From Nocardioides sp. W7 (GTDB lineage Bacteria > Actinomycetota > Actinomycetes > Propionibacteriales > Nocardioidaceae), in contig NZ_CP095078.1 in assembly GCF_022919075.1 (NCBI RefSeq), positions 4,774,001 through 4,838,000 on the forward strand: a stretch of 64,000 bases of DNA, in the 5' to 3' direction. This document shows positions 1-64,000 of this stretch, one piece after another (the first letter of the stretch is position 1; every line of letters begins with the position of its first letter). The position numbers were made by a program, and so were the translations under genes. The notes under the pieces were generated by a model that did no database searches, had not been told where the DNA came from, and was given only the letters and a program-made list of their open reading frames with translations.

Positions 1-1672
1 CCGTGTAGAGGTCGGGCTGGCGGTCCGCCACGAGCGAGGTCATCTGCATGAGCAACTTGTCACGCGAGGTGCTCGTCTCGATCCGGACGACCACCGCGCC
101 TCCGAGATCCTCCCCGTCGTAGCGGTCGGGCATGTTGACCTCGCCCGTCTCCGGGAAGCGGTACTGGGCCGGGAACGTCAGCACGGTGCTCGGCTTGGCG
201 ACCGGGGAGTCGGCGCGCGCTGCCGCGACCACGGTGACGTGGTTCTCCGCCGCACGCTCGGGAGCGGCCAGACGGGCCTCCCACGGCCTTCTCCATGTGG
301 TCGGGCAGATAACGACGTCGGCTCCCATGAGGGTGAGCAGCCGGGCGCTCTCCGGGAACGCCATGTCCTGCCCGAGCATGAGGCCGACGCGTCCGAACGG
401 CAGGTCGGCCACCACGAACTCTGCACCCGGCACCGCCCAGTCCGCGTCGTCCGGGTGGACGTGGACCTGGTCGTACCAGATCGGCTCCGCGTCCGGACCA
501 ACGAGCACGGCGGAGTTCGCGAAGCCTCCGGTCACGCGCCGCGGCAGGCCGGCCACGACGTGGCAGCCCCGCTCCCGGGCGACGTCTTGGAGCTGGTCCA
601 CCACCCGTGCCGCGGACGCGACCGCCTCGTTCAGGGTCCCCGGACGGAGGTCAGCCGGGCGACAGCTGAAGAGCTCGGGCAGGACCATCAGGTCCGCCTC
701 CGTGGATCGGCACCACGCGAGTGCGACCTCCACGACGTCCTCGCCAGCGGCAGTCGCGGTGAGCCCGGTGGCCGCCACCACGGCCGGGCGCGCCTGCGGC
801 CTGTCCTGCCAGCGCTTCTCGACGAGCTCTGTCGGCTCGACGAGTACGCCGTACAGCTCGGGGCGACGCTGGGACAGGTAGCCATCCGGACGCAGGACGG
901 AGAGGTCGACGGTCGTGACGACCATGTCGTCGACGTGCGCCTTCGCACGGACGAGGGACTCGCCGTCACGGTCGACGACCTGGCTCTCCCCACCGCCGAG
1001 CAGCGTGTCAGGGTCGAAGCCGATCTCCCGCGCCACCCGCTCGACGTCGACGGGGTCGACGAGCGGCCCCGACCGATTGGCGGAGACGACGAAGACCTCG
1101 TTCTCGGCCGCGCGGACCGGGATGTGGGTGTGTGCCTCGTCCAGCCCGTTCGACGACAGCGAGTTGAGGATGATGTCGGCCCCACGCACGCCGAGCACGC
1201 GCGGCGTCTCCGGGATCAGCCCCTCCATGCACGACATCAGACCGATCCGGCCGATCCGTGTCTCGACGACGCCTTCGAGCTTGCGGCCCGGCGAGAAGTG
1301 CGTCTTCTCGTCGCCCATGAGGATCTGCTTGTGGCTGGTGAGGATGACCTCGCCTGAGTCGGACAACAGATAGTTCTGGTCGTGCACGCTCGGCCACGGA
1401 CCCCTGGTGGTGGCGTTGAAGGAGATGAAGACTCCTCGGTCGGCGGCCTTCGCCCCGAGGCGCTGGACCCACCAGCCGTCCTCGCTGATGGCGCTCTGCC
1501 AGACGTGGTCCTGCGAGTCGTAGGCGACCGGGTGGTTGCAGAACTCCTGGAAGACGACGAGGTCGGCTCCGCTGTCCGAAGCGCGGTCGACGAGCTCGAG
1601 CATCCGAGCGAGGTTGCGGTCCGTGTCGTTTCCGCTGCTGAACTGGACCGCAGCGATCGTCACCTGAGGCAT
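1..1672 (-). CDS. Tandem-domain nitrilase-superfamily amidohydrolase (C-terminus cut by window edge)
   Basis: Carbon-nitrogen hydrolase family protein made of two nitrilase folds; 557 codons are visible and its paralogue at 8089-9783 suggests only a few residues are missing. The N-terminal fold has the full Glu-Lys-Cys triad: E43 in VVFQEF, K115 in TSHKQIL, C148 in LMSCMEG. In the C-terminal fold the Glu is kept (VLPELF) but the Lys position reads YDQVHVHP and the Cys position reads MLGQDMAF, so that half should be catalytically dead. The frame is open to the window edge. The ATG lies about 105 bases after the solute-binding protein gene on the same strand, behind a hairpin. Probable role: hydrolysis of an amide, nitrile or N-carbamoyl intermediate in the cytoplasm; the substrate is unknown. 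Confidence 0.85.
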   Translation of the reverse strand, partial: MPQVTIAAVQFSSGNDTDRNLARMLELVDRASDSGADLVVFQEFCNHPVAYDSQDHVWQSAISEDGWWVQRLGAKAADRGVFISFNATTRGPWPSVHDQNYLLSDSGEVILTSHKQILMGDEKTHFSPGRKLEGVVETRIGRIGLMSCMEGLIPETPRVLGVRGADIILNSLSSNGLDEAHTHIPVRAAENEVFVVSANRSGPLVDPVDVERVAREIGFDPDTLLGGGESQVVDRDGESLVRAKAHVDDMVVTTVDLSVLRPDGYLSQRRPELYGVLVEPTELVEKRWQDRPQARPAVVAATGLTATAAGEDVVEVALAWCRSTEADLMVLPELFSCRPADLRPGTLNEAVASAARVVDQLQDVARERGCHVVAGLPRRVTGGFANSAVLVGPDAEPIWYDQVHVHPDDADWAVPGAEFVVADLPFGRVGLMLGQDMAFPESARLLTLMGADVVICPTTWRRPWEARLAAPERAAENHVTVVAAARADSPVAKPSTVLTFPAQYRFPETGEVNMPDRYDGEDLGGAVVVRIETSTSRDKLLMQMTSLVADRQPDLYT

Positions 1673-1710
1673 TCGTACTCCTTGGTCGGGAAGCTGGGAA
1701 AAAGGGAAAC

Positions 1711-1756
1711 GGGCGTCGCACACACGCCCACGCGTGGTGGGTGGGGCGCGACGCCC
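1711..1756 (-). terminator. Hairpin between binding protein and nitrilase genes
   Basis: Inverted arms GGGCGTCGC and GCGACGCCC (1711-1719 and 1748-1756) enclose a second, smaller inverted region. On the minus strand the stem is followed by a T-rich run (GTTTCCCTTTTT). It may be a partial terminator or mRNA 3'-end stabiliser that lets the binding protein be made in excess over the nitrilase. Confidence 0.45.
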
Positions 1757-1777
1757 GCTCGCGTCAGATCGGACGCG

Positions 1778-3349
1778 TCACTTCATGTAGGCGAAGCCGT
1801 AGAAGTCGCCGAAGTTGTTGATCTCGAACCCGTCAAGACCCTTCGCCAGGGCCGTCAGGTCGTACCCGATGGCGATCGGCATGTCCGGGACGTACTCGAG
1901 CTGACGCTGGCGCATCTTCTCGACCACATCCACGGCGGCCTCGGGCGTGAGCGCCTCCACCGACTCCCGCACGAGCTTGTCGAGCTCCTTGTCGTTGACG
2001 CCATTGAGGTTGTAGGCACCACCGATGCCGTAGAGGCCGAACGCGCCGTCGAGACCGGAGTCCTCGGCCGCCGAGGTGTTGCCGTTCAGGTAGAGGTCGT
2101 AGTTGTTGTTGAAGATCCGGTCCAGAGCCGCCGCCTGGGTGAGGTCCTCGCGCTTGACCTTGAACCCGACCTCCTCGAGCTGCTGCTGGACGGAGTCCGC
2201 GACCGCGGGGATCGTGGGACCGTCCGGAACCACCATGTGCAGTTCCTTGCCCGTGGCGCCGGCGGCCTCGACCAGCTTCTTCGCTTCGTCGATCTGCGCG
2301 TCGCGGCCGTACGCCTGGGCGAGCGGCGACATGAACAGGTCACCATCGTCGTAGGCGGAGGGAATCGTCGAGATCGGGACGCCGTAGCCGCGCAGCGTGT
2401 TGTCGACGACGCGGCCGCGGTCGATGGCCAGGGTGACCGCCTTGCGCAGGTTCTGGTCCTTCATCAGACCGTCGCCCTGGTTGGGCCAGAACCAGAACCG
2501 GGTGGAGACCAGCTTGGAGTCCGACTGGTGGATGGTGGCGAACTTCTTGATGGTGTCGACCGCGGCGGGCTGAACCTGCGGCAGCACGTGGACCTCGCCG
2601 GTCTTGAGTGCAGTCAGCTGCGAGTTCGAGTCCGGGTAGGCCTTGACCATGATGGCCGGAATGGTGGGCACGCCCTCCTCGCGGAAGTTCTCGTTGGCGA
2701 CGAGCTTGATCTCCTGGCCGCGCTTGACGCTGTCCAGCTTGTACGGGCCGGTGCCCACGAGCGTGGTCGCGTACGTCTTGCCCTGCTCGTAGGGGATGGT
2801 GTCGCTCACGATGGCGAGGCGGGTGAGCTGGTAGAGCAGCGGCGAGAAGGCGTACGACAGGGTCAGCTTGATCGTGTGCTCGTCGACCGCCTCCACCTTG
2901 TCGAGCGCGACGAGAGCGCTTCGGTTGTATGACCCGTTGTCCGTGTCCAGGATCGTCTCGAAGGTGTGGATCACGTCGTCGGCGTTGAAGGGGTCGCCGT
3001 TGGTGAACTCGACGCCCTTCTTCAGCTGGATCGTCCAGGTCTTGCCGTCCTCGCTGACCTCCGGCATCTTCTCGGCGAGAAGCGGCGAGATCTCGCCCGG
3101 TCCGGTGTAGCGGAACAGCGGCTCGTTCACCAGGCGGTAGACCATCTGGGTCTCGCTGTCGTTGTACTGCACCGGGTCGACCCCGATCGGGAGCGCCGAC
3201 AGACCGACTACCAGCTCCTCGGGCGTCTTGTCGCCTCCCGCGGCGTCGGAGTCCGATCCGCAGGCGCCGAGCCCGAAAGCCAGGACCGCTGAGAGCGCGA
3301 CGGCAGCTCGCAGCCGGGGCCGCCCTGCCTGTGATGACCTGTGAAGCAT
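1778..3349 (-). CDS. ABC transporter solute-binding lipoprotein, peptide/nickel family (SBP_bac_5)
   Basis: Extracellular family 5 solute-binding lipoprotein of 523 residues that would deliver the substrate to the permeases encoded at 18,394-22,070. The N-terminus has a basic stretch, a hydrophobic core and a lipobox ending LGAC (Cys30), followed by a Ser/Asp-rich linker. The body is typical of DppA/OppA-like proteins (VNEPLFRYTGPGE, GVEFTNGDPFNADD, GTGPYKL, LRKAVTLAIDR). The start is placed at the ATG at 3349 because GGAGG lies 11 bases upstream; a longer frame starting at 3376 would contain that ribosome site inside its coding sequence. A GntR-type operator/promoter lies at 3405-3438. The binding protein is separated from its transporter by 15 kb but shares its operator. 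Ligand class cannot be predicted from the family; it includes peptides, glycosides, metals and amides. Confidence 0.9.
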   Translation of the reverse strand: MLHRSSQAGRPRLRAAVALSAVLAFGLGACGSDSDAAGGDKTPEELVVGLSALPIGVDPVQYNDSETQMVYRLVNEPLFRYTGPGEISPLLAEKMPEVSEDGKTWTIQLKKGVEFTNGDPFNADDVIHTFETILDTDNGSYNRSALVALDKVEAVDEHTIKLTLSYAFSPLLYQLTRLAIVSDTIPYEQGKTYATTLVGTGPYKLDSVKRGQEIKLVANENFREEGVPTIPAIMVKAYPDSNSQLTALKTGEVHVLPQVQPAAVDTIKKFATIHQSDSKLVSTRFWFWPNQGDGLMKDQNLRKAVTLAIDRGRVVDNTLRGYGVPISTIPSAYDDGDLFMSPLAQAYGRDAQIDEAKKLVEAAGATGKELHMVVPDGPTIPAVADSVQQQLEEVGFKVKREDLTQAAALDRIFNNNYDLYLNGNTSAAEDSGLDGAFGLYGIGGAYNLNGVNDKELDKLVRESVEALTPEAAVDVVEKMRQRQLEYVPDMPIAIGYDLTALAKGLDGFEINNFGDFYGFAYMK

Positions 3350-3776
3350 CAGTGATCCAACCTCCGTTGACAGCACCCTGCGTGGGTGTCGGTGTGATGA
3401 CAGCCACCTTGTTGTGTTGACTGAAGATTGTCAACAGTTATTTGTCACCTTCTTGTGAACAACCGGTGTCGGCAGCCGTCATCGTCCAGGAGGAGACGAT
3501 CTCGGCGCCCTCGACGGTGCCCGAGGGACGGTCGACCCGAGTCTGGGCGTGCAGCCAGCTCAGCTCGCCGATGGCGATGACGCGCAGCGGGCTCGAGCAG
3601 CCGGAGGTCCAGCTGGCGACGCCCTTCGTCCTCCACGCCCTCACTGTGGGCAACGACAGCGGCCCACGGGCCGCTATTCCGCTTGATGAGAGCAGCGGCC
3701 CGCCCCAGCCGCCGTCGGGCGGGCGGACACCCTGCTGGGGTCACTCTGCGGGCACGTCCGACCGGCCGGCGAGGAC
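3350..3776. other. Intergenic region with operator and possible gene remnant
   Basis: Apart from the operator at 3405-3438, the minus strand at 3438-3653 is open for 71 codons from a TTG and reads like protein (GELSWLHAQTRVD, EIVSSWTMTA), reminiscent of the tail of an NTF2/SnoaL-like domain. It has no good start, no ribosome site and no matching upstream part in the same frame, so it is probably a decayed gene fragment. Nothing else is recognised here. Confidence 0.3.
3405..3438 (-). promoter_or_regulatory. GntR operator/promoter A (solute-binding protein)
   Basis: The 18-mer CTGAAGATTGTCAACAGT at 3421-3438 is identical to the one at 11356-11373. Read on the minus strand it is ACTGTTGACAATCTTCAG and contains a perfect TTGACA -35 box. 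A weak -10 (CAAGGT at 17 bp spacing) follows, leading into the solute-binding protein gene. A repressor bound here would cover the -35. Confidence 0.7.
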
Positions 3777-5219
3777 TCAGCGAGCCGTCCAGACCGACTT
3801 CGTGCTGAGGTACTCGTCGAGCTGCTCCAGCCCGAGCTCCTTGCCGTATCCGCTCATCCCGTGGCCCCCCACCGGCACGGCGGGGTCCAGTCCCTCGATG
3901 GTGTTGACCTGGACGATGCCGGCCTTGATCCGCCGGACCATCGTGTTCGCGGTCGACATGTTCGTCGTCCAGACGTAGCTGGAGAGGCCGAAGTCGGTCC
4001 CGTTCGCCAGCGCCACCGCGTCGTCCAGGGTCGAGAACCGGGTCACGCCGAGGACCGGCCCGAAGACCTCTCCCTGCGCGAGTCGCGAGTGGTTCGCGAC
4101 GCCCGTGAGGACGGTGGGCTCCACGTAGTAGCCCTTCTCCTGCCCGGCGCCGCCACCGCCCGTGGTCAGCTCGGCTCCGTCCTCGAGGGCGCCCGCGACG
4201 AAGTCCTTCACCTTCTCCCACTGCGCCTTCGACGCCACCGGCCCCATGTCGGTGCCGTCGGCGAGCGGATCGCCCACACGCAGCGCCCGGGCGTGCTCGG
4301 CGACGCGATCCACGAACTCGTCGTGCACATCGTCCTGCACGAGAAGTCGGGATCCGGCGACGCAGACCTGGCCGCTGTTGTCGAAGATCGAGCGGGCCAC
4401 CGATGCCGCAGCGCGATCCAGGTCGGCGTCCGCGAAGACGATGCTCGGTGACTTCCCACCGAGCTCCATCGTGAGGCGCTTCAGGTTGCCTGCCGAGGCA
4501 CGGACGATGGCCTGTCCGGTGGCGACCGATCCGGTGAAGGCGATCTTGTCGACCCCACGGTGCTCCGCGAGCAGCGCACCGGTGCCGCCGTTCCCGGTGA
4601 CCACGTTGACCACGCCGTCCGGCACGCCGGCCTCGATGCAGAGCTCAGCCATCCTGAGGGCGCTGAGCGAGGAGATCTCGGCGGGCTTGTGGACCAGCGT
4701 GGACCCCGTCGCCAGGACCGGCCCGAGCTTCCACATCATCATCGGCAACGGCGTGTTCCAGGGCGTGATGGCCCCGACGACGCCGATGGGCTGGCGGAGC
4801 GTCGAGGAGATCAGGTCGGCCGGGCGGTTGTTCTCGATCGTGGCCCCGCGCACCGTCCGCGAGAGTGCCGCGTACCACTCCAGGAGTCCCGCGGACGCCA
4901 TGGCCAGGCCACGCGACCGTGCGATCGGGATGCCGACCTCGGCGGTGTCGAGCTGCGCCAGCTCCTCCGCGTTGTCGAGGACGAGGCCCGCCAGTCTCAT
5001 CAGGAGCCGCTGCCGCTCGCGGGGCCCGGTGTTCCCCCACGGACCGTCGAGCGCGGCGCGAGCAGCGTCGACAGCCCGGTCGACGTCCCGCTCGCCTGCG
5101 ACGGCCAGACGGGCGACCACCTCTTCGGTCGCCGGATTCACGGAGTCGAAAGTCGCATCGGAGGCGGCGTCCACGAACGCGCCGTCGACGAACATCTGCG
5201 GGGTGCGCACCTCGGGCAT
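3777..5219 (-). CDS. NAD(P)-dependent aldehyde dehydrogenase
   Basis: Aldehyde dehydrogenase superfamily enzyme of 480 residues, the usual length, oxidising an aldehyde to the acid. Visible motifs are ITPWNTPL, VHKPAE, FTGSVATG, the general-base Glu in MELGGKSP (about residue 252) and the catalytic Cys in SGQVCVA (about residue 286). The ATG at 5219 is preferred over the GTG at 5225 because GGAGG lies 7 bases before it and only 1 base before the GTG. The ribosome site overlaps the stop codon of the upstream alcohol dehydrogenase, so the two are probably translationally coupled, and they likely act in sequence: alcohol to aldehyde to acid. The substrate is not deducible. Confidence 0.92.
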   Translation of the reverse strand: MPEVRTPQMFVDGAFVDAASDATFDSVNPATEEVVARLAVAGERDVDRAVDAARAALDGPWGNTGPRERQRLLMRLAGLVLDNAEELAQLDTAEVGIPIARSRGLAMASAGLLEWYAALSRTVRGATIENNRPADLISSTLRQPIGVVGAITPWNTPLPMMMWKLGPVLATGSTLVHKPAEISSLSALRMAELCIEAGVPDGVVNVVTGNGGTGALLAEHRGVDKIAFTGSVATGQAIVRASAGNLKRLTMELGGKSPSIVFADADLDRAAASVARSIFDNSGQVCVAGSRLLVQDDVHDEFVDRVAEHARALRVGDPLADGTDMGPVASKAQWEKVKDFVAGALEDGAELTTGGGGAGQEKGYYVEPTVLTGVANHSRLAQGEVFGPVLGVTRFSTLDDAVALANGTDFGLSSYVWTTNMSTANTMVRRIKAGIVQVNTIEGLDPAVPVGGHGMSGYGKELGLEQLDEYLSTKSVWTAR

Positions 5220-5221
5220 CG

Positions 5222-6325
5222 TCACGCCTCCTCGAAGAGGATGATGCCGCGGATGTTCTTGCCCGCGAGCAGATCCTCCACTGCGTCGTTGATGGAGTCG
5301 AGGGTGTAGGTGTTGGTGATCATCTCGTCCATCCGGAAGCGGCCGGCGGCGTACAGGTCGAGGAAGCGCACCTGGTCGGCCTTCGGATCGAGGCTCCCGT
5401 AGAGCGTGCGCCTCAGGGTCTTGCGTCCGAGCAGACCGACGTCCAGGTTCGCGCGCCCGGCGCAGACGAGCACCGCCGTGCCGAGCGGGTTGAGCGAAGC
5501 CAGCAGCTGGGTCATGTGGGTGTCGTCGAGCATGCCCACGCAGCTGATCGCACGGTCAGCGCCGCGCCCGCCGGCGATGGCGGTGACCTCCGCGGGCCAG
5601 TCCGAGTCGAGGGCGTTGACCGTGTGGGTCGCGCCGAACTCCTTGGCTCGGGCCAGCTTCTCCTCGCTCACGTCCACCGCGATGATGCGGGCCGCGCCCG
5701 CCACCAGGGCTCCTTGGACTGCGGCGATACCGACGCCCCCCGTGCCGACGACGACGACGTCGTCACCGGGAGCCGTGCCGGCGATGTTGATCGCGGCACC
5801 TGCGCCGGTGAGGAAGCCACAGGACATCAGGGCAGCGATCCGCAGGTCCGTCGAGTCATCGAGGACGACCAACGAGTCACGGTGGACGACCACCTTGTCG
5901 CTGAAGGCGCCGAGGCGAACCATCTGGCCCACCTCTTCGCCGGATTCCGACCGGGCCTTGAAGCTGCCGTCGAGGGCGCGTCCGTCGCCGCCCATGCCGC
6001 TACCGCGCTCGCACTCCACGCCGAGACCGCGAATGCAGGCCCAGCAGGACCCGCAGGACGGGACGAAGGACAGTGCCACCTTGCAGCCCACGTCGAGATC
6101 GGTCACGCCCTGGCCCACGGACGTGACCACCCCGGCCGCCTCGTGCCCGAGGATCATCGGGAGGTGTGGACCGCCCCCGTTGATGGCGTGCACGTCGGAG
6201 TGGCACATCGACGCGGCGACGATGCGGACGGCCACCTCCCCGGCCGCCGGGTCGGCGTACGTCACGTTCTCGATGGACAGGGGGGAACCGGGGCTGCGCA
6301 GTACGGCAGCTCGGGACGAGATCAC
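5222..6325 (-). CDS. Zn-dependent alcohol dehydrogenase (MDR family)
   Basis: Medium-chain dehydrogenase/reductase of 367 residues. Catalytic-zinc ligands C41 (MCHSDVH) and H61 (GHEAAG) and the structural-zinc cysteines C91, C94, C97 and C105 (CGSCWACIRGLGVEC) are all present, as is the NAD-binding loop GTGGVGIAAVQ. The sequence resembles the class III / NDMA-dependent group of actinobacterial alcohol dehydrogenases. It sits directly upstream of an aldehyde dehydrogenase with essentially no gap, so it probably supplies that enzyme's aldehyde. It is separated from the flavoprotein upstream by a 110-base stretch holding a stable hairpin. Confidence 0.9.
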   Translation of the reverse strand: MISSRAAVLRSPGSPLSIENVTYADPAAGEVAVRIVAASMCHSDVHAINGGGPHLPMILGHEAAGVVTSVGQGVTDLDVGCKVALSFVPSCGSCWACIRGLGVECERGSGMGGDGRALDGSFKARSESGEEVGQMVRLGAFSDKVVVHRDSLVVLDDSTDLRIAALMSCGFLTGAGAAINIAGTAPGDDVVVVGTGGVGIAAVQGALVAGAARIIAVDVSEEKLARAKEFGATHTVNALDSDWPAEVTAIAGGRGADRAISCVGMLDDTHMTQLLASLNPLGTAVLVCAGRANLDVGLLGRKTLRRTLYGSLDPKADQVRFLDLYAAGRFRMDEMITNTYTLDSINDAVEDLLAGKNIRGIILFEEA

Positions 6326-6400
6326 AGCATCCTCACTCTCGGCGTGGCACGGCCACGCCCGTTGTCACAGGGCACTCATGGGGTGGACTCGAGGAGCGCG

Positions 6401-6428
6401 GGAGGGGTGCCCAGTGGAACACCCCTCC
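6401..6428. terminator. Hairpin between flavoprotein and alcohol dehydrogenase genes
   Basis: Perfect 9-bp arms GGAGGGGTG and CACCCCTCC with a 10-base loop, just after the flavoprotein stop codon on the minus strand. There is no strong T-run, so it may be an attenuator or an RNA-processing/stability element rather than a full stop. Confidence 0.45.
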
Positions 6429-6435
6429 ACGCCCG

Positions 6436-7953
6436 TCAGAGCGGCGTCTCGGCCAGCACGTTGCGGGCCGCGATCCGGCCGAACGCGATGCACTCGGCCA
6501 AGAACCCACCGTTCTGATAGATGTTCGAGAAGATCGAGCCCATCTCGCCGACCTCGTACAGGCGCGGGATCGGGGTCGACTCGTGGGTGACCACGCGGGA
6601 CTTCTCGTCGCGACGGGCTCCACCGGTGTGGGCGACGACGCCGGGGACGACCTTGATCGCGTAGAACGGGCCGTTCTCGATCGGGGTCATTCGGTCGGCC
6701 TCACGACCGAACTCCGGGTCGACGCCGGCGCGGGCCGCCTCGTTGTAGCGGTTGACGGTGTCCTCGAGGAGGTCGGGGTCACGCCCGATGAGGACGGCCA
6801 GCTCGCGGATCGTGTCGGCCCGGGTGATCCAGCCCTTCTCGACCTCCTTGGAGTTGTCCTCGCTCCACTCGTAGCCTTCGACGACGATGTTCCAGCTCTT
6901 CCACAGCGCGACCAGCGGCTGCGCGAGGCGGGTGGTCTCGTCCATGATCATGTGGATCGGAAGCACCTGGTGCGTGGGGACGTCGACCCAGTTGCCGTGC
7001 TTCTTCATGCGGTAGTGGGTGTAGGCGTAGATGACACCCTCGTCGTAGAAGCGCTTGCCGTCCGCGGCGATGTCGAGCCAGCTGGTGGCCTCCATGAACT
7101 GCTGGCGGAAGAAGGCGCCCTTGTACTCCGGCACCTTGATGGCCGGCTGGAGGCCGCCGGTCTGGGTGAAGTTGCGCATGTGCCACAGCTCGGCGCCGGC
7201 CTTCTGCATCATGCGGATGCCGTCACCGGTGTTCTCCGGGTTGCCCAGGGCGTAGATCTCCTCGGCGCCCCAGAAGTCACGCTGCATCTGCATGGATCCC
7301 TCGAAGGAGCCGGTCGCCATGACGACGCCCTTGCGCGCCTTGTACGCCTGACGGCGGCCGTCGCGCTCGACGATCACGCCGAAGATCTCCAGGGTGTCGG
7401 GATCCTGGACGAAGTCCAGAGCGGCGGTCTCGAACTGGCGCTCGATACGGGGACGCTTCTCGACGTTCTTGCGGAAGGCCTCCCACACGCCGGCGGGACC
7501 GGGGATGATCGTGGAGTTGTAGCTGACGGCCTTCTTGGCGCCCGGCAGCTCCTCGAACTCGACGGTGACGTGCTTCGGGTCCGCACCGGGACGGGCGCTG
7601 CGGCGCACGTACTCCATGTCGGCCTCGACGGCGCGCTCCTCGATCCACTCCTCCTGCGTCGCCATGGCCTCGGCCCAGACACGCAGCAGGCTGTCGTCGA
7701 CGGGGTTGGTGTAGTTGAGGGCACGCTGGTACTCGACGGTCGCGTCGACGTCCTTGGGGCACCAGAGGGTCTGGCCGGAGGCGCGGCTGCTGCCGCCCTG
7801 GAAGCGCTCAGTGCACTTGTCGATGACCAGGATCTCGGCGTCGGGATCGGTGTCGTGGGCCTCGATGGCGGTGACGGCTCCGGAGAGCCCGTAGCCGACG
7901 ATGAGGATGTCGACCTCGCGGTCCCACTGGTTGACGCTGTTCAAACTGGCCAT
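6436..7953 (-). CDS. FAD-binding dehydrogenase (fumarate reductase / ketosteroid dehydrogenase-like)
   Basis: Flavoprotein of 505 residues with the N-terminal dinucleotide-binding motif GYGLSG (residues 20-25, after VDILIV) and a C-terminal FAD-closing segment (YEVGEMGSIFSNIYQNGGFLAECIAFGR). The FAD-binding-2 family removes or adds hydrogens across a C-C bond of an activated substrate. The ATG at 7953 has AGGAGA 8 bases upstream; an earlier in-frame ATG at 8028 has no such site. Its neighbour at 8089-9783 is a tandem nitrilase, and the pair flavoprotein plus nitrilase occurs a second time in this block, which suggests they work together on one intermediate. Electron partner and substrate are unknown. 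Confidence 0.85.
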   Translation of the reverse strand: MASLNSVNQWDREVDILIVGYGLSGAVTAIEAHDTDPDAEILVIDKCTERFQGGSSRASGQTLWCPKDVDATVEYQRALNYTNPVDDSLLRVWAEAMATQEEWIEERAVEADMEYVRRSARPGADPKHVTVEFEELPGAKKAVSYNSTIIPGPAGVWEAFRKNVEKRPRIERQFETAALDFVQDPDTLEIFGVIVERDGRRQAYKARKGVVMATGSFEGSMQMQRDFWGAEEIYALGNPENTGDGIRMMQKAGAELWHMRNFTQTGGLQPAIKVPEYKGAFFRQQFMEATSWLDIAADGKRFYDEGVIYAYTHYRMKKHGNWVDVPTHQVLPIHMIMDETTRLAQPLVALWKSWNIVVEGYEWSEDNSKEVEKGWITRADTIRELAVLIGRDPDLLEDTVNRYNEAARAGVDPEFGREADRMTPIENGPFYAIKVVPGVVAHTGGARRDEKSRVVTHESTPIPRLYEVGEMGSIFSNIYQNGGFLAECIAFGRIAARNVLAETPL

Positions 7954-7984
7954 GTCGGTCGTCTCCTGACGTGTTATGGGATGG

Positions 7985-8003
7985 CGGTCCGGCGTGCGGA
8001 CCG
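7985..8003. other. Small perfect hairpin in a leader
   Basis: CGGTCCG, loop of five, CGGACCG, lying between the nitrilase stop and the flavoprotein ATG. Possible leader or intercistronic processing structure. Confidence 0.35.
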
Positions 8004-8088
8004 TTGGTTGGGGTGTTGCGAGTGCCACGTCGGGTGGCGGCTCGGAGGTGATCTGTCGCCCGGAGTGGCCCGGATCTGAGCAGGGCGC

Positions 8089-9783
8089 TCAGCGCACCGG
8101 CAAGGGATCCGCGAGGGCGGCGTAGAGAGCGGGCTGCCGGTCGGCCAACAGGTCGGTGCGCCGCATGAGGAGCTTGTCCCTGCTCGCGCGGAGATCGATC
8201 TCCGCCACCAGCGGCGTACCGAGCTCGGCGGCGTGTCGCTCAGGCATGTTGACCTCGCCCGTGATGGGGAACTGGTAGGTGGTCGGCGTACTGAGCACGG
8301 CGTGCCCCGTCGGCTCGACCGAGTCCGCGCGCGCAGCGACCACCACGGCCACGTGGTTCTCCGCCGAGCGCTCGGGCGCGACCAGACGGTGCTCCCACCC
8401 GTGGCGCCATCCCCCGGGCAGCACGAGGAGGTCGGCCCCCGCGAGGGTCAGGATCCTGGCGGCTTCGGGGAAGACGAGGTCGTGCCCGGTCAGCAGACCG
8501 ATGCGACCGAAGGGCAGGTCGGCGGTGACGAACTCGGTCCCCGCCGCGGCCCAACCGCGGTCGTCAGGGTGCACGTGCACCTGGTGGTACCAGGTACGTG
8601 CTCCCGTCGGAGTGACGAGCACGGTGGCGTTGCTCGTCCCGGCACCGGACGCGCCCGGGACGCCGGCGACGACGTGCAGACCGCGGCGAGCCGCTACCTC
8701 GCCGAGGGTCACCAGCACCTTCTCGACGAACCCGGGATCGACCGCCGCACCCCCGCGCAAGGACGTGACGTCCCAGGCGAAGAGCTCCGGGAGGACGGCC
8801 AGGTCGACCGCCAGGCCCTCGAGCCAGGTGACGACAGCCTCGAGTGCGGCCTCCCCCACCACGCCCCGGCCGGGGCCGCCCACGGCGAGAGTGACGGGGC
8901 CGGCGTCCGTCCGTCCCGCGAGCGTCTCCTCATGACTCTCGACAGGGGCAACCAGAGCCCCGTAGAGGTCGGGACGCCGCTGCGTCAGGAGGCCGTCGCC
9001 CCCGGCGAGCGAGAGGTCAACGGTCGTCATCGCCATGTCGTCGACGTGCGCCTTGGCGCGGACCAGGCTGACCCCGCGCGGGTCGACGACCTGGCTCTCG
9101 CCGCCGCCGACGAGCTTGGACTTGTCGATGCCGTTCTTCGCAGTGAGCGCGTCGAGGTCGACGGGGTCGACCAGCGGTCCGGCACGGTTGGCCGAGACCA
9201 CGAAGACGCCGTTCTCCGCAGCCCTGACCGGGATGTGCGTGTGCGCCTCGTCCAGGCCGTTCGACGACAGCGAGTTCAGGATGAGCTGGGCGCCCTTGAC
9301 GGCCAGGACGCGAGGGTTCTCCGGGATCAGGCCCTCCATGCACGACATGATCCCGACACGACCGAACCGGGTGTCGACCACGCCGGCCTCGCGGGTCCCG
9401 GGCACGAAGTGGTCGCGCTCGGATCCCATGAGCACCTGCTTGTGGCTGGTGAGGATGACCTCCCCCTCGTCCGACAGCAGGAAGTTCTGATCGATGACCA
9501 GAGGCCAGTCAGACCTCACCGTCGCGTTGAACGACAGGTGGATCGACCGCTCGGCCGCCTTGGCCTTCAGCACACGCAGGAACTCGTCGTCCTCGCTCAG
9601 CGCCGACTGCCACACGTGGTCGGGGCTGGCGTACAGCGCGGGGTGGTTGCAGAACTCCTGGAAGACGACCAGGTCCGCGCCGGCATCGGCCGCGTCGTCC
9701 ACCAGGCCCACCATGCGACGCAGGTTCGCACCGGTGTCGTTGCCGCTGGTGAACTGGCAGGTGGCGATGGTGACCTGGGACAT
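8089..9783 (-). CDS. Tandem-domain nitrilase-superfamily amidohydrolase, second copy
   Basis: Complete paralogue (564 residues) of the protein at the left edge. The N-terminal fold has E43 (VVFQEF), K115 (TSHKQVL) and C148 (IMSCMEG). The C-terminal fold keeps the Glu (VLPELF) but reads YHQVHVHP where Lys is expected and LLTGHDLVF where Cys is expected. A single-domain nitrilase is about 270-330 residues, so this is a true two-fold protein with one active site lost; the second half may serve in oligomerisation or substrate gating. The start is ATG at 9783. Flavoprotein genes sit on both sides on the same strand. Confidence 0.88.
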   Translation of the reverse strand: MSQVTIATCQFTSGNDTGANLRRMVGLVDDAADAGADLVVFQEFCNHPALYASPDHVWQSALSEDDEFLRVLKAKAAERSIHLSFNATVRSDWPLVIDQNFLLSDEGEVILTSHKQVLMGSERDHFVPGTREAGVVDTRFGRVGIMSCMEGLIPENPRVLAVKGAQLILNSLSSNGLDEAHTHIPVRAAENGVFVVSANRAGPLVDPVDLDALTAKNGIDKSKLVGGGESQVVDPRGVSLVRAKAHVDDMAMTTVDLSLAGGDGLLTQRRPDLYGALVAPVESHEETLAGRTDAGPVTLAVGGPGRGVVGEAALEAVVTWLEGLAVDLAVLPELFAWDVTSLRGGAAVDPGFVEKVLVTLGEVAARRGLHVVAGVPGASGAGTSNATVLVTPTGARTWYHQVHVHPDDRGWAAAGTEFVTADLPFGRIGLLTGHDLVFPEAARILTLAGADLLVLPGGWRHGWEHRLVAPERSAENHVAVVVAARADSVEPTGHAVLSTPTTYQFPITGEVNMPERHAAELGTPLVAEIDLRASRDKLLMRRTDLLADRQPALYAALADPLPVR

Positions 9784-9837
9784 GAGGAACTCCTGCGGTG
9801 AAGGGGGCGGTTCGGGCGTTGGGAGGAGGAGACCTCG

Positions 9838-11277
9838 TCAGGTCCTCGCCGCCACGGGCAGGCACTCGACGATGCTCCGGGCCACGGCCCGGCCCAGTGA
9901 GATGCAGGGCGTGACCAACATGCCGCTGCAGATGATGCTTCCGGTCATGGCCGCGGCGCCGATCGCCTCACCGACCGCGTACAGACCAGGAACGGGACGG
10001 TTGTCGCCGCCGAGCACGCGCAGCTGCGCGTCCACGTCGACACCGGCGAAGGTGTCGAGTGCGATGCCGTGGATCTCGAGAGCGTAGAACGGGCCCTGGG
10101 CGACCGGGGCGGGCATGAACCGGCGATCGAGGTGGACGTCGCGTCCGGTGGAGACGGCGACGTTGTACTCGGCCACGGTGCGCGCCAGCCCTTGACTGTC
10201 GATCCCGGCCAGAGCCGCCAACTCCCCGAGGGAGTCTGCACGCAGCACCCCCGGGACGGCGTTCGCAGCGTCTCGGAGCCCCTGTGCCCCCCACTCGCGC
10301 ATGATCGGGGGCGCTTCGGTCAGGGCGTGCTCGTCGAAGACCACGAAGAAGGTCAGGTCGTCGAGGGCGTGGACCGCCTCCTGCCGAGCAGTCAGGCTGG
10401 GGTGGTCCTCGGAGCAGAAGCGCCGCCCGGCGCGGGTCACGTGGATCTCCCACGGTGACCGGACGGACGAGTTCAGGACCGGACGGGGCGAGGCCCACAG
10501 CGCCCAGTCGAGGTCGTCGCCGCCGAGGAGGGCACCGACCGTGGGCAGGTACCGCTCGTCACCCACCACGCGCGTGCCCAGCTTCTCGGTGAGAGTGATC
10601 GCGTCGCCGCGGGAGGTGTCGATGCCCACGCTGGTCAACGGTCGGCCGTGACGCTCGCGGAACATCTCGTGGTTTCCCACGTACCCGCCACACGCGAGGA
10701 TCACGTGGTCGCAGTCCACCCGGTGGGTCTCCCCACCCCGCTCGTACTCGACGCCGACGACGGCGCCGTCGACCGTGACCAGGTCGGTCACGGTGGCGCC
10801 GAGCTGGAGGTCCAGACGTCCGGTGGCCGACTGCTGGGCGATGAGGCTCTCGAACACCTCGACGATGCTGTGTCCGCCGTTGAGGGGCTTGCAGGTGCGG
10901 GCCGTCGCGTAGGTCTCGTGGCCCATCATGATGAACGGGGTGCGGTCGGTGAACCTCAGCCCGTTGTCCTCGAGCCAGTCGATCGAGTCCGCAGCGAGGG
11001 TCACCGACCTGCGCAGCAGGTCGTGGCGCACGGTGTCGCCGGTGATCCGCACGATGTCGGCGAAGTGACGCTGGGGGCTGTCGTCGGTCACGCCACTCTC
11101 GAGCTGGCGGCGCGTCCCAGCGCCCGACAGGTCCGCCCCCGAGACGTGGAGCGTCCCGCCGATGCGGTCCGAACGCTCCAGCAGGAGGACGCGAGCGCCG
11201 AGCGACGAGGCCTCGACTGCGGCAGGAACGCCAGCTGTTCCGGCTCCGATCACGATCACGTCGACTGCTTCGCTCAC
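9838..11277 (-). CDS. FAD-binding dehydrogenase, second copy
   Basis: Flavoprotein of 479 residues with GAGTAG at residues 11-16 after VDVIVI, a second Gly-rich stretch (HVILACGGYVGN) and the terminal FAD-contact region (GLYAVGEAIGAAAMTGSIICSG, split here as GLYAVGEAIG and AAMTGSIICSG). It belongs to the same FAD-binding-2 superfamily as the protein at 6436-7953 but is clearly diverged from it. It is the first gene of the minus-strand block and is driven by operator/promoter B, with a leader of roughly 56 bases. It probably oxidises or reduces a ring or side-chain C-C bond; no substrate can be named. Confidence 0.85.
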   Translation of the reverse strand: MSEAVDVIVIGAGTAGVPAAVEASSLGARVLLLERSDRIGGTLHVSGADLSGAGTRRQLESGVTDDSPQRHFADIVRITGDTVRHDLLRRSVTLAADSIDWLEDNGLRFTDRTPFIMMGHETYATARTCKPLNGGHSIVEVFESLIAQQSATGRLDLQLGATVTDLVTVDGAVVGVEYERGGETHRVDCDHVILACGGYVGNHEMFRERHGRPLTSVGIDTSRGDAITLTEKLGTRVVGDERYLPTVGALLGGDDLDWALWASPRPVLNSSVRSPWEIHVTRAGRRFCSEDHPSLTARQEAVHALDDLTFFVVFDEHALTEAPPIMREWGAQGLRDAANAVPGVLRADSLGELAALAGIDSQGLARTVAEYNVAVSTGRDVHLDRRFMPAPVAQGPFYALEIHGIALDTFAGVDVDAQLRVLGGDNRPVPGLYAVGEAIGAAAMTGSIICSGMLVTPCISLGRAVARSIVECLPVAART

Positions 11278-11339
11278 GTTCGGGTCTCCTCCTCGCGACG
11301 TCGAATTCGACGAAGTTCTCGGCGCGGCTTCCGGGAGAG

Positions 11340-11373
11340 ACAGTAAGGTTGCTAACTGAAGATTGTCAACAGT
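11340..11373 (-). promoter_or_regulatory. GntR operator/promoter B (divergent flavoprotein / MFS)
   Basis: CTGAAGATTGTCAACAGT at 11356-11373 equals site A exactly. On the minus strand TTGACA (11364-11369) is followed after 18 bp by TACTGT (11340-11345), a convincing promoter for the flavoprotein. The site ends 15 bases before the MFS start on the plus strand, so one bound regulator could affect both directions. Confidence 0.75.
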
Positions 11374-11388
11374 ATGCGGAGATGAAGT

Positions 11389-12657
11389 ATGGCCTCGACC
11401 CCATCATCCCCCGACGTCGCGCCCGCGCCGCTGGGGAGGCTGGCGGCACTGATGGGCGTGGTCGTGAGCCTGGGGCCCGTGACGCCGTACCTCCTGAGCG
11501 CGCTGGGACCGGTGCTGATCGACGAGCTCGACGTGGCCCGGTCCGAATTCGGAACCTTGTGGACCGTCTCCTTCGGCGCAGCCGTGGCCCTCAGCCTCGG
11601 AGCGGGGCGCCTGTGCGACCGGCTCGGGCCTCGCAACGCCATGACGCTCGTACTCACGCTGGCGACCGCCGCTCTGGTCCTGCTCGGTCTGGCGGAGGGC
11701 TACTGGTGGATCGTCGCGGCGCTGGTGCTGTCGGGTGCCGCCCAGAGCGGGTCCGGCGCTTCCACCAACCTGGGAGTGATCCAGTACGTGCCGCCGGCGA
11801 GACGAAGCATGGTCGTGGGCGTCAAGCAGGCAGCCGTCCAGGCCGGACAGCTGAGCGCCGGGCTCATCGCCCCCGTCGCAGCCGTCCTCGTCGGCTGGCG
11901 TGTGGGCTTCCTCGTGCTCGCGCTGGTCGGGGTGGCGTCCTTGGTCGTGGTTCATCGACTCCCTCACGATCCCCGTGACACCGCCCGGACTCGCGCGGCC
12001 CGGCGCGCTGTCCGCGCGACCGCCGGCCGGCGGCTCCCCCGCCCCCTGGTCGCCCTCGTCGTGCACGCCGCTCTGACCGGGGTCGTCCTGCAGGCCACCA
12101 ACGTCTACCTCCCGCTCTTCGCGCACGACGAGCACGGGTTCAGCGCAGCCACAGCGGGGCTCATGACGGCAGCCCTCGGAGCGGTCGGCATCGTGGCTCG
12201 ACTGGCCTGGGCCCGTCGTCTCGACGGCCAGCTCGGGCGCATGGGCCGCCTGCGGTCTCGGCTGTCGGCCACGACCGTCGTCGGAGTCGCCGTCCTCGCC
12301 TCCTCCGCTCCACTCGGAGACCTCGCCGACAGCAGGTCGGCCGGGATCGTCATTCTCCTGTCCGGCGTGCTCCTCTTCGGCGTGAGCGCGATGGCCGCCA
12401 CGCTCGTGGTGATCATCGAGGTGCTCACGGTGGTCCCCGGACGGGTCGGGTGGGCCAGCAGCTACGTCACGCTCGGCATGATGAGCGGATTCATGGTCGG
12501 ACCCATGCTCTTCGGCGTGCTTCTCGACGGCTCCGGCGGGTACGCCCTCCCGTGGATCGTCCTGGGAACAGCGGCGGCGCTGCAGTGGTTGGTGAACGAC
12601 GTCCTGGAGCGGGGCATGCCGCAGTCCCCGCCCTCCTCAGCCGGCGCAGCGGCCTGA
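11389..12657 (+). CDS. MFS transporter
   Basis: Twelve-helix major facilitator of 422 residues with the cytoplasmic loop motif between helices 2 and 3 (GRLCDRLGPRNAM) and alternating hydrophobic spans over its whole length. GGAG lies 7 bases before the ATG. It is transcribed away from the catabolic enzymes and shares the regulatory region holding operator B, so it likely imports the substrate or exports a product, in parallel with the ABC importer. Its substrate is not predictable. A strong convergent terminator follows the stop. Confidence 0.9.
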   Translation: MASTPSSPDVAPAPLGRLAALMGVVVSLGPVTPYLLSALGPVLIDELDVARSEFGTLWTVSFGAAVALSLGAGRLCDRLGPRNAMTLVLTLATAALVLLGLAEGYWWIVAALVLSGAAQSGSGASTNLGVIQYVPPARRSMVVGVKQAAVQAGQLSAGLIAPVAAVLVGWRVGFLVLALVGVASLVVVHRLPHDPRDTARTRAARRAVRATAGRRLPRPLVALVVHAALTGVVLQATNVYLPLFAHDEHGFSAATAGLMTAALGAVGIVARLAWARRLDGQLGRMGRLRSRLSATTVVGVAVLASSAPLGDLADSRSAGIVILLSGVLLFGVSAMAATLVVIIEVLTVVPGRVGWASSYVTLGMMSGFMVGPMLFGVLLDGSGGYALPWIVLGTAAALQWLVNDVLERGMPQSPPSSAGAAA

Positions 12658-12667
12658 AGACGAAACA

Positions 12668-12709
12668 GGGGTGGGCGGTGACGATTACACTGTCGTCACC
12701 GCCCACCCC
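12668..12709. terminator. Bidirectional terminator between convergent genes
   Basis: A perfect 17-bp stem (12668-12684 with 12693-12709) around an 8-base loop separates the MFS gene (plus) from the small unknown gene (minus). The arms begin GGGGTGGGCGG and end CCGCCCACCCC. It works equally in both directions by symmetry. Confidence 0.85.
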
Positions 12710-12727
12710 GGGCGCCGGTGTCCGGGC

Positions 12728-13120
12728 TCAGGTCGTCTTGACGTGCTCCTTGAACGCGCCGTGCATCGGCGTCTGGACGTCGGCGGGCGAGACCACGGCC
12801 AGCGGGTCGTCCGCGTCGTCCAGGAGCAGGTGCCGGAAGATCGTGTCGACGTACTCGGTGCGACGGCGTCGCGCCTCACCCTTCGCCGGGCTGAGGTGCG
12901 TCATCTCCACCGCTTCGTCGGTGAGCACGCCGGCCGCGACCAGCTTCTCCTCGAGCACCCGGTTGCGTTCCTTGACGACCCACAGCTCGCCCGCGATCTC
13001 CATCGCGACGCGCAGGACCGCGTCAAGCGTGCGCCCCTCCGCGTTCAGGAAGGATCCGCGGTACTCGGCCAGGAACGGCGAGGGCGAGATTGTCTCGGGG
13101 AAGTCCTCGAGCTCGGTCAT
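12728..13120 (-). CDS. Small conserved-looking protein of unknown function
   Basis: 130-residue acidic-to-neutral protein that I do not recognise. It is predicted helical in the middle (TLDAVLRVAMEIAGELWVV, KERNRVLEEKLVAAG), with a charged Arg cluster near residue 85 (EARRRRTEY) and no signal peptide or membrane span. The ATG at 13120 has AGAGG 8 bases upstream; a GTG at 13129 sits too close to that site. It begins only 14 bases after the methyltransferase gene on the same strand, so it is probably a partner or subunit of that enzyme. Confidence 0.7.
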   Translation of the reverse strand: MTELEDFPETISPSPFLAEYRGSFLNAEGRTLDAVLRVAMEIAGELWVVKERNRVLEEKLVAAGVLTDEAVEMTHLSPAKGEARRRRTEYVDTIFRHLLLDDADDPLAVVSPADVQTPMHGAFKEHVKTT

Positions 13121-13134
13121 GGTGTCCACCTCTC

Positions 13135-14217
13135 TTACTTCTGGCCGACGCGAAGACGGGCGCCGCGCAGGGCCTCGAAGGGCTGGTCGTCGATGAAGGT
13201 GCTGCTGAAGGTCTTGCTCAGGTAGTCGTTCAGGTTCGAACGCACCATGGCGAACGAGTACGGCTCTCCGTTTAGACGGGCGTCGAAGCCGCGCTCGTAC
13301 TCGCCCACGAGCCCTTCGGGGGTGGTCGCAGGGGGATTGTCCGACGGGAAGTCGACGACCACGAACACGCCGCCGGGGCGCAGAATGCGGTGCACCTCGT
13401 CGATGACCTGTCGACCGATCTCCACTGGGACCTCGTGGAACAGGATGTACGAGAGCACGAGGTCGAACGAGTTGTCCTCGTACGTCATCGCCTCGGCCGC
13501 CATCTGGGTGAAGTCGACATCCACGCCGAGCCGGTTCGCGCGACGGTGCGCGTACCGCAGGACGGCGCCGGAGATGTCGACGCCCGTCACGTGCGCATCC
13601 GGGAAGCGCTCCTTGAGCGAGCAGGTCGAGCGGCCGAGCGTGCAGCCGATGTCGAGCACCTCGGCGACCTTGCCGTCCGGGGGGCCCGGGATCGTCTTGG
13701 CGATCTGGCTCTGGAGGTGGTCCTGGTAGTTCTCGCCGAGGTGGAAGACGTTGCTTCCCTGGTGGTAGACGAATCCCGCCAGGTCGTAGCGGTGGTAGCT
13801 GCCCGGCTGGATGTGTACGTCCATCGAGTCGTAGTACTCGGGGTACTCGAGGGCAGGGTCGAGCGTCAGCCTGCCCGGTCCCTCGTCGTCGGCTCGGGAC
13901 AGCTCCCCGCGCAGTCGCTCACCGTCACGCTCCTTGGTCAGCACCGCCCGGCGCCACGCCATCTCCTGCACATTGCGGAAGAGGTGGTTCCGAATCCCCA
14001 CCACAGGCATGGGGTCCAGCACGTTCTGGACTGCCGGCAGGTTGTCGACGTAGGGCTCGAGAGAGCTGTCCGTCGATAGCGTGCGGGCTGCCTGCTGGCG
14101 CATGGCGGGGGCCATGCGAGTGAGGGCGAAGACTCGCATCCCCTCGACGAAGTCGAGGTAGGCCTCGTCGTCGAAGGTACTTGCTGCGTCCATGGTGCCG
14201 ATGAATCCGCGGTCCAC
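13135..14217 (-). CDS. SAM-dependent class I methyltransferase with a long N-terminal extension
   Basis: 360 residues: an N-terminal region of about 180 residues of unknown function, then a class I methyltransferase domain with the SAM-binding motif I VLDIGCTLGRS, the acidic loop HVTGVDISG, motif FDLVLSYILFHEV and the typical RILRPGGVFVVVDF strand. It starts at GTG 14217 behind AGAGGA. A methyltransferase is out of place in a plain degradation operon; it could inactivate a toxic intermediate, or be a methyl acceptor enzyme in an O- or N-demethylation. It pairs with the small unknown gene downstream. No operator copy is visible just upstream. Confidence 0.82.
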   Translation of the reverse strand: MDRGFIGTMDAASTFDDEAYLDFVEGMRVFALTRMAPAMRQQAARTLSTDSSLEPYVDNLPAVQNVLDPMPVVGIRNHLFRNVQEMAWRRAVLTKERDGERLRGELSRADDEGPGRLTLDPALEYPEYYDSMDVHIQPGSYHRYDLAGFVYHQGSNVFHLGENYQDHLQSQIAKTIPGPPDGKVAEVLDIGCTLGRSTCSLKERFPDAHVTGVDISGAVLRYAHRRANRLGVDVDFTQMAAEAMTYEDNSFDLVLSYILFHEVPVEIGRQVIDEVHRILRPGGVFVVVDFPSDNPPATTPEGLVGEYERGFDARLNGEPYSFAMVRSNLNDYLSKTFSSTFIDDQPFEALRGARLRVGQK

Positions 14218-14245
14218 GTCTCTTCCTCTCCGGCTGGGTCAGCCA

Positions 14246-14275
14246 GGCTCTGGGTGTGATGGCTCTGGGTGTGAT
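14246..14275. repeat. Tandem 15-mer duplication
   Basis: GGCTCTGGGTGTGAT occurs twice head to tail between the isochorismatase-family gene and the methyltransferase gene. It looks like a recent slippage duplication in the methyltransferase leader. Confidence 0.8.
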
Positions 14276-14317
14276 GGGTTGTCAGTGCGTGCTCGGTTGG
14301 CGCCCCGCGTCAGGGCG

Positions 14318-15010
14318 TCATCGCAACGTCCTGAGCGCTGCGATCACCTCGTCGGTCGAGCTGACCTCGGCGTACTTCTGCGCCATGTCGAAGAGGTTCG
14401 CCTCGTGGACGACGGGCGACCGGTCGTACACGGCGTCCGACGGAACGGCGACGGCGAAGTTGTAGGAGAAGGCGTCGACCACGCTCGCGCGCACGCACCC
14501 CGACGTGGTGCATCCCGTGACGACCACGGAGTCCACTTTGCGGTCCACCAGGTAGCTGGTCAGCGAGGTGCCGAAGAAGGCACTCGGCTGGCGCTTGGGG
14601 ACGAGGATGTCCTCGGCGGTGGGGGCGACCTCCTCGACGAACTCGTACCCGTGGGCGTCGATCTCCATGATCCCGGGGACCTTGGCGCCCAGCTGGCCCG
14701 CATCGTAGGCCCGCTTGGGTGCCACGTGCGGGTAGAGGACGGGCCACCCGCGCTCACGGAAGACCTCGAGAAGCCTCGCGATGTTGTCCACCGCGTCCCA
14801 GGCGACGTCACCACAGCTGGTGGTGTACTCCTTCACCGCCTCGTCGAACGGTGCTCGGACGGTACCGGTGGTGCGGTACTGGACGTCGATGATCAGCAGC
14901 GCCGGACGCTCCCCGAGGGGTGAGGGGCCGCCGAACCCGGCAGCGGCGTACCGGGCCCGCGTCTCGTCGTCGATCACACCGGGCGCGGTCTGCTGGGGGT
15001 CCGTGCTCAT
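14318..15010 (-). CDS. Isochorismatase-family amidohydrolase (carbamoylsarcosine/maleamate amidase type)
   Basis: Cysteine hydrolase of 230 residues with the catalytic triad D42 (LLIIDVQY), K139 (ILVPKRQPSAFFG) and C172 (CTTSGCVRASVVDA). The TSGCVRA signature is that of the N-carbamoylsarcosine / maleamate amidohydrolase branch, which releases ammonia from a terminal amide or carbamoyl group. Its ATG overlaps the stop of the upstream cyclic-amide hydrolase gene by four bases, so it most likely takes that enzyme's ring-opened product. The exact amide substrate is unknown. Cytoplasmic. Confidence 0.9.
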   Translation of the reverse strand: MSTDPQQTAPGVIDDETRARYAAAGFGGPSPLGERPALLIIDVQYRTTGTVRAPFDEAVKEYTTSCGDVAWDAVDNIARLLEVFRERGWPVLYPHVAPKRAYDAGQLGAKVPGIMEIDAHGYEFVEEVAPTAEDILVPKRQPSAFFGTSLTSYLVDRKVDSVVVTGCTTSGCVRASVVDAFSYNFAVAVPSDAVYDRSPVVHEANLFDMAQKYAEVSSTDEVIAALRTLR

Positions 15011-16431
15011 GACGGCTGCTCCTGGGGGGTCGGGGTGGTTGCCGCCAGGGCGCTCGCGCCACTGCGCGGTCGGTGCAGGAAGCTGCCCGGTCGCTCGTCG
15101 GTCAGGCGACCGTTGCGAACCGCGAAAGTCCCTCCGACGACCGTGTGGACGACCTTCGGGTCGACCCGGGTGCCCTGCCACGGGGTGTACTCCGCCGCCG
15201 AGTACTGGGTGGCGGCATCGATGACGGTTCCACCCGTCGGGTCGACGACGACGAGGTCGGCGTCCGACCCGACCTGGATGGTTCCCTTGCGCGGGTAGAG
15301 ACCGAAGAGCTTGGCCGAGCGCGTGCTGGTGGCGTCGACGAGCCGCTCCAGGCCGATCCCCCGCGCCAGGCCCTCGGCCAGGGTCAGCGGCAGCACCACT
15401 CCGGTGCCCGGGAAGCCGGCGGTCGCCGAGAAGATGTCCTTCTCCTTGTGGCTGCGGTGTCGGGCGTTGTGGTCCGACCCCACCGTGTCGACCGACCCGT
15501 CCGCCACACCGGCCCACAGCGCCTCGACGTCGGCGGGATCGCGCAGCGGCGGGTTGACCTTGCCGTAGCTGCCGCATCCCGAGTCGGTGCTGAGCGTCAG
15601 GTAGTGGGTGCAGGTCTCGACGAAGAGATTCTCGTACGACTCACGCTGGCGACGCACCACGTCGAGGGCGGCACCGGAGGACGTGTGCACGGCGTACACG
15701 GACGCGCCAGTGGCGGCCGCCAGGTAGGCCACCCGCTGCTGGGCGTCCGCCTCCACCAACGGTGGCCGCGCTGCGTTCCAGGACCGCAACGGGTGATCGG
15801 GGTCGACGAGGGTGCGCCCGGCCAGCCGACGCACGAGCTCGATGTTCTCGGGGTGAGGATTGATCATCGCCCCGTGGTCGGCCGAGAGACCGAGCAGGTC
15901 GTACATGAATCCGTCGTCGTTGCCCGGCATGCCCAGGTAAGCGCCCTCGTCGTCGCGGAAGTTCATGAAGAACTTGAACGACGAGACCCCCAGGTCCTTC
16001 ACGTACGACGGGAGCTCCGCGAGGTGCTCGTCCGTGCCGAGTACGTAGTGGAACCCGTAGTTGACCCGCGAGTTGCCTGCCATCGCCCCATCTGCGGCTT
16101 CGTGCACGCCCGCGTAGGACTCCGAGCTCATGAGGTAGACCAGCATCGACGTGATGCCTCCGGCCACGGCGGACGCGGACTCGAGGTCGGCGTCGTCGGG
16201 GTCCTTGGGCACCCGGATGTCCTTGCCCAGGTGGACGTGCGGGTCGATCGCGCCCGGAAGGACCCACTGGCCCGAGACGTCGAGGGTCTCGGTCGCAAGC
16301 GCAGGTGAGGACGCGTCGACCAGCCCCACGACGGTGCCGTCCTTGACCAGGATGTCGGCGTCGACGAGTCCCGAGCCGTGGACGAAGACCTTGCCACCGT
16401 GCAGCCGGAGGTCGGGGAGGTCGTTCGCCAT
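15007..16431 (-). CDS. Dihydropyrimidinase/hydantoinase-family cyclic amidohydrolase
   Basis: Binuclear-metal amidohydrolase of 474 residues, the usual length for D-hydantoinase, dihydropyrimidinase, allantoinase or imidase. The metal ligands are all present: HxH in AIDPHVHLG, a Lys that would be carbamylated in SSFKFFMNF, His in INPHPENIE, His in YAVHTSSG, Asp in VGSDHNAR. It opens a cyclic ureide or imide to an N-carbamoyl acid or half-amide. The gene overlaps the lyase gene upstream by one base and the amidase gene downstream by four, forming one translational unit. The family cannot tell hydantoins, dihydropyrimidines and imides apart by these motifs. Confidence 0.88.
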   Translation of the reverse strand: MANDLPDLRLHGGKVFVHGSGLVDADILVKDGTVVGLVDASSPALATETLDVSGQWVLPGAIDPHVHLGKDIRVPKDPDDADLESASAVAGGITSMLVYLMSSESYAGVHEAADGAMAGNSRVNYGFHYVLGTDEHLAELPSYVKDLGVSSFKFFMNFRDDEGAYLGMPGNDDGFMYDLLGLSADHGAMINPHPENIELVRRLAGRTLVDPDHPLRSWNAARPPLVEADAQQRVAYLAAATGASVYAVHTSSGAALDVVRRQRESYENLFVETCTHYLTLSTDSGCGSYGKVNPPLRDPADVEALWAGVADGSVDTVGSDHNARHRSHKEKDIFSATAGFPGTGVVLPLTLAEGLARGIGLERLVDATSTRSAKLFGLYPRKGTIQVGSDADLVVVDPTGGTVIDAATQYSAAEYTPWQGTRVDPKVVHTVVGGTFAVRNGRLTDERPGSFLHRPRSGASALAATTPTPQEQPS

Positions 16432-17318
16432 CACAGGCCCTCCCGATTGACCGCGTAGCGCCGCTCGAGTGCGTCGTACTCGTCCTTGCCCACCAGCGCC
16501 TGACGATCCGCCCACGAGAGCATCAGGCTCTGGACGCCGTTGGTGTCCCCCGCGTCCCTGAGGTGCTGGAGAACGGTCCTCATGGCAACGACCGAGGCGC
16601 GCATCGCAGAGTTCGCGTAGAGCACGATGGAGAACCCGAGCCGGCCCAGCTCGCCGCGCCCCAGGATGGGGGTCTTCCCGCCCTCGACCATGTTCGCGAG
16701 GTGGATCCCGGGGACCTCCGTCGTGATGCGTTGCATCTCCTCCTGCGAGCGCGGGGCCTCCACGAAGAGGACGTCCGCGCCGGCCTCTCGGTACAGGGTT
16801 ACCCGCTTCAAGGCCTCGTCGAGTCCGTGGACGGCCGCGGCGTCGGTGCGAGCGATGATGAGTAGGTCGTCGTGGCTCCGAGCCTCGACCGCGGCAGCGA
16901 TCTTGCCGACCATCTCGTCGGCCTCGATCACGTCCTTGCCGTTGAAGTGACCGCACCGCTTCGGGGACACCTGGTCCTCGAGCTGGATCGCGGACGCGCC
17001 GGCGCGCTCCAGCTGCATCACGGTTCGACGCACGTTGATCGCGTTGCCGAACCCGGTGTCGGCGTCGACCACGACCGGGATGCTGACGGCTTCCGCCATC
17101 GCCGCGACGTGGCTGCTCAGCTCAGTGAGCGTGAGGAGGCCGATGTCAGGGGCCGCCAGGTATGTGTTCGAGATGCCGGCGCCACTGACGTAGACAGCCT
17201 CGAACCCCTGCTCCTCGACAACGCGGGCGGTGAGTGCGTTGGCCGCGCCCGCCATGAGCAGCGGTCCGGTCGCATCGTCCAGGCGGTCGCGCAACCGGGG
17301 CGACTGAGGGATCCTCAT
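16431..17318 (-). CDS. Isocitrate lyase / PEP mutase superfamily carbon-carbon lyase
   Basis: TIM-barrel lyase of 295 residues, close to methylisocitrate lyase and 2,3-dimethylmalate lyase in length. It has the Mg-binding VVDADTGFGN, the catalytic loop SPKRCGHFNGK and LLIIARTDA. Members cleave a 2-hydroxy-dicarboxylate, usually giving succinate or pyruvate/propionate-type fragments. It is first in the operon with the cyclic amidohydrolase and the amidase, which suggests it cleaves the dicarboxylate that those two enzymes produce. A second domain of the same family is fused to a monooxygenase at 25,375-27,537. Confidence 0.9.
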   Translation of the reverse strand: MRIPQSPRLRDRLDDATGPLLMAGAANALTARVVEEQGFEAVYVSGAGISNTYLAAPDIGLLTLTELSSHVAAMAEAVSIPVVVDADTGFGNAINVRRTVMQLERAGASAIQLEDQVSPKRCGHFNGKDVIEADEMVGKIAAAVEARSHDDLLIIARTDAAAVHGLDEALKRVTLYREAGADVLFVEAPRSQEEMQRITTEVPGIHLANMVEGGKTPILGRGELGRLGFSIVLYANSAMRASVVAMRTVLQHLRDAGDTNGVQSLMLSWADRQALVGKDEYDALERRYAVNREGL

Positions 17319-17326
17319 GAGTCCTC

Positions 17327-18013
17327 CTAGGGCAGGGGATCCTTCACAGTCAGCCCCAACGCCTTCAGCGCGCTCTCGCGGGCGGCGTCGAGGTGGCTCT
17401 GCATCAGATCCGTGGCAGCGTGAAGATCACGCTTCTTGAGTGAGTCGACGATCTGTTGGTGCTCAGAGATGGCGTGCTGGGCACGCACGGGCTGGCGTGC
17501 GGACATGCTCCGGGCCAGCGACAGCTTGTTCTTGGTCTCGAGTGCTCGGTCGAGAAGCGCCTGGTTCCCCACCAGCGAGACGAGGCACATGTGGAAGTCC
17601 ATGCTCTCCGGGTAGCTCTGGCCACCCTCGGTGCGCATCACCTCCTCGGTCTCGTCGAGCAGGTCGTCCAGCTCGGCGAGCTCGGCGTCCGGAACCCTCT
17701 GGCAAGCCAAGCGGATGGCGTGCAGTTCGAGGGCCGCGCGAAGTTCGTAGAGGTCGACGATCTCGCCGGCCTCGAAGGTTCGGACGAACGCGCCGCGATG
17801 GGTCACCACGGTGACGAGTCCCTCGCCGCGGAGTCGCTGCACAGCTTCGCGCAGTGGCCCGCGGCTGACGCCCAACTTCGCGGAGAGCGCCACCTCGTTC
17901 AGACGGGATCCCGCCGGAATGTCCCCCCGGAGAATCATGTTGCGCAAGACTGCCTCGGCCTGGTGGCCAAGCGTCTCGGCACGGAGTAGCTGGGGCTCGT
18001 CCACGTTCGTCAC
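17327..18013 (-). CDS. GntR-family transcriptional regulator, FCD type
   Basis: 228-residue regulator with an N-terminal winged helix (ILRGDIPAGSRLNEVALSAK then LGVSRGPLREAVQRL) and a helical FCD effector domain (FHMCLVSLVGNQ, HQQIVDSLKKRD). The frame is open to a TTG at 18049, but that codon is part of the promoter's TTGACA box. The GTG at 18013 lies 7 bases after a TAGACC -10 at 17 bp spacing, so transcript and protein probably start together (leaderless mRNA). The operator TGCAAACTG-TCAA-CAGTTTGCA covers this promoter, indicating autoregulation. Three further copies control the solute-binding protein, the flavoprotein/MFS pair and the ABC operon. Confidence 0.88.
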   Translation of the reverse strand: MTNVDEPQLLRAETLGHQAEAVLRNMILRGDIPAGSRLNEVALSAKLGVSRGPLREAVQRLRGEGLVTVVTHRGAFVRTFEAGEIVDLYELRAALELHAIRLACQRVPDAELAELDDLLDETEEVMRTEGGQSYPESMDFHMCLVSLVGNQALLDRALETKNKLSLARSMSARQPVRAQHAISEHQQIVDSLKKRDLHAATDLMQSHLDAARESALKALGLTVKDPLP

Positions 18014-18020
18014 GGGGATA

Positions 18021-18058
18021 GGTCTATCAGCGGTGGTGCAAACTGTCAACAGTTTGCA
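18021..18058 (-). promoter_or_regulatory. GntR operator/promoter C (autoregulation)
   Basis: Operator at 18037-18058 with perfect 9-bp arms TGCAAACTG and CAGTTTGCA around TCAA. On the minus strand TTGACA (18044-18049), 17 bp, TAGACC (18021-18026), and then 7 bases to the GTG start. It is the most symmetrical of the four sites. Confidence 0.75.
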
Positions 18059-18163
18059 TTCGGTCCGATACTGGACAGTAACAAGATCGCTCGTCGTCCC
18101 TGCGAAAATAGGTCACGCAACCGGACATGCCACCGTGAAGCCATGCGGCAGAGTGGTTCACCC

Positions 18164-18199
18164 AAACTGTTGACAATTATCAGTCTGCAACTTTACGGT
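18164..18199 (+). promoter_or_regulatory. GntR operator/promoter D (ABC importer operon)
   Basis: ACTGTTGACAATTATCAG at 18166-18183 differs from sites A/B at two positions. TTGACA at 18170-18175 is followed after 18 bp by TACGGT at 18194-18199, the same layout as promoter B (TACTGT). The predicted transcript starts near 18206, about 188 bases before the first permease gene. Confidence 0.75.
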
Positions 18200-18393
18200 C
18201 CTCCTGTGTTCCAAGGAACACTTCCTGGCATCGGAGAACGACCCGAGTCCTGACGCCAGACGCCTGTGGGACGACCCCCGTGATCATCGATCACCTCGTT
18301 GCTCCCGCGAGCGTCTGCCGCCAACCCTCGGGTCGCATCGGCACCGGGTGACACCCGCATCCGCGCACCCCGACCGGACGAGAGGCAATCCTC
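18200..18393 (+). other. Long leader of the ABC operon with two palindromes
   Basis: TGTTCC-AA-GGAACA at 18207-18220 lies at the predicted transcription start, and GTGATC-ATC-GATCAC at 18280-18294 lies in mid-leader. Either could be a second protein-binding site or an RNA hairpin. I see no match to a known riboswitch class. A ribosome site (GAGAGG) precedes the GTG at 18394. Confidence 0.4.
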
Positions 18394-19356
18394 GTGCTGT
18401 CCTACATCCTTTCCAAGGTGTTCCAGACACTCGCGACCTTCGGTCTCGTGGTGCTGGGGGCCTTCGCCATGCTGCGCCTGGCGCCCGGAGATCCCGCCCT
18501 CGCCCAGGCCGGCGTCGCCGCGAACAGGGAGCAGGTCGAGCTAATCCGCGAGCAGATGGGCCTCAACCGGCCCTTCACCGAGCAGCTGTGGGAATGGTTC
18601 AGCGGTGCCTTCACCGGGGATCTGGGTGTGTCCTACGCGGACGGCGCCAAGGTCACGGAGGTGATCGGCACCCACGTCGGCCCCACCCTGCAGCTCGTAG
18701 CCCTGACCACAGCGCTGACGATCCTGCTGTGCGTACCACTGGGCATCTGGACGGCAGTGGGCACCTCACGCGCCGCACGCTGGCTGGGCAACACCGTGAC
18801 GGTCCTCGGTCCGGCCGTCCCCAACTTCGTTGTCGGCATCATGCTCGTCCTGATCTTCGGCTGGCTGGTGCCGGGCATCCTCCCGTACTACGGGTACGTG
18901 TCAGTACGGGAAGACTTCTTCGGCGCACTGTCCCACACGATCCTGCCGGCACTGGCCCTCATGACGAGCGGTGTCGCGATCATCGCCCGCGTGCTTCGGG
19001 CAAGCATCATCGAGACGCTCAATGACGACTTCGTCTTCGTCGGCACGGCGTTGGGCGTGCCGCCCCGACGCCTGCTGTGGACCGACGTCCTTCGCAACTC
19101 GCTCGTCGCCGCGACCACGGTGTTCGGACTGTTCCTCGGCGTGGCCCTGTCGGGCAGCGTCGTCCTGGAGAACGCGTTCGGCATCCCCGGTCTCGGCGCT
19201 CTCCTCGTCGACAGCTTCGACGATCGCGACTACCCCGTCACCATCGGCACGACGCTCGTCATCGTCGCCGCGGTGCTGCTCGTCAATCTCGTCGTCGACC
19301 TGCTTTACCTCGTTCTGGCACCGCGCGTGCGCTTCGACCTGGGAGTGAGTTCATGA
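18394..19356 (+). CDS. ABC transporter permease, DppB type
   Basis: Inner-membrane permease of 320 residues for a peptide/nickel-type importer. It shows the usual N-terminal span and LRLAPGDPA segment, six predicted helices, and the EAA loop with the conserved Gly (RASIIETLNDDFVFVGTALG). It starts at GTG 18394 with GAGAGG 8 bases upstream. It is the first gene of a plus-strand operon under operator D, and its stop overlaps the next start (ATGA). It would pair with the permease encoded next and the binding protein at 1778-3349. Confidence 0.92.
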   Translation: MLSYILSKVFQTLATFGLVVLGAFAMLRLAPGDPALAQAGVAANREQVELIREQMGLNRPFTEQLWEWFSGAFTGDLGVSYADGAKVTEVIGTHVGPTLQLVALTTALTILLCVPLGIWTAVGTSRAARWLGNTVTVLGPAVPNFVVGIMLVLIFGWLVPGILPYYGYVSVREDFFGALSHTILPALALMTSGVAIIARVLRASIIETLNDDFVFVGTALGVPPRRLLWTDVLRNSLVAATTVFGLFLGVALSGSVVLENAFGIPGLGALLVDSFDDRDYPVTIGTTLVIVAAVLLVNLVVDLLYLVLAPRVRFDLGVSS

Positions 19357-20360
19357 CCGTCCCGCCGCAGACCACCACCAGGGGAGCAGGCCCGTCCGCC
19401 TCCACCGACACGGCTGTCGCACCTCCGGCGCGACCCTCGCGAGTACGCCGCGCCCTCACTGCGTGGCGCACCTCGTCCCCGTCGCTGAAGCGCTGGAGCC
19501 TCGCCTTCTTCCTACTCGCGGCCGTCTGCCTGCTCGGCCCGCTGGTGGCGCCGCACCCCCCGAACACCGGCGTCGGCCTGCCGCTCGAGGCCCCGTCGGG
19601 CTCCTACCTGCTCGGATCAGACGCCGACGGACGCGACGTGCTGAGCCGACTCCTGTTCGCCAGCCGCATCTCCCTCGGCATCGCGCTCTTCTCGGTGGCG
19701 CTCGGAGCGGTGGTCGGCACCACCATGGGCCTCGTCGTGGCTGCCATGGAGGGACACCTCGTGAGCACCCTGCTGCTGCGCTTCATGGACGCCATCCTCG
19801 CCTTCCCGTTCGTGGTGCTCGCCGCCGTGACGGCCAGCGTCACCTTCGGGCAGAGCGTCGGCGTCGGCCCGATCAGGTTCGGTGAGCTGTCGATCCTTGC
19901 CGCGGTACTCGCCCTGATCCAGATCCCCATCTTCGGACGCCTCGCCCGAGGCACGGCCCTGGAGGAGAACAGTCGCGACTACGTCTCGGCGGCGAGGGCC
20001 TGTGGTCAGACCCAGGGTCGGATCCTGCGCACCGAGCTGTTCCCCAACATCATGCCGGCGCTGGTGGTGCAGACCTCGTTCTCGGTGGTCATCGCCATCG
20101 CCGCCGAGGCTGCGATCTCCTACCTCGGCCTGGGCATCCAGAAGCCCAATCCCAGCTGGGGGAACATGATCCGCGACGGGCTGGACGCGATCGTCCTCGG
20201 CGCGTGGTGGATCGCTGCGTTCCCCACGGCTGTCGTCATCGCCGTCTCGATCGTGCTCACCGGTCTCGGAGAGGCACTCCGCGTCGCCATGGATCCACGC
20301 AACCGCACGCGCCACTCCGTCGAGACCGTCAGTGCCGAGGCCGAGAAGAAGGAGACATGA
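19353..20360 (+). CDS. ABC transporter permease, DppC type
   Basis: 335-residue second permease with a long Ala/Pro/Arg-rich cytoplasmic N-terminus, then a membrane domain with the DppC hallmarks LLGSDADGRDVLSRLLFASR, FMDAILAFPFVVLAA and the EAA loop ENSRDYVSAARACGQ, and SYLGLGIQKPNPSWGNM near the end. It is translationally coupled on both sides through ATGA overlaps. It forms the heteromeric pore with the preceding permease. Confidence 0.92.
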   Translation: MTVPPQTTTRGAGPSASTDTAVAPPARPSRVRRALTAWRTSSPSLKRWSLAFFLLAAVCLLGPLVAPHPPNTGVGLPLEAPSGSYLLGSDADGRDVLSRLLFASRISLGIALFSVALGAVVGTTMGLVVAAMEGHLVSTLLLRFMDAILAFPFVVLAAVTASVTFGQSVGVGPIRFGELSILAAVLALIQIPIFGRLARGTALEENSRDYVSAARACGQTQGRILRTELFPNIMPALVVQTSFSVVIAIAAEAAISYLGLGIQKPNPSWGNMIRDGLDAIVLGAWWIAAFPTAVVIAVSIVLTGLGEALRVAMDPRNRTRHSVETVSAEAEKKET

Positions 20361-21244
20361 TCACCGTGAGTGACTCGCCCACCACCCGGGCCCTGTCGAC
20401 CACGACGGCCCCGAGCGAACCGCCGGCGTCCTCGGTCGTCCCGGCCCTCAGGATCGAGAACCTGTCGATCCGCTACGGCTCGGCACCCCGTCCGGCGATC
20501 GTCGACTTCTCGATGACCGTTCCGCACGGCGCCTCGGTGGCCCTGGTCGGTGAGAGCGGGTCCGGGAAGTCGACGGTGCTGCGCTCGATCATCGGCATGC
20601 TGCCCCGCACGGCCACCATCGAGAGTGGCTCGATGAGCTTCTACGACCTCGACCTGCTGACGCTGGACGAGAAGGGCTTCTCCCAGGTGAGGGGCTCGAG
20701 GATCGGCTACGTCTACCAGGACCCGGGCCGCTCCTTCAATCCCAACCGTCGCCTCGGGCCGCAGGTCGCGCGAGTGCTCAGGTACGCGCGGCCGGACATG
20801 GACAAGAAGGCCCGCAACGACGAGGTGGTCAGGATCCTCGACCGCGTCGGCCTCGATGGCAGCGTGGTGCGCGAGCGCTACCCTTTCCAGCTGTCAGGGG
20901 GCGAGCTGCAGCGCGTCCTCATCGCGACTGCCTGCATGTCGGGGCGTCCACAGCTGTTGGTGGCGGACGAGCCCACGACCAGCCTGGACGTGACGATCGA
21001 GGCAGAGATCCTCGAGCTCCTGCGCCAGATCCGTTCCGAGCTCGAGCTGACCCTCCTGCTCGTGACCCACGACCTGGGGGTGGTCAACGAGCTCTGCGAC
21101 TCGGCGGTGATCCTCGACAAGGGCGTCGTGGTGGAGGCCGGCACGGTCGCCGACGTCCTCGGTTCCCCCCAGCACCCCTACACGCAGGCACTCATCAGCA
21201 GCATCCCGAAGCTGCCCGACGCAGCCGGAGGACACCATGAGTGA
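20357..21244 (+). CDS. ABC transporter ATP-binding protein, DppD type
   Basis: 295-residue ATPase with Walker A GESGSGKST, Q-loop VYQDPG, signature LSGGELQR, Walker B LLVADEPTTS and the switch His in LVTHDLG. The C-terminal PQHPYTQALISSIPKL is the oligopeptide-transporter hallmark. The start at 20357 overlaps the previous stop (ATGA) and the 3' end overlaps the next gene by 8 bases. It energises the importer together with the next gene's product. Confidence 0.93.
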   Translation: MITVSDSPTTRALSTTTAPSEPPASSVVPALRIENLSIRYGSAPRPAIVDFSMTVPHGASVALVGESGSGKSTVLRSIIGMLPRTATIESGSMSFYDLDLLTLDEKGFSQVRGSRIGYVYQDPGRSFNPNRRLGPQVARVLRYARPDMDKKARNDEVVRILDRVGLDGSVVRERYPFQLSGGELQRVLIATACMSGRPQLLVADEPTTSLDVTIEAEILELLRQIRSELELTLLLVTHDLGVVNELCDSAVILDKGVVVEAGTVADVLGSPQHPYTQALISSIPKLPDAAGGHHE

Positions 21245-22070
21245 CGCGAGCACGCCCCTCGTCGAGGCTGTCGACATCGTGAAGCAGTACGGCGCGCGCC
21301 GCCGAGGCCCGTTCGCCAAGGCACCGTCCGCGCCGCCGGCCCTGAACGGCGTGAGCGTGGAGGTGCAGCGCGGTGAGACGCTCGCCATCATCGGGGAGAG
21401 CGGCTCGGGCAAGTCCACCCTGGGACGCATCATGCTCAGGCTGACCGACACGACGTCGGGTCGAGTCGTGTTCGACGGCCGGGACCTGCTCGCCATGAAG
21501 GAGTCCGACGTGCGCCGCATGCGCAGCCGGATGAACTACATCTTCCAGAACCCGTACGGCGCGGTGAACCGCCGCCACACGATCGAACGGATCCTCGCGG
21601 CGCCCTTGGAGGTGCACAACCTGTACCGGGGGAACCGACGGTCGAGGTGCGTCGAGCTGCTCGACATGGTGAGCCTGCTGCCCACCCACCTCGACCGCTT
21701 CCCGCACGAGCTCTCGGGAGGTCAGCTGCAGCGCGTGGTGATCGCCCGCGCCCTGGCCACGAACCCCGACTTCGTCGTCGCGGACGAGCCCACGACCGGA
21801 CTCGACGTGATCACCAGTGCCCGGCTCGTGACACTGCTCGACGACCTCAAGCGACAGCTGGGACTCTCGATGATGTTCATCAGTCACGACCTGCGTACGG
21901 TCGCCCAGCTGGCGGACCGCATCGTCGTGATGCGCAAGGGGGGGACCGTCGAGCACGGGGCCTGCAACGACCTGCTGCTCAACCCGCAGCACCCCTACAC
22001 CCAGAAGCTCATCGACTCGGTGCCGAAGCTGCCCGAGAAGACGTACGAGGTCGTGTCCGGTGGCGCTTGA
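21237..22070 (+). CDS. ABC transporter ATP-binding protein, DppF type
   Basis: 277-residue second ATPase: Walker A GESGSGKST, FQNPYGAVNRRHT in the Q-loop region, signature LSGGQLQRV, Walker B FVVADEPTTG, HDLRTVAQLAD, and PQHPYTQKLIDSVPKL at the C-terminus. An NMRR-like linker typical of DppF is not obvious, but the order permease-permease-ATPase-ATPase makes the assignment clear. The downstream aldehyde dehydrogenase starts inside its last codons. Confidence 0.93.
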   Translation: MSDASTPLVEAVDIVKQYGARRRGPFAKAPSAPPALNGVSVEVQRGETLAIIGESGSGKSTLGRIMLRLTDTTSGRVVFDGRDLLAMKESDVRRMRSRMNYIFQNPYGAVNRRHTIERILAAPLEVHNLYRGNRRSRCVELLDMVSLLPTHLDRFPHELSGGQLQRVVIARALATNPDFVVADEPTTGLDVITSARLVTLLDDLKRQLGLSMMFISHDLRTVAQLADRIVVMRKGGTVEHGACNDLLLNPQHPYTQKLIDSVPKLPEKTYEVVSGGA

Positions 22071-23556
22071 TGTCGCGCCACGCACGGTCCTTTCGTACGC
22101 CGCCGGCACCGCCGTCGACGACGGCGAGTGGATCGTCCGCGAGGACCCGTCCCGACCTCACCTCACGGCCGGGAGGGTCAGCGCGACGGACGCGGCGGGG
22201 GTGGATCGCGCAGTCGAGGCCGCCGATGCCGCCTTCGGTCCGTGGGCAGCACGCTCCCTCCAGGAGCGGACGTCCCTCGTGCTCGGCGCCTGCCAGGCGG
22301 TGCGCGAGGCGGAGCACTCGCTGGCCGACCTCCTGACCCGTGAGAGCGGCAAGGTCCTGGCCGGGTCGCTCGGCGAGCTGCGCTTCTCCCTTGCCCACGC
22401 GCAGTACTGCGCCGACATCGCCGAGGAGGTGCTCGCGCCCCGCATCGGCGGCAGCCGCGCGGGACACCTCGAGGTCCACCACCAGCCGTACGGCGTGGTG
22501 GCCGCCGTCACCCCGTGGAACGCTCCGCTGATCCTCGCCTTCCTGAAGGTGGTCCCGGCGCTCCTCACCGGCAACACCCTCGTCCTCAAGCCGTCCCCGC
22601 TGGCGCCGCTGGCCATCACCGAAGCGCTGTCAAGGGTCGCGCAGGGCCTGCCCCCGGGCGTGCTGAACGTGGTGAACGGCGACCACCAGGTCGGGGCCCG
22701 GCTCACCTCGCACCCGCTCGTCCGGAAGGTCGTCTTCACCGGCGGCTCGACCGTGGGGCGTTCGATCCTCAGGACGACCGCGGAGAACCTGGTGCCGACC
22801 GTGATGGAGCTGGGCGGCAACGACGCCGCGGTCTTCCTCGACGACGTCGACCTCTCGCGCGCGAATGTGGAGCGTGCCGTGCTCGGCTCGTTCCTCTCCG
22901 CAGGCCAGGTCTGCATGGCGGCGAAACGGGTGTACGTCCACTCCTCCCGCTACGAAGAGTTCGTCGACGCCTACCTGCGCGCCGCCGACGACGTGCTCCA
23001 GGTGGGTGACCCTCTGCTCGATCGCGTCTCCGTGGGTCCCTTGATCAACCGCCCGGCGGTCGAACGGGTCCAGGGGATCGTCGAGGAGGCAGTGGCTGGC
23101 GGCGCCTCGGCCCGGACCGTCGGCGGGGTCGTCTCCCCCGAGCTCCTCGGCGCCGGCTACTTCCTGCGACCGGTCGTCGTGACGGGAGCCGAGGACTCCG
23201 ACCGGATCGTGCGCGAGGAGCAGTTCGGCCCCGTGGTGCCGGTCCTCCCCTTCGACGACGTCGACGAGGTCGTACGCCGCGTGAACGCCGATCCCCTCGG
23301 CCTCGGCGCCTCCGTCTGGAGCGCGGACGTACGCCGCGCCTTCGACGTCGGACGCCACCTCGAGGTCGGCTACACGTTCATCAACTCGCACAACCGGTTC
23401 GGCATGACGCTCGAGGCGCCTTTCGGCGGTGTGAAGGGCAGCGGCTTCGGCCGCGAGTACGGCCCTGACGGGCTGCTGGAGTACGTCCAGACCCACTCGC
23501 TGTTCGCCCCGGAGCGCCTTTCGACGGACCCGCAGGCCTACCCGACCGTGGGCTGA
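22060..23556 (+). CDS. NAD(P)-dependent aldehyde dehydrogenase, second copy
   Basis: 498-residue aldehyde dehydrogenase with AVTPWNAPL, LKPSPLAPL, FTGGSTVG, the general base E250 (TVMELGGND) and the catalytic C285 (SAGQVCMAAK). The GTG start overlaps the ATPase gene by 11 bases, making it the last gene of the importer operon, so uptake and this oxidation step are co-expressed under the GntR regulator. It is not a close copy of the enzyme at 3777-5219 and probably acts on a different aldehyde such as a semialdehyde. Convergent with the next gene. Confidence 0.92.
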   Translation: MALDVAPRTVLSYAAGTAVDDGEWIVREDPSRPHLTAGRVSATDAAGVDRAVEAADAAFGPWAARSLQERTSLVLGACQAVREAEHSLADLLTRESGKVLAGSLGELRFSLAHAQYCADIAEEVLAPRIGGSRAGHLEVHHQPYGVVAAVTPWNAPLILAFLKVVPALLTGNTLVLKPSPLAPLAITEALSRVAQGLPPGVLNVVNGDHQVGARLTSHPLVRKVVFTGGSTVGRSILRTTAENLVPTVMELGGNDAAVFLDDVDLSRANVERAVLGSFLSAGQVCMAAKRVYVHSSRYEEFVDAYLRAADDVLQVGDPLLDRVSVGPLINRPAVERVQGIVEEAVAGGASARTVGGVVSPELLGAGYFLRPVVVTGAEDSDRIVREEQFGPVVPVLPFDDVDEVVRRVNADPLGLGASVWSADVRRAFDVGRHLEVGYTFINSHNRFGMTLEAPFGGVKGSGFGREYGPDGLLEYVQTHSLFAPERLSTDPQAYPTVG

Positions 23557-23610
23557 GACTCGAGGGATCTCCTGGCACGAGGCGCCCAAACTCCCCGATC
23601 GACCGCAGGA

Positions 23611-24270
23611 TCACTCATCCGTCAGAGCCCCGAGATAGGCGCGCACCTCGGCCAGGTCCCGCACCTCTCCGGCCTTCGCGGCGATGTCGCGAAGATTCCC
23701 CTCGTGCACCTCCGGGTGACGGTCACCCACCGCCTCACGCACCACGATCGGAACGAATCCGTGTTGCAGTGCGTCCAGGGAGGTGGCCCGGATGCAGCCG
23801 CTCGTGGACCAGCCGGCGATCAGCACCGTGTCGATTCGCTGTGCCACCAGCGAGGCCGCGAGGGAGGTGCCCGCGAAGGCACTCGGATAGTGCTTGGTCA
23901 CCACCACCTCCCGCGCGCGCGGTTCGAAGCCGTCGATGAACTCGGCGAGCGGGTTGCCCTCCACGAAACACTTCAACGCGGGGACCTTCTGGAAGAAGAG
24001 ACCGCCCAGCATGGCCGCGTCGTCCGCGTAGAGCACCCGGGTGAGGTAGATGGGGATGCCGGCTTCCGCGGCCGCCTCGCGTAGCTCGCGCATCGCGACC
24101 GCCGACTGCTCGACCGCGGCGTACAGAGGCGACTCGCTGTCCAGATAGGCCCGCGCCGGATCGACGACCACCAACGCCGGCCGTGCGCCGGGCTCGAGCC
24201 GCCCGCCGAACCCGACGCTGACGTAGTCCTCCTCGAGGGTCGCGCCCCGCAACGGCTGCTGCCAGGTCAT
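23611..24270 (-). CDS. Isochorismatase-family amidohydrolase, second copy
   Basis: 219 residues with the triad D37 (LVVVDPAR), K126 (VVVTKHYPSAF) and C159 (WSTSGCIRATSLDA). It belongs to the same carbamoylsarcosine/maleamate amidase branch as the protein at 14318-15010 but is diverged. The first triad region reads VDPAR rather than the commoner DxQ. The ATG at 24270 overlaps the stop of the Dabb gene (ATGA). Last gene of the minus-strand block led by the monooxygenase-lyase fusion; it probably deaminates an acyclic amide formed there. Confidence 0.88.
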   Translation of the reverse strand: MTWQQPLRGATLEEDYVSVGFGGRLEPGARPALVVVDPARAYLDSESPLYAAVEQSAVAMRELREAAAEAGIPIYLTRVLYADDAAMLGGLFFQKVPALKCFVEGNPLAEFIDGFEPRAREVVVTKHYPSAFAGTSLAASLVAQRIDTVLIAGWSTSGCIRATSLDALQHGFVPIVVREAVGDRHPEVHEGNLRDIAAKAGEVRDLAEVRAYLGALTDE

Positions 24271-24593
24271 GACGGCTCGGCCGTGCTGCGCCGGACATCG
24301 CTGTCGTCGAATTGCACGAAGGCCTTGGCGGCGAGCACGGGTTTGATGTGCTCCCCGATCAGGGCCAGGTGGGCCGGGTGGCTGCCGTACTCCCACCACG
24401 ATGCCTGGGAGTCGAAGACCATCTGGAAGCGCAGTGCGGCATTTCCCTCGGCCAGGCCGGCGTCGCGGACCACCTGCGCCTCGACGAGCCCGTCGACAAG
24501 TCCGGGTAGGGCCAGCAGTCCCTCGAGGATCGCCTCGACCTGCTCTTCGGTGCTGTCGGGAACCAGGGTCAAGTGGCCTACATGATTGAACAT
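24267..24593 (-). CDS. Dabb-type (stress-responsive A/B barrel) small protein
   Basis: 108-residue single ferredoxin-like barrel: FNHVGHLTLVPDSTEEQVEAI, then LEGLLALPGLVDG, LRFQMVFDSQASWWEYGSHP and AHLALIGEHIKPVL, the pattern of the Dabb/dimeric alpha-beta barrel family. Members act as small oxygenases, cyclases or accessory proteins; some have no known activity. AAGGAG lies 9 bases before the ATG at 24593. Position between the amidase and the maleate-isomerase-like gene suggests a role in the same short pathway. Confidence 0.75.
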   Translation of the reverse strand: MFNHVGHLTLVPDSTEEQVEAILEGLLALPGLVDGLVEAQVVRDAGLAEGNAALRFQMVFDSQASWWEYGSHPAHLALIGEHIKPVLAAKAFVQFDDSDVRRSTAEPS

Positions 24594-24625
24594 CAGGAGC
24601 GTCTCCTTCGCGTCAGGGGGAGGAT

Positions 24626-25378
24626 TCAGCGTTGTTCGAGGAGCGAGCCGTAGCCGGTGATCCGGTCGTTGATCCCGTTGGCTCGGAACGCGTGCCACAT
24701 CGTGGCCAGGTTGATGGCGATCACCGGCTTCTCTAGCTCCCTCTCCAGCTCGGCGGCTACTGCCACGCACTCCAGGTTCGTGCCGCACTGGATCAAGGCA
24801 TCGACGTCGGGACCGTCCACTGCCAGGAACGCCTCCCGCAGCGTCTCGGGGGTCTCCTCCGCGATCGAGGTGGCGGAGGCCGAGCGCAGCCCCTTGATCG
24901 ACGCCACCTCGAACCCCAGCTCGGTGAAGTAGGCGACCACCTGCTCGTCCCCCACCGCCTGGTAGGGCGTCACGATGCCGATCCGCTCGGCACCGAAAGC
25001 ACGGAGGGCCTCACCTGCGGCGGTCGCACCGGTGGTCACCTCCAACCCAGTGTGGTCTCGTACTTTTCGCTCGAACTCCGCGTTGCCCTGGACCCCACCC
25101 CAGAAGGTCTCCGCCGACATCCCCATCACGATGTAGTCGGGCAAGCAGGTCATCACCGTCTCCAACGCGTCGGGGAGCGACTCGTTGAGTGACTCACGGA
25201 ATGCGCCGAAAGCGTCGTCGGATTCCAACGCGGGTGCCTTGATCATGATCCGCCCCGTGTGCCACGAGCAGTCCTGCGGGCGGAGGCGATGGAACTCCCG
25301 CTCCACGGAGGTGTTGGTCGAAGGGAGCACCAGGGCGAACTTCGGCCCCTTCGCGGGATCCGTGCGAGTGGTCGTCAT
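24626..25378 (-). CDS. Maleate isomerase / Asp-Glu racemase superfamily protein with one catalytic Cys
   Basis: 250 residues with the family opening LPSTNTSVEREFHRL, a central MGMSAETFWGGVQGN and the second-half motif ALIQCGTNLECV (C198). Maleate isomerases and racemases use two cysteines; here the first position falls in VMGMSAE and is not Cys, while C198 is kept. That one-Cys arrangement resembles arylmalonate decarboxylase, so decarboxylation or a modified isomerisation is as likely as maleate-to-fumarate conversion. The start overlaps the stop of the fusion gene upstream (ATGA), tying it to that enzyme's product. Confidence 0.82.
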   Translation of the reverse strand: MTTTRTDPAKGPKFALVLPSTNTSVEREFHRLRPQDCSWHTGRIMIKAPALESDDAFGAFRESLNESLPDALETVMTCLPDYIVMGMSAETFWGGVQGNAEFERKVRDHTGLEVTTGATAAGEALRAFGAERIGIVTPYQAVGDEQVVAYFTELGFEVASIKGLRSASATSIAEETPETLREAFLAVDGPDVDALIQCGTNLECVAVAAELERELEKPVIAINLATMWHAFRANGINDRITGYGSLLEQR

Positions 25379-27537
25379 GATCGACTCCTGAGGTTGTCGG
25401 TCGGGATCATCTCGTCGTTCGCCAGGGCAGCCGCCCTGGCCAGCTGCTCGGGTTGGCCCATCAGCTCGGTGAAGTCGCTCCAGTCCTGCGGGGACCAGCC
25501 GGAGCTACCGCCACGACGGACCTGGTCGTAGGTCGTGGCGACCGCCTTCGCCGAGGCCAGCAGTGCGGAGACCGGCTGGATCACCAACGCCACGCCGCAT
25601 TCGGAGAGGATCCGGTCGGCCGGGAGGTCGGAGTGGTCCCCGGCCTCGGAGAGGCTCACCACCAGCGGGGTCCCGCCGACCGCCTCGCGCAACGCCAGGA
25701 GCTCTGCCTTCGCGTACACCCCTTCGGCGAATATCAGGTCAGCCCCGGCAGCGGCGTACGCCGAGGCACGCTTCAGCGTGGCCGAGAACCCCTCGACCGT
25801 CATCGCGTCGGTGCGGGCGATCACGAGTAGCGAGCTCCGCTCCGCAGCCGCGATCTCCACCTTGGCGACCATCTCGGAGAGGTCGAGGAGCTCCTTCCCG
25901 GCCAGGTGACCACACCGCTTCGGCGCGGCCTGGTCCTCGAGCTGCACAGCTGCTGCCCCGGCGGCCTCGAACCGCCGCACGGCCTCGGCGACCTGGAGGA
26001 CGCCGCCGTAGCCGGTGTCGCCGTCGACGACCAGCGGCAGGCCGGACGCGGTGCTGACCCGGCGTACCTGCTCGGCCATGTCGGCGAGGCCGAGATAGCC
26101 GAGGTCCGGTTGCCCCAGGACTGCCGCCGAGACAGCGGCTCCGGAGAGGTAGACGGCGTCGAAGCCGGCGCGGGCCACCAGGGTGGCGCTGACCCCGTCA
26201 TACGCCCCGACCGCGGCGACCGGACCTCGGCAGAGCAGTCTGGAGAGCCGTTGCCCCGGCGCCATCCGTCCGTCCGGCACGGCACGCAGCTCTCGCGCCA
26301 GGCGGCCGGTCGTGATCCGGAGGGAGGTGAACATGGCCGCGCCCCGTTGATGCTCGCGCATCGCCAGCTCGTCGTTCTCCGCCACCGACAGTTCGGCGGC
26401 ACGGAAGGACCTCGTGCGATCGTCCGGCTCCCGCATCGTGTCGTAGGTGACCTGGGCGGTGGCCTGCACGTGGTGGAGCGCGGCATCGCGGCGCAGCTCA
26501 CTGTAGAGAGTGGCGGCGTGCCGCGCGTCGGTGCCGGTGAGCGCGGCATCGATGCACTTCGCCGCTGCCCACGCGTCGTGGATGCCGCTGTTCATCCCCA
26601 TGCCCCCGAGGGGGTTGTTGACGTGCGCCGCGTCGCCGGCGAGCAGCACCTGCCCGGAGGCGAAGGTGGCCGCGGCTCGCATGTTGACCGCATAGACGTT
26701 GGCGTGCACCACTTCGTACGGCGTGGACTGCGGCGCGATCCGCTGCAACCGGCGTTCCAGCGCCTCGGGCGCCATCGCCTGCTCGTCGCTCTCGTCCGAG
26801 CTCACGGGGAAGAGCGCTCGCCAGTGCTTGGGGGTGCGCAGCAGCACGCCCCACTCCTCCGGGTCGGAGATGTAGCTGACATAGGCCAGGTCTGGAAAGT
26901 CATCGCGGAAGTCGTGGGTGGTGGAGATGACCAGGAAACGCTCGTCATAGGTGGTGCCTTCGAAGGCGATCCCCAGCGACTTGCGGATCACGGAGCTGGC
27001 GCCGTCGGCCGCGATCAGCCAGCGGGCGAGCACCGGCTCGTCACGGTTCCTACCTTCGAGGTGGATCCGCACGTGCCTGTCCGACCGTTCCACGCGGGCC
27101 ACCGGGCTGGCGAAGGAGAGCGTCACGTTCGGCAGCTTGCGAAGCTCGTCAAGGATGAGAGCGGTCAGGTTGTTCTGCTCGCTCTGCAGCCGGTACGGAA
27201 AGCGGGTCTCTGCCGACAGCAGGGACATGTCCATCTCACTGAGCACGCCACCCCCGCGCCTGCGGTATTGATAGATCGGCGCCCGCAGCCCGACGCGATG
27301 GAGTGCCTCGCTTACCCCCAGCTCATCGAGCAGCTCCAACGTCGAGGGGTGGAAAGTGGATGCCCGAGCCTCCGCAGAGAGGGCCGCCCCTGCCTCGAAC
27401 ACGATCACGTCGTGCCCAATCCTGGCAAGGCTCAGGGCTGCGACCATCCCGACGGGGCCCATCCCTGCGACCGCGACAGTGTGCATCTGCTCGAACAGCG
27501 GGTCGTCACGCCGTTCGAGGCGGGTCTTCTCGTCCAT
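25375..27537 (-). CDS. Fusion of FAD-dependent aromatic hydroxylase and isocitrate-lyase/PEP-mutase-type lyase
   Basis: 720 residues from the ATG at 27537 (GGGAG 6 bases upstream; an ATG at 27582 lies inside a putative operator and has a poorer site). Residues about 20-430 are a complete class A flavin monooxygenase: GMGPVGMVAALSLA for ADP binding, LIAADGASSVIRKSLG (the DG motif) and LLAGDAAHVNNPLGGMGMNS (the GD motif). Residues about 430-720 are a complete PEP mutase/isocitrate lyase domain with VVDGDTGYGG and APKRCGHLAGKE (about 540). There is no stop or frame change between the halves. The hydroxylase would attack an aromatic or heteroaromatic ring and the lyase a 2-hydroxy-dicarboxylate; joining them suggests channelling or strict co-production. 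I know of no described enzyme with this layout. Confidence 0.9.
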   Translation of the reverse strand: MDEKTRLERRDDPLFEQMHTVAVAGMGPVGMVAALSLARIGHDVIVFEAGAALSAEARASTFHPSTLELLDELGVSEALHRVGLRAPIYQYRRRGGGVLSEMDMSLLSAETRFPYRLQSEQNNLTALILDELRKLPNVTLSFASPVARVERSDRHVRIHLEGRNRDEPVLARWLIAADGASSVIRKSLGIAFEGTTYDERFLVISTTHDFRDDFPDLAYVSYISDPEEWGVLLRTPKHWRALFPVSSDESDEQAMAPEALERRLQRIAPQSTPYEVVHANVYAVNMRAAATFASGQVLLAGDAAHVNNPLGGMGMNSGIHDAWAAAKCIDAALTGTDARHAATLYSELRRDAALHHVQATAQVTYDTMREPDDRTRSFRAAELSVAENDELAMREHQRGAAMFTSLRITTGRLARELRAVPDGRMAPGQRLSRLLCRGPVAAVGAYDGVSATLVARAGFDAVYLSGAAVSAAVLGQPDLGYLGLADMAEQVRRVSTASGLPLVVDGDTGYGGVLQVAEAVRRFEAAGAAAVQLEDQAAPKRCGHLAGKELLDLSEMVAKVEIAAAERSSLLVIARTDAMTVEGFSATLKRASAYAAAGADLIFAEGVYAKAELLALREAVGGTPLVVSLSEAGDHSDLPADRILSECGVALVIQPVSALLASAKAVATTYDQVRRGGSSGWSPQDWSDFTELMGQPEQLARAAALANDEMIPTDNLRSRS

Positions 27538-27679
27538 CCATAGCTCCCACCTGCTCGAGCTGGTATCGGGACCAATTTCCATTATGTGGTAACATCCTTC
27601 CCGCGATATGGAAGAAGCCTACGGAGCGCTCGAGGTCACGGCAAGAGGCAATGCCGAACAGGCGGACAGAGGAGGGCGT
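27538..27679. promoter_or_regulatory. Divergent control region, fusion gene / IclR regulator
   Basis: 142 bases between divergent starts. TTCCATTATGTGGTAA (27577-27592) is a near-palindrome, and TTCCAT (27577-27582) also pairs with ATGGAA at 27608-27613. IclR-type repressors commonly bind such sites between themselves and their target; this assignment is inferred from position. No copy of the GntR operator is present, so this block has its own control. Confidence 0.45.
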
Positions 27680-28447
27680 ATGCACCCGCGAACTGAGGGG
27701 CAACGCGTGAGCGGTGCCAGCAGCGCTCGAAAACTGCTGAACATGCTGCTCTGCTTCACCGAGCAGCGGCCGATATGGTCCGTGGCCGAAATGGCTGTCG
27801 ACCTCAGCCTCCCCACGACCACGGCTTACCGCTACGTGGGCCTCCTGCGAGAGGTCGGCTTGTTGGAGCCAGCCGGCGACGGCGGATATCGGCTCACCGA
27901 CTTGACCCTTGGTCTTGCCAAGGCGTGCGAAGCGGCTCAACGCCCCTTGGAGGTGGTAGCGCTTCCGGTCATGCACAAACTTCGCGCGGACTTCGACGAG
28001 ACGGTTCTAGTCGCGCGACGGAGCGGCACTGCTGCGTACTGCGTGGAGCGGGTGGAGTCCGAGCGGCCGGTACGTCTGCAGTTCGACCGCGGGCAGGCGA
28101 TGTCACTACATTCGGGAGCCCTTGCCCGGTTGTTGCTCGCCAGCATGCCTCGACTTGAGCGACGTCGCTATGTCGACCAGGCGCTGCCGCAGCTCAGCCC
28201 CGAGCGGGCGGTGACCTTGAGCGAAGAGTCGCTGGACCGCAACCTGGCAGAGGGGTGGACCGAGAGCTTCGAGGAGATCGACGAAGGCATCTGGGGCTGC
28301 GCGGCAGTCATCCGGATGGGGGCCGACGTGGTCGCAGCGATCGGCACTGCCGCCCCTGTTTATCGCACAGATGCAGATCGCCGGGACCGCATCGCGTCCT
28401 CTATCCGAGCCGCCGCGGACGAGATCTCGGGGTTGCTTGGTCGGTGA
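27680..28447 (+). CDS. IclR-family transcriptional regulator
   Basis: 255 residues: an N-terminal winged helix (ARKLLNMLLCFTEQRPIWSV, AEMAVDLSLPTTTAYRYV) and an IclR effector domain (VVALPVMHKLRADFDETVLV, ALARLLLASMP, EEIDEGIWGCAAVIR). The ATG at 27680 has GGAGG 4 bases upstream and matches the family's usual length; the frame is open to 27608. It is divergent from the monooxygenase-lyase block and should sense that pathway's substrate or intermediate. Last gene of the catabolic island. Confidence 0.88.
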   Translation: MHPRTEGQRVSGASSARKLLNMLLCFTEQRPIWSVAEMAVDLSLPTTTAYRYVGLLREVGLLEPAGDGGYRLTDLTLGLAKACEAAQRPLEVVALPVMHKLRADFDETVLVARRSGTAAYCVERVESERPVRLQFDRGQAMSLHSGALARLLLASMPRLERRRYVDQALPQLSPERAVTLSEESLDRNLAEGWTESFEEIDEGIWGCAAVIRMGADVVAAIGTAAPVYRTDADRRDRIASSIRAAADEISGLLGR

Positions 28448-28763
28448 TCCCGATCCGGACTGCTGAAGGATCGGAGGACTCCGGAACCGTTGCGACGATG
28501 TTGCTCACGGGCAAGCAAGCCGTGTGCCCCCTTCCAAGGACGTCCGGTCGACGTACTCGCAGCTGCGCGTCAGCGAGAGCATTGGGACTAACGGCGTTCG
28601 ATCCTTACTGACTCCGCGTGGCGCCAGCTCCCGTCCAGAACTCACGGACCTCTCTCCCGGACACGACCGGCAGGTCGGACCTCGAACCCGTCGGCCCGCC
28701 TGACCAAGGGGGACTGCTGCACGGTCTAGTGACACCCGATCTGCGCGGGCGTCCGGCCAGGAC
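28448..28763. other. Intergenic stretch, nothing recognised
   Basis: 316 bases after the IclR gene. The only open frame of note (minus, 28505-28735) is Arg/Ser/Pro-rich with no domain pattern or ribosome site and is taken as noise. The boundary between the catabolic island and the conjugative element must lie here or just to the right, but I find no tRNA gene or attachment-like repeat. Confidence 0.5.
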
Positions 28764-28952
28764 TCACCTGTTCCTCAGGTGCCAGTCGACCATGCTGAGC
28801 TGGAGTGTCCACCACGCCTTCATGTCGGTGAGCCACTCGACGGGAAGGCCGTCGTGGGCGATCGTCATCGTGGTCTCGGCCGTGCCGTCGCCCGCTCGCC
28901 GTTCGCGGCACTCGATGGTGACCAGGGTGCCCTTTGGCTCCTCGCCAGCTCG
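28764..28952 (-). pseudogene. C-terminal remnant of an SRPBCC/AHSA1-like gene
   Basis: Reading directly after the DUF6907 stop codon on the minus strand gives about 62 residues in one frame, including PKGTLVTIECRERR, TTMTIAHDGLPVEW and MKAWWTLQLSMVDWHLRNR, then a stop. This looks like the end of a START-like SRPBCC (activator of Hsp90 ATPase homologue) protein. There is no start codon or N-terminal part, so a recombination event probably cut it. Confidence 0.5.
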
Positions 28953-29327
28953 TCATCTGCCGGCTTCTCGTTCCGGGAGCAGGTGGTCAACCACCAATTG
29001 GTCCAGTTCGGTCGCGGCCTCGGCGAGCATGTCTGCCCAGGCGCGCAGCTGGTGGGCGCTGTTCGCGTCGAGTGGGATCTCGACGACGCCGTTGCCGAGG
29101 AGCCAGACCGACACCTTGATCGACGTGCCGTCGTCGGGGGTGTGGAGGCTGACGAAGTTCCGCAGGTGCGTGGTGGTGAGGTACCGCGCGTGCTCCCCGG
29201 GCTCGGCGAAGAATGGCCCGTCGTGGTCGTAGGTGCACCACGGAGGACAGGACGCGGAGCCGCCATCGCGTGCTGTCGTCGCGGATGGCTGGTCGGAGGA
29301 TGAAGGTTCGTTGGATGATGTGGTCAC
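28953..29327 (-). CDS. DUF6907 domain protein
   Basis: 124 residues with a low-complexity Ser/Thr start and the actinobacterial DUF6907 pattern: SCPPWCTYDHDG, HTPDDGTSIKVSVWLLG and a helical C-terminus (SAHQLRAWADMLAEAATELD). Function unknown; the family is common on actinobacterial plasmids and integrated elements, which supports reading this as the edge of the mobile region. GTG start with AGGAG 10 bases upstream. Confidence 0.75.
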   Translation of the reverse strand: MTTSSNEPSSSDQPSATTARDGGSASCPPWCTYDHDGPFFAEPGEHARYLTTTHLRNFVSLHTPDDGTSIKVSVWLLGNGVVEIPLDANSAHQLRAWADMLAEAATELDQLVVDHLLPEREAGR

Positions 29328-29537
29328 GGTTTCGGTGCTCCTGTCACTGATGCCGAGGCCCTGGCTGGAGTCATTACCTCCAGCTGGGGCCGTCTCTTCC
29401 TAGGGATGTTGCCTGTGCCGATTCGCTTCGATGCGCCTCCTTGCTGTCGACGGCACGTGAAAACTGACCCCCAGACGGCAACTGAAAGCTGACCCCCTCC
29501 GAGACCCTGTCCTCATCCTCGAGGCAGGAGATGCGGA

Positions 29538-30788
29538 GTGTTGTCAGTGGAGGACTGGGCTGAGATCCGGCGGTTGCACCGTGCGGATGGAGTGCCGATC
29601 AAGGTGATCGCCAGGACGATGGGGATCTCGAAGAACACCGTGCGCAAGGCGCTGCGTGTTGACGGTCCGCCGCGTTACGACCGGGTAGCGCGAGGATCGG
29701 TGGTCGATGCGGTCGAGCCGCAGATCCGGGAGTTGTTGCGGGTCACGCCCACGATGCCGGCCACGGTGGTGGCGGAGCGGATCGGCTGGGAGCACTCGAT
29801 CCGGATTCTGCGGTCCAGGGTCAGCGACCTGAGGCCGGTGTACCTTCCGCCGGATCCCGCGTCGCGCACGATCTATGAGCCCGGCGAGCTGGCGCAGTTC
29901 GACTTCTGGTTCCCTGCGATCGAGCTCCCGGTCGGGTACGGCCAGACCAGGACGGCGAAGCGGCTGCCGGTGATGACGATGGTGTCGGGCTACTCGCGGT
30001 GGGCCGGCGCGGTGCTGATCCCGCGCCGAGAGACCGAGGACCTCTTTCCCGGTTGGTGGCACCTGATCCAACAGCTCGGTGCGGTCCCTCGGACGCTGGT
30101 GTGGGACGGCGAAGGAGCGGTCGGGCGCTGGCGTGCTCGCCAGCCCGAGCTGACCAGCGACTGTCAGGCGTTCCGTGGCGTACTGGGCGCCAGCGTCTAC
30201 ATCTGCAAGCCCGCCGATCCCGAGGCCAAGGGAATGCTGGAGCGATTCCACGACTACCTCGAACGGTCATTCCTGCCCGGGCGCACCTTCGAGTCACCGA
30301 AAGACTTCAACACCCAGCTGAGCGAGTGGGTGGCCAAGGCCAACACCCGTCGGATGCGGGTGCTGGGCTGCAGGCCGGCGGACCGGATCGCAGCCGACAA
30401 GGCGGCGATGATGCCGCTGCCGCCGGTCCCACCTGAGGTCGGCTGGCGCAAGGGCCTGCGGCTGCCGCGTGACCACTACATCCGCCTCGATTCCAACGAC
30501 TACTCCGTGCACCCCGCCGTGGTCGGGCGACGGATCGAGGTCCACGCCGACCTCGACCGGGTCTGGGTGACCTGCGAGGGCGCGATCGTCGCCGACCACG
30601 CCCGGGTATGGGCCCAGCACCAGACCATCACCGACTTCGAGCACACCGTCGCCGCCAAGCTGCTGCGCCAAGGTCGTGGTGATCTGCTGCGGCCGGTCGC
30701 GGACGCGGTCACTGGTGAGGAGGTCGAGGTCCGATCACTCGGCATCTACGACCAGATCCTCGGACTCGTCGACGAGGAGGTCTCCTGA
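29538..30788 (+). CDS. istA: IS21-family transposase IstA
   Basis: 416 residues: an N-terminal helix-turn-helix (WAEIRRLHRADGVPIKVIAR, TMGISKNTVRKALR), then an rve-type DDE integrase core with Asp in AQFDFWFPA, Asp in LVWDGEGAVG and Glu in GMLERFHDYLE, and a C-terminal beta domain. It cuts and joins the element ends together with IstB. GTG start. Its stop TGA overlaps the ATG of istB by one base. Confidence 0.95.
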   Translation: MLSVEDWAEIRRLHRADGVPIKVIARTMGISKNTVRKALRVDGPPRYDRVARGSVVDAVEPQIRELLRVTPTMPATVVAERIGWEHSIRILRSRVSDLRPVYLPPDPASRTIYEPGELAQFDFWFPAIELPVGYGQTRTAKRLPVMTMVSGYSRWAGAVLIPRRETEDLFPGWWHLIQQLGAVPRTLVWDGEGAVGRWRARQPELTSDCQAFRGVLGASVYICKPADPEAKGMLERFHDYLERSFLPGRTFESPKDFNTQLSEWVAKANTRRMRVLGCRPADRIAADKAAMMPLPPVPPEVGWRKGLRLPRDHYIRLDSNDYSVHPAVVGRRIEVHADLDRVWVTCEGAIVADHARVWAQHQTITDFEHTVAAKLLRQGRGDLLRPVADAVTGEEVEVRSLGIYDQILGLVDEEVS

Positions 30789-31603
30789 TGGCCGCGCGGA
30801 CGACCGCGAAGACGACACCGAAGACCGGCCGTGATGTCACCAGCGAGTTGGAGTACCTGACGCGGGCGTTGAAGGCGCCGACGCTGCGCGAGTCGGTCGA
30901 GCGGCTGGCCGAGCGTGCCCGGGAGGAGTCCTGGACTCATGAGGAGTTCTTGGCCGCCTGCCTGCAACGCGAGGTGTCGGCGAGGGAGTCCCACGGTGGC
31001 GAGGGCCGGATCCGGGCCGCCCGATTCCCAGCGAGGAAGTCGTTGGAGGACTTCGACTACGACCACGCCAGAGGCCTGAAGCGGGAGACCATCGCGCACC
31101 TAGGCACCTTGGACTTCGTCGCTGGCAAGGAGAACGTCGTCCTGCTCGGACCGCCCGGGACCGGGAAGACCCATCTGGCCACCGGGCTGGCGATCCGGGC
31201 CTGCCAGGCCGGCAACCGGGTCCTGTTCGCCACCGCGTCCCAGTGGGTCGACCGGCTCGCCGAGGCCCACCAGGCCGGACGCCTGCAAGACGAGCTCCGA
31301 CGGCTGGTGCGCTACCCGGTGCTGGTCATCGACGAGGTCGGCTACATCCCGTTCGAGCCCGAGGCCGCGAACCTGTTCTTCCAACTCGTCTCATCCCGAT
31401 ACGAGCGCGCCAGCCTGATCGTCACGTCGAACAAGAACTTCGCCCGCTGGGGAGAGGTCTTCGGCGACGACACCGTGGCCGCCGCGATGATCGACCGGCT
31501 CGTCCACCACGCCGAGGTCATCGCCCTGAAGGGCGACTCCTACCGACTGAAGAACCGAGAACTCGGCCGTGTCCCCGCGGCCATCAACGAAGAGAACCAG
31601 TAG
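30788..31603 (+). CDS. istB: IS21-family helper ATPase IstB
   Basis: 271-residue DnaC-like AAA+ ATPase with Walker A LLGPPGTGKTHLA, Walker B VLVIDEVGYIPF and sensor region LIVTSNKNFARWGEVFGDD. It forms a filament that selects targets and activates IstA. A Lys/Thr-rich N-terminal tail (AARTTAKTTPKTGRD) is present. Translationally coupled to istA. Confidence 0.95.
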   Translation: MAARTTAKTTPKTGRDVTSELEYLTRALKAPTLRESVERLAERAREESWTHEEFLAACLQREVSARESHGGEGRIRAARFPARKSLEDFDYDHARGLKRETIAHLGTLDFVAGKENVVLLGPPGTGKTHLATGLAIRACQAGNRVLFATASQWVDRLAEAHQAGRLQDELRRLVRYPVLVIDEVGYIPFEPEAANLFFQLVSSRYERASLIVTSNKNFARWGEVFGDDTVAAAMIDRLVHHAEVIALKGDSYRLKNRELGRVPAAINEENQ

Positions 31604-31693
31604 CCGAGGGGGTCAGTTTTCGATTGCCGCCAGGGGGTCAGATTTCGGCCGCCGTTGACACTTGCGTGACGAGATCCGTAGCCATCCGCGCCC

Positions 31694-32107
31694 TCAGCGA
31701 AGAACGGTGACTCCCTGGTGCGACATCCGCGTGCTGGAACCGGTCGTGGTGCCGGTCTCAACAGGTCGAAGCTGCGCTCTGAGTGAGCTCATCGCCGTCC
31801 TGCATAGGCCATCGACGCATCGGGCCGCGACAAGGAGCCCGGCCAGGAAGATCTTGATGCTGTCCCAGGCGAGTACGAGGACGACGAGGTTGAGCCAGCC
31901 AGGCGCTCCCCTGGCGACGATCTCGGCCACGGCGTGCATCGCGACGAGTAGCGCAGCGGCGAGCGCGACCAGCGCCGTGGCTGTGCGCCACCGCGGCGTC
32001 AATGAGCGCACTCGTCGGCACAGTCTGTTCGAGGGGGCATGCATCTGGAGGTAGCGCTGCGTGAGCGCCACTACGTAGAAGACGGGGAGTACGAGGAGGG
32101 CGAGCAT
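31694..32107 (-). CDS. Small membrane protein of unknown function
   Basis: 137 residues with about three hydrophobic spans (LALLVLPVFYVVAL at the N-terminus, TALVALAAALLVAMHAVAEI, LVVLVLAWDSIKIFLAGLLV) and an Arg-rich link between the first two. AGAGG lies 8 bases before the ATG. It lies downstream of the relaxase gene on the same strand, about 100 bases away, so it may be part of the transfer region; no domain is recognised. Confidence 0.6.
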   Translation of the reverse strand: MLALLVLPVFYVVALTQRYLQMHAPSNRLCRRVRSLTPRWRTATALVALAAALLVAMHAVAEIVARGAPGWLNLVVLVLAWDSIKIFLAGLLVAARCVDGLCRTAMSSLRAQLRPVETGTTTGSSTRMSHQGVTVLR

Positions 32108-32209
32108 CCGATGTTCCTCTCGTTGCTGGTCCTACCTCGGTAACACCACTGCGGGCCGTCCGTAGGCAGGTTCAGCCTGGGGCTGTGGAGAGACACGCCC
32201 TGACGGTTC

Positions 32210-35200
32210 CTATGGCAACAAAGGGGATCGAGCTTGGACCGCGGCGGCGCGTTCCGGTTGACGTTCTGCAACCCCGGTGGTGGCACGTGCGGCGGCGAGG
32301 GCACGCCGGCGGTCGGCTCGTTGGGCGTCGTTGGCTGCTCCCCCGCCGGCGGGAAGGGTCGAGGTGATGGCGTACCGGTCGCGGTACGCGGCGATGGTGC
32401 TGAGGGCGTCGACCCATCGCGCCCGGTCGACCGGGTCGGGTGGTGGGGTGCCGAGCCGGCGGGTCCACGGAACGCCGTCGGTGATGGCGTGTTCGGCGAG
32501 TGCTCGGGCGCGGGTCTCGATGAGGTGCTTGCGTTCGGTGATGGCGTGTCGGTCTTCGTCGCTCATCGGGCCGAGGGGTTCGGGGATGAGGCCAGCGATC
32601 AGTCGCGGGGCTTGTCGGCAGCCGCGGGGGGTGGTCGCGGTGAGCTTGTCGATCCGGTAGCGCAGGACTGCGGCGATGTCGTCGGCGTCGTCGAGGCCGC
32701 GGCGGTCGATGACGCGTGGGAGGAGGCGTTCGAGGTCGTGGTGGTAGGACTCGGCCCGGCGCAGGGCCGCGGCGAGGGGGCCGAAGGCGGCCGATGCGAT
32801 GACCGCGGAGTGTTGGTCGGGGGTGAGGCCGGATCGGCGGAGCAGGTCGACGAACCGGTCGTGCTGGGCGTCGGCTGCGATGGTCTCGACCTCGGCGGCG
32901 AGACGCCCGATGTTGGCGTGGGACTCGTGCTCGGCGGCGAGGGTCTGGTGGGCGGACATGGCAGCGCCGCTGTGCTGCAGCACGCCGTAAAGCACGGTGC
33001 GGGCGGTGACGTCGTCGGGTTCGGGGGTGGTGTGGGTGTCGTCGGGTTGGTCGAGAGCGACGTAGGCGATGTTCGACTCCCGGCCACGGGTCATGGCCAC
33101 GTAGAGGTTCTCCCGGGTTGTGGTCGCGGTGACGACGACGTGGGCGGTGTCGACGGTGATGCCCTGGGCGCGGTGCGCGGTCACGGCGTAGCCGAGGTCG
33201 ACGTGCCGGGCCACGTAGGTCGCCGGCAGCACGGTGCGCCCGGGGCGGCGTTCGTTGAGGCGGTCGACGACCACGGTGCCGTCGGCCCGGAGGTCGGTGA
33301 TGCGCCACCGGTCGCCGTTCTTGACCCAGCTCCTGGTCCTGGTGCGGAGGGTGCGGTCGTTGCGGCGGGTGATCACGACATCACCGATGGACGCGCGAGT
33401 GTCGTCGGCGAGGTGGACCTCGCGGCCATCGACCGCTCCGTCGAGGATGAGGCGATCAGCGCGGGCGCGTTCGTTGAGAGCCCGGACGGCATGGACCGAC
33501 TCGGTGACCAAGACACTCGCTTTCCCGGCGGTGGTGTCGGTGGACCAGGCGGTGTAGGCCGCGTCGAGCATCTCCTCGGTCAGGCCTTGCCGGATCCGGT
33601 GCTGGTGGGCGTAGGTGGAGATGACCTCGACCTCGCCGCGGCGCAGGGCGAGGGAGGCCGGTTTCTCCCAGGGGTGGGTGAACCGGTGGATCTCGGTGAG
33701 TTCGGGGGCGTCGGGGCGTCGGTCGACCAGCAGCGCGAACGCTCCCCCAGCATCCACCGACTGCAGCTGGTGCGGGTCACCGACGAGCAGCACCTTCGCC
33801 CCCACCGTGGCCGCGATGCCGGTGATCCGGTCCAGGGTCGTGGTCCCGGCGAGCGTGGCCTCGTCGAGGATCACCAGCTGCCCGGCCCGCAACGTGGTCC
33901 GTCCGTGGTCGTGGTCGTGCAGCCACTTGGCGGTGTTGTCGCAGGCGATGCCCAAGTCGTCGGCCAACGCCTGCGCGGCTGCGGCCGACGGGGCGAGCCC
34001 GACCACACTCCCCCGCCCGTGCCCAGCCACCCAGGCCGACCGCAGGGCCCGCATCGCGGTGGTCTTCCCGGCGCCGGCCGGGCCGACGAGGAGATCGATC
34101 TGCCGCCCCGAGCCGGTGATGGCCTCCAGCGCCCGGCGTTGTTCTGGGCTGAGCGGACCCGGAGCCCGGGCCAGGGTCCGGGCCACCACGACCGGGTGCG
34201 CCGTCGGTGCGGTGGTGGATTCAGCGCGGTCGAGGAGACGGGCCTCGGCGTCGAGCACCGGGGTGGAGGAGTACTTCATCGCGTGCCGGGGTCGGAAGAT
34301 GCTGCTGCCGTCATCGCGCAGGAATCGCACCGGGCTCGGTGCCAGCTCCGGCGGCGTCAACGCCACCGAGTGGAGTTGGGCTGCGTCCACCACCATCCCC
34401 ACCATCGCTTCGCGGTCGGTGGTGGTGGCGAACCGCAGTCCCATGGTCTGTTTAGCTGCCTCGGCGAGCAGGTTCCAGTGCGACCACACCGACCGCTTCA
34501 CACTCACCGCGGCCACCACCTCGGCCCCGATCGCCTCGATCACCGGGAGCGGGACATCGTCGACCGCCAGCACCTGGCCAGTGCCGCCGACCAGGTCTGC
34601 GGTCCACGAGGCCGGGTCGGTGCCGATCTTGGCCGCGGCGCGCCGGCGCCACTCGGTGGTGAGGTCGGCCAAGGAGCGGGTCTGTTTCGGGGGTCGGGTG
34701 GCGAGGGTGGCCTGGGCGCGGAGCTCGACGATGGTCTTGGCTGAGGGGTGTCGCCCGTGCCGGGTCACGTAGTCGGCGATGAGGTCATCCTTGGCGAGCT
34801 CGATCTCCCGGGTCCGGCTGGAGAACTCCCCGATCAGCTCATCACTGACACCGGTGATCTCCCAGCGGGGGTTCCGATCCGGACCCCGCTCCCGCAGCTC
34901 CCACCCGATACCGAGGTCACGGGTCAGCCGGTCGGCCAGCAGCGCGTCGTACAGCGCGGACAGGCCGGTCACCGAGGCGAACACCGGCCGCCCATCGAGG
35001 CTGCGCCAGCGTCCGTCCCGAAGTGTTTGGACCTTGTTCGAGATGACGAGGTGGGTGTGGAGCTGGGGGTCACCGGCCCGGGAGTCGTAGTGATCGAACG
35101 CCACGGCCGCGACCCCGCCCACCCCGACCTGCGCCACCGCACCGTCGCGGTCCGCACGGCCCGTCCGGGTGGCGGCTACTTCCCGTTCGAAGTAGGCGAG

Positions 35201-35731
35201 GACGTCGGCGACCGCGGCGTGGTGGGCGGCCACGATCCGCTCCTGAGTGGGTGCGTCAGCGAGACCCCACAGCACCGAGACCGACTTGCTGACGCTGAAG
35301 GTCAAGTCGTAACCCGCGACCGCGTGACGCATCCCGGCCGCCGTCTCCTCTGCCTCGATCCTGGCCGTCTCGGCTGCGCGGTCCTCTGGGGTCATGGCGG
35401 GATCGAGGGCGGTCACGCGCTTCTCGATACGGGTCGCCAGCTTGGTGAAGGTCGGGTAGGCGAGCCCGAGCTGATCACCTGTCACCGGCTCTCGTCCCAT
35501 GCCAATCAGGAGCGCCAACTGCTCTTCGCTCACCGGCATGCCCGACCGGAGCCGACCGTCACCGAGCGCACCCAACCCCGAGCCCATCCAGCGACCCGGC
35601 GGCGTCCCGACCTCCGTGTAGTAGCGGGTCAGCGGCGTCGACATGGCGCGGTTGCCGTCACCCGCGGCCACGCTGCGCAGCAGGTACCGATAACCCGCGC
35701 CCGCGGAGATCCGGCGGATCGAGACCGTCAC
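32210..35731 (-). CDS. traA: MobF-type conjugative relaxase-helicase (TrwC/TraA)
   Basis: 1,173 residues from the GTG at 35731, the length expected for actinobacterial TraA; the open frame continues upstream but loses family resemblance. The N-terminal TrwC relaxase domain begins VTVSIRRISAGAGYRYLL, has nearby tyrosines Y37/Y38 (LTRYYTE) and the three-His metal site HYDSRAGDPQLHTH (H214, H225, H227). The C-terminal RecD-like helicase has VGPAGAGKTTAM, VILDEATLAG, VGDPHQLQSVDAGG and TAHRAQGITVDTAHV. It nicks oriT, stays bound to the 5' end and unwinds the strand for transfer. It is transcribed away from the rest of the transfer genes. Confidence 0.92.
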   Translation of the reverse strand: MTVSIRRISAGAGYRYLLRSVAAGDGNRAMSTPLTRYYTEVGTPPGRWMGSGLGALGDGRLRSGMPVSEEQLALLIGMGREPVTGDQLGLAYPTFTKLATRIEKRVTALDPAMTPEDRAAETARIEAEETAAGMRHAVAGYDLTFSVSKSVSVLWGLADAPTQERIVAAHHAAVADVLAYFEREVAATRTGRADRDGAVAQVGVGGVAAVAFDHYDSRAGDPQLHTHLVISNKVQTLRDGRWRSLDGRPVFASVTGLSALYDALLADRLTRDLGIGWELRERGPDRNPRWEITGVSDELIGEFSSRTREIELAKDDLIADYVTRHGRHPSAKTIVELRAQATLATRPPKQTRSLADLTTEWRRRAAAKIGTDPASWTADLVGGTGQVLAVDDVPLPVIEAIGAEVVAAVSVKRSVWSHWNLLAEAAKQTMGLRFATTTDREAMVGMVVDAAQLHSVALTPPELAPSPVRFLRDDGSSIFRPRHAMKYSSTPVLDAEARLLDRAESTTAPTAHPVVVARTLARAPGPLSPEQRRALEAITGSGRQIDLLVGPAGAGKTTAMRALRSAWVAGHGRGSVVGLAPSAAAAQALADDLGIACDNTAKWLHDHDHGRTTLRAGQLVILDEATLAGTTTLDRITGIAATVGAKVLLVGDPHQLQSVDAGGAFALLVDRRPDAPELTEIHRFTHPWEKPASLALRRGEVEVISTYAHQHRIRQGLTEEMLDAAYTAWSTDTTAGKASVLVTESVHAVRALNERARADRLILDGAVDGREVHLADDTRASIGDVVITRRNDRTLRTRTRSWVKNGDRWRITDLRADGTVVVDRLNERRPGRTVLPATYVARHVDLGYAVTAHRAQGITVDTAHVVVTATTTRENLYVAMTRGRESNIAYVALDQPDDTHTTPEPDDVTARTVLYGVLQHSGAAMSAHQTLAAEHESHANIGRLAAEVETIAADAQHDRFVDLLRRSGLTPDQHSAVIASAAFGPLAAALRRAESYHHDLERLLPRVIDRRGLDDADDIAAVLRYRIDKLTATTPRGCRQAPRLIAGLIPEPLGPMSDEDRHAITERKHLIETRARALAEHAITDGVPWTRRLGTPPPDPVDRARWVDALSTIAAYRDRYAITSTLPAGGGAANDAQRADRRRALAAARATTGVAERQPERAAAVQARSPLLP

Positions 35732-36056
35732 GGCCAGTTCCGTTCCACAGACTCCAGGTGGGCGGCTTCCTCCACAGCCCCCTCGAGGTGCAAACCGTGT
35801 GAAGGCGAGAAGGGTTTGGGTCGCGAACGGGGGGACCTGGCGGGGCCAGGCGCGTGGGGCGGGGTCGAGCCGGAGTGGGGACGTGAGGAGGGCCTGGTGC
35901 GGGGGGAGCACCTGAGGAGGGAAGAGCTCGGTGAAAATGCCGGGTTCCCCATCGTCAGGCCGGGCTTTACGATGTTGGCCAGACGGCATCAACACCCGCC
36001 CGCGGGCGCCGTCTGCGCCTCGAGCCCGACCGGTTAGAGGAAGCAGGAGACCGCAC
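35732..36056. other. Candidate oriT / divergent promoter region
   Basis: 325 bases between the relaxase and the lipoprotein gene. It holds the inverted pairs CAAACC/GGTTTG (35791-35796, 35813-35818) and CCTGGC/GCCAGG (35836-35850) plus G-runs. An oriT normally lies beside its MobF relaxase gene, with a short inverted repeat next to the nick, so this is the best candidate in the window. No nick sequence can be confirmed by eye. Confidence 0.35.
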
Positions 36057-36686
36057 ATGACTGAACGACTCGGGCTGAAGTCTTGGGCGACCGGCGCTCT
36101 GGTGTTGGCCGCGGTAAGTGCTTGTGCCGCTGGCGACTCCGAACCAGCGGACTCGGCCAACTCGCCGATTGTCGCGAGTTCAGCGCCATCACCACCTGAG
36201 ACCAGCAGTACACCCACGTCACCAGCCGAATCCGCTTCGGCGAACGCGACCCGGACGGTGCGAGAGTATTTCTCGACGATCGACGAGCTCGCTCAAAACC
36301 CGGGCGCCGACCTCCGCGCGCTCGACGCCGTGACAACGAGCATTGAGCGCACCGCGGAGAAGGAGTTCCTCCGAGAGCAGCACCGTCGAGGGGAACATCA
36401 GGTTGGTGACACTCTGCTGGCCAACCTAGAGATCCAGTCGGTCAACCTCAGCAACTCCGACCCGCATGCGGGCAGGGTCCCGACCGTGGTTATCGACGTC
36501 TGTTGGGATGTCACCAACGTCGATGTCCTTCGCAAGGACGGCACGTCGGTTGTCAGTCCGAACCGCCCGGACACCGGGTGGACTCGATACGCCGTCGCGA
36601 ACTACGAGTTCGCCGCGGATCCCAGCGGCGCTTGGCGGGTCGCGACCGCGCGCGACTTGGAGCGGCCGCCGTGTGTAGCCTCCTGA
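36057..36686 (+). CDS. Secreted lipoprotein of the transfer region
   Basis: 209 residues with a signal sequence ending in a lipobox (ALVLAAVSAC, Cys at about 22), a 40-residue Ser/Pro/Thr linker, and a globular domain containing VREYFSTIDELAQNPGADL and DVCWDVTNVDVLRKDG. It resembles the small NTF2-like lipoproteins seen in actinobacterial conjugation loci, though I cannot name a family. AGGAG lies 7 bases before the ATG. Its end overlaps the next gene by 16 bases. Confidence 0.75.
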   Translation: MTERLGLKSWATGALVLAAVSACAAGDSEPADSANSPIVASSAPSPPETSSTPTSPAESASANATRTVREYFSTIDELAQNPGADLRALDAVTTSIERTAEKEFLREQHRRGEHQVGDTLLANLEIQSVNLSNSDPHAGRVPTVVIDVCWDVTNVDVLRKDGTSVVSPNRPDTGWTRYAVANYEFAADPSGAWRVATARDLERPPCVAS

Positions 36687-37630
36687 TTCGCCTTATCCTC
36701 GCCACGATCTGGGCCGCCTGCCTGACGATGGTCCTGCGCACGGAGGCCTACGCCGACCCGACGTGTGCACACGTGAACCCGGCGACGGGTGTGTGCGTGG
36801 TCTACGTCGAGGCTCCACCTGCCCCATCCAACCCAGCGACACCGGAGGACAACGGGCCAGAGGATTCCGGCTCTGGCGCCGCCTGCTACTGGGATCCGTC
36901 GAAGCAGGGAGTTGGTGGTCCGTCGGCGGGACCGGTGCCGTGCACTTCGGAGTACGGCTTCTGGTCGAACGCCTATAACTGCTATCTGAAGCTCGCCGAT
37001 CCGCAGCCGCCCGCCGGCGATCCCAACTGGCAAGGGCATGAGCCGGGAGACGGCGCTGTCTACACCTGCTTCCAGCCCCAAACGTCGATGCTCGTCTACA
37101 TCTGGTCTTTGGACACTCCGGAGGGATCAGGCGCTGGTCCCTCTCCACGCGACGTTGCCGAACTCGCCGTCAAACAGATGAACCTGTCAGCGATCAACAT
37201 CGGGATCGCCCCGAAGCCCGGTCCGGACAGTGTCGGTCTGGTCGGGATGCCGGTGTGGATGTGGGTCCAGTCTCCGGATGAGCACACGTTCGGCCCGATC
37301 ACGGCCACCGCGTCGGCTGGCGGGATGACGATCACGGCGACCGCCAGGGTGCTGCGCGTGACGTGGGACATGGGTGATGGCACCGAGGTTGTCTGCGAGA
37401 GGGCGGGCACGCCGTACCTGCCGTCGTACGGGAGGAAGGACTCTCCCGACTGCGGTCATGTCTACGAGAGGTCGAGCGCGCGTGAGCCCGACGAGGCCTA
37501 CACCGTGACGGCGACGTCGAGCTGGGTCATCACCTGGTCCGGCGCCGGCCAGACCGGAACGATCCGCCTCAACGGCCTTAACCGCTCGACCCAGATCCAG
37601 ATCGGCGAAGCGCAGGTGCTCGTGAACTGA
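36671..37630 (+). CDS. Secreted Cys-containing protein of the transfer/pilus region
   Basis: 319 residues starting at GTG 36671 (GGAG 8 bases upstream, inside the preceding gene's last codons). The N-terminal signal peptide (LLIRLILATIWAACLTMVL) ends near EAYADP. The mature part has a Pro/Gly-rich section, several Cys (SGAACYWDP, PCTSEYGFW, YTCFQPQ) and a PKD-like beta stretch (VTWDMGDGTEVVCERAGTP, HVYERSSA). Similar actinobacterial proteins precede SAF/Tad genes. Probably exported and part of the pilus or its surface; function unproven. Confidence 0.72.
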   Translation: MCSLLIRLILATIWAACLTMVLRTEAYADPTCAHVNPATGVCVVYVEAPPAPSNPATPEDNGPEDSGSGAACYWDPSKQGVGGPSAGPVPCTSEYGFWSNAYNCYLKLADPQPPAGDPNWQGHEPGDGAVYTCFQPQTSMLVYIWSLDTPEGSGAGPSPRDVAELAVKQMNLSAINIGIAPKPGPDSVGLVGMPVWMWVQSPDEHTFGPITATASAGGMTITATARVLRVTWDMGDGTEVVCERAGTPYLPSYGRKDSPDCGHVYERSSAREPDEAYTVTATSSWVITWSGAGQTGTIRLNGLNRSTQIQIGEAQVLVN

Positions 37631-37655
37631 CGAGCGAAGAGGCGGAGGGACGACG

Positions 37656-38332
37656 ATGACCACATCTGCACGCGAGGACCGGCACCCCGGCCCCCGTTCC
37701 GCCGTGCCGGACGCCGGCCCGGTCATGACTCCCCCGCCCAAGCTCCGCAGACGCCCGGCCCTGCTCGCCGCCGGGGTCGCGGTGACCGCGGTCGGTTGCC
37801 TGCTCGGGGCCTGGGCCTGGAGTGCAACCACCGACACCGAGGAGGTCCTCGCGGCACGTTCCACGATCCACCGCGGTGAGGTGATCGAGGCCGAGGACCC
37901 CAGCGTGTCCGGATCGGCGGTGACCCGGCGCTGTCCCCTGTGCCTGCGTCGGCGTACGACGACATCGTCGGCCGGCGCGCTGCGCTCGACATCACCGCCG
38001 GCGGGCTGCTGACGAGCGAGTCGACCACCGACGACCCGATGCCTCCCCCGGGCCGGTCGGTCGTCGGGATCTCCCTCACCCCCGCCCAGGTCCCCGCGTT
38101 GGCCCTGCACGGTGGGGACAATGTCCGGATCATCGTGACCCCGGGTGAGACCGGGACGGTCCCGGCCAGCGGCCCTGAGTTCACGAACGCGGAGGTGGTC
38201 GACACCGGCCTGGACGAGACCACCGGCAACACGGTCGTCAACGTCCTGGTCCCCCACGGGGATGCAGGTCTCCTCGCCGCCAGGGCGGCGACCGGTGATG
38301 TCGCACTGGTCCTCGACTCCGGGACCCCGTAA
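37656..38332 (+). pseudogene. SAF-domain (CpaB/RcpC-like) pilus assembly gene with a frameshift
   Basis: The first frame encodes a Pro/Arg-rich start, one membrane span (ALLAAGVAVTAVGCLLGAWA) and the start of a SAF domain (ARSTIHRGEVIEAED). The domain continues in another frame (VRIGGDPALSPVPASAYDDI, GRRAALDITAGGLLTSE) to a good C-terminus ending at 38332. The break is at the run of four C at 37898-37901; one base appears lost, or a -1 slip would restore the reading. CpaB-like proteins gate the Tad secretin or pore. A real mutation, a sequencing error and programmed slippage are all possible. A good ribosome site (GGAGGG) precedes the ATG. Confidence 0.75.
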
Positions 38333-39111
38333 TGGCCGTCATCTGTTTGACCTCGGCCTCCGGCTCCCCGGGCGTCACGACGACCGCGGTCGGGCTCGCG
38401 TTCTGCTGGCCGCGCCCGGTGCTGCTCCTCGAGGCCGACCCGACGGGCGGGTCGGGCGTGCTGGCCGGGTTCCTTCGCGGTACGACGCCGTACGAGGTCG
38501 GATTGGTCGAGTTGGCCCTGTCCCCGCTCGGGGTGGCCGAGGCGCTACGCGACGTGGTCCGTCCGTTGAGCCCGAGCGTGTCGCTAGTGGCCGGCACCCG
38601 GTCCCATGCGCAGGCCGCGGCGCTGCGCGAGGTGTGGGAGCCGCTGTCGGTGGCATTGGGTGAGCTGGAGGCCAACGGGCAGGACGTGATCATCGACGCC
38701 GGCCGGTTGGGGTTGGCCGGGTCACCGCAGCCGTTGTTGGAGGCCGCCGACCTCACGCTCCTGCTCACGCGGGCCACGCTGCCGGCGATCTCGGCGGCCC
38801 GGTCCTGGGCCGAGTCCGTCCGCCAGCCGGGGACCGGGTGGCGGCACCCCGGGCTGCTGCTCATCGGCGAGGGCCAGCCCTACCGGGCCACCGAGGTCTC
38901 GAAGGTACTCGGGATGCCGGTGGTGACCGACCTGCCCGACGATCCGGCCGCGGCGGCGGTCTACCACCGGGGCGCGTCCGCCCCGCGCCACTTCGAGACC
39001 GGCCCCTACCTGCGTGGCCTGCGAGCCGCAGCCCAGGCGGTCCAGTCCCACGTCGCCCGCAGCCGGGTCGCCCTGAGCGACGCCGCATTGAGCGAGGAGA
39101 TCACACCGTGA
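38332..39111 (+). CDS. TadZ/CpaE-like ParA-family protein with degenerate Walker A
   Basis: 259 residues of the MinD/ParA fold. The P-loop reads SASGSPGVTTTAVG, lacking the usual Lys residues, as in TadZ-type proteins that localise Tad pili rather than hydrolyse ATP strongly. The following strand is VLLLEADPTGGSG and the switch region DVIIDAGRLG. The ATG overlaps the preceding stop by one base and the stop overlaps the tadA start (GTGA). Likely role: placing the Tad-like machine in the cell. Confidence 0.8.
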   Translation: MAVICLTSASGSPGVTTTAVGLAFCWPRPVLLLEADPTGGSGVLAGFLRGTTPYEVGLVELALSPLGVAEALRDVVRPLSPSVSLVAGTRSHAQAAALREVWEPLSVALGELEANGQDVIIDAGRLGLAGSPQPLLEAADLTLLLTRATLPAISAARSWAESVRQPGTGWRHPGLLLIGEGQPYRATEVSKVLGMPVVTDLPDDPAAAAVYHRGASAPRHFETGPYLRGLRAAAQAVQSHVARSRVALSDAALSEEITP

Positions 39112-40595
39112 GCGAGACGTTCCGTCATCTCCACGAGTACGGCGACCTGGCGCGGCTGCCGCTGTTCACCCAACCCGTCAACGGCACCTCGATGACGGCG
39201 CCGGCCGCCACGGCGACGGTGAGCGTGGCACCGTCCGCGAATACCGACGTCGACTGGTCGGTCGTGGCGGTGCTGCGGGCGCGGGCCTCGGAGCAGCTGA
39301 GCCAGGCGGTCGCCGCGGCCCGGACCCGGTTCGACAGGGCCGCCCAGGAGGAGCTCGGCCGGTCCATCGTGTTGGACCTGATCGAGTCGGCGATGGCGGA
39401 GGCGGTCGACGCCGGTCAGGGGGCGTGGTCGCCGGCGCGTCAGCAGGCCACCGCCCAGGCGGTATTCGACTCGCTGTTCCGGCTCGGGCGCCTCCAGCCC
39501 CTGGTCGATGACGACGCGGTGGAGAACATCATCATCGTCGGCCACGACAACGTCCTGCTGGAGCTGGTCGACGGCACCCTCATCGATGGGCCGCCAGTGG
39601 CCGACTCCGACGCCGAGCTGATCGACTTCCTGGTCTTCCTCGCCTCCCGCAGCGAGGTCAACGCCCGGTCCTTCTCCGAGGCCCAGCCCCGCCTCCATCT
39701 GCGTCTCGACGGCGGTTCGCGTCTCGCCGCAGCGGCCTGGGTGACCCCCCGGCCCTCGGTGGTCATCCGCCGGCACCGGCTGATGCAGGTCACCCTCGAC
39801 GACCTCGTCGCCCGGGACATGATGAGTCCGGTCGCGGCGTCGTTCCTCCGCGCGGCGGTGCAGGCCCGTCGTTCGATCGTCGTCACCGGCGCCCAGGGGG
39901 CGGGGAAGACGACGCTGGTCCGAGCGCTGTGCGCCGAGATCGACCAGATGGAGGCGATCGGGACCTTCGAGACCGAGTACGAGCTACACCTCCACGAGCT
40001 CGGCCGACACAAGATCGTGCACGCCTGGGAGGCCCGCCCCGGCTCCGGCGAACGCAGCACCGACGGGCGCCAGGCGGGCGAGTTCACCCTGGATGAGGCC
40101 CTCATCGACTCCTTCCGGTTCAACCTGTCGCGCCAGATCGTCGGCGAGGTCCGCGGCAAGGAGATCTGGGCGATGATCAAGGCGATGGAGTCCGGCACCG
40201 GCTCCATCTCGACCACCCACGCCGCCGACGCCATCGCCGCCGTCCGCAAGCTCGTGACCTGCGCGATGGAAGCCGGCCCCCACGTCACCCAGGCTCTGGC
40301 GACCAGCAAGCTCGCCGCCACCGTCGACCTCATCGTCCACCTCAACCTCGACACCAGAACCGTCGAGGGACGGACCCAACGCACCCGCCGCATCGCCGAG
40401 GTCGTCGCCGTGACCCCGGGCGAGAAGGAGGTCGGCTACGCCACCACCCACGTCTTCCGCACCGACGCCACCGGCGTCGCGGTGCCCGACGTCCTCCCCG
40501 ATGAGTACCGCACCCTGGCCCACCACGGCTTCGACCTCGCGGCGTACCTCTCGACCCACCCGATTCCCGCCCACCCATCCGGAGCGCGGCCGTGA
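39108..40595 (+). CDS. tadA: TadA/VirB11-family secretion ATPase
   Basis: 495-residue hexameric ATPase of the CpaF/TadA group. Walker A VTGAQGAGKTTLVRAL, Asp box region FETEYELHLHELG, Walker B RQIVGEVRGKEIW and His box SISTTHAADA are all present. The first 100 residues form an Ala-rich N-terminal domain. It should power extension or retraction of the pilus. GTG start inside the TadZ-like gene's stop. All Tad genes that follow overlap by four bases, so they are made together. Confidence 0.92.
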   Translation: MSETFRHLHEYGDLARLPLFTQPVNGTSMTAPAATATVSVAPSANTDVDWSVVAVLRARASEQLSQAVAAARTRFDRAAQEELGRSIVLDLIESAMAEAVDAGQGAWSPARQQATAQAVFDSLFRLGRLQPLVDDDAVENIIIVGHDNVLLELVDGTLIDGPPVADSDAELIDFLVFLASRSEVNARSFSEAQPRLHLRLDGGSRLAAAAWVTPRPSVVIRRHRLMQVTLDDLVARDMMSPVAASFLRAAVQARRSIVVTGAQGAGKTTLVRALCAEIDQMEAIGTFETEYELHLHELGRHKIVHAWEARPGSGERSTDGRQAGEFTLDEALIDSFRFNLSRQIVGEVRGKEIWAMIKAMESGTGSISTTHAADAIAAVRKLVTCAMEAGPHVTQALATSKLAATVDLIVHLNLDTRTVEGRTQRTRRIAEVVAVTPGEKEVGYATTHVFRTDATGVAVPDVLPDEYRTLAHHGFDLAAYLSTHPIPAHPSGARP

Positions 40596-41452
40596 ACGCG
40601 CTCGTTCCCGGCCTGGCCGGAGGACTGATCGCCGCCGGCCTCCTCGCCATCGGCGTCGGGCTGCGACCGACCGCCGAGCCGCCCCGGCAGCCGCCGCAGC
40701 CTCGCCGCCGGCTCCTGACGCTGAGCCCCCGGACCCGGGTCCTCGTCCTGGCCGGGTTGGGGCTCGGTCTTGCCGGGTGGCTGCTCACCGGGTGGGTGCT
40801 GGCGCTGGTGATCGCGCCGGTCGCGGTCGTCGGGCTGCCGGTGTTGTTGTCCGCTCCCCCGGCGCTCGCCCAGATCACCCGGCTGGAGGCGATGGAGGAA
40901 TGGACCCGGTCCCTATCGGGGGTCCTCACCGTCGGTGTCGGGCTGGAGCAGGCGCTGGTCGCGACCCTGCGCTCCGCTCCCGCACCGATCAGCGGCGAGG
41001 TCACCCGCCTGGTGGCCCGGCTGCGTGCCAGGTGGGACACCGAGACCGCGTTGCGGGCCTTCGCCGACGAGCTCGACGACTCCACCGGCGACCTGATCGC
41101 CGCCAACCTCATCCTCGGCACCCGCCGCCGCGGAGCGGGCCTGGCCAGCGTCCTGGAGGGCCTGGCCGAGTCCGTGGCCGCCGACGTCCGTGCTCGCCGC
41201 CAGGTCGAGGCCGACCGAGCCAAACCCCGCTCGACCGCGCGGTGGGTGACCCTGATCAGCGCCAGCGTCCTGGTCGTCCTCGCCCTATCCGGCACCTACG
41301 TCGAGCCGTACCGGACCCCGATCGGCCAGGTCATCCTCGTCGTCCTGCTCACCGCCTACGTCGCCACGCTCATCTGGATGCGGCGCATGGCCAACGGCCA
41401 ACCACCGCCCCGGTTCCTCGGCCCCCACCCCGACGCGGCGGCACTCCGATGA
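40592..41452 (+). CDS. tadB: TadB-like inner-membrane platform protein (T2SSF family)
   Basis: 286 residues with N-terminal spans (LIAAGLLAIGVGLR, VLVLAGLGLGLAGWLLTG), a cytoplasmic helical T2SSF domain (MEEWTRSLSGVLTVGVGLEQ, LILGTRRRGAGLASVLEGLA) and two C-terminal spans. It would form the membrane platform on which TadA acts. GTG start in a GTGA overlap with tadA. Confidence 0.88.
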   Translation: MNALVPGLAGGLIAAGLLAIGVGLRPTAEPPRQPPQPRRRLLTLSPRTRVLVLAGLGLGLAGWLLTGWVLALVIAPVAVVGLPVLLSAPPALAQITRLEAMEEWTRSLSGVLTVGVGLEQALVATLRSAPAPISGEVTRLVARLRARWDTETALRAFADELDDSTGDLIAANLILGTRRRGAGLASVLEGLAESVAADVRARRQVEADRAKPRSTARWVTLISASVLVVLALSGTYVEPYRTPIGQVILVVLLTAYVATLIWMRRMANGQPPPRFLGPHPDAAALR

Positions 41453-42351
41453 CCACCGGACTGCAGCTGGCGCTCCTGGCCGGCGGACTCATCGGACTCG
41501 GCCTGATGCTCCTGGTCGCCCGCCTCCTGCCCGCCGAACCGGACCTCGCCGACGCCCTCGCCCGGGTCTCGGCGACCCACACCGGAACCACGGCCACCCC
41601 GGCACCGGCGATCAGCGGCACGGAGCGGATCGGGCTGTGGGGACTACGCGTCCTACCCCCCGGACTCTGGGCGCGCACACCGGTCCGGGAGCTGGCGTTG
41701 CTCCGGGTCCCCGTGGCCCGCTTCTACGGCGAGAAGCTCACCTTCGCCGCACTCGGACTGCTGATCCCGCCGCTGCTCACCACCCTGTTCAACGCACTCG
41801 GCCTGGCGATCCCGCTCCCAATCCCGGCCGCGGCCTCGATCGGGCTCGCCGCGGTCATGTTCTTCATCCCCAACTACAACGCCCTCGACGAGGCCCGCAA
41901 GGCGAGGCTCGAGTTCGCCCGCGCCCTGGGTGCCTACATCGATCTGGTCGCCCTGGAGCGCCACAACGGGATCGGCGTGCGCCAAGCGATGGAGGCCGCC
42001 GCCCAGGTCGGCGACTCGTGGGTCTTCACCCGCCTCGCCGAGGAGCTCACCCGCTCGCGCTGGTCCGGCCTGCCGCCCTGGGACGCCCTACACACCTTGG
42101 CAGCAGAGCTCGGCCTGCCCGAGCTCGACGACTTCGCCGACATCATGCGGCTCTCGGGAGAACAAGGAGCAAGCGTGTACGCCACCCTGCGCGCCAGATC
42201 CGCAGCCATGCGCACCGCGATGCTCAACGACGAGATCGCCCAGGCCAACGCCGTCGGCGAACGGATGACCATCCCCGGCTCCCTGCTCGGCGTCACCTTC
42301 ATGGCGCTGCTCGTCGCCCCCTCATTACTGCGCATGTTCACCACCTCATGA
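41449..42351 (+). CDS. tadC: TadC-like inner-membrane platform protein (T2SSF family)
   Basis: 300 residues: an N-terminal span, a central pair of spans (LTFAALGLLIPPLLTTLFNA, IPAAASIGLAAVMFFIP), a T2SSF domain (LEFARALGAYIDLVALERHN, DFADIMRLSGEQGASVYATL) and a C-terminal span (GSLLGVTFMALLVAPSLL). It pairs with TadB. The start is coupled through an ATGA overlap. Confidence 0.88.
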   Translation: MTTGLQLALLAGGLIGLGLMLLVARLLPAEPDLADALARVSATHTGTTATPAPAISGTERIGLWGLRVLPPGLWARTPVRELALLRVPVARFYGEKLTFAALGLLIPPLLTTLFNALGLAIPLPIPAAASIGLAAVMFFIPNYNALDEARKARLEFARALGAYIDLVALERHNGIGVRQAMEAAAQVGDSWVFTRLAEELTRSRWSGLPPWDALHTLAAELGLPELDDFADIMRLSGEQGASVYATLRARSAAMRTAMLNDEIAQANAVGERMTIPGSLLGVTFMALLVAPSLLRMFTTS

Positions 42352-42382
42352 CAACAACCGCCACCACCCCAGGAGGAACCCG

Positions 42383-42610
42383 ATGTTAAAAGCCCTCGTC
42401 TTGCTCCAGATCGCCGCACTCCACTACGACGACCTGCGCACGCATCGGCCCACCCATCGGCCCGGCCACCGGGCAGAAGAGCGGGCCGGGGAGCGCGGCT
42501 CCGTGACCATCGAGCACGTGCTCTGGGCGGTGGCGGTGATCGCCATCGTCGGAGTCGTGGTCGCGGCGGTGACGTCCTATGTCAAGTCCCAAGCCGGCAA
42601 CATCAACTAG
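42383..42610 (+). CDS. Flp-like type IVb prepilin
   Basis: 75 residues with a basic leader, a processing site after Gly39 (GERGSVTIEH; Glu at +5 of the mature form) and a hydrophobic stretch HVLWAVAVIAIVGVVVAAVT followed by a short tail. This is the layout of class IVb prepilins cut by a TadV/PilD-type peptidase. AGGAGG precedes the ATG. The predicted main subunit of the Tad-like pilus. No prepilin peptidase gene is visible in the window. Confidence 0.75.
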   Translation: MLKALVLLQIAALHYDDLRTHRPTHRPGHRAEERAGERGSVTIEHVLWAVAVIAIVGVVVAAVTSYVKSQAGNIN

Positions 42611-43001
42611 TCGCCACCCACGGCGGCGGCGCGGTGAGCGGGGCTCGGTCTCGATCGAGCTCGTGATCCTCCTGCCTGCCCTCTTCGCGTTGATGTTCCT
42701 GGGCATGCAGGCCGCGCTGTTCTACCAGGCCCGAACGGTGGCCATCGCGGCCGCGCAGGAGGGCGCCCGGGCAGCCGGTGCCGAGCACGGACGCGAGTCC
42801 GACGGTCTCGGTGCGGCGGACGACTTCATCACCGAAGCAGGCGGGGACGACGTGCTGACCAGAGCCCAGGTGACCGTTAATCGGACGACAGCCATCGCCA
42901 CCGTCACGGTGAGCGGATTCAGCATGAGCGTGATCCCGGGCTGGAAGGTCCGGATTACCCAGAGCGCGACGGTCCCGGTCGAGAGGCTGACCACACCATG
43001 A
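42579..43001 (+). CDS. TadE-like pseudopilin
   Basis: 140 residues with a basic leader and the TadE signature GSVSIELVILLPALFALMFL, then a small extracytoplasmic domain ending in VTVSGFSMSVIPGWKVRITQ. The ATG at 42579 lies inside the pilin gene (32-base overlap); a later start is possible but would remove little of the leader. Probably a minor subunit that primes pilus assembly. Confidence 0.78.
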   Translation: MSSPKPATSTSRHPRRRRGERGSVSIELVILLPALFALMFLGMQAALFYQARTVAIAAAQEGARAAGAEHGRESDGLGAADDFITEAGGDDVLTRAQVTVNRTTAIATVTVSGFSMSVIPGWKVRITQSATVPVERLTTP

Positions 43002-43423
43002 CCCGGCGCCGCGACGAACGGGGATCAGCAGCGATCGAGGCAGCAATCGGCGTACCGGCCTTCGCCCTGCTCGTCGGGCTCATCATCTTCGGCGGACGCA
43101 CCGCGAGCACCCACCAAGCACTGCAATCCGCGGCCGCCGATGGCGCCCGGTCGGCCTCGCTCGCCCGCAGCCCCGACACCGCCGCCGCTGACGCTCGCGA
43201 GGCGGCGACCACCAGCATCACCAACCAGCAGATCGGATGCGATCACGTCAAGGTCAGCGTCGACACCGCCGACTTCGACAAACGACCCGGCGTCCCCGGG
43301 GCGGTCGACGTGACCGTCTCGTGTCGCCTGGACCTCTCCGACCTCGCCGTACCGGGCGTCCCCGGCTCCCGGGTGCTGCGCGCGACGATGTCCAGCCCGA
43401 TCGACACCTGGCGGGAACGATGA
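42998..43423 (+). CDS. TadE-like minor pseudopilin
   Basis: 141 residues with the leader RRRDERGSAAIEAAIGVPAF (processing after Gly, Glu at +5) and one N-terminal span, followed by a 100-residue domain with a Cys pair (IGCDHVKVS, VSCRLDLSD) that could form a disulfide outside the cell. Coupled by ATGA overlap to the gene before it and to the gene after it. Confidence 0.75.
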   Translation: MTRRRDERGSAAIEAAIGVPAFALLVGLIIFGGRTASTHQALQSAAADGARSASLARSPDTAAADAREAATTSITNQQIGCDHVKVSVDTADFDKRPGVPGAVDVTVSCRLDLSDLAVPGVPGSRVLRATMSSPIDTWRER

Positions 43424-43842
43424 GCCGCCCACGCGACGAGGGCGGATCCATCACCGTCTGGCTGGCGCTGTCCAGCCTCGCGATGATCTTCCTGGTCGGG
43501 CTGGCCGTCGATCTCGGCGGCCAGGTCCACGCCCACGAACGCGCCCACGACCTCGCTGCCCAGGCCGCCCGCGCCGGCGGCGGCGAGGTCGACGGCGGAG
43601 CGGCGATCGAAGGACGCGTCCTGACCATCAACCCGACCCTCGCCCGCGCCGCCGCCCAGCACTACCTCGAGACTGCCGGCGTCACCGGCAACGCCGAGAT
43701 CACCAACGCCACCACCCTCACCGTGACCGTCCACGACTCCTACGACCCCCGGTTCCTCGGCCTGCTCGGCATCAACCGGCTCGACGTCACCGGCACCGCC
43801 ACCGCACGCCTGACCCGCACCCTCGGAGGGAATCCGCGATGA
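43420..43842 (+). CDS. TadG/Rv3660-neighbour-type pilus assembly protein
   Basis: 140 residues with DEGGSITVWLALSSLAMIFL and LVGLAVDLGGQVHAHERAHD, the pattern of small actinobacterial Tad-locus proteins that carry one span and a helical AHDLAAQAARAGG segment. The C-terminal part is a small beta domain (TTLTVTVHDSYDPRFLG). It is coupled through ATGA to the large LysM-BTAD gene. Confidence 0.72.
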   Translation: MSRPRDEGGSITVWLALSSLAMIFLVGLAVDLGGQVHAHERAHDLAAQAARAGGGEVDGGAAIEGRVLTINPTLARAAAQHYLETAGVTGNAEITNATTLTVTVHDSYDPRFLGLLGINRLDVTGTATARLTRTLGGNPR

Positions 43843-46800
43843 GCAACGTCCACTCCCGGCTGCGGGGCCTGACAGCAACCCTGGCCCTGCTGGCCTTCGT
43901 CGGCGGCACACCACCCCTGCTCCTCGCAATCGACGCAGTCCCAGACCTCTCTGCCTTCTCCTGGTCCCGACTGAGCGCACCAGACGACGGGACGCTCGCG
44001 CTCGAAGTGATCACCGTGGTCGCGTGGATCGCCTGGGCCGTGTTCGCCTACTCAGTCATCGCCGCCATCGTGTCCCACGCCCGGGGCATCCGGGCCCCAC
44101 GCCTGCCGGGCCTCGCGATGCCCCAGCTCGCTGCGGACCGACTCGTCGCCGCGGCAGCCCTCCTCTTCGTCGCCATCCCTGCGACCACGGCGCTCCTGTC
44201 CCCACCGCGAGCCCAAGCGACCCCGGCAGCCGCACCACTACCGGACTACCACGTCGCCGAAGCGCAGCCGGTGGCGCCGGCCGCGCCGGCCCCCGCCGTC
44301 GTCGTCGCACCGAAGAAGGCCGAGCCACACGGCACTGAGCGCTACACCGTCAAGCGCGGCGACAGCCTCTGGAAGATCGCGGATGAGCGGCTCGGGGACG
44401 GCACCCGGTACGTCGAGCTCGTCGACCTCAACCACGCCATGCTCGACGGCCGACCCGGATTCCTACTGCCCGGCACCGTGCTGCGCGTGCCGGCAACCCC
44501 GGCAGCGGCCGAGGTGGTGGAGGACGAGTACGTCGTCCAGCCCGGCGACACCCTCTCCGAGATCGCCGCAGAGCAACTCGACGACGCCGCCGCGTACCAG
44601 GCGATCTTCGAAGCATCCCAGAACACGGCGCAGGCCAACGGAGTCCACCTCACCGACCCCGACCTGATCCACCCAGGCTGGCGACTGACCATCCCCGGGC
44701 AGCACCCATCGTCGGCTCCGCAGAAGCCCCCCGTCGAGCTACCTCCAACGCCGCCCGAGACGCCTCCCGAAGCCGTCCCTCCTCCCGTGCCGGCCACCCC
44801 TCCAGCCCCCGACGAAGCCGTCCCCCCGCCAACGGACAACGTCGACGACACGGAGGACAACGCCGACGACGACGCCGAGCGGTCCTGGCTCCTCTCCGGC
44901 CTGACCGGCACAGGCGCCGTACTCGCCGGCTCGCTCTGGCTCGTCCTGCGCCAACACCGACGGACTCAACTGCGGCACCGACGACCCGGCACGATCCTCG
45001 CCCCGCCACCCGAGGAGCTCCGGGACGTGGAGAAGAGTGCACACGTCACCGGATCCGTCATCGCGCCTCGCATCGAGGACCTCGACCGAGCACTACGGTC
45101 CCTCTCGCCCTCTCCGAGACTGCTGTCCGCGTCCCTGTCCGAACATCGGATCACCCTGACACTCGCGGAGACCGCTGACCTGCCGCGGCCGTGGACCGGC
45201 TCCGCTACGACCTGGCACCTCGAACTGGCCGACGTCCCGGTGGTCTCCGCTGACGCCAGCGCGCCGTACCCGCTGCTGGTGAGCGTCGGCCAGGCCGCCG
45301 ACGGTGCGTTGATCCTGCTGAACCTCGAGGAGCTCCGCACCGTGGCGGTGACCGGGAACCACGAGCGCGGCGAGGCACTTGCCCGACACCTCACCGCGGA
45401 GCTCGCGCTCAACCCCTGGTCGATGCTCGTCGAGGTCGACACCCTGGGCGTCGGAGCAGAACTCACCGACCTCCATCCAGGCCGCCTCCGCATCCATGCT
45501 CCGGGTGACCGCGCGTTCATCAGCCGGCTCGTCCGTGAACTCTCCGCCGACGAGCCCGCCCAGGAACCAGACCAGTTCCGCGCAGTGATCATCGCCAACA
45601 CCGATCACCCCGACGCCGACGTTGCCGACCTCGCCAACGCGATCACCGGCTACCCCACGCGGCCAGCTGCCGCGCTCGTCAACCTCGGCCCTGCCCCGAC
45701 GGCGACTGGCACCGACCTGCACCTTTCCAGCGACGGCCACTTGACGAGTCCACCGCTGGGCCTCCACCTGGCTACCGCGGGCCTGACCTCAGACGAGGCG
45801 AAAGCCTGCGCCACCCTCGTCGACATCAGCCGCGAAGCCGAGATCACTCCCGTCCCACGGCCCACCGACGAGACGGCCGTCGCGGACCCCTCGGGCGCCC
45901 TCGTCGCGCACCTGACCGAACCACGCCCCCACGGCCCGGCCGGCGACCGTTCACTCCTGCCCCAAGACGCGCAGGCCTACGCCGACATCGCGGCCACGAC
46001 GGTCGCCGACGTGGACCAGCTCGCTCCCCTCGCTCGTCGCGACGCAGGGTCAGCCGTGGACATGGCCGATCCCGACCTCGACGAGGACCTCGCACGCTGG
46101 GAGTCACCCATCCCCGTCGCCCCCAAGCTCACCCTCCTCGGACCCGTGTCGGCCCGGACGATGGGCGACATCAAGGCAACGGCCAACCGTCGCCCGTACT
46201 ACATCGAACTGCTGGCCTACCTCGTGCTGCACCCCGCCGGGGCAACCGCGGACGACCTCGCCGCCGCGATCGGGCTCCGTCCCAAACGCGCCCGCACCGA
46301 CATGAGCGCACTCCGCCTCTGGCTCGGAGTCGACCACACCGGCGAGCCCTACCTGCCACGGGCGCGACAGACCCACGAACCCGGGGTGACCGCGCCGTAC
46401 CGGGTCCACAGAGTCCTGTCCGACCTGGACCTGTTCCGACGCCTCCGTACCCGCGGTGAGAGCCGAGGCGCGGAAGGAATCTCGGACCTCGTCACCGCGC
46501 TCCGGCTGGTCAGCGGCGAGCCCTTCACCGACCTCCGCAATGGCGGCTGGAGCTGGTTGCTGGAGGGCGAGCGCCTCGACCACATCATGACGAGCGCCAT
46601 CGTCGACGTCAGCCATGTCGTCACCACCCACGCACTCAGTACCGGTGATCTCGACCTCGCCCGCTTCTCCGCACAGGTCAGCCTCACCGCGGCGCCGTAC
46701 GACGACATCGCCCAGCTCGACATGATCGCCGTCGAGCGAGCAAGCGGCCACCACGCGCACGCCGACGCCCAGCTGAGGGATGACGTGCTCAACCGGAGCG

Positions 46801-46895
46801 ACGACGAACTCGGCCCGGTCGACCTGCCGGCGCGGACCTCGGCCGTCGTTCGGGACAAGGCATGGACGCGCAAACGGGTAGGCAGGACCGGATAG
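43839..46895 (+). CDS. Membrane protein with two LysM domains and a C-terminal BTAD-like domain
   Basis: 1,018 residues. N-terminal membrane spans at about 11-31, 55-80 and 101-120, then LysM repeats at about 168-218 (YTVKRGDSLWKIADERLG) and 230-286 (YVVQPGDTLSEIAAEQLD), a Pro-rich hinge (290-332), another span (349-371), a large cytoplasmic part and a C-terminal bacterial transcriptional activator-like region (PYYIELLAYLVLHPAG, GLRPKRARTDMSALRLWLG, LVTALRLVSGEPFTD). LysM would bind peptidoglycan on the outside while the BTAD-like TPR part faces the cytoplasm, so it could link the wall to the Tad-like machine. Last gene of the overlapping pilus operon. Confidence 0.85.
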   Translation: MSNVHSRLRGLTATLALLAFVGGTPPLLLAIDAVPDLSAFSWSRLSAPDDGTLALEVITVVAWIAWAVFAYSVIAAIVSHARGIRAPRLPGLAMPQLAADRLVAAAALLFVAIPATTALLSPPRAQATPAAAPLPDYHVAEAQPVAPAAPAPAVVVAPKKAEPHGTERYTVKRGDSLWKIADERLGDGTRYVELVDLNHAMLDGRPGFLLPGTVLRVPATPAAAEVVEDEYVVQPGDTLSEIAAEQLDDAAAYQAIFEASQNTAQANGVHLTDPDLIHPGWRLTIPGQHPSSAPQKPPVELPPTPPETPPEAVPPPVPATPPAPDEAVPPPTDNVDDTEDNADDDAERSWLLSGLTGTGAVLAGSLWLVLRQHRRTQLRHRRPGTILAPPPEELRDVEKSAHVTGSVIAPRIEDLDRALRSLSPSPRLLSASLSEHRITLTLAETADLPRPWTGSATTWHLELADVPVVSADASAPYPLLVSVGQAADGALILLNLEELRTVAVTGNHERGEALARHLTAELALNPWSMLVEVDTLGVGAELTDLHPGRLRIHAPGDRAFISRLVRELSADEPAQEPDQFRAVIIANTDHPDADVADLANAITGYPTRPAAALVNLGPAPTATGTDLHLSSDGHLTSPPLGLHLATAGLTSDEAKACATLVDISREAEITPVPRPTDETAVADPSGALVAHLTEPRPHGPAGDRSLLPQDAQAYADIAATTVADVDQLAPLARRDAGSAVDMADPDLDEDLARWESPIPVAPKLTLLGPVSARTMGDIKATANRRPYYIELLAYLVLHPAGATADDLAAAIGLRPKRARTDMSALRLWLGVDHTGEPYLPRARQTHEPGVTAPYRVHRVLSDLDLFRRLRTRGESRGAEGISDLVTALRLVSGEPFTDLRNGGWSWLLEGERLDHIMTSAIVDVSHVVTTHALSTGDLDLARFSAQVSLTAAPYDDIAQLDMIAVERASGHHAHADAQLRDDVLNRSDDELGPVDLPARTSAVVRDKAWTRKRVGRTG

Positions 46896-46985
46896 AGGGC
46901 CGCGCTTTGGATCACCGCCCCCATCGTCCGTTCGTCGATGTGCCGCGACCTGACACTGGCGATGCGTACCAGGTTGACCATGAAC

Positions 46986-47001
46986 TAGAACGTATGTTCG
47001 A
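46986..47001 (+). promoter_or_regulatory. SOS (LexA) box
   Basis: TAGAACGTATGTTCGA matches the actinobacterial LexA consensus TCGAAC-N4-GTTCGA except at one position, and fits the Gram-positive core GAACRNRYGTTY. It overlaps a possible TATGTT -10 and lies 14 bases before the ATG of the next small gene, so that gene is probably induced by DNA damage. Confidence 0.7.
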
Positions 47002-47015
47002 CTCAGGGGGTGGCG

Positions 47016-47228
47016 ATGACGAGAGGCGAGCAGCAGTACATGGCGGGATACAACGCTGGCCGCACGCTCGCACTACAGACGGGATCCGCCGAAGCCGGGC
47101 ACCGCTGGCTCGCCACGCATCCGGCTGCCGACATCGCCTACGTAGCCGGCTACGAGTGGGCACTGTGGGACTACGAGGACGCCAACGGCCTTACACACGG
47201 CAGCCGAGCGAGGCCCGCGGCGGGCTAG
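47016..47228 (+). CDS. Small SOS-linked protein of unknown function
   Basis: 70 residues (72 if the GTG at 47010 is used): GEQQYMAGYNAGRTLALQTG, AEAGHRWLATHPAADIAYVA and GYEWALWDYEDANG, rich in aromatic residues, with no membrane span. I do not recognise a family. The LexA box directly upstream suggests damage-induced expression, and position before the replication genes suggests a role in element maintenance or copy control; both are inferences. Confidence 0.6.
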   Translation: MTRGEQQYMAGYNAGRTLALQTGSAEAGHRWLATHPAADIAYVAGYEWALWDYEDANGLTHGSRARPAAG

Positions 47229-47488
47229 TCAGCCCGTGCAGATCGCGCTCACAGTCCGTAGCCTCTGTCGCCGGCCTGCCCAATGCGCGGCGCTGGTACC
47301 GCGCATCACTGAGCCCAGGGATGGCAGCACCGTTCGAGTCGGGCCAGGCTCCAGGGGCTCGTCCGGATACGTGTTCGGACGAGCCCCGAAATCCGCTTGC
47401 CGACTTGGGGGTACCTGTTGACCTGCGGAAACGCAGGTACCCCCTCGTGTTCCCCTGCTGAGTTCCCCCGATTCGGGGGAACCTGGCG
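47229..47488. repeat. Cluster of three strong inverted repeats before the primase gene
   Basis: IR-a: GGGGCTCGTCCG / CGGACGAGCCCC (47354-47365, 47376-47387), loop 10, terminator-like. IR-b: GGGGGTACCTG / CAGGTACCCCC (47407-47417, 47434-47444), which competes with an inner CCTGCG-GAAA-CGCAGG hairpin. IR-c: GTTCCCCCGA-T-TCGGGGGAAC (47462-47482), whose 3' arm holds the only purine-rich ribosome-site candidate for the primase. The set could be an origin, an attenuator or a translational switch. Confidence 0.7.
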
Positions 47489-48412
47489 ATGCACGATCGC
47501 CGCATGTACGACCCCACGAACCCCGTCCCGCACTGGACCGTTGCGACGATGCGCCACGTCGCCACCGAAGACACGCTGGCCGGTGCCGCGATCCGCTACG
47601 CGAACCTCGGGATCCCGGTCTTTCCGTGCGTCCCGGGCGGCAAGCAACCGCTGACCCCGAACGGCTTCCACGACGCGACCTCATCAGCCCGTGCCGTCCA
47701 CCGGTGGTGGCAGCGCACCCCCGCGGCGAATATCGGGCTCCCCACCGGGGCCAGCACCGGCATCCTCGTCGTCGACGTCGACGTCTACTCCCGAGCTAGC
47801 GGGTTCGGTGCCTTCGAACGGGCCCGGTCCGAGGGCCTGGCCGAGGGTTGGGGGTGGCTGGTCCGGACCCCGTCCGGCGGCGTCCACGCTTACTACCCCA
47901 CCGTTGCCGGCCAGGAGCAGCGCTGCTGGCAGGTCCCGTCGGCGCACATCGACTTCCGCGGCGACGGCGGCTACGTGATCGCTCCCCCGTCCCGCGTCGA
48001 GATCGACGGGGTGCTCCGGACGTACGACGTGATCGCCGTCGCGACGCGACCGGCACGCTCGGTCGACGCGACCAAGCTCCGTGCGTTCCTCGAGCCGCCG
48101 CGCCGCAAACCGTCTGTGCCATCGCCCTCCGTCGTAGGGACGGGTTGTCGCCCAGATGCACTCGCCGCGACCGTGGCCGCCGCCCCGGAGGGTGGACGCA
48201 ACCGATCACTGTTCTGGGCCTCGTGCCGCATGGTCGAGGACGGCCTCGACCGCACCACGGTCGCCAGCTACCTGCTGCCCGCCGCGCAGCACGCTGGGCT
48301 CCCCGATCGCGAGATCGAGACCACGATCGACTCCGCCTTCCGCAGCACCTCCCGCCTCAGCGCCGCGAGCCGCCCGGGCCCTACCCGAGCGAGTGAGGCG
48401 ATCCAGCTGTGA
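47489..48412 (+). CDS. Bifunctional DNA primase/polymerase (prim-pol) domain protein
   Basis: 307 residues with an N-terminal prim-pol domain: GIPVFPCVPGGKQPL, HRWWQRTPAANIGLPTG, catalytic Asp pair in LVVDVDVY (D96, D98), and HIDFRGDGGYVIAPPSR. The C-terminal 100 residues are helical (EGGRNRSLFWASCRMVEDGL), as in the PriCT-type helper region. It would prime replication of the element, probably from the adjacent repeat cluster. The ATG at 47489 has no ordinary ribosome site except in the arm of IR-c; an ATG at 47504 is an alternative. Confidence 0.87.
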   Translation: MHDRRMYDPTNPVPHWTVATMRHVATEDTLAGAAIRYANLGIPVFPCVPGGKQPLTPNGFHDATSSARAVHRWWQRTPAANIGLPTGASTGILVVDVDVYSRASGFGAFERARSEGLAEGWGWLVRTPSGGVHAYYPTVAGQEQRCWQVPSAHIDFRGDGGYVIAPPSRVEIDGVLRTYDVIAVATRPARSVDATKLRAFLEPPRRKPSVPSPSVVGTGCRPDALAATVAAAPEGGRNRSLFWASCRMVEDGLDRTTVASYLLPAAQHAGLPDREIETTIDSAFRSTSRLSAASRPGPTRASEAIQL

Positions 48413-48759
48413 ACACCCACACCGAATACCGCCGCCACAGCCAGCGCCCTCAGCACCAGCCCGCTCCCGCTCTGTTGCCAGATGGCACAGCCAACGAACT
48501 GGCTCGGCACCGCGACCGCTCACTCGCCAGGCCCCCCGCTAATCAGGCAGCGGCGGCGACGCGCATCGCCTGGGTGCGACCGACCGAACTCACCCCCTAC
48601 GTCGCACCGTTGATCGGTCGCGGCATCGACCTCCAGGCCGAGCTGATCCGGCGTGCCCGCCGTACCCCGGTCACGGTCAGCCGCACCGTGCGCCGATCCC
48701 CCGGTCCCTCATCCCGATCGAACTCGCCCGCGGCACGCGAGGAAGGACTCCAGCTATGA
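48409..48759 (+). CDS. Small basic protein of unknown function
   Basis: 116 residues, Arg/Pro/Gln-rich, with a short ordered segment ATRIAWVRPTELTPYVAPLI, GRGIDLQAELIRRARR. The GTG start overlaps the primase stop (GTGA) and its stop overlaps the next start, so it is translated as part of the replication operon. Basic charge suggests nucleic-acid binding; no domain is recognised. Confidence 0.6.
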   Translation: MNTHTEYRRHSQRPQHQPAPALLPDGTANELARHRDRSLARPPANQAAAATRIAWVRPTELTPYVAPLIGRGIDLQAELIRRARRTPVTVSRTVRRSPGPSSRSNSPAAREEGLQL

Positions 48760-49565
48760 CTCACTCGTTCACCACGGCCCAGGGACTTCGGCGTCTCCTC
48801 GTCCGGCTCCGAGTGTCGGGGCCACGCGCTTGGGAGCACGACGCCGAGGCGCGCGAGCTCATGGTGTTCGCCTCCCGCAGGTACCGGGCGCTGTCGATCA
48901 AGCACCGCTGCGATCCCGCGGTCGGTGCAGCCGCCGCGTTCGAGGCGATGCGTACCTACGCCGTGCGCACCGCCGCCGACCCGTGGGCGGTGGTGACCCA
49001 GGCGGTCAAGGTCAGCCTGATCGCTGAAGAGCGCGCCGAGGGCCTCCTGTGCTCGCCCGACCGCGCCCGGCGTCCCGAGGTCTCCTGCCACCACGACGTA
49101 CGCCGCTTCAGCGACACCGAAGCCGACCTTCCGAACCTCCTGCCCGCCCTCGCCGTGGAGCCCGTGGAAGCCGGTGATGCTCCCCCGACGGCCGCGTTCG
49201 AGGCGGTCGAGACCGTCATCGACCTCGTCACCGCACTCGGGTGGCCCCGCGACACCGCCACCTGCGCACTGGACTACATCGCCGCGCGCCTGGTCGAATC
49301 CGGCAACCGAGCTACGACCCACGCAGCGTTGCGCCGTGACCACAGCGCCCGGGCGCTTCTCGACCTCGACCGGGACGCGTGGGCCACCCTGCTCAGGGTC
49401 GTCCTCGGCAACCCGAACCCGGACGAGGCCTGGACCTCCGATGGCCACGGTCTGCTCCTGCGGCTGCTGATCGGCCATCCGGTCACCGAGGTGCTCGATG
49501 ATGACCTGCTCGTCCTGGAGATCGCCGACACGGCCCCGGACCCGCGAGGAGACGTGCATGTCTGA
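48756..49565 (+). CDS. Unrecognised protein of the replication/transfer operon
   Basis: 269 residues, mostly helical, cytoplasmic, with no motif I can name. Segments include GLRRLLVRLRVSGPRAWEHD, AAAFEAMRTYAVRTAADPWA and a Leu/Asp-rich C-terminus (LLLRLLIGHPVTEVLDDDLL). The helical plan and AAFEAMR/WAVV pattern loosely recall sigma-like or replication-helper proteins of actinobacterial elements. It overlaps both neighbours (4 and 8 bases). Confidence 0.6.
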   Translation: MTHSFTTAQGLRRLLVRLRVSGPRAWEHDAEARELMVFASRRYRALSIKHRCDPAVGAAAAFEAMRTYAVRTAADPWAVVTQAVKVSLIAEERAEGLLCSPDRARRPEVSCHHDVRRFSDTEADLPNLLPALAVEPVEAGDAPPTAAFEAVETVIDLVTALGWPRDTATCALDYIAARLVESGNRATTHAALRRDHSARALLDLDRDAWATLLRVVLGNPNPDEAWTSDGHGLLLRLLIGHPVTEVLDDDLLVLEIADTAPDPRGDVHV

Positions 49566-50535
49566 GCACCGCGGCCACATCGAGCTCGACCGGACCCTCG
49601 ACTCGATCTTCATCGGCGTACGCCACCGCAAGGACCCCGGCGACCTCGGAAAGCTGATCGAGTCCATCGAACGACTCGGCCTGCTCCAGCCGATCACGAT
49701 CACCCCCGAGGGCGTGCTCGTCTGCGGTTGGCGCCGCCTGGAGGCGGTACGCCGCCTGGGCTGGCGGACGGTGAAGGTCTGGGTCCGCTCCGGCATCTCC
49801 GACCAGCTGCAGCACCTGCTCGCCCAACAGGACGAGAACCAGCTCCACAAGCCCCTCAACGAACTGGAGAAAGCCTCGCTGTACCGGGAGCTGATGGCGA
49901 TCAGGACCGAGGAGGCTGAGCTTCGCAAGCAAGCGACCCAGTTCGGCGCTCCCGGCATCGGGGGAACCTCCGGTCCCGCGCCCGGCGCGGGACCGGGAGT
50001 GACCGGCGATGCACGGCGACAGGCGGCCATAGCCGTCACCGGTCAGGCGTCGTACAGCACCCATGAGCGGGTCTGCGCCCTGATGGACTGGGCCGCACGC
50101 AAGGCGACGCCGCCGGAGATCCGGGCGATGGCCAACGACGCCCTGCGCCGCATCGAGCAGGGCGAACCGGTCAAGCCGCTCTACACCGAGGTCAAGGCCG
50201 CCTACGAGGAGACCCAGCTACCCCCGCCGACCGGAACTGACGACCTCACCCGACAGGCTCGGGAGGCCCGCGCCCGGGCTGAGCGGGAGGCTGCCGAGAA
50301 GGGGCGGAAGAACCTCACGCGTCGCCCCGGCATGACCACCCACTACCGCAGCGTCCGCTCGTTCGTCCTGACCTGGACCGAGCTCGACGGCTGGACCGAG
50401 ATGTACGACGTCGACGAGCTCGCCGCATCCCTCAACGACGAGGACTGGGAGCGGTTCGACCGCGTCGTCACCGCGACCATTGCCTTCCGCGACCAGCTCA
50501 TCACCGCACGCCGGCACGCCACGGCATCGGGGTAG
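49558..50535 (+). CDS. ParB-like nuclease-domain protein
   Basis: 325 residues. The N-terminal ParB/Srx fold has LGKLIESIERLGLLQPITIT, EGVLVCGWRRLEAVRRLGW and AQQDENQLHKPLNELEKASL, the boxes for CTP/NTP and DNA contact. A Gly/Pro-rich insertion (about 140-160) precedes a helical middle part, and the C-terminus carries a tryptophan-rich FVLTWTELDGWTEMYDVDEL. No ParA partner is adjacent, so it may be a regulator or adaptor rather than a partition protein. The insertion is encoded by DNA with a perfect 10-bp inverted repeat (49971-49995). Confidence 0.8.
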   Translation: MSEHRGHIELDRTLDSIFIGVRHRKDPGDLGKLIESIERLGLLQPITITPEGVLVCGWRRLEAVRRLGWRTVKVWVRSGISDQLQHLLAQQDENQLHKPLNELEKASLYRELMAIRTEEAELRKQATQFGAPGIGGTSGPAPGAGPGVTGDARRQAAIAVTGQASYSTHERVCALMDWAARKATPPEIRAMANDALRRIEQGEPVKPLYTEVKAAYEETQLPPPTGTDDLTRQAREARARAEREAAEKGRKNLTRRPGMTTHYRSVRSFVLTWTELDGWTEMYDVDELAASLNDEDWERFDRVVTATIAFRDQLITARRHATASG

Positions 50536-50582
50536 GCCGAGCACCTTCTCGACGTCCCCCTGTCACCGTCTTGGGAGTCGTC

Positions 50583-51251
50583 ATGGCCCACCTCACCGGC
50601 CGCCAACTCATGCTCATCGCCGGCTGCGCCCTGTTCCTCGCCACCCTCACCGTGGGCATCTACGGACTGGTCAGCGGACTAGACGGAGGGAACGATCGCC
50701 CCGCCAGAACGAGCGCCACACCCGCAGCCCCGATCACCGCGGCACCACCGGCCCCGGCCGCAACGCTCGCAGGCCGCTCGCTTCCTCGGACCACGGACCC
50801 CGTCGCCTATGCCCGCGCGGTCGCCACCTCGCTCTTCGACTGGGACACCAGCACCGGCTTCCTGCCCACCGACTACACCGCCGCCGTCCTCGCCGACGCC
50901 GACCCGTCCGGCCAGGAGACCCCGGGACTGATCGACGACGTCACCAGCTACCTGCCCACCGTGGACCAGTGGCTCGACCTCGCCGCGATGGAAGTCGCCC
51001 AGTCGATCGAGATCGAGAACGCCGTCGTCCCCGACTCCTGGGCCGCAGCACTCACACAGGCGAACGGCCAACTCCGACCTGGCACCACCGCCATCACGAT
51101 CACCGGCACCCGACACCGCACCGGCGTCTGGAGCGGCGAGACAGCCGAGTCCTCGTATCCAGTGTCCTTCACGGTCTTCCTCGCCTGCCGACCCGCCTTC
51201 GAGCGATGCCACGTGCTCCGCCTTTCCCAGCTCGACAACCCGCTCAGGTGA
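50583..51251 (+). CDS. VirB8/TcpC-like membrane-anchored transfer protein
   Basis: 222 residues: a short cytoplasmic start, one span (LMLIAGCALFLATLTVGIYG), an Ala/Pro/Thr linker and an outer NTF2-like domain (DPVAYARAVATSLFDWDTST, SYPVSFTVFLACRPAFERC). This is the plan of Gram-positive VirB8/TcpC/TraM scaffold proteins. GGGAG lies 5 bases before the ATG. The gene precedes the cell-wall hydrolase, its usual partner in Gram-positive T4SS. Confidence 0.68.
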   Translation: MAHLTGRQLMLIAGCALFLATLTVGIYGLVSGLDGGNDRPARTSATPAAPITAAPPAPAATLAGRSLPRTTDPVAYARAVATSLFDWDTSTGFLPTDYTAAVLADADPSGQETPGLIDDVTSYLPTVDQWLDLAAMEVAQSIEIENAVVPDSWAAALTQANGQLRPGTTAITITGTRHRTGVWSGETAESSYPVSFTVFLACRPAFERCHVLRLSQLDNPLR

Positions 51252-51258
51252 ACGATTC

Positions 51259-52377
51259 ATGGGCATCAAGATCCTCGGCGCCGGCGTGGCCGCGACTGTG
51301 CTCCTCGCTCCGGGTGCCGCCGTCCTCGGAATCGCGACCCTGATCAGCCCCGCCGCGGCGGGCTCGGGCAGCTGTCTGTGGGACCCCGAAGCGACCGGGA
51401 GCCTCGGCGTGACCGGGACGGTGCCCGCGAGCATGAGCGCGGTCAACACCTACGGCGAGACCGTCACGCTCGACCAGCAACAGCTCAATCGCGCCGCGAC
51501 GATCATCGCGGTCGGCAAAGCCGAGGCCATCCCGGTCCGGGGCCAGCTCATAGCGATCATGACCGCCCTGACGGAATCCTCGATCCGGGTGCTGTCGAAC
51601 ACGAGCGCTTACCCCGGATCCGCATCGATTCCGAACGACGGCAACGGCAGCGACCACGACTCCGTAGGCCTCTTCCAACAGCGCCCCGCAGCAGGATGGG
51701 GCACCGTCGAGAACCTCATGGACCCCATCTGGTCCTCCCGCGCCTTCTACGGCGGACCCGACGGCCCGAACCACGGCTCACCACGCGGTCTCCTCGACAT
51801 CGACGACTGGCAGACGATGGATCCCGGCGCGGCCGCCCAAGCGGTGCAGGTCTCCGCCTATCCGGACCGGTACGCCGTCAACCAACCCGTCGCCGAGAAG
51901 GTCCTGACCACCCTCAGCGGTGCCAGGCTGAACAACGGCGTGGACTGCGCGCAGGCCGGCGGTGACCTCCCGGCGGAACTGCCACCGGGCTTCCCCGGAG
52001 CACTGATCGCGGCAGCCATGACCCAGATCGGCAAGCCCTACGTCTGGGGCGGCGGCGACTTCAACGGCCCCACCGGCGGCGGCTTCGACTGCTCCGGCCT
52101 CGTGCTCTACGCCGCCTACCAAGCCTCCCGCGGACGCATCCGGCTCCCCCACTACACCGGCGACCAGATCCGCCTCGGCCAAGGGATCGCCTGGGCCGAC
52201 AAGCAACCCGGCGACCTGATCTTCTTCAGCTACCCGGGTGCCGGGCGCCCCCACCACGTGGCCATCTACATCGGCGGCGACAAGATCCTCCACGCGCCAC
52301 GCACCGGCGACCACGTCCGCTACGGGACCGTGTCCGAGTTCGCCGGCGAGGTCATCACCGTCCGCCGACTCGACTGA
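51259..52377 (+). CDS. Secreted NlpC/P60 peptidoglycan hydrolase with lysozyme-like middle region
   Basis: 372 residues. A signal segment (ILGAGVAATVLLAPGAAVLG) is followed by a muramidase-like part (IAIMTALTESSIRVLSNTSA with a Glu, SVGLFQQRPAAGWGT) and an NlpC/P60 domain with Cys in GGGFDCSGLVLYAA, His in GRPHHVAIYIGG and a further His in KILHAPRTGDHV. VirB1-like enzymes of this sort open the wall for the mating channel. It is 7 bases downstream of the VirB8-like gene. The defence cassette follows it. Confidence 0.9.
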   Translation: MGIKILGAGVAATVLLAPGAAVLGIATLISPAAAGSGSCLWDPEATGSLGVTGTVPASMSAVNTYGETVTLDQQQLNRAATIIAVGKAEAIPVRGQLIAIMTALTESSIRVLSNTSAYPGSASIPNDGNGSDHDSVGLFQQRPAAGWGTVENLMDPIWSSRAFYGGPDGPNHGSPRGLLDIDDWQTMDPGAAAQAVQVSAYPDRYAVNQPVAEKVLTTLSGARLNNGVDCAQAGGDLPAELPPGFPGALIAAAMTQIGKPYVWGGGDFNGPTGGGFDCSGLVLYAAYQASRGRIRLPHYTGDQIRLGQGIAWADKQPGDLIFFSYPGAGRPHHVAIYIGGDKILHAPRTGDHVRYGTVSEFAGEVITVRRLD

Positions 52378-52699
52378 ACGTACGAGGACCCTGCCGTTGC
52401 CGAACGCAACTTCCGGCGGTCATCCCGGCTCCGGAATGACGCGAGCCGCGAGTTGCTCGCCCGTGGTGTAAGAAGTTCGTCCGAATCCGAACTCAGTTGA
52501 TACTAAGCTAAGTTGACCAATCCAGACCTGGTTGGCCACCGGCAAGACCGTCGCGAGGCTCGGGGCGCTCGTGAACGCGATCAGCCGGTTTTGCTCAAGC
52601 ACTCACGAGAACTCTTCTCGGCGCAATACTAGGTTTGCAGAAGCTGTCGCAGGTCCCTGGCAGGCTGAGGGACAGCCCAGACCAGGGGGAACAACGTCC
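52378..52699 (+). other. Control region of the defence cassette
   Basis: 322 bases of lower GC. AGTTCG-N8-CGAACT (52474-52493) is a perfect interrupted palindrome; just after it come TACTAA (a likely -10), the direct repeat CTAAG-CTAAG and a spaced repeat of AGTTGA (52495-52500, 52511-52516). Restriction systems are often controlled by such operators, but no controller gene is seen. The frame of the ATPase is open back to 52532, yet that part lacks domain character. Confidence 0.45.
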
Positions 52700-55018
52700 G
52701 TGACCGAGCCCGCTCCCAGCATCGACCTGCGCCCGCATCCGCGAGTACTGAGCGTCCTCGGGGACATCCCGTTCGCGCCATGGCAGTGCATTGCCGAGCT
52801 TGTCGATAACAGCTTCGACGAGTTCCTCCGGCACCCCATTGAGGGTGAGCGCCCGCGCGTCAGCGTCACGCTTCCCGGCCGGAGCAGCCGTCCGGCTGAG
52901 GCCGAACTGTGGATCGTGGACAACGGCCCTGGGCTCACGCTCGACCAGCTCCAGAACGCGTTGCGGGCCGGCTGGACGAGCAACGACAGGCACGGGCACC
53001 TCGGCCTGTTCGGCATGGGTTTCAACATCGCCACCGCACGCATGGGCAACATCACACGCGTCCGCACGGCGCGTGCCGCGGACCCGCACTGGACCGTCGT
53101 GACGCTGAACCTGCCAGAGATGCAGCGCGCCGGGCACTTCGACGTGCCGGTCCGCACCGAGCCGAAGAGTCATCCCGGCGAACACGGCACGGAGATCGTC
53201 GTGAGTGACTTGAAGCAGGCGCTGCATGACCAGCTGTCCCGCAACTCGAGGAAGCTCCGCGACACGCTCGGCGATGTCTATAGCTATCTGCTGACGGAGC
53301 ATCACTTCGAGCTCATGGTCGACTCCACAGCCGTCCAGCCGCGTCGCCCCTGTGTCTGGGCTCCCGAGCGCTTCGTTGTCCGCAGCGGCGAGCGCATCCA
53401 AGCCTGGCGAGAGATCAACGAACCGTTGGGCGAGCGCCTCGCCTGCCTGGATTGCGGCGCCTGGCAGGACGACCTGACAGACACCGAGTGCCGAAACTGC
53501 CGGAGTGAGCGGCTTCAGAACCGGGAGCGGCGCATCTGGGGCTGGCTCGGCATCCAGCGGTACACGCATAAGACCGACTTCGGTATCGACTTCCTGCGTA
53601 ACGGTCGCAAGATCCTGTTGCGAGACAAGAGCATGTTCGACTGGTTCGACCCGGATGACCCCACCGGTAGCGGCGAGCGCGAGTACCCCGTTGAGGTCCC
53701 CTACGAAGGCCGGATCGTGGGCGAGATCCACGTCGACCACCTGTGGGTGCCATACCAGAAGAACGGCTTCGAGACGGCTTCGTCGGACTGGGTCAAAGTG
53801 CGTCGGACGCTGCGGGGCGACTCGCCGCTGCGGCCGCAGAAGGCTCGCGAACTCGGCTACACCCCAAACGTGAGTCCTCTCGCACAACTATTCGCGGGCT
53901 TCCGTCGCACAGACCCGGGGCTGAACTACCTCGTACCGGGCGACGGACGGACGGCGCTGCGCGAACGGGCGCGCGAATGGGCCGAGGCGTTCCAGCGCGG
54001 CGACGCGGAGTACCAGACCGACGAGCGCTGGTATGTGCAGGCAGCGCTGCACGACCGCCCTACCGCCGAGCCAAACCCCGATCCCACACCCGAGCCTGGC
54101 GGGGACGCGTTCTCGCGCGCCGGCCTCGGCAACGATGGCGCCTTCGACGCGTCGGCGCCAAGCCCGGCCGCGCCTCCTCCCGCGCCTCCAGAGACCGAGG
54201 ACGCCCGCCGTGAGCGGTGGAAGGCCAATGGGGCCGCGATCCCCGACCTGCAGACGCAGTTCGGCCTCCGTGGACGCGGCAGCGCTCTCCAGGTGACGGG
54301 CGCGTGGCGCGTGGCATGCAACCGGGGCCAGATCGGCCCCGCGGAACGTCCTGGTCAGCCGGTCTACATCGGCACGGGACGCGGCGCACAGGTCGAGATA
54401 TTCATTGATGACGAGCACCCCATCTTCACCGACTTCGCCGTCGACGTGCGCGATCTCGTCACGGTCGCTCTCGCCGACTATCTGCGGACGCGCGAGGGCG
54501 CCCAGGATGATCTCACCACGCTGTTCGCCCAACTCAAGGAGCAGTGCCTCGGCGACCAGCGAGTCACGGGCCCGTTCCTGAAGGACAGCGCGGACGGCCT
54601 TCTGGACCGGATACGAGAGGCGATGGCACCGATGATCTCCGGCAACAGCACGGGCTACTGGACGCTGCTGCTCGACGCGGAGAAGGCCGCGACTCAGCAG
54701 CGGTTCGTCCGTGAGGGGGGCCGCCACTGGGACGACACCCTGACAGAGGGCCGCTGGCTTAACTACGCGCCCGCGAAGTGCCTTGTGCGCCTGTTGACCG
54801 GACGCCCGGATGCGTTTCTCGACGGCCGCGTCTTCGCCGCGGCGTACGCGAGGCTGACGGACGCAGACGCGCAGCGCGCCGGCCTCGAACGTGTGACTGA
54901 CTTGCTGTCGGACGTCGCTGCGCTCTCGGACCAGCCGGTCCGGCGCCGCTCCGAGGAGCTGCAGCGTGGCCGCCTGTCGATCAGCCTGCTCTCGGACGAG
55001 CTCATCGAGTCCGCATGA
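52700..55018 (+). CDS. MORC-like GHKL ATPase of a restriction system
   Basis: 772 residues from GTG 52700 (GGGGGA 9 bases upstream). The N-terminal GHKL ATPase has all boxes: E33/N37 (IAELVDNSFDE), D74 in WIVDNGPGL, and GMGFN (105-109). A zinc-ribbon-like CLDCGA ... CRNCRS (C249, C252, C264, C267) follows, with a Pro-rich linker near 500. This is the bacterial MORC/MutL-like group that Iyer, Abhiman and Aravind linked to restriction-modification systems. It would clamp DNA on ATP binding and direct the helicase-nuclease. Five genes from here overlap by four bases each. Confidence 0.87.
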   Translation: MTEPAPSIDLRPHPRVLSVLGDIPFAPWQCIAELVDNSFDEFLRHPIEGERPRVSVTLPGRSSRPAEAELWIVDNGPGLTLDQLQNALRAGWTSNDRHGHLGLFGMGFNIATARMGNITRVRTARAADPHWTVVTLNLPEMQRAGHFDVPVRTEPKSHPGEHGTEIVVSDLKQALHDQLSRNSRKLRDTLGDVYSYLLTEHHFELMVDSTAVQPRRPCVWAPERFVVRSGERIQAWREINEPLGERLACLDCGAWQDDLTDTECRNCRSERLQNRERRIWGWLGIQRYTHKTDFGIDFLRNGRKILLRDKSMFDWFDPDDPTGSGEREYPVEVPYEGRIVGEIHVDHLWVPYQKNGFETASSDWVKVRRTLRGDSPLRPQKARELGYTPNVSPLAQLFAGFRRTDPGLNYLVPGDGRTALRERAREWAEAFQRGDAEYQTDERWYVQAALHDRPTAEPNPDPTPEPGGDAFSRAGLGNDGAFDASAPSPAAPPPAPPETEDARRERWKANGAAIPDLQTQFGLRGRGSALQVTGAWRVACNRGQIGPAERPGQPVYIGTGRGAQVEIFIDDEHPIFTDFAVDVRDLVTVALADYLRTREGAQDDLTTLFAQLKEQCLGDQRVTGPFLKDSADGLLDRIREAMAPMISGNSTGYWTLLLDAEKAATQQRFVREGGRHWDDTLTEGRWLNYAPAKCLVRLLTGRPDAFLDGRVFAAAYARLTDADAQRAGLERVTDLLSDVAALSDQPVRRRSEELQRGRLSISLLSDELIESA

Positions 55019-56673
55019 CCTCGTACGTCGCTCCGAGCCTGCTGACAGAGGGCGGGCCTTACCGTTTCACCCGCCAGATCGAGCGGCTCCTGGGGCAGCT
55101 CGGGTTCACCGATGTCGTCAACATCGACGGCAGCGGAGACCATGGCGGAGACCTCCTCGCGACGAGGCAGGGCAAGCTTTGGGCGTTCCAAGCGAAGTGG
55201 AAGAGCCGGCAGGCGGTTGGCGACGACGCTGTCGATGAGGTCGCTTGCGCGCAGGATCACTACGGAACCGATCGTGCTGTCGTAGTCACGAACACGCGCC
55301 TGTCCCCCGACGCGCTACGCCGCATCGACCAGCTTGGACGCATCGGCAAGGACATCAAGCCGTGGGACGGCGCGCTTCTGCAGGAGCTGTACGCCGGGGC
55401 CCCCGAGCACCCCGCGCTCGTCCTGCGCGACTACCAGGACGACGCCGTCAGCGAGCTATGGAGCGACCTGCAAGGCAAGCAGCGAGCCCTACTGATCCTC
55501 GCGACTGGCCTTGGCAAGACCGTCGTCGGCGGGGAGATCATAGGCCGGTTCCTGCGCGCGAACCTCGAGCAGGAAGTCCTCGTTGTCGCTCACACGAAAG
55601 ACCTGGTTAACCAGCTCGAGCGTGCCCTCTGGCGGCACCTTCCCAAGGGTGTCAAGACGCAGGTACTGACCGGGGACGACAAGCCTCGCGACCTGCACGG
55701 CGTCACCTGCGCAACCGTCGCCAGCGCACTTGACGCCGTTCTGAAAGGCTGGCGCCCCGGTCTCGTCATGGTGGACGAGACCCATCACGTCGGTGAAGAC
55801 GGGCAGTTCGACCGGCTGCTCACCGAACTCGCGGACGCGCTCCAGTTCGGTGTGACAGCCACCCCGTGGCGCGCGGACCAGTACGACATCGAGCAGCGAT
55901 TCGGGGCCGCGAGCTACAAGCTCGGTATCGAGGAAGGCATGCGCCGCGGGTACCTGGCCGCAGTCGACTACCGCCTGTTCGTCGACAACATCGACTGGGA
56001 CGTCGTCCGAGAGGCGAGCGAGAACCGGTACTCACTCAAGGAGCTCAACAGCAAACTGTTCCTCGTGCAGCGCGACGACGCCATCATCGACGCCCTGTCA
56101 GATGCCTGGCGCAACGTCCCTGCCCCGCGGGGCATCATCTTCTGCCAGACGATCGAGCACTGCGAACACATGGAGCAACTCGTCCGCAGGCGTCCAGAGT
56201 GGCGCAACGCCAGCGCGATCCACGCGAAGATGCCCAAGCGTGACCGGCAGCAGCGTCTGCTCGACTTCCGGTCCGGCCGCATCCCGCTCCTCATCGCTGT
56301 CGACATCCTCAACGAGGGCGTCGACGTCCCGGACGTCAACATCCTCGCGTTCGCGCGCGTCACGCACAGCCGCCGGATCTTCGTCCAGCAACTCGGTCGC
56401 GGTCTCCGCCTCCGGACCGGCAAGGACAGAGTCGTCGCGCTCGACTTCGTAAGCGACATCCGCCGCGTCGCCGCGCTCCTCAACATTCGCCGCCAGCTCG
56501 ACCCCGATGGCGACGTCGAAGTCCTCCCTCGCGTCCCTCAGACCCGGATCGCGTTTAACGACGTCCAGGCCGAGAGCCTGCTCGAGCAGTGGATTCTCGA
56601 CGCAGCCGATCTTGAAACCGCAAACGACGAGGCGAAACTGCAGTTCCTCGACCCGGACATCCTCCCGGCATGA
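55015..56673 (+). CDS. Superfamily 2 helicase with N-terminal Mrr-like nuclease domain
   Basis: 552 residues. Residues 1-130 fit a restriction-endonuclease-like fold: LLGQLGFTDVVNIDGSGDHG, D46 in GGDLLA and Q59-A-K61 in WAFQAKWK (the D-QxK site of Mrr-type enzymes). The helicase follows: GLGKT at 165-169, DETH at 254-257, FGVTATPWRAD, LNEGVDVPDVN and the arginine finger region QQLGRGLRLRTG. It should translocate on DNA and cut non-self molecules together with the ATPase. Confidence 0.9.
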   Translation: MTSYVAPSLLTEGGPYRFTRQIERLLGQLGFTDVVNIDGSGDHGGDLLATRQGKLWAFQAKWKSRQAVGDDAVDEVACAQDHYGTDRAVVVTNTRLSPDALRRIDQLGRIGKDIKPWDGALLQELYAGAPEHPALVLRDYQDDAVSELWSDLQGKQRALLILATGLGKTVVGGEIIGRFLRANLEQEVLVVAHTKDLVNQLERALWRHLPKGVKTQVLTGDDKPRDLHGVTCATVASALDAVLKGWRPGLVMVDETHHVGEDGQFDRLLTELADALQFGVTATPWRADQYDIEQRFGAASYKLGIEEGMRRGYLAAVDYRLFVDNIDWDVVREASENRYSLKELNSKLFLVQRDDAIIDALSDAWRNVPAPRGIIFCQTIEHCEHMEQLVRRRPEWRNASAIHAKMPKRDRQQRLLDFRSGRIPLLIAVDILNEGVDVPDVNILAFARVTHSRRIFVQQLGRGLRLRTGKDRVVALDFVSDIRRVAALLNIRRQLDPDGDVEVLPRVPQTRIAFNDVQAESLLEQWILDAADLETANDEAKLQFLDPDILPA

Positions 56674-57290
56674 CGCGCGACCTGCTGCTGCCTGACGCAC
56701 TACGGGCCGATGTTGTCCGCGCGCTCTACGCGGACGCGAACCAGCTCGGTTGGGCCAGCCTCGGCCCTCAGGCCAAGACCGTCGCCTTCAACCGTTGGAT
56801 CGACGACCCGCGAGTCGGTGGCCGGCTCACCAGTTACATGAGCCCAGAGCAGGCCCGACTGTGGATCAAAGACGGCCCCATGAAGGAGTACGCCCGTGCG
56901 ATGCGCGGCAGCGGCCGCTTCGCCGATTTTGGACGACAAGGCGGCACCAGCCCGCAGGACATCGTGAACCGTGCTCTCGGCGACGGCGCGCAGATCGAAG
57001 GGAAGATCGGGACGAAGCCGCCGCACTGCCTCGCCGCAGCCGGCGACGGAACCAAGGCCTACGTCACCTGGGGCGACGCCAGCAGCCTCAAGCACCTCCT
57101 GTGGGCCGCGGTGCGCGGTTCCATCGAGCATGACGCGCCAGGACACGTCGTCGTTCTCGAGCCGCCCGGCACAGTGACGCCGAGCGCGACCGCAGAACAG
57201 CAGAAGGCCGTTACAGATCGTTGTGGCCTCAGCCTTCACCACCTGCGGGAGCTCCTCGGAACCATGACACCCGAGACAGACGAGCCATGA
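56670..57290 (+). CDS. Unrecognised component of the restriction cassette
   Basis: 206 residues, no known domain. N-terminal helices (LRADVVRALYADANQLGWAS), then QAKTVAFNRWIDDPRVGGRL, and a C-terminal alpha/beta part (THLLWAAVRGSIEH-like, HVVVLEPPGTVTPSA). Overlaps on both sides (ATGA) show it is made with the nuclease and methylase, so it is probably a specificity, inhibitor or assembly subunit. No catalytic motif is evident. Confidence 0.7.
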   Translation: MTRDLLLPDALRADVVRALYADANQLGWASLGPQAKTVAFNRWIDDPRVGGRLTSYMSPEQARLWIKDGPMKEYARAMRGSGRFADFGRQGGTSPQDIVNRALGDGAQIEGKIGTKPPHCLAAAGDGTKAYVTWGDASSLKHLLWAAVRGSIEHDAPGHVVVLEPPGTVTPSATAEQQKAVTDRCGLSLHHLRELLGTMTPETDEP

Positions 57291-57721
57291 CACGCGCTCC
57301 CGAGGTCACCAGCCGCATCATGGCGAGTGTCCGCAACGCGAACACGGGGCCCGAGCGCTCGCTCAGGTCCGCCCTTCACCGCCGTGGTCTGCGCTACCGA
57401 GTACACCGGCGCATGCTCGGAAAGCCCGACATCACCTTCGTTGGCCCTCGAGTCGCCGTCTTCGTCGACGGTGACTACTGGCACGGCAACGCATGGCGAA
57501 GCCGCGGTTACGCCGACTTCGACAGCTACTACGCCCGCGGCGAGAACGGCGCGTTCTGGGCGGAGAAGATCCGCCGAAACATGGAACGCGACAAGCACGT
57601 CACCGAAGGGCTCTCTGCCGATGGGTGGTGCGTGATCCGGGTCTGGGAGACCGACCTCACGGTCGACCTCAACACTGTGGTCGACCGGATCGAGGCCGTT
57701 GTACGGGAACGGGCCGCATGA
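57287..57721 (+). CDS. vsr: Vsr-like endonuclease
   Basis: 144 residues of the very-short-patch-repair nuclease family: SRIMASVRNANTGPERSLRS, the catalytic D48 in GKPDITFVGP and H66 in DGDYWHGNAW, and a basic helix KIRRNMERDKHVTEGL. The cysteines that bind structural zinc in the E. coli enzyme are not present around the active site. In this context it may repair T:G mismatches left by the adjacent methylase or act as a restriction nuclease. Coupled by ATGA to its neighbours. Confidence 0.9.
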   Translation: MTRAPEVTSRIMASVRNANTGPERSLRSALHRRGLRYRVHRRMLGKPDITFVGPRVAVFVDGDYWHGNAWRSRGYADFDSYYARGENGAFWAEKIRRNMERDKHVTEGLSADGWCVIRVWETDLTVDLNTVVDRIEAVVRERAA

Positions 57722-58908
57722 CTGGCAAACAGAGCAAGACGAAGCAGCGGAACTCTTGCCAGTCGGTCGAACTCTTCGCCGGCGGTGGAGGCATGGCGCT
57801 CGGCATGCGCGAAGCCGGGTTCAAGCACAGTGCACTCGTCGAATGGTGGGCCCCGGCCGCCAAAGTCCTCCGTCACAATGCCGTGCTGAAGCCTGACCTG
57901 TGGAAGCCCGACAACGTCATTGAAGCGGATGTCCGCCTATCGCTCAACCAACTCGGCGAGCGCGGCACGGTCCAGCTCGTTGCGGGCGGGCCGCCATGCC
58001 AGCCGTTCAGTCTCGGCGGTACCCATGCGGGAGACACGGACGATCGCAACCAGTTCCCCGCGGCACTCGACGTCGTCCGTCGGCTCCGCCCCGAACTCGT
58101 CGTTTTCGAGAACGTTCCCGGCCTGCTGCGCCCAGGCTTTGAGCCGTACGTCGACTACGTCAAGGCCCAGCTCCGGCACCCCGACATCACTGCCAAGAGC
58201 GACGACGAACTCTGGAACGAACACCACGCCCGGATCAACAAGACCAAAGCTCTCCCCATCTACCGCGTCTACCAAGAAGGCATCGACGCGGCCAATCTCG
58301 GCGTTCCCCAGTCCCGCAAGCGCGTCTTTATCATCGGCATCCGCGCCGACGTCTCAGGCGCCGACACCTGGCACGAGCTCGACATGAGCCACAGCCGCGA
58401 CGCCCTCCTGCACGACCAGTACGTCACAGGCACATATTGGGCACGACACAACCTCCCGCCACAGGACGCACCCGCCCGGCTCGCCAACGCCGTGAAGCGC
58501 CTAGAGGCCATCGGGCCGCCTGGCGACCAGCCATGGCAGACCCTTCGGGACGTCCTCACGACCATCCCCGAGCCAGGACAGGGCTCAGACGTACACCTGT
58601 GGCCGAACCACCACTTCATCCCCGGCGCACGCACGTACGCCAAGCACAACGGCAGCCCCCTCGACATGCCTAGCAAGACCATCAAGGCCGGGGTGCACGG
58701 CGTCGCTGGCGGCGAAGCGATGCTGCGCGAGCTCGACGGCACAGTCCGCTACCTCACGGTCCGCGAAGCAGCCATGGTCCAAGGCTTTCCGCAGGACTAC
58801 GAGTTCCCAGGCCCCCGCAGCCGCGTCATGGGCGTCATCGGGAACGCTGTCGCGACTCATGTCGCCGCCACTTTGGGCAGGGCGCTTCGCCAGCACACCG
58901 CCGTATGA
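57718..58908 (+). CDS. DNA cytosine-5 methyltransferase
   Basis: 396 residues with the C5-methylase motifs: I, SVELFAGGGGMALGM; IV, GGPPCQPFS (catalytic C94); VI, VVFENVPG; VIII, GVPQSRKRVFIIG; and X, VIGNAVATHVAATLG. The target-recognition region lies between VIII and IX and gives no readable specificity. It protects host DNA from the cassette. Last gene of the five-gene operon, overlapping vsr by four bases. Confidence 0.94.
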   Translation: MTGKQSKTKQRNSCQSVELFAGGGGMALGMREAGFKHSALVEWWAPAAKVLRHNAVLKPDLWKPDNVIEADVRLSLNQLGERGTVQLVAGGPPCQPFSLGGTHAGDTDDRNQFPAALDVVRRLRPELVVFENVPGLLRPGFEPYVDYVKAQLRHPDITAKSDDELWNEHHARINKTKALPIYRVYQEGIDAANLGVPQSRKRVFIIGIRADVSGADTWHELDMSHSRDALLHDQYVTGTYWARHNLPPQDAPARLANAVKRLEAIGPPGDQPWQTLRDVLTTIPEPGQGSDVHLWPNHHFIPGARTYAKHNGSPLDMPSKTIKAGVHGVAGGEAMLRELDGTVRYLTVREAAMVQGFPQDYEFPGPRSRVMGVIGNAVATHVAATLGRALRQHTAV

Positions 58909-59249
58909 GCCGAATCCAGCGCCCCTGACTGTCGTAGTTGCGAGCCCGGCGCGTCGAGGACTTCCAGCGAGGCAGCGACAGCGTCAAGACGCCAGAGGGC
59001 CCATGCGGGTGCTTCAGCCCTGTCCCGCCAACCTCGCCGAACATGAGTCATTCCACCGCCTGTCGGCGCCCCTCACAGCGCAGAGGCTAATTGTCCGGCA
59101 ATGTTAGTGGCGGACGAGGCGTTCCGGGTTCGCCCGTGGAAGCAGACAAGGCTCAGAGTGATGCGTGCGGACCGCGGGACGCCAGGCCACAACGAGCATC
59201 GCGAGGCCCAGGGGAGCCGACGACTGCCTCGCCTGCGCACCTGTCAGGC
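58909..59249. other. Gap after the defence cassette, nothing recognised
   Basis: 341 bases between the methylase stop and the first DUF6112 gene. No convincing open frame, hairpin terminator or repeat is seen; short frames on both strands lack ribosome sites. It is presumably the right junction of the inserted cassette with the transfer operon. Confidence 0.4.
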
Positions 59250-59540
59250 ATGGACACACATCGGGTCACCGCGACCGCGATCGGCCCCGACTACGGCGCT
59301 ATCGGCAGCTTGGGAGAGTTGCGCACCCTGGTCGGAGCGCTGCTCACATACGGCCTGATCATCGCCGTCCTGATGCTCGTCGTGTCGGCCACGACGTGGG
59401 CGATCGCATCCAGCTCGGGGAGTTGGCACACGGCGCAGAAGGCCAAGGTCGGCTGCTTCGTCGCCATTGGCGGGGCCGTCCTGACCGGTGGGGCGCTCGC
59501 CTGGGCGAACTGGCTGCTGGACCTCGGCGCTCACCTATGA
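59250..59540 (+). CDS. DUF6112-like small membrane protein (T4SS pilin-type), copy 1
   Basis: 96 residues with two spans (LLTYGLIIAVLMLVVSATTW and VGCFVAIGGAVLTGGALAWA) joined by a short basic loop with QKAKVG. It is homologous to the next gene and has the hairpin topology of VirB2/TrbC pilins. The ATG at 59250 has only a weak ribosome site (CAGG); the frame continues upstream without family resemblance. Confidence 0.7.
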   Translation: MDTHRVTATAIGPDYGAIGSLGELRTLVGALLTYGLIIAVLMLVVSATTWAIASSSGSWHTAQKAKVGCFVAIGGAVLTGGALAWANWLLDLGAHL

Positions 59541-59569
59541 GACGTCCGCCCTCGTCCTCAGGAGCCCCG

Positions 59570-59875
59570 ATGAACCTCGCCACGGCCGCCGTTCTGTTCC
59601 CGCTCGACATCAGCATCAGCCCGAACTCCGACGGGCTGCCCGGCATCCAGCAGTTGCGCGACGTGGTCGGCGCCTCGATGACGATCGGGCTGATCCTCGC
59701 CGTACTCGCCCTCATCCTCTCGGCCATCGTCTGGGCACTCGGCGCGAACTCGTCCAACCCGCACCTCGCGGGTCGCGGGAAGGTCGGCGTCCTGGTCGCG
59801 CTCGGTGCCGCGATCGTGTGCGGGGCGTCGGTGACGCTCGTGAACTTCTTCTGGAACGTCGGCCAGCAGGTCTGA
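59570..59875 (+). CDS. DUF6112 family small membrane protein, copy 2
   Basis: 101 residues: ISPNSDGLPGIQQLRDVVGA, span MTIGLILAVLALILSAIVWA, a basic loop (SNPHLAGRGKVGV) and a second span. The family is found in actinobacterial type IV transfer loci next to TrbL. AGGAG precedes the ATG. The first 20 residues could act as a signal or leader. Probably a VirB2-like pilus or channel subunit. Confidence 0.82.
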   Translation: MNLATAAVLFPLDISISPNSDGLPGIQQLRDVVGASMTIGLILAVLALILSAIVWALGANSSNPHLAGRGKVGVLVALGAAIVCGASVTLVNFFWNVGQQV

Positions 59876-59888
59876 ACGGAGACGTGGC

Positions 59889-61220
59889 ATGGGTGTGTGC
59901 GATGTGCCGGTGATCCACCCGGTCTGCAACGCCGCCGGCGACGCTGCGGGCGCGGTCGTCACGGCGCCGTTCGACTGGCTGGCCCAGGGCATGAGTGGCG
60001 CGGCGGAGTGGATGTTCACCTCGGTGTGGCTGGTGATCGACTCCACGACGTACGTCGATGTGACCAGCGGCGAGTACACCGACGTCTACAGAATCATGTT
60101 CGGCGTCGGTGTCGTCGTGATGCTCGGCTTCTTCATGCTCCAGGTCATCGGCGCCATGATCCGCCGCGAACCAGCCGGCCTCACCCGCGCTGCCCTGGGG
60201 CTGGCGAAGTCGATCCTCGGGTCCTTCGTCGTACTCGCCCTCGTGGGTACGGCGTTGGAAGTGACCGACCAGCTGTGCGTCGGGATCGTCAACGCCGCCG
60301 GCACCAACATGGACGAGATGGGCGAGCGGGTCGGCGTCCTGGCCAAGGGACTCGGCACCATCCACCTCGCCGCACCCGGGGCGGGGTCGATCCTGACGAT
60401 CTTCCTCGCCGGCCTCGCGATCGCCGGCGCGATGGTGGTGTGGATCAGCCTGCTGATCCGCAAGGCGCTGCTGCTGATCGCGATCGTCTTCGCCCCGATC
60501 GCCCTGGCGGGGTCGAGTTGGGATCACACCCGGGGCTGGGTCAGCCGGTGGGCGACGTTCGTAATCGCGATGATCTTGTCGAAGGTCGTGCTGGTGGTGA
60601 TCTTCCTCCTCGCCACCGCGCAGGTCTCGGCGCCGATCGACGCGGACCTGGAGTCGGTCAGTCAGCCGATGGCCGGGGTCGTACTCATGCTCATGGCCGG
60701 GTTCGCGCCGTACCTGACCTACAAGGCGATCGCCTTCATGGGCTTCGACATGCACCACGCAATGTCGGCCGAACAGGAAGCCAAGGGAGCGCTCAATCGG
60801 CCCATGCCGATCCCACTCGCGCGCAGGACCGGGAGCGAGCCGACCAAGATCCTGGGAGACGGTGGTGGCGGTACGGCGCCCGGCGGGTCGCCTGCTGCGC
60901 CGCCGAGCGGCGGCCCGGGTCCCAGCGGCGGTCCTGCGGGCGGATCTCCAGCCGGTGCAGCAACGGGTGGCGGCTCCGGAGCGGTGAGCAATGGGGCTGC
61001 CGGATCCGGAGGGGCTGCGGCTGCGGGTGGTGCGGCCGCGGCCGGCGCGGTGGTGGCCAAGGAGGCTGCCACCGCCGGACCACGGCTCGGTGGATTCGTC
61101 GCGGCACAGGCCACCGACCAGGCGAAGGCGCCCGACCCTGCGGTCTCCTCGGCGGCGCCCGCACCGGTCCCGCCGCCGGTCGCCGAGTCCACGCTAGCCG
61201 ACCCCGCCGAGCGGAGGTGA
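59889..61220 (+). CDS. TrbL/VirB6-like polytopic channel protein
   Basis: 443 residues. About six spans fill residues 70-290 (MFGVGVVVMLGFFMLQVIGA, SILGSFVVLALVGTALEVTD, IFLAGLAIAGAMVVWISLLI, ALLLIAIVFAPIALAGSSWD) and the rest is a Gly/Ala/Pro-rich cytoplasmic tail (SGGAAAAGGAAAAGAVVAKE). This is the plan of TrbL/VirB6 inner-membrane channel components. GGAG lies 7 bases before the ATG. Neighbours are pilin-like DUF6112 genes and SCO6880. Confidence 0.85.
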   Translation: MGVCDVPVIHPVCNAAGDAAGAVVTAPFDWLAQGMSGAAEWMFTSVWLVIDSTTYVDVTSGEYTDVYRIMFGVGVVVMLGFFMLQVIGAMIRREPAGLTRAALGLAKSILGSFVVLALVGTALEVTDQLCVGIVNAAGTNMDEMGERVGVLAKGLGTIHLAAPGAGSILTIFLAGLAIAGAMVVWISLLIRKALLLIAIVFAPIALAGSSWDHTRGWVSRWATFVIAMILSKVVLVVIFLLATAQVSAPIDADLESVSQPMAGVVLMLMAGFAPYLTYKAIAFMGFDMHHAMSAEQEAKGALNRPMPIPLARRTGSEPTKILGDGGGGTAPGGSPAAPPSGGPGPSGGPAGGSPAGAATGGGSGAVSNGAAGSGGAAAAGGAAAAGAVVAKEAATAGPRLGGFVAAQATDQAKAPDPAVSSAAPAPVPPPVAESTLADPAERR

Positions 61221-61227
61221 CGCGGCC

Positions 61228-62679
61228 GTGCCGGCCTCGACTGACTCCGACCCGGCGTTGACGCCGGTCAAGTTCTCCCGCCTCACCCGCCGCGGGGTAC
61301 TCCTCGGCCTGTCCGGGCCACAGCTCCTGATGGCCAGCCTCGCCTCGGGCACGCTCACCCTCGGTCTTTACGTGGGCGCCGTGGTGCTCACGTTTCCTGT
61401 CATCGGGGTGTTCGTCGCCCTGGCGTTCGTCGGCGCGGGCGGGCGGAAGCTGATCGAGTGGGTGCCGATCGGAGCCCGGTGGCTGTGGCGCTCATCCGGC
61501 GGGCAGCTGCTGTACCGGCGACGCATCGCGAAGCCGCGCCCCGCGGGAACCCTCGCCCTGCCCGGTGACGCCGCGCGGCTGCGTCAGTGGGTCGACCCCG
61601 AGACCGACGCGGTGATGGTGCACGACCCCCACGCCGCGACGCTGACCGCGATCGTCGGCGTCGCTCATCCGGCGTTCGTGCTCCTCGACCCCGCCGAGCA
61701 GGAACGACGCGTCGTGTCCTGGGGACGCGTCCTCGCAACCGCCTGCCGATCCGGCCGACTCGCGTCGCTGCAGGTGATGGAGCGGACGCTGCCTGAGTCC
61801 GGCAAGGGCCTGGCGGACTGGTGGGAGGCCCACGGCACCCGGACGGGTTCGTGGGCGTCGACGACGTACGCCGAGCTCGTCGACCGCGCCGGGCCCGCCG
61901 GCGAGCGCCACGCCAGCACCATCTCGATCTCCCTCGACCTCAAGACCGCCGGGCGCGCCATCCGCGCAGCCGGCGGCGGCAACCGGGGGGCAGCCGCCGT
62001 CCTGCGTCAGGAGATGGCCACGGTGCTCGCCGCGCTCCGCTCCGCCGATCTCTCCCCCACCGAGTGGCTGACACCCGGAGACCTTGCGCTGATCTTGCGC
62101 TCGGCCTACGACCCGGCCGTCGCCGGCGCGCTTGAACGCCATGGCGGCATCGGTCGTGACCTCGCCACCGCCGGACCGGTGGCCGTGTGCGAGTCGTGGG
62201 GCAGCCTGCGCAGCGACTCCGCGCACCACTGCGTGCTGTGGGTCAGCGAGTGGCCCCGCTCGCTGGTGTTCCCCGGCTTTCTCGCACCGCTGCTGTTGTC
62301 CTCGGGGATCCGCCGCACGTTCTCGCTGCTCTACACGCCGATGCGCACCGACCGCGCGGCGCGCGACATCCGTAAGAAGAAGACCGAGTACATCTCCGAT
62401 GCCGCGCAACGGCAGAAGATCGGTCAGATCGAGGACGCCCAGCAGACAGCCGAGTACCACGACGTCCTGCAGCAGGAGGCCGACCTCACCGCGGGCCACG
62501 GCGTACTGCGCTGTACCGGCCTGGTCGCCGTCAGCGCGACCGACCCCGACGAGCTCGAACGAGCGGTCGCGGCGATCGAGCAGGCCGCGATCCAGGCCTC
62601 CTGCGAGACCCGACGGCTATGGGGACAGCAGGCGCAGGGGTTCTGCGCAGGGGCGCTGCCGCTCGCCCGGGGCATCTGA
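61228..62679 (+). CDS. SCO6880-family T4SS protein (PrgI-like membrane part plus VirB4 N-terminal-like part)
   Basis: 483 residues from GTG 61228 (GGAGG 10 bases upstream). Two N-terminal spans (LLMASLASGTLTLGLYVGAV, FPVIGVFVALAFVGAGG) are followed by a long cytoplasmic region (WVDPETDAVMVHDPHAATLT, RHASTISISLDLKTAGRAIR, LLLSSGIRRTFSLLYTPM) that matches the SCO6880 family. It resembles the N-terminal half of VirB4, with the ATPase half encoded separately at 63389. Confidence 0.85.
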   Translation: MPASTDSDPALTPVKFSRLTRRGVLLGLSGPQLLMASLASGTLTLGLYVGAVVLTFPVIGVFVALAFVGAGGRKLIEWVPIGARWLWRSSGGQLLYRRRIAKPRPAGTLALPGDAARLRQWVDPETDAVMVHDPHAATLTAIVGVAHPAFVLLDPAEQERRVVSWGRVLATACRSGRLASLQVMERTLPESGKGLADWWEAHGTRTGSWASTTYAELVDRAGPAGERHASTISISLDLKTAGRAIRAAGGGNRGAAAVLRQEMATVLAALRSADLSPTEWLTPGDLALILRSAYDPAVAGALERHGGIGRDLATAGPVAVCESWGSLRSDSAHHCVLWVSEWPRSLVFPGFLAPLLLSSGIRRTFSLLYTPMRTDRAARDIRKKKTEYISDAAQRQKIGQIEDAQQTAEYHDVLQQEADLTAGHGVLRCTGLVAVSATDPDELERAVAAIEQAAIQASCETRRLWGQQAQGFCAGALPLARGI

Positions 62680-62751
62680 TCGCTGGTCCGTCGCTGGCGA
62701 CTCGCGTCCGCCGCAGCCGTTCGCGTTGACATGGTCGCCCGGTAGCCCGGT

Positions 62752-62874
62752 TCAGTAGCAGGGCGCGCCTTCGCAGCAGGGACGGATGTAGCCGCATCCG
62801 TCGCAGCGCTCGTGCGAGGTCTCCCAGCGCATCATCGTGTCGCAGTTCGGACACGGCTCGGTCAGATCAGCCAC
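62752..62874 (-). CDS. 40-residue zinc-ribbon protein
   Basis: Minus-strand frame of 40 codons from GTG: ADLTEPCPNCDTMMRWETSH, then ERCDGCGYIRPCCEGAPCY. CPNC and CDGC form a four-Cys zinc ribbon, followed by a CC pair and a final Cys. It lies antisense in the gap between two transfer genes. No strong ribosome site, so the start is uncertain. Small zinc ribbons of this kind are often regulators or stability factors. Confidence 0.55.
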   Translation of the reverse strand: MADLTEPCPNCDTMMRWETSHERCDGCGYIRPCCEGAPCY

Positions 62875-62975
62875 GACCTCAGCGTAGGTCGACCGGCGCG
62901 TGGGGCCCGGTCGACACGGCGGAGCACCGCGCGCACCTCATCGATGAGCACGTACGTCGACCGAGGAGGACCCGC

Positions 62976-63392
62976 ATGCCTACCTTCGACGACTCGGTGG
63001 TCGATGCCGACGAGGTCCGCGAAGCGGTCCGCGGACTGGCCCACGCGACGCGCCGCATCGAGGACCCCGCCGGGGTGTACGCCGTCCTCGGCTCGATCAG
63101 TTCCGCGCTGGCGTCGTTGACGCAGACGCTGCATCAACTGGGCAACGTCCACGACGCCCCCGCCCCGAACACGAGGCTGGTCGCCGGGGATCCGCACGCC
63201 GGCCGGGCCGCGTCGTACCGCGTCTCCTCCGAGCTCCACCGTGCGGCCGAGATGGTCCATCAGGCCGCGGAGGTGGTCGATCGGGCGCACGAGGTCGAGG
63301 CGACGATCGCCTACGGCGCCCACGACGCCCCCGTCGCACCACCTCCGGCTCCGGCTCCTCGGTCGGTTCGCGACCACGGGTTGTCACTATGA
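62976..63392 (+). CDS. Small helical protein of the transfer operon
   Basis: 138 residues: VDADEVREAVRGLAHATRRI, SISSALASLTQTLHQLGNV and SELHRAAEMVHQAAEVVDRA suggest a helical, coiled protein with a Pro-rich tail. GAGGAGG precedes the ATG. The stop overlaps the VirB4-type ATPase start (ATGA), so it is probably its partner. No known family recognised. Confidence 0.7.
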   Translation: MPTFDDSVVDADEVREAVRGLAHATRRIEDPAGVYAVLGSISSALASLTQTLHQLGNVHDAPAPNTRLVAGDPHAGRAASYRVSSELHRAAEMVHQAAEVVDRAHEVEATIAYGAHDAPVAPPPAPAPRSVRDHGLSL

Positions 63393-64000
63393 CCCCGTGG
63401 CAGGACGGGCGCCTCCACTCCGCCGTCCTGGTCTCTCCCGGCCGAGAAGGCCGCAAGGACCGCAAGCTGCGCAAGGCCGCCGCGCGATCCATGGTGTCTC
63501 AGGACCGCGACGCGCGTCGTACCGAGGCGAAGCGCAAGGCCGACGAGCTCACGGCCGAACGTCGCTCGACGGTGCGGCTGCCGCGCGCAGGTGAACCCGG
63601 ACCCGCGGCGCTGCGGACACCGGGCCGGTTCCGGCTCCCCCGCCACCAGGACACCTCGGCCACGCTCGCGGGCGCGTACCCGTTCCTGGCCGAGGGCGGC
63701 CTGGGCAGCGAAGGCGTCTTCGTCGGCCAGGACCTCTACTCCGGGAGTTCGTTCGTCTACGACCCCTGGGTGCTCTACGCCCGCGGTCTGATCACCGCCC
63801 CGAACCTCGTCCTGGCCGGCATCGTCGGCTCCGGCAAGTCGTGTCTGGCCAAGAGCCTCTACACAAGGTCGATCCCGTTCGGGCGCCGCGTTTACGTGCC
63901 CGGTGACCCGAAGGGCGAGCACACCGCCGTTGCCCAGGCCGTCGGTGGGCGCGCGATCGCGCTGGGTCACGGGATGGCGACCCGGCTGAACCCGCTCGAC
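63389..64000 (+). CDS. VirB4-type T4SS ATPase, cut by window end
   Basis: 204 codons visible. A basic start (GREGRKDRKLRKAAARSM, KRKADELTAERRSTV) leads to GVFVGQDLYSGSSFVYDPWV and the Walker A LAGIVGSGKSCLAKSLY, then RVYVPGDPKGEHTAVAQAVG, the usual order of a VirB4/TraC C-terminal ATPase. With SCO6880 upstream it would make up a complete two-part VirB4. The Walker B and rest of the protein lie beyond the window. Confidence 0.85.
   Translation, partial: MTPWQDGRLHSAVLVSPGREGRKDRKLRKAAARSMVSQDRDARRTEAKRKADELTAERRSTVRLPRAGEPGPAALRTPGRFRLPRHQDTSATLAGAYPFLAEGGLGSEGVFVGQDLYSGSSFVYDPWVLYARGLITAPNLVLAGIVGSGKSCLAKSLYTRSIPFGRRVYVPGDPKGEHTAVAQAVGGRAIALGHGMATRLNPLD

Follow-up and report, generated by a model that had tools for sequence, protein, structure and literature searches.

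A flavin monooxygenase fused to a methylisocitrate-lyase-type domain in a catabolic gene cluster of Nocardioides sp. W7 and other Actinomycetes

The enzymes closest to the protein studied here are known as separate polypeptides. The p-nitrophenol 4-monooxygenase PnpA was solved (6ain) as a stand-alone protein of 418 amino acids with no lyase part, and the 6-hydroxy-3-succinoylpyridine 3-monooxygenase HspB (7da9), a named pyridine enzyme, is stand-alone as well. The pathway of HspB employs a ring dioxygenase and a maleate isomerase. On the lyase side, 2-methylisocitrate lyase (PrpB) and 2,3-dimethylmalate lyase, which resemble the second half of our protein in fold and share its KRCGH loop, also stand alone.

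Unlike these enzymes, the protein described here unites both types in one chain. It is encoded in a stretch of 64,000 nucleotides of Nocardioides sp. W7 (contig NZ_CP095078.1, positions 4,774,001 to 4,838,000), hereafter the window. Its domain architecture is new and built from known parts. Among the matches listed in the open-access literature, as far as the available parts of these sources go, none describes the fusion or its gene cluster, in agreement with a preliminary description of the window that knew of no such fusion, and none gave a name for the pathway.

The fused gene and its two halves

The gene joining an FAD monooxygenase to a PEP-mutase/methylisocitrate-lyase domain occupies 25375..27537 on the (-) strand and encodes 720 amino acids, or 735 when read from an ATG at 27582; an ORF check of the window found the frame 25375-27582 (-) open and uninterrupted across its 735 codons. 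The start at 27537 is the likelier of the two, since a ribosome-binding-like GGTGGGAG lies six bases upstream and since it aligns with the N-terminus of the homologue from Nocardioides gilvus (locus L002). Pfam places FAD_binding_3 at residues 35-373 (E 7.9e-51, 173.8 bits against a cut-off of 22) and PEP_mutase at residues 453-688 (E 1.3e-42, 146.5 bits against 31.5). The protein contains GMGPVG, DGASS and GDAAH, which we take to be the GxGxxG, DG and GD motifs of flavoproteins, followed by DGDTGYG and KRCGH, presumably the lyase motifs. The uninterrupted 720-residue frame with a complete hydroxylase and a complete lyase, as the preliminary description had read it, is thus borne out by the open reading frame, the Pfam domains and the motifs.

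The monooxygenase half (26308..27513, (-) strand) covers residues 24-425 of the longer frame. Given a whole-domain match to PF01494 above the cut-off and the presence of the GxGxxG, DG and GD motifs, it is by sequence a complete class A FAD monooxygenase of predicted activity. Its closest solved relative is PnpA (sequence E 7e-62; 31% identity and a TM to target of 0.89 in Foldseek), followed by HspB (29% identity, TM to target 0.89).

The lyase half (25378..26268, (-) strand, residues 439-735) carries D520/D522 and K555-R-C557-G-H559, which, by comparison with PrpB, we take to be the metal-binding DxD and the KxCGH loop. These residues and a match to PF13714 place it in the C-C lyase branch of the PEP mutase/isocitrate lyase superfamily, and its nearest solved proteins are methylisocitrate lyases. 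It is a complete methylisocitrate-lyase-type domain and a predicted lyase. Two narrower identities were rejected, both scores falling below the equivalog cut-offs: PrpB proper (TIGR02317, 244.1 bits against 354.4) and phosphoenolpyruvate mutase (TIGR02320, 89.7 bits against 319.55).

The two halves meet in a conserved junction of 28 residues. It holds no stop in the window and is common to seven other fused genes; a ninth fused gene, whose lyase lacks the Cys and the His, shares this junction, making nine genes in eight genomes. No frameshift or stop is hidden at residues 420-440, and the joining of two normally separate enzymes, claimed at the outset, is real and conserved. For practical purposes, this conservation rules out a frameshift or an error of sequencing or assembly that would have joined two genes. 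An internal start producing a separate lyase was also rejected, the ATG at M443 being found in the window copy only (one of eight fused genes), as was a plasmid origin, since none of the 848 matching plasmid records covers 80% or more of the query. An AlphaFold model of the fused protein built with 23 sequences reached a mean pLDDT of 84.4 and a pTM of 0.61, the latter making the relative placement of the two domains unreliable; Foldseek searches with this model matched PnpA, HspB and methylisocitrate lyase to the separate halves.

The gene cluster around the fusion

Surrounding the fused gene is a catabolic cluster that includes amidases and a racemase-fold protein. On the (-) strand, an Asp/Glu-racemase-fold gene (Pfam Amdase, EutA-like; 24626..25378) overlaps at its start, over 4 bases, with the stop of the fused gene; two further genes of this strand encode a small Dabb-type protein (24270..24593; 60% identical in tblastn to an L003 protein called Dabb by Pfam) and an isochorismatase-fold cysteine amidohydrolase (23611..24237), whose nearest solved relative is N-carbamoylsarcosine amidohydrolase. 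The (+) strand carries an aldehyde dehydrogenase (22060..23556), a dipeptide/oligopeptide-type ABC transporter with two permease matches and two ATPases (18394..22070) and a divergent IclR-type regulator (27608..28447, start approximate). A carbon-nitrogen hydrolase with two CN_hydrolase stretches (8089..9783, (-) strand) lies 15.6 kb from the fusion; being only distantly related (31%) to the hydrolase found beside other fusions, it is a candidate pathway member.

Nine fused loci (the window, L001, L002, L003, L094, L095, L135, L136 and L153) were compared by tblastn with chosen neighbour proteins, the resulting maps covering the genes for which there was a query. All nine have the racemase-fold gene after the fused one, and eight have an isochorismatase-fold amidase nearby. 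Seven loci contain the close type of carbon-nitrogen hydrolase, seven the Dabb protein, and seven an IclR regulator no farther off than about 5 kb. The poorest cluster of the nine is L094, one of two copies in genome G195. Across 12 aligned amidase sequences, two of them from other isochorismatase-fold genes, the Asp, Lys and Cys that we assume to form the active site are kept without exception. Racemase-fold and isochorismatase-fold genes also occur in 9/9 of the proteobacterial loci mapped, which were chosen for having a lyase nearby.

The racemase-fold neighbour could suggest a route through maleate. Maleate isomerase has two conserved catalytic cysteines, and arylmalonate decarboxylase a single one. 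An alignment of ten racemase-fold sequences has no invariant or near-invariant Cys column: at the first site (GMSA) none of the ten has Cys, and at the QxGTNL site three do, the window copy included. In one phmmer alignment C78 of the window protein stands opposite the first Cys site, and that column holds Cys in four of the ten. Since these cysteines are not conserved across the relatives, the assignment of the family to maleate isomerase is doubtful, as is a standard nicotinate-type route through maleamate and maleate. The window copy itself, which has Cys at the second site and perhaps at the first, may still be such an enzyme. With regard to arylmalonate decarboxylase, the protein scores 81.1 bits with Pfam Amdase (cut-off 25.9) and falls below the NCBIfam equivalog (75.8 against 225); the Cys expected of that enzyme is present in the window copy, yet in only 3/10 relatives. 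Unlike the HspB pathway, the fused clusters have no dioxygenase among their annotated genes, part of the frames being annotated.

Fused, decayed and separate relatives

The fusion architecture is shared beyond the genome of Nocardioides sp. W7. A scan of genome contigs returned 72 loci, three of them fused over their full length, in Rhodococcus sp. CH91, N. gilvus and Nocardia jinanensis (68-71% full-length identity to the window protein). A few loci yielded no oxygenase frame; where one was resolved, 67 of 70 were unfused, with 255-437 amino acids, and belonged mostly, not solely, to Proteobacteria. Whole-genome searches added four fused genes, two of them in G195 and the others in G878 and G790. 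Fused genes were present in 3/197 genomes of the own family, in 3/401 of the family of G246, counting the Rhodococcus (G667) already met in the contig scan, and in 1/396 of a phylum-wide sample, this one being the own genome. A class-wide draw of 394 genomes recovered the own genome and G054, a member of the own genus, again and revealed fused genes in G1222 and G1268, while G1402 was newly found among 198 genomes of the genus of G1222.

In total, eight fused genes from seven genomes have intact catalytic residues. The window protein is 72-76% identical to its fused relatives in the oxygenase half and 59-69% in the lyase half, and nine checked catalytic or metal positions are invariant across the eight genes. 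For both halves, dN/dS stays below 0.45 in all 28 pairs, with many dS values near or above 1. At E 1e-20, a search of six genomes with an intact fusion (the genome of L003 lying outside it) found no other lyase in four of them, and two lyases besides the fused one in each of the own genome and G878.

Within the same class, the genus of G1222 (g36) shows what can become of the fused lyase. G1222 retains it at full length, with the Cys and His of KRCGH replaced by Gly and Ala. The frames of G1268 and G1402 measure 605 and 604 amino acids, and their C-terminal stretch of about 190 residues is a shrunken lyase devoid of the catalytic loop and of an intact metal-site pair, G1402 retaining one of the two Asp; PEP_mutase scores there are 24.4 and 35.6 bits, respectively, against a cut-off of 31.5. 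The cluster of G1268 still has its carbon-nitrogen hydrolase, racemase-fold, Dabb and amidase genes, together with a stand-alone lyase (DADTGFG, KRCGH) downstream in the same direction. For G1402, a stretch of 4.3 kb gave matches to the Dabb and racemase-fold genes alone; on this contig and in the same strand as the oxygenase match, 4.7 kb downstream from it, stands a lyase whose motifs are intact. An additional lyase of G1222 is found on a different contig.

The in-frame remnants kept in G1268 and G1402 could mean that the main role of the lyase half is structural, as a scaffold for the oxygenase, and that its catalysis comes second; methylisocitrate lyases are tetramers, which would suit such a role. 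We regard this as improbable, considering the invariant catalytic and metal positions of the intact genes. Between G1268 and G1402, moreover, the remnant diverges far faster (dN 0.452, dS 0.678) than the oxygenase half (dN 0.093, dS 0.476), which argues that it is decaying rather than maintained as a scaffold.

Separate genes of both types are found close to home. Fourteen loci of the own family with an unfused oxygenase were mapped (L093, in the own genome, and L097-L109), and a separate lyase gene adjoins the oxygenase in 13, the sole exception being L109 in G130; a table of own-family genomes lists the neighbouring lyase for 15 of the 16 that have an unfused oxygenase. The pair of the own genome (C1:2528865-2530954) and those of its family relatives bring members of the two enzyme families together as neighbours, with 43-49% identity to the fused halves. 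In all 13 pairs the genes share one strand and the lyase comes first, the reverse of the order in the fusion, so the mere loss of a stop codon in a split operon is unlikely to explain how the fusion arose. The cluster of the split pairs differs from that of the fusion: it encodes a Rieske protein as well as two aldehyde dehydrogenases and a protein of the acyl-CoA-dehydrogenase fold.

Midpoint-rooted trees were built from 108 oxygenases and 55 lyases, leaving out matches below the length limits and known duplicate loci (among the lyases, duplicates of four fused loci and one other). The eight intact fused oxygenases form one clade with a support of 1.0, and all 11, including the three decayed fusions, another with 0.987. 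Nearest to the fused clade are L155 and L156 (support 0.997), from two small genomes. Fused and split oxygenases do not form a clade (32 genes, 0.713). In the lyase tree, nine of nine fused lyases group together (0.925), as do the 13 split ones (1.0), and the 22 fused and split lyases make up a single clade (0.977), separate from stand-alone lyases and from those near proteobacterial oxygenases. The adjoining pairs of the own family and the grouping of split with fused lyases suggest that the two halves were probably partners before fusing; with the fused and split oxygenases not forming a clade, the case for this earlier partnership is made by the lyase tree and the operons.

Farther away the association loosens. 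Among unfused oxygenase loci outside the own family (L137-L147), 0/11 stretches contain a lyase match, and L155 and L156 have none within 11.7 and 14.2 kb. These loci indicate that a linked lyase is dispensable for the oxygenase, and together with the rarity of fused genes in the genome samples they would fit a quite different reading, in which the halves serve different reactions and were linked by happenstance, the oxygenase pathway needing no lyase. Such a coincidence seems improbable to us in view of the purifying selection on both halves, the lyase adjoining the oxygenase almost throughout the own family, the lyase subfamily shared by fused and split genes, and the stand-alone lyase present in a cluster where the fused one has decayed. 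In addition, 18 of the 68 mostly proteobacterial oxygenase loci L004-L071 have a lyase inside the fetched stretch. We therefore read the lyase as a frequent, non-obligatory partner of the oxygenase.

Predicted pathway and the purpose of the fusion

Judged by its sequence, the fused protein is rather likely to be a bifunctional catabolic enzyme whose two predicted activities belong to one pathway and were fused once. As its family suggests, the N-terminal half would be a flavin monooxygenase of the PnpA/HspB type that hydroxylates a phenol or a hydroxy-N-heteroarene and, in doing so, probably removes a substituent or opens the ring. The C-terminal half would act as a methylisocitrate-lyase-type C-C lyase on a 2-hydroxy-dicarboxylate formed later in the pathway; its intact active site points to pyruvate or glyoxylate and an acid as products. 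The amidases of the cluster may release nitrogen. In Actinomycetes the fusion would have arisen a single time, its probable source being two enzymes that already worked in partnership. The preliminary description had proposed a coupling of ring hydroxylation to C-C cleavage. A single catabolic pathway for both activities is indeed probable, given the adjoining genes of the own family, while the ring itself is suggested by the family of the oxygenase.

Why the two enzymes were joined is a separate matter. According to one explanation, the fusion exists to channel an unstable oxygenase product straight to the lyase site. The physical link with its conserved junction and the integrity of both halves in eight genes would agree with this explanation. 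However, the genes are separate in 13 loci of the own family, and amidase steps may intervene between oxygenation and C-C cleavage. In three genomes the fused lyase is catalytically broken or reduced to a remnant; one of these has a stand-alone lyase within the cluster, and a second has one at a distance of 4.7 kb. Obligate channelling is disfavoured since one genus keeps the oxygenase while its fused lyase decays; we consider channelling unlikely as the purpose of the fusion, and the original claim that it is needed to channel an unstable intermediate does not find support. Joint expression or assembly would be a likelier benefit than tight channelling, given the decay of the lyase half in some lineages.

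Going further, we tentatively suggest that one class of bacteria may hold all stages of such a history: split genes in reversed order, an intact fusion, a fusion deprived of its Cys and His, and a remnant replaced by a stand-alone lyase. Under the same tentative proposal, these genes would belong to an undescribed catabolic pathway for a nitrogen compound, combining a pyridine/phenol-type oxygenase with a C-C lyase and apparently dispensing with a canonical maleate isomerase.

The fusion argues that the oxygenase and the lyase can work in a common pathway, and thereby offers a handle on a recurrent catabolic cluster. Taken as a series, the separate, fused and decayed genes would also constitute a natural test of whether enzyme fusion has channelling or mere co-expression as its purpose.

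Lyases of the fused and stand-alone forms

In two of the decayed fusions, where the monooxygenase has remained intact, a shrunken remnant of the lyase still follows it in frame at the C-terminal side, both in L154:8586-10403 and in L152:1006-2820 (-), two loci from other genomes; each has a stand-alone lyase downstream. The window itself also carries a second, stand-alone lyase (16431-17318 (-)), which belongs to the same superfamily as the lyase half of the fused gene, lies on a different branch of the lyase tree and is adjoined by a GntR regulator.

Racemase-fold and carbon-nitrogen hydrolase families

A conserved cysteine was sought in alignment A5, which gathers the racemase-fold neighbour (window 24626-25378 (-)) and its relatives, and none was found; the motifs GMSA..FW.G and Q.GTNL are invariant throughout this family. 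Two CN_hydrolase stretches were matched by Pfam in the carbon-nitrogen hydrolases of the window (8089-9783 (-)) and of the Nocardioides gilvus locus (L002:8186-9994), and in the latter they are clearly tandem domains. With the second window copy (5-1672 (-), 60% alike), these enzymes measure 560-600 aa.

Mobile element and small proteins

Directly outside the cluster lie an IS21-type transposase and its helper ATPase (window 29538-31603 (+)). Two small proteins, of about 94 aa (L001:4996-5280) and 133 aa (window 12728-13129 (-)), are without Pfam match and look similar when judged by eye only. The shorter type adjoins the transporter in five of the nine fused loci.
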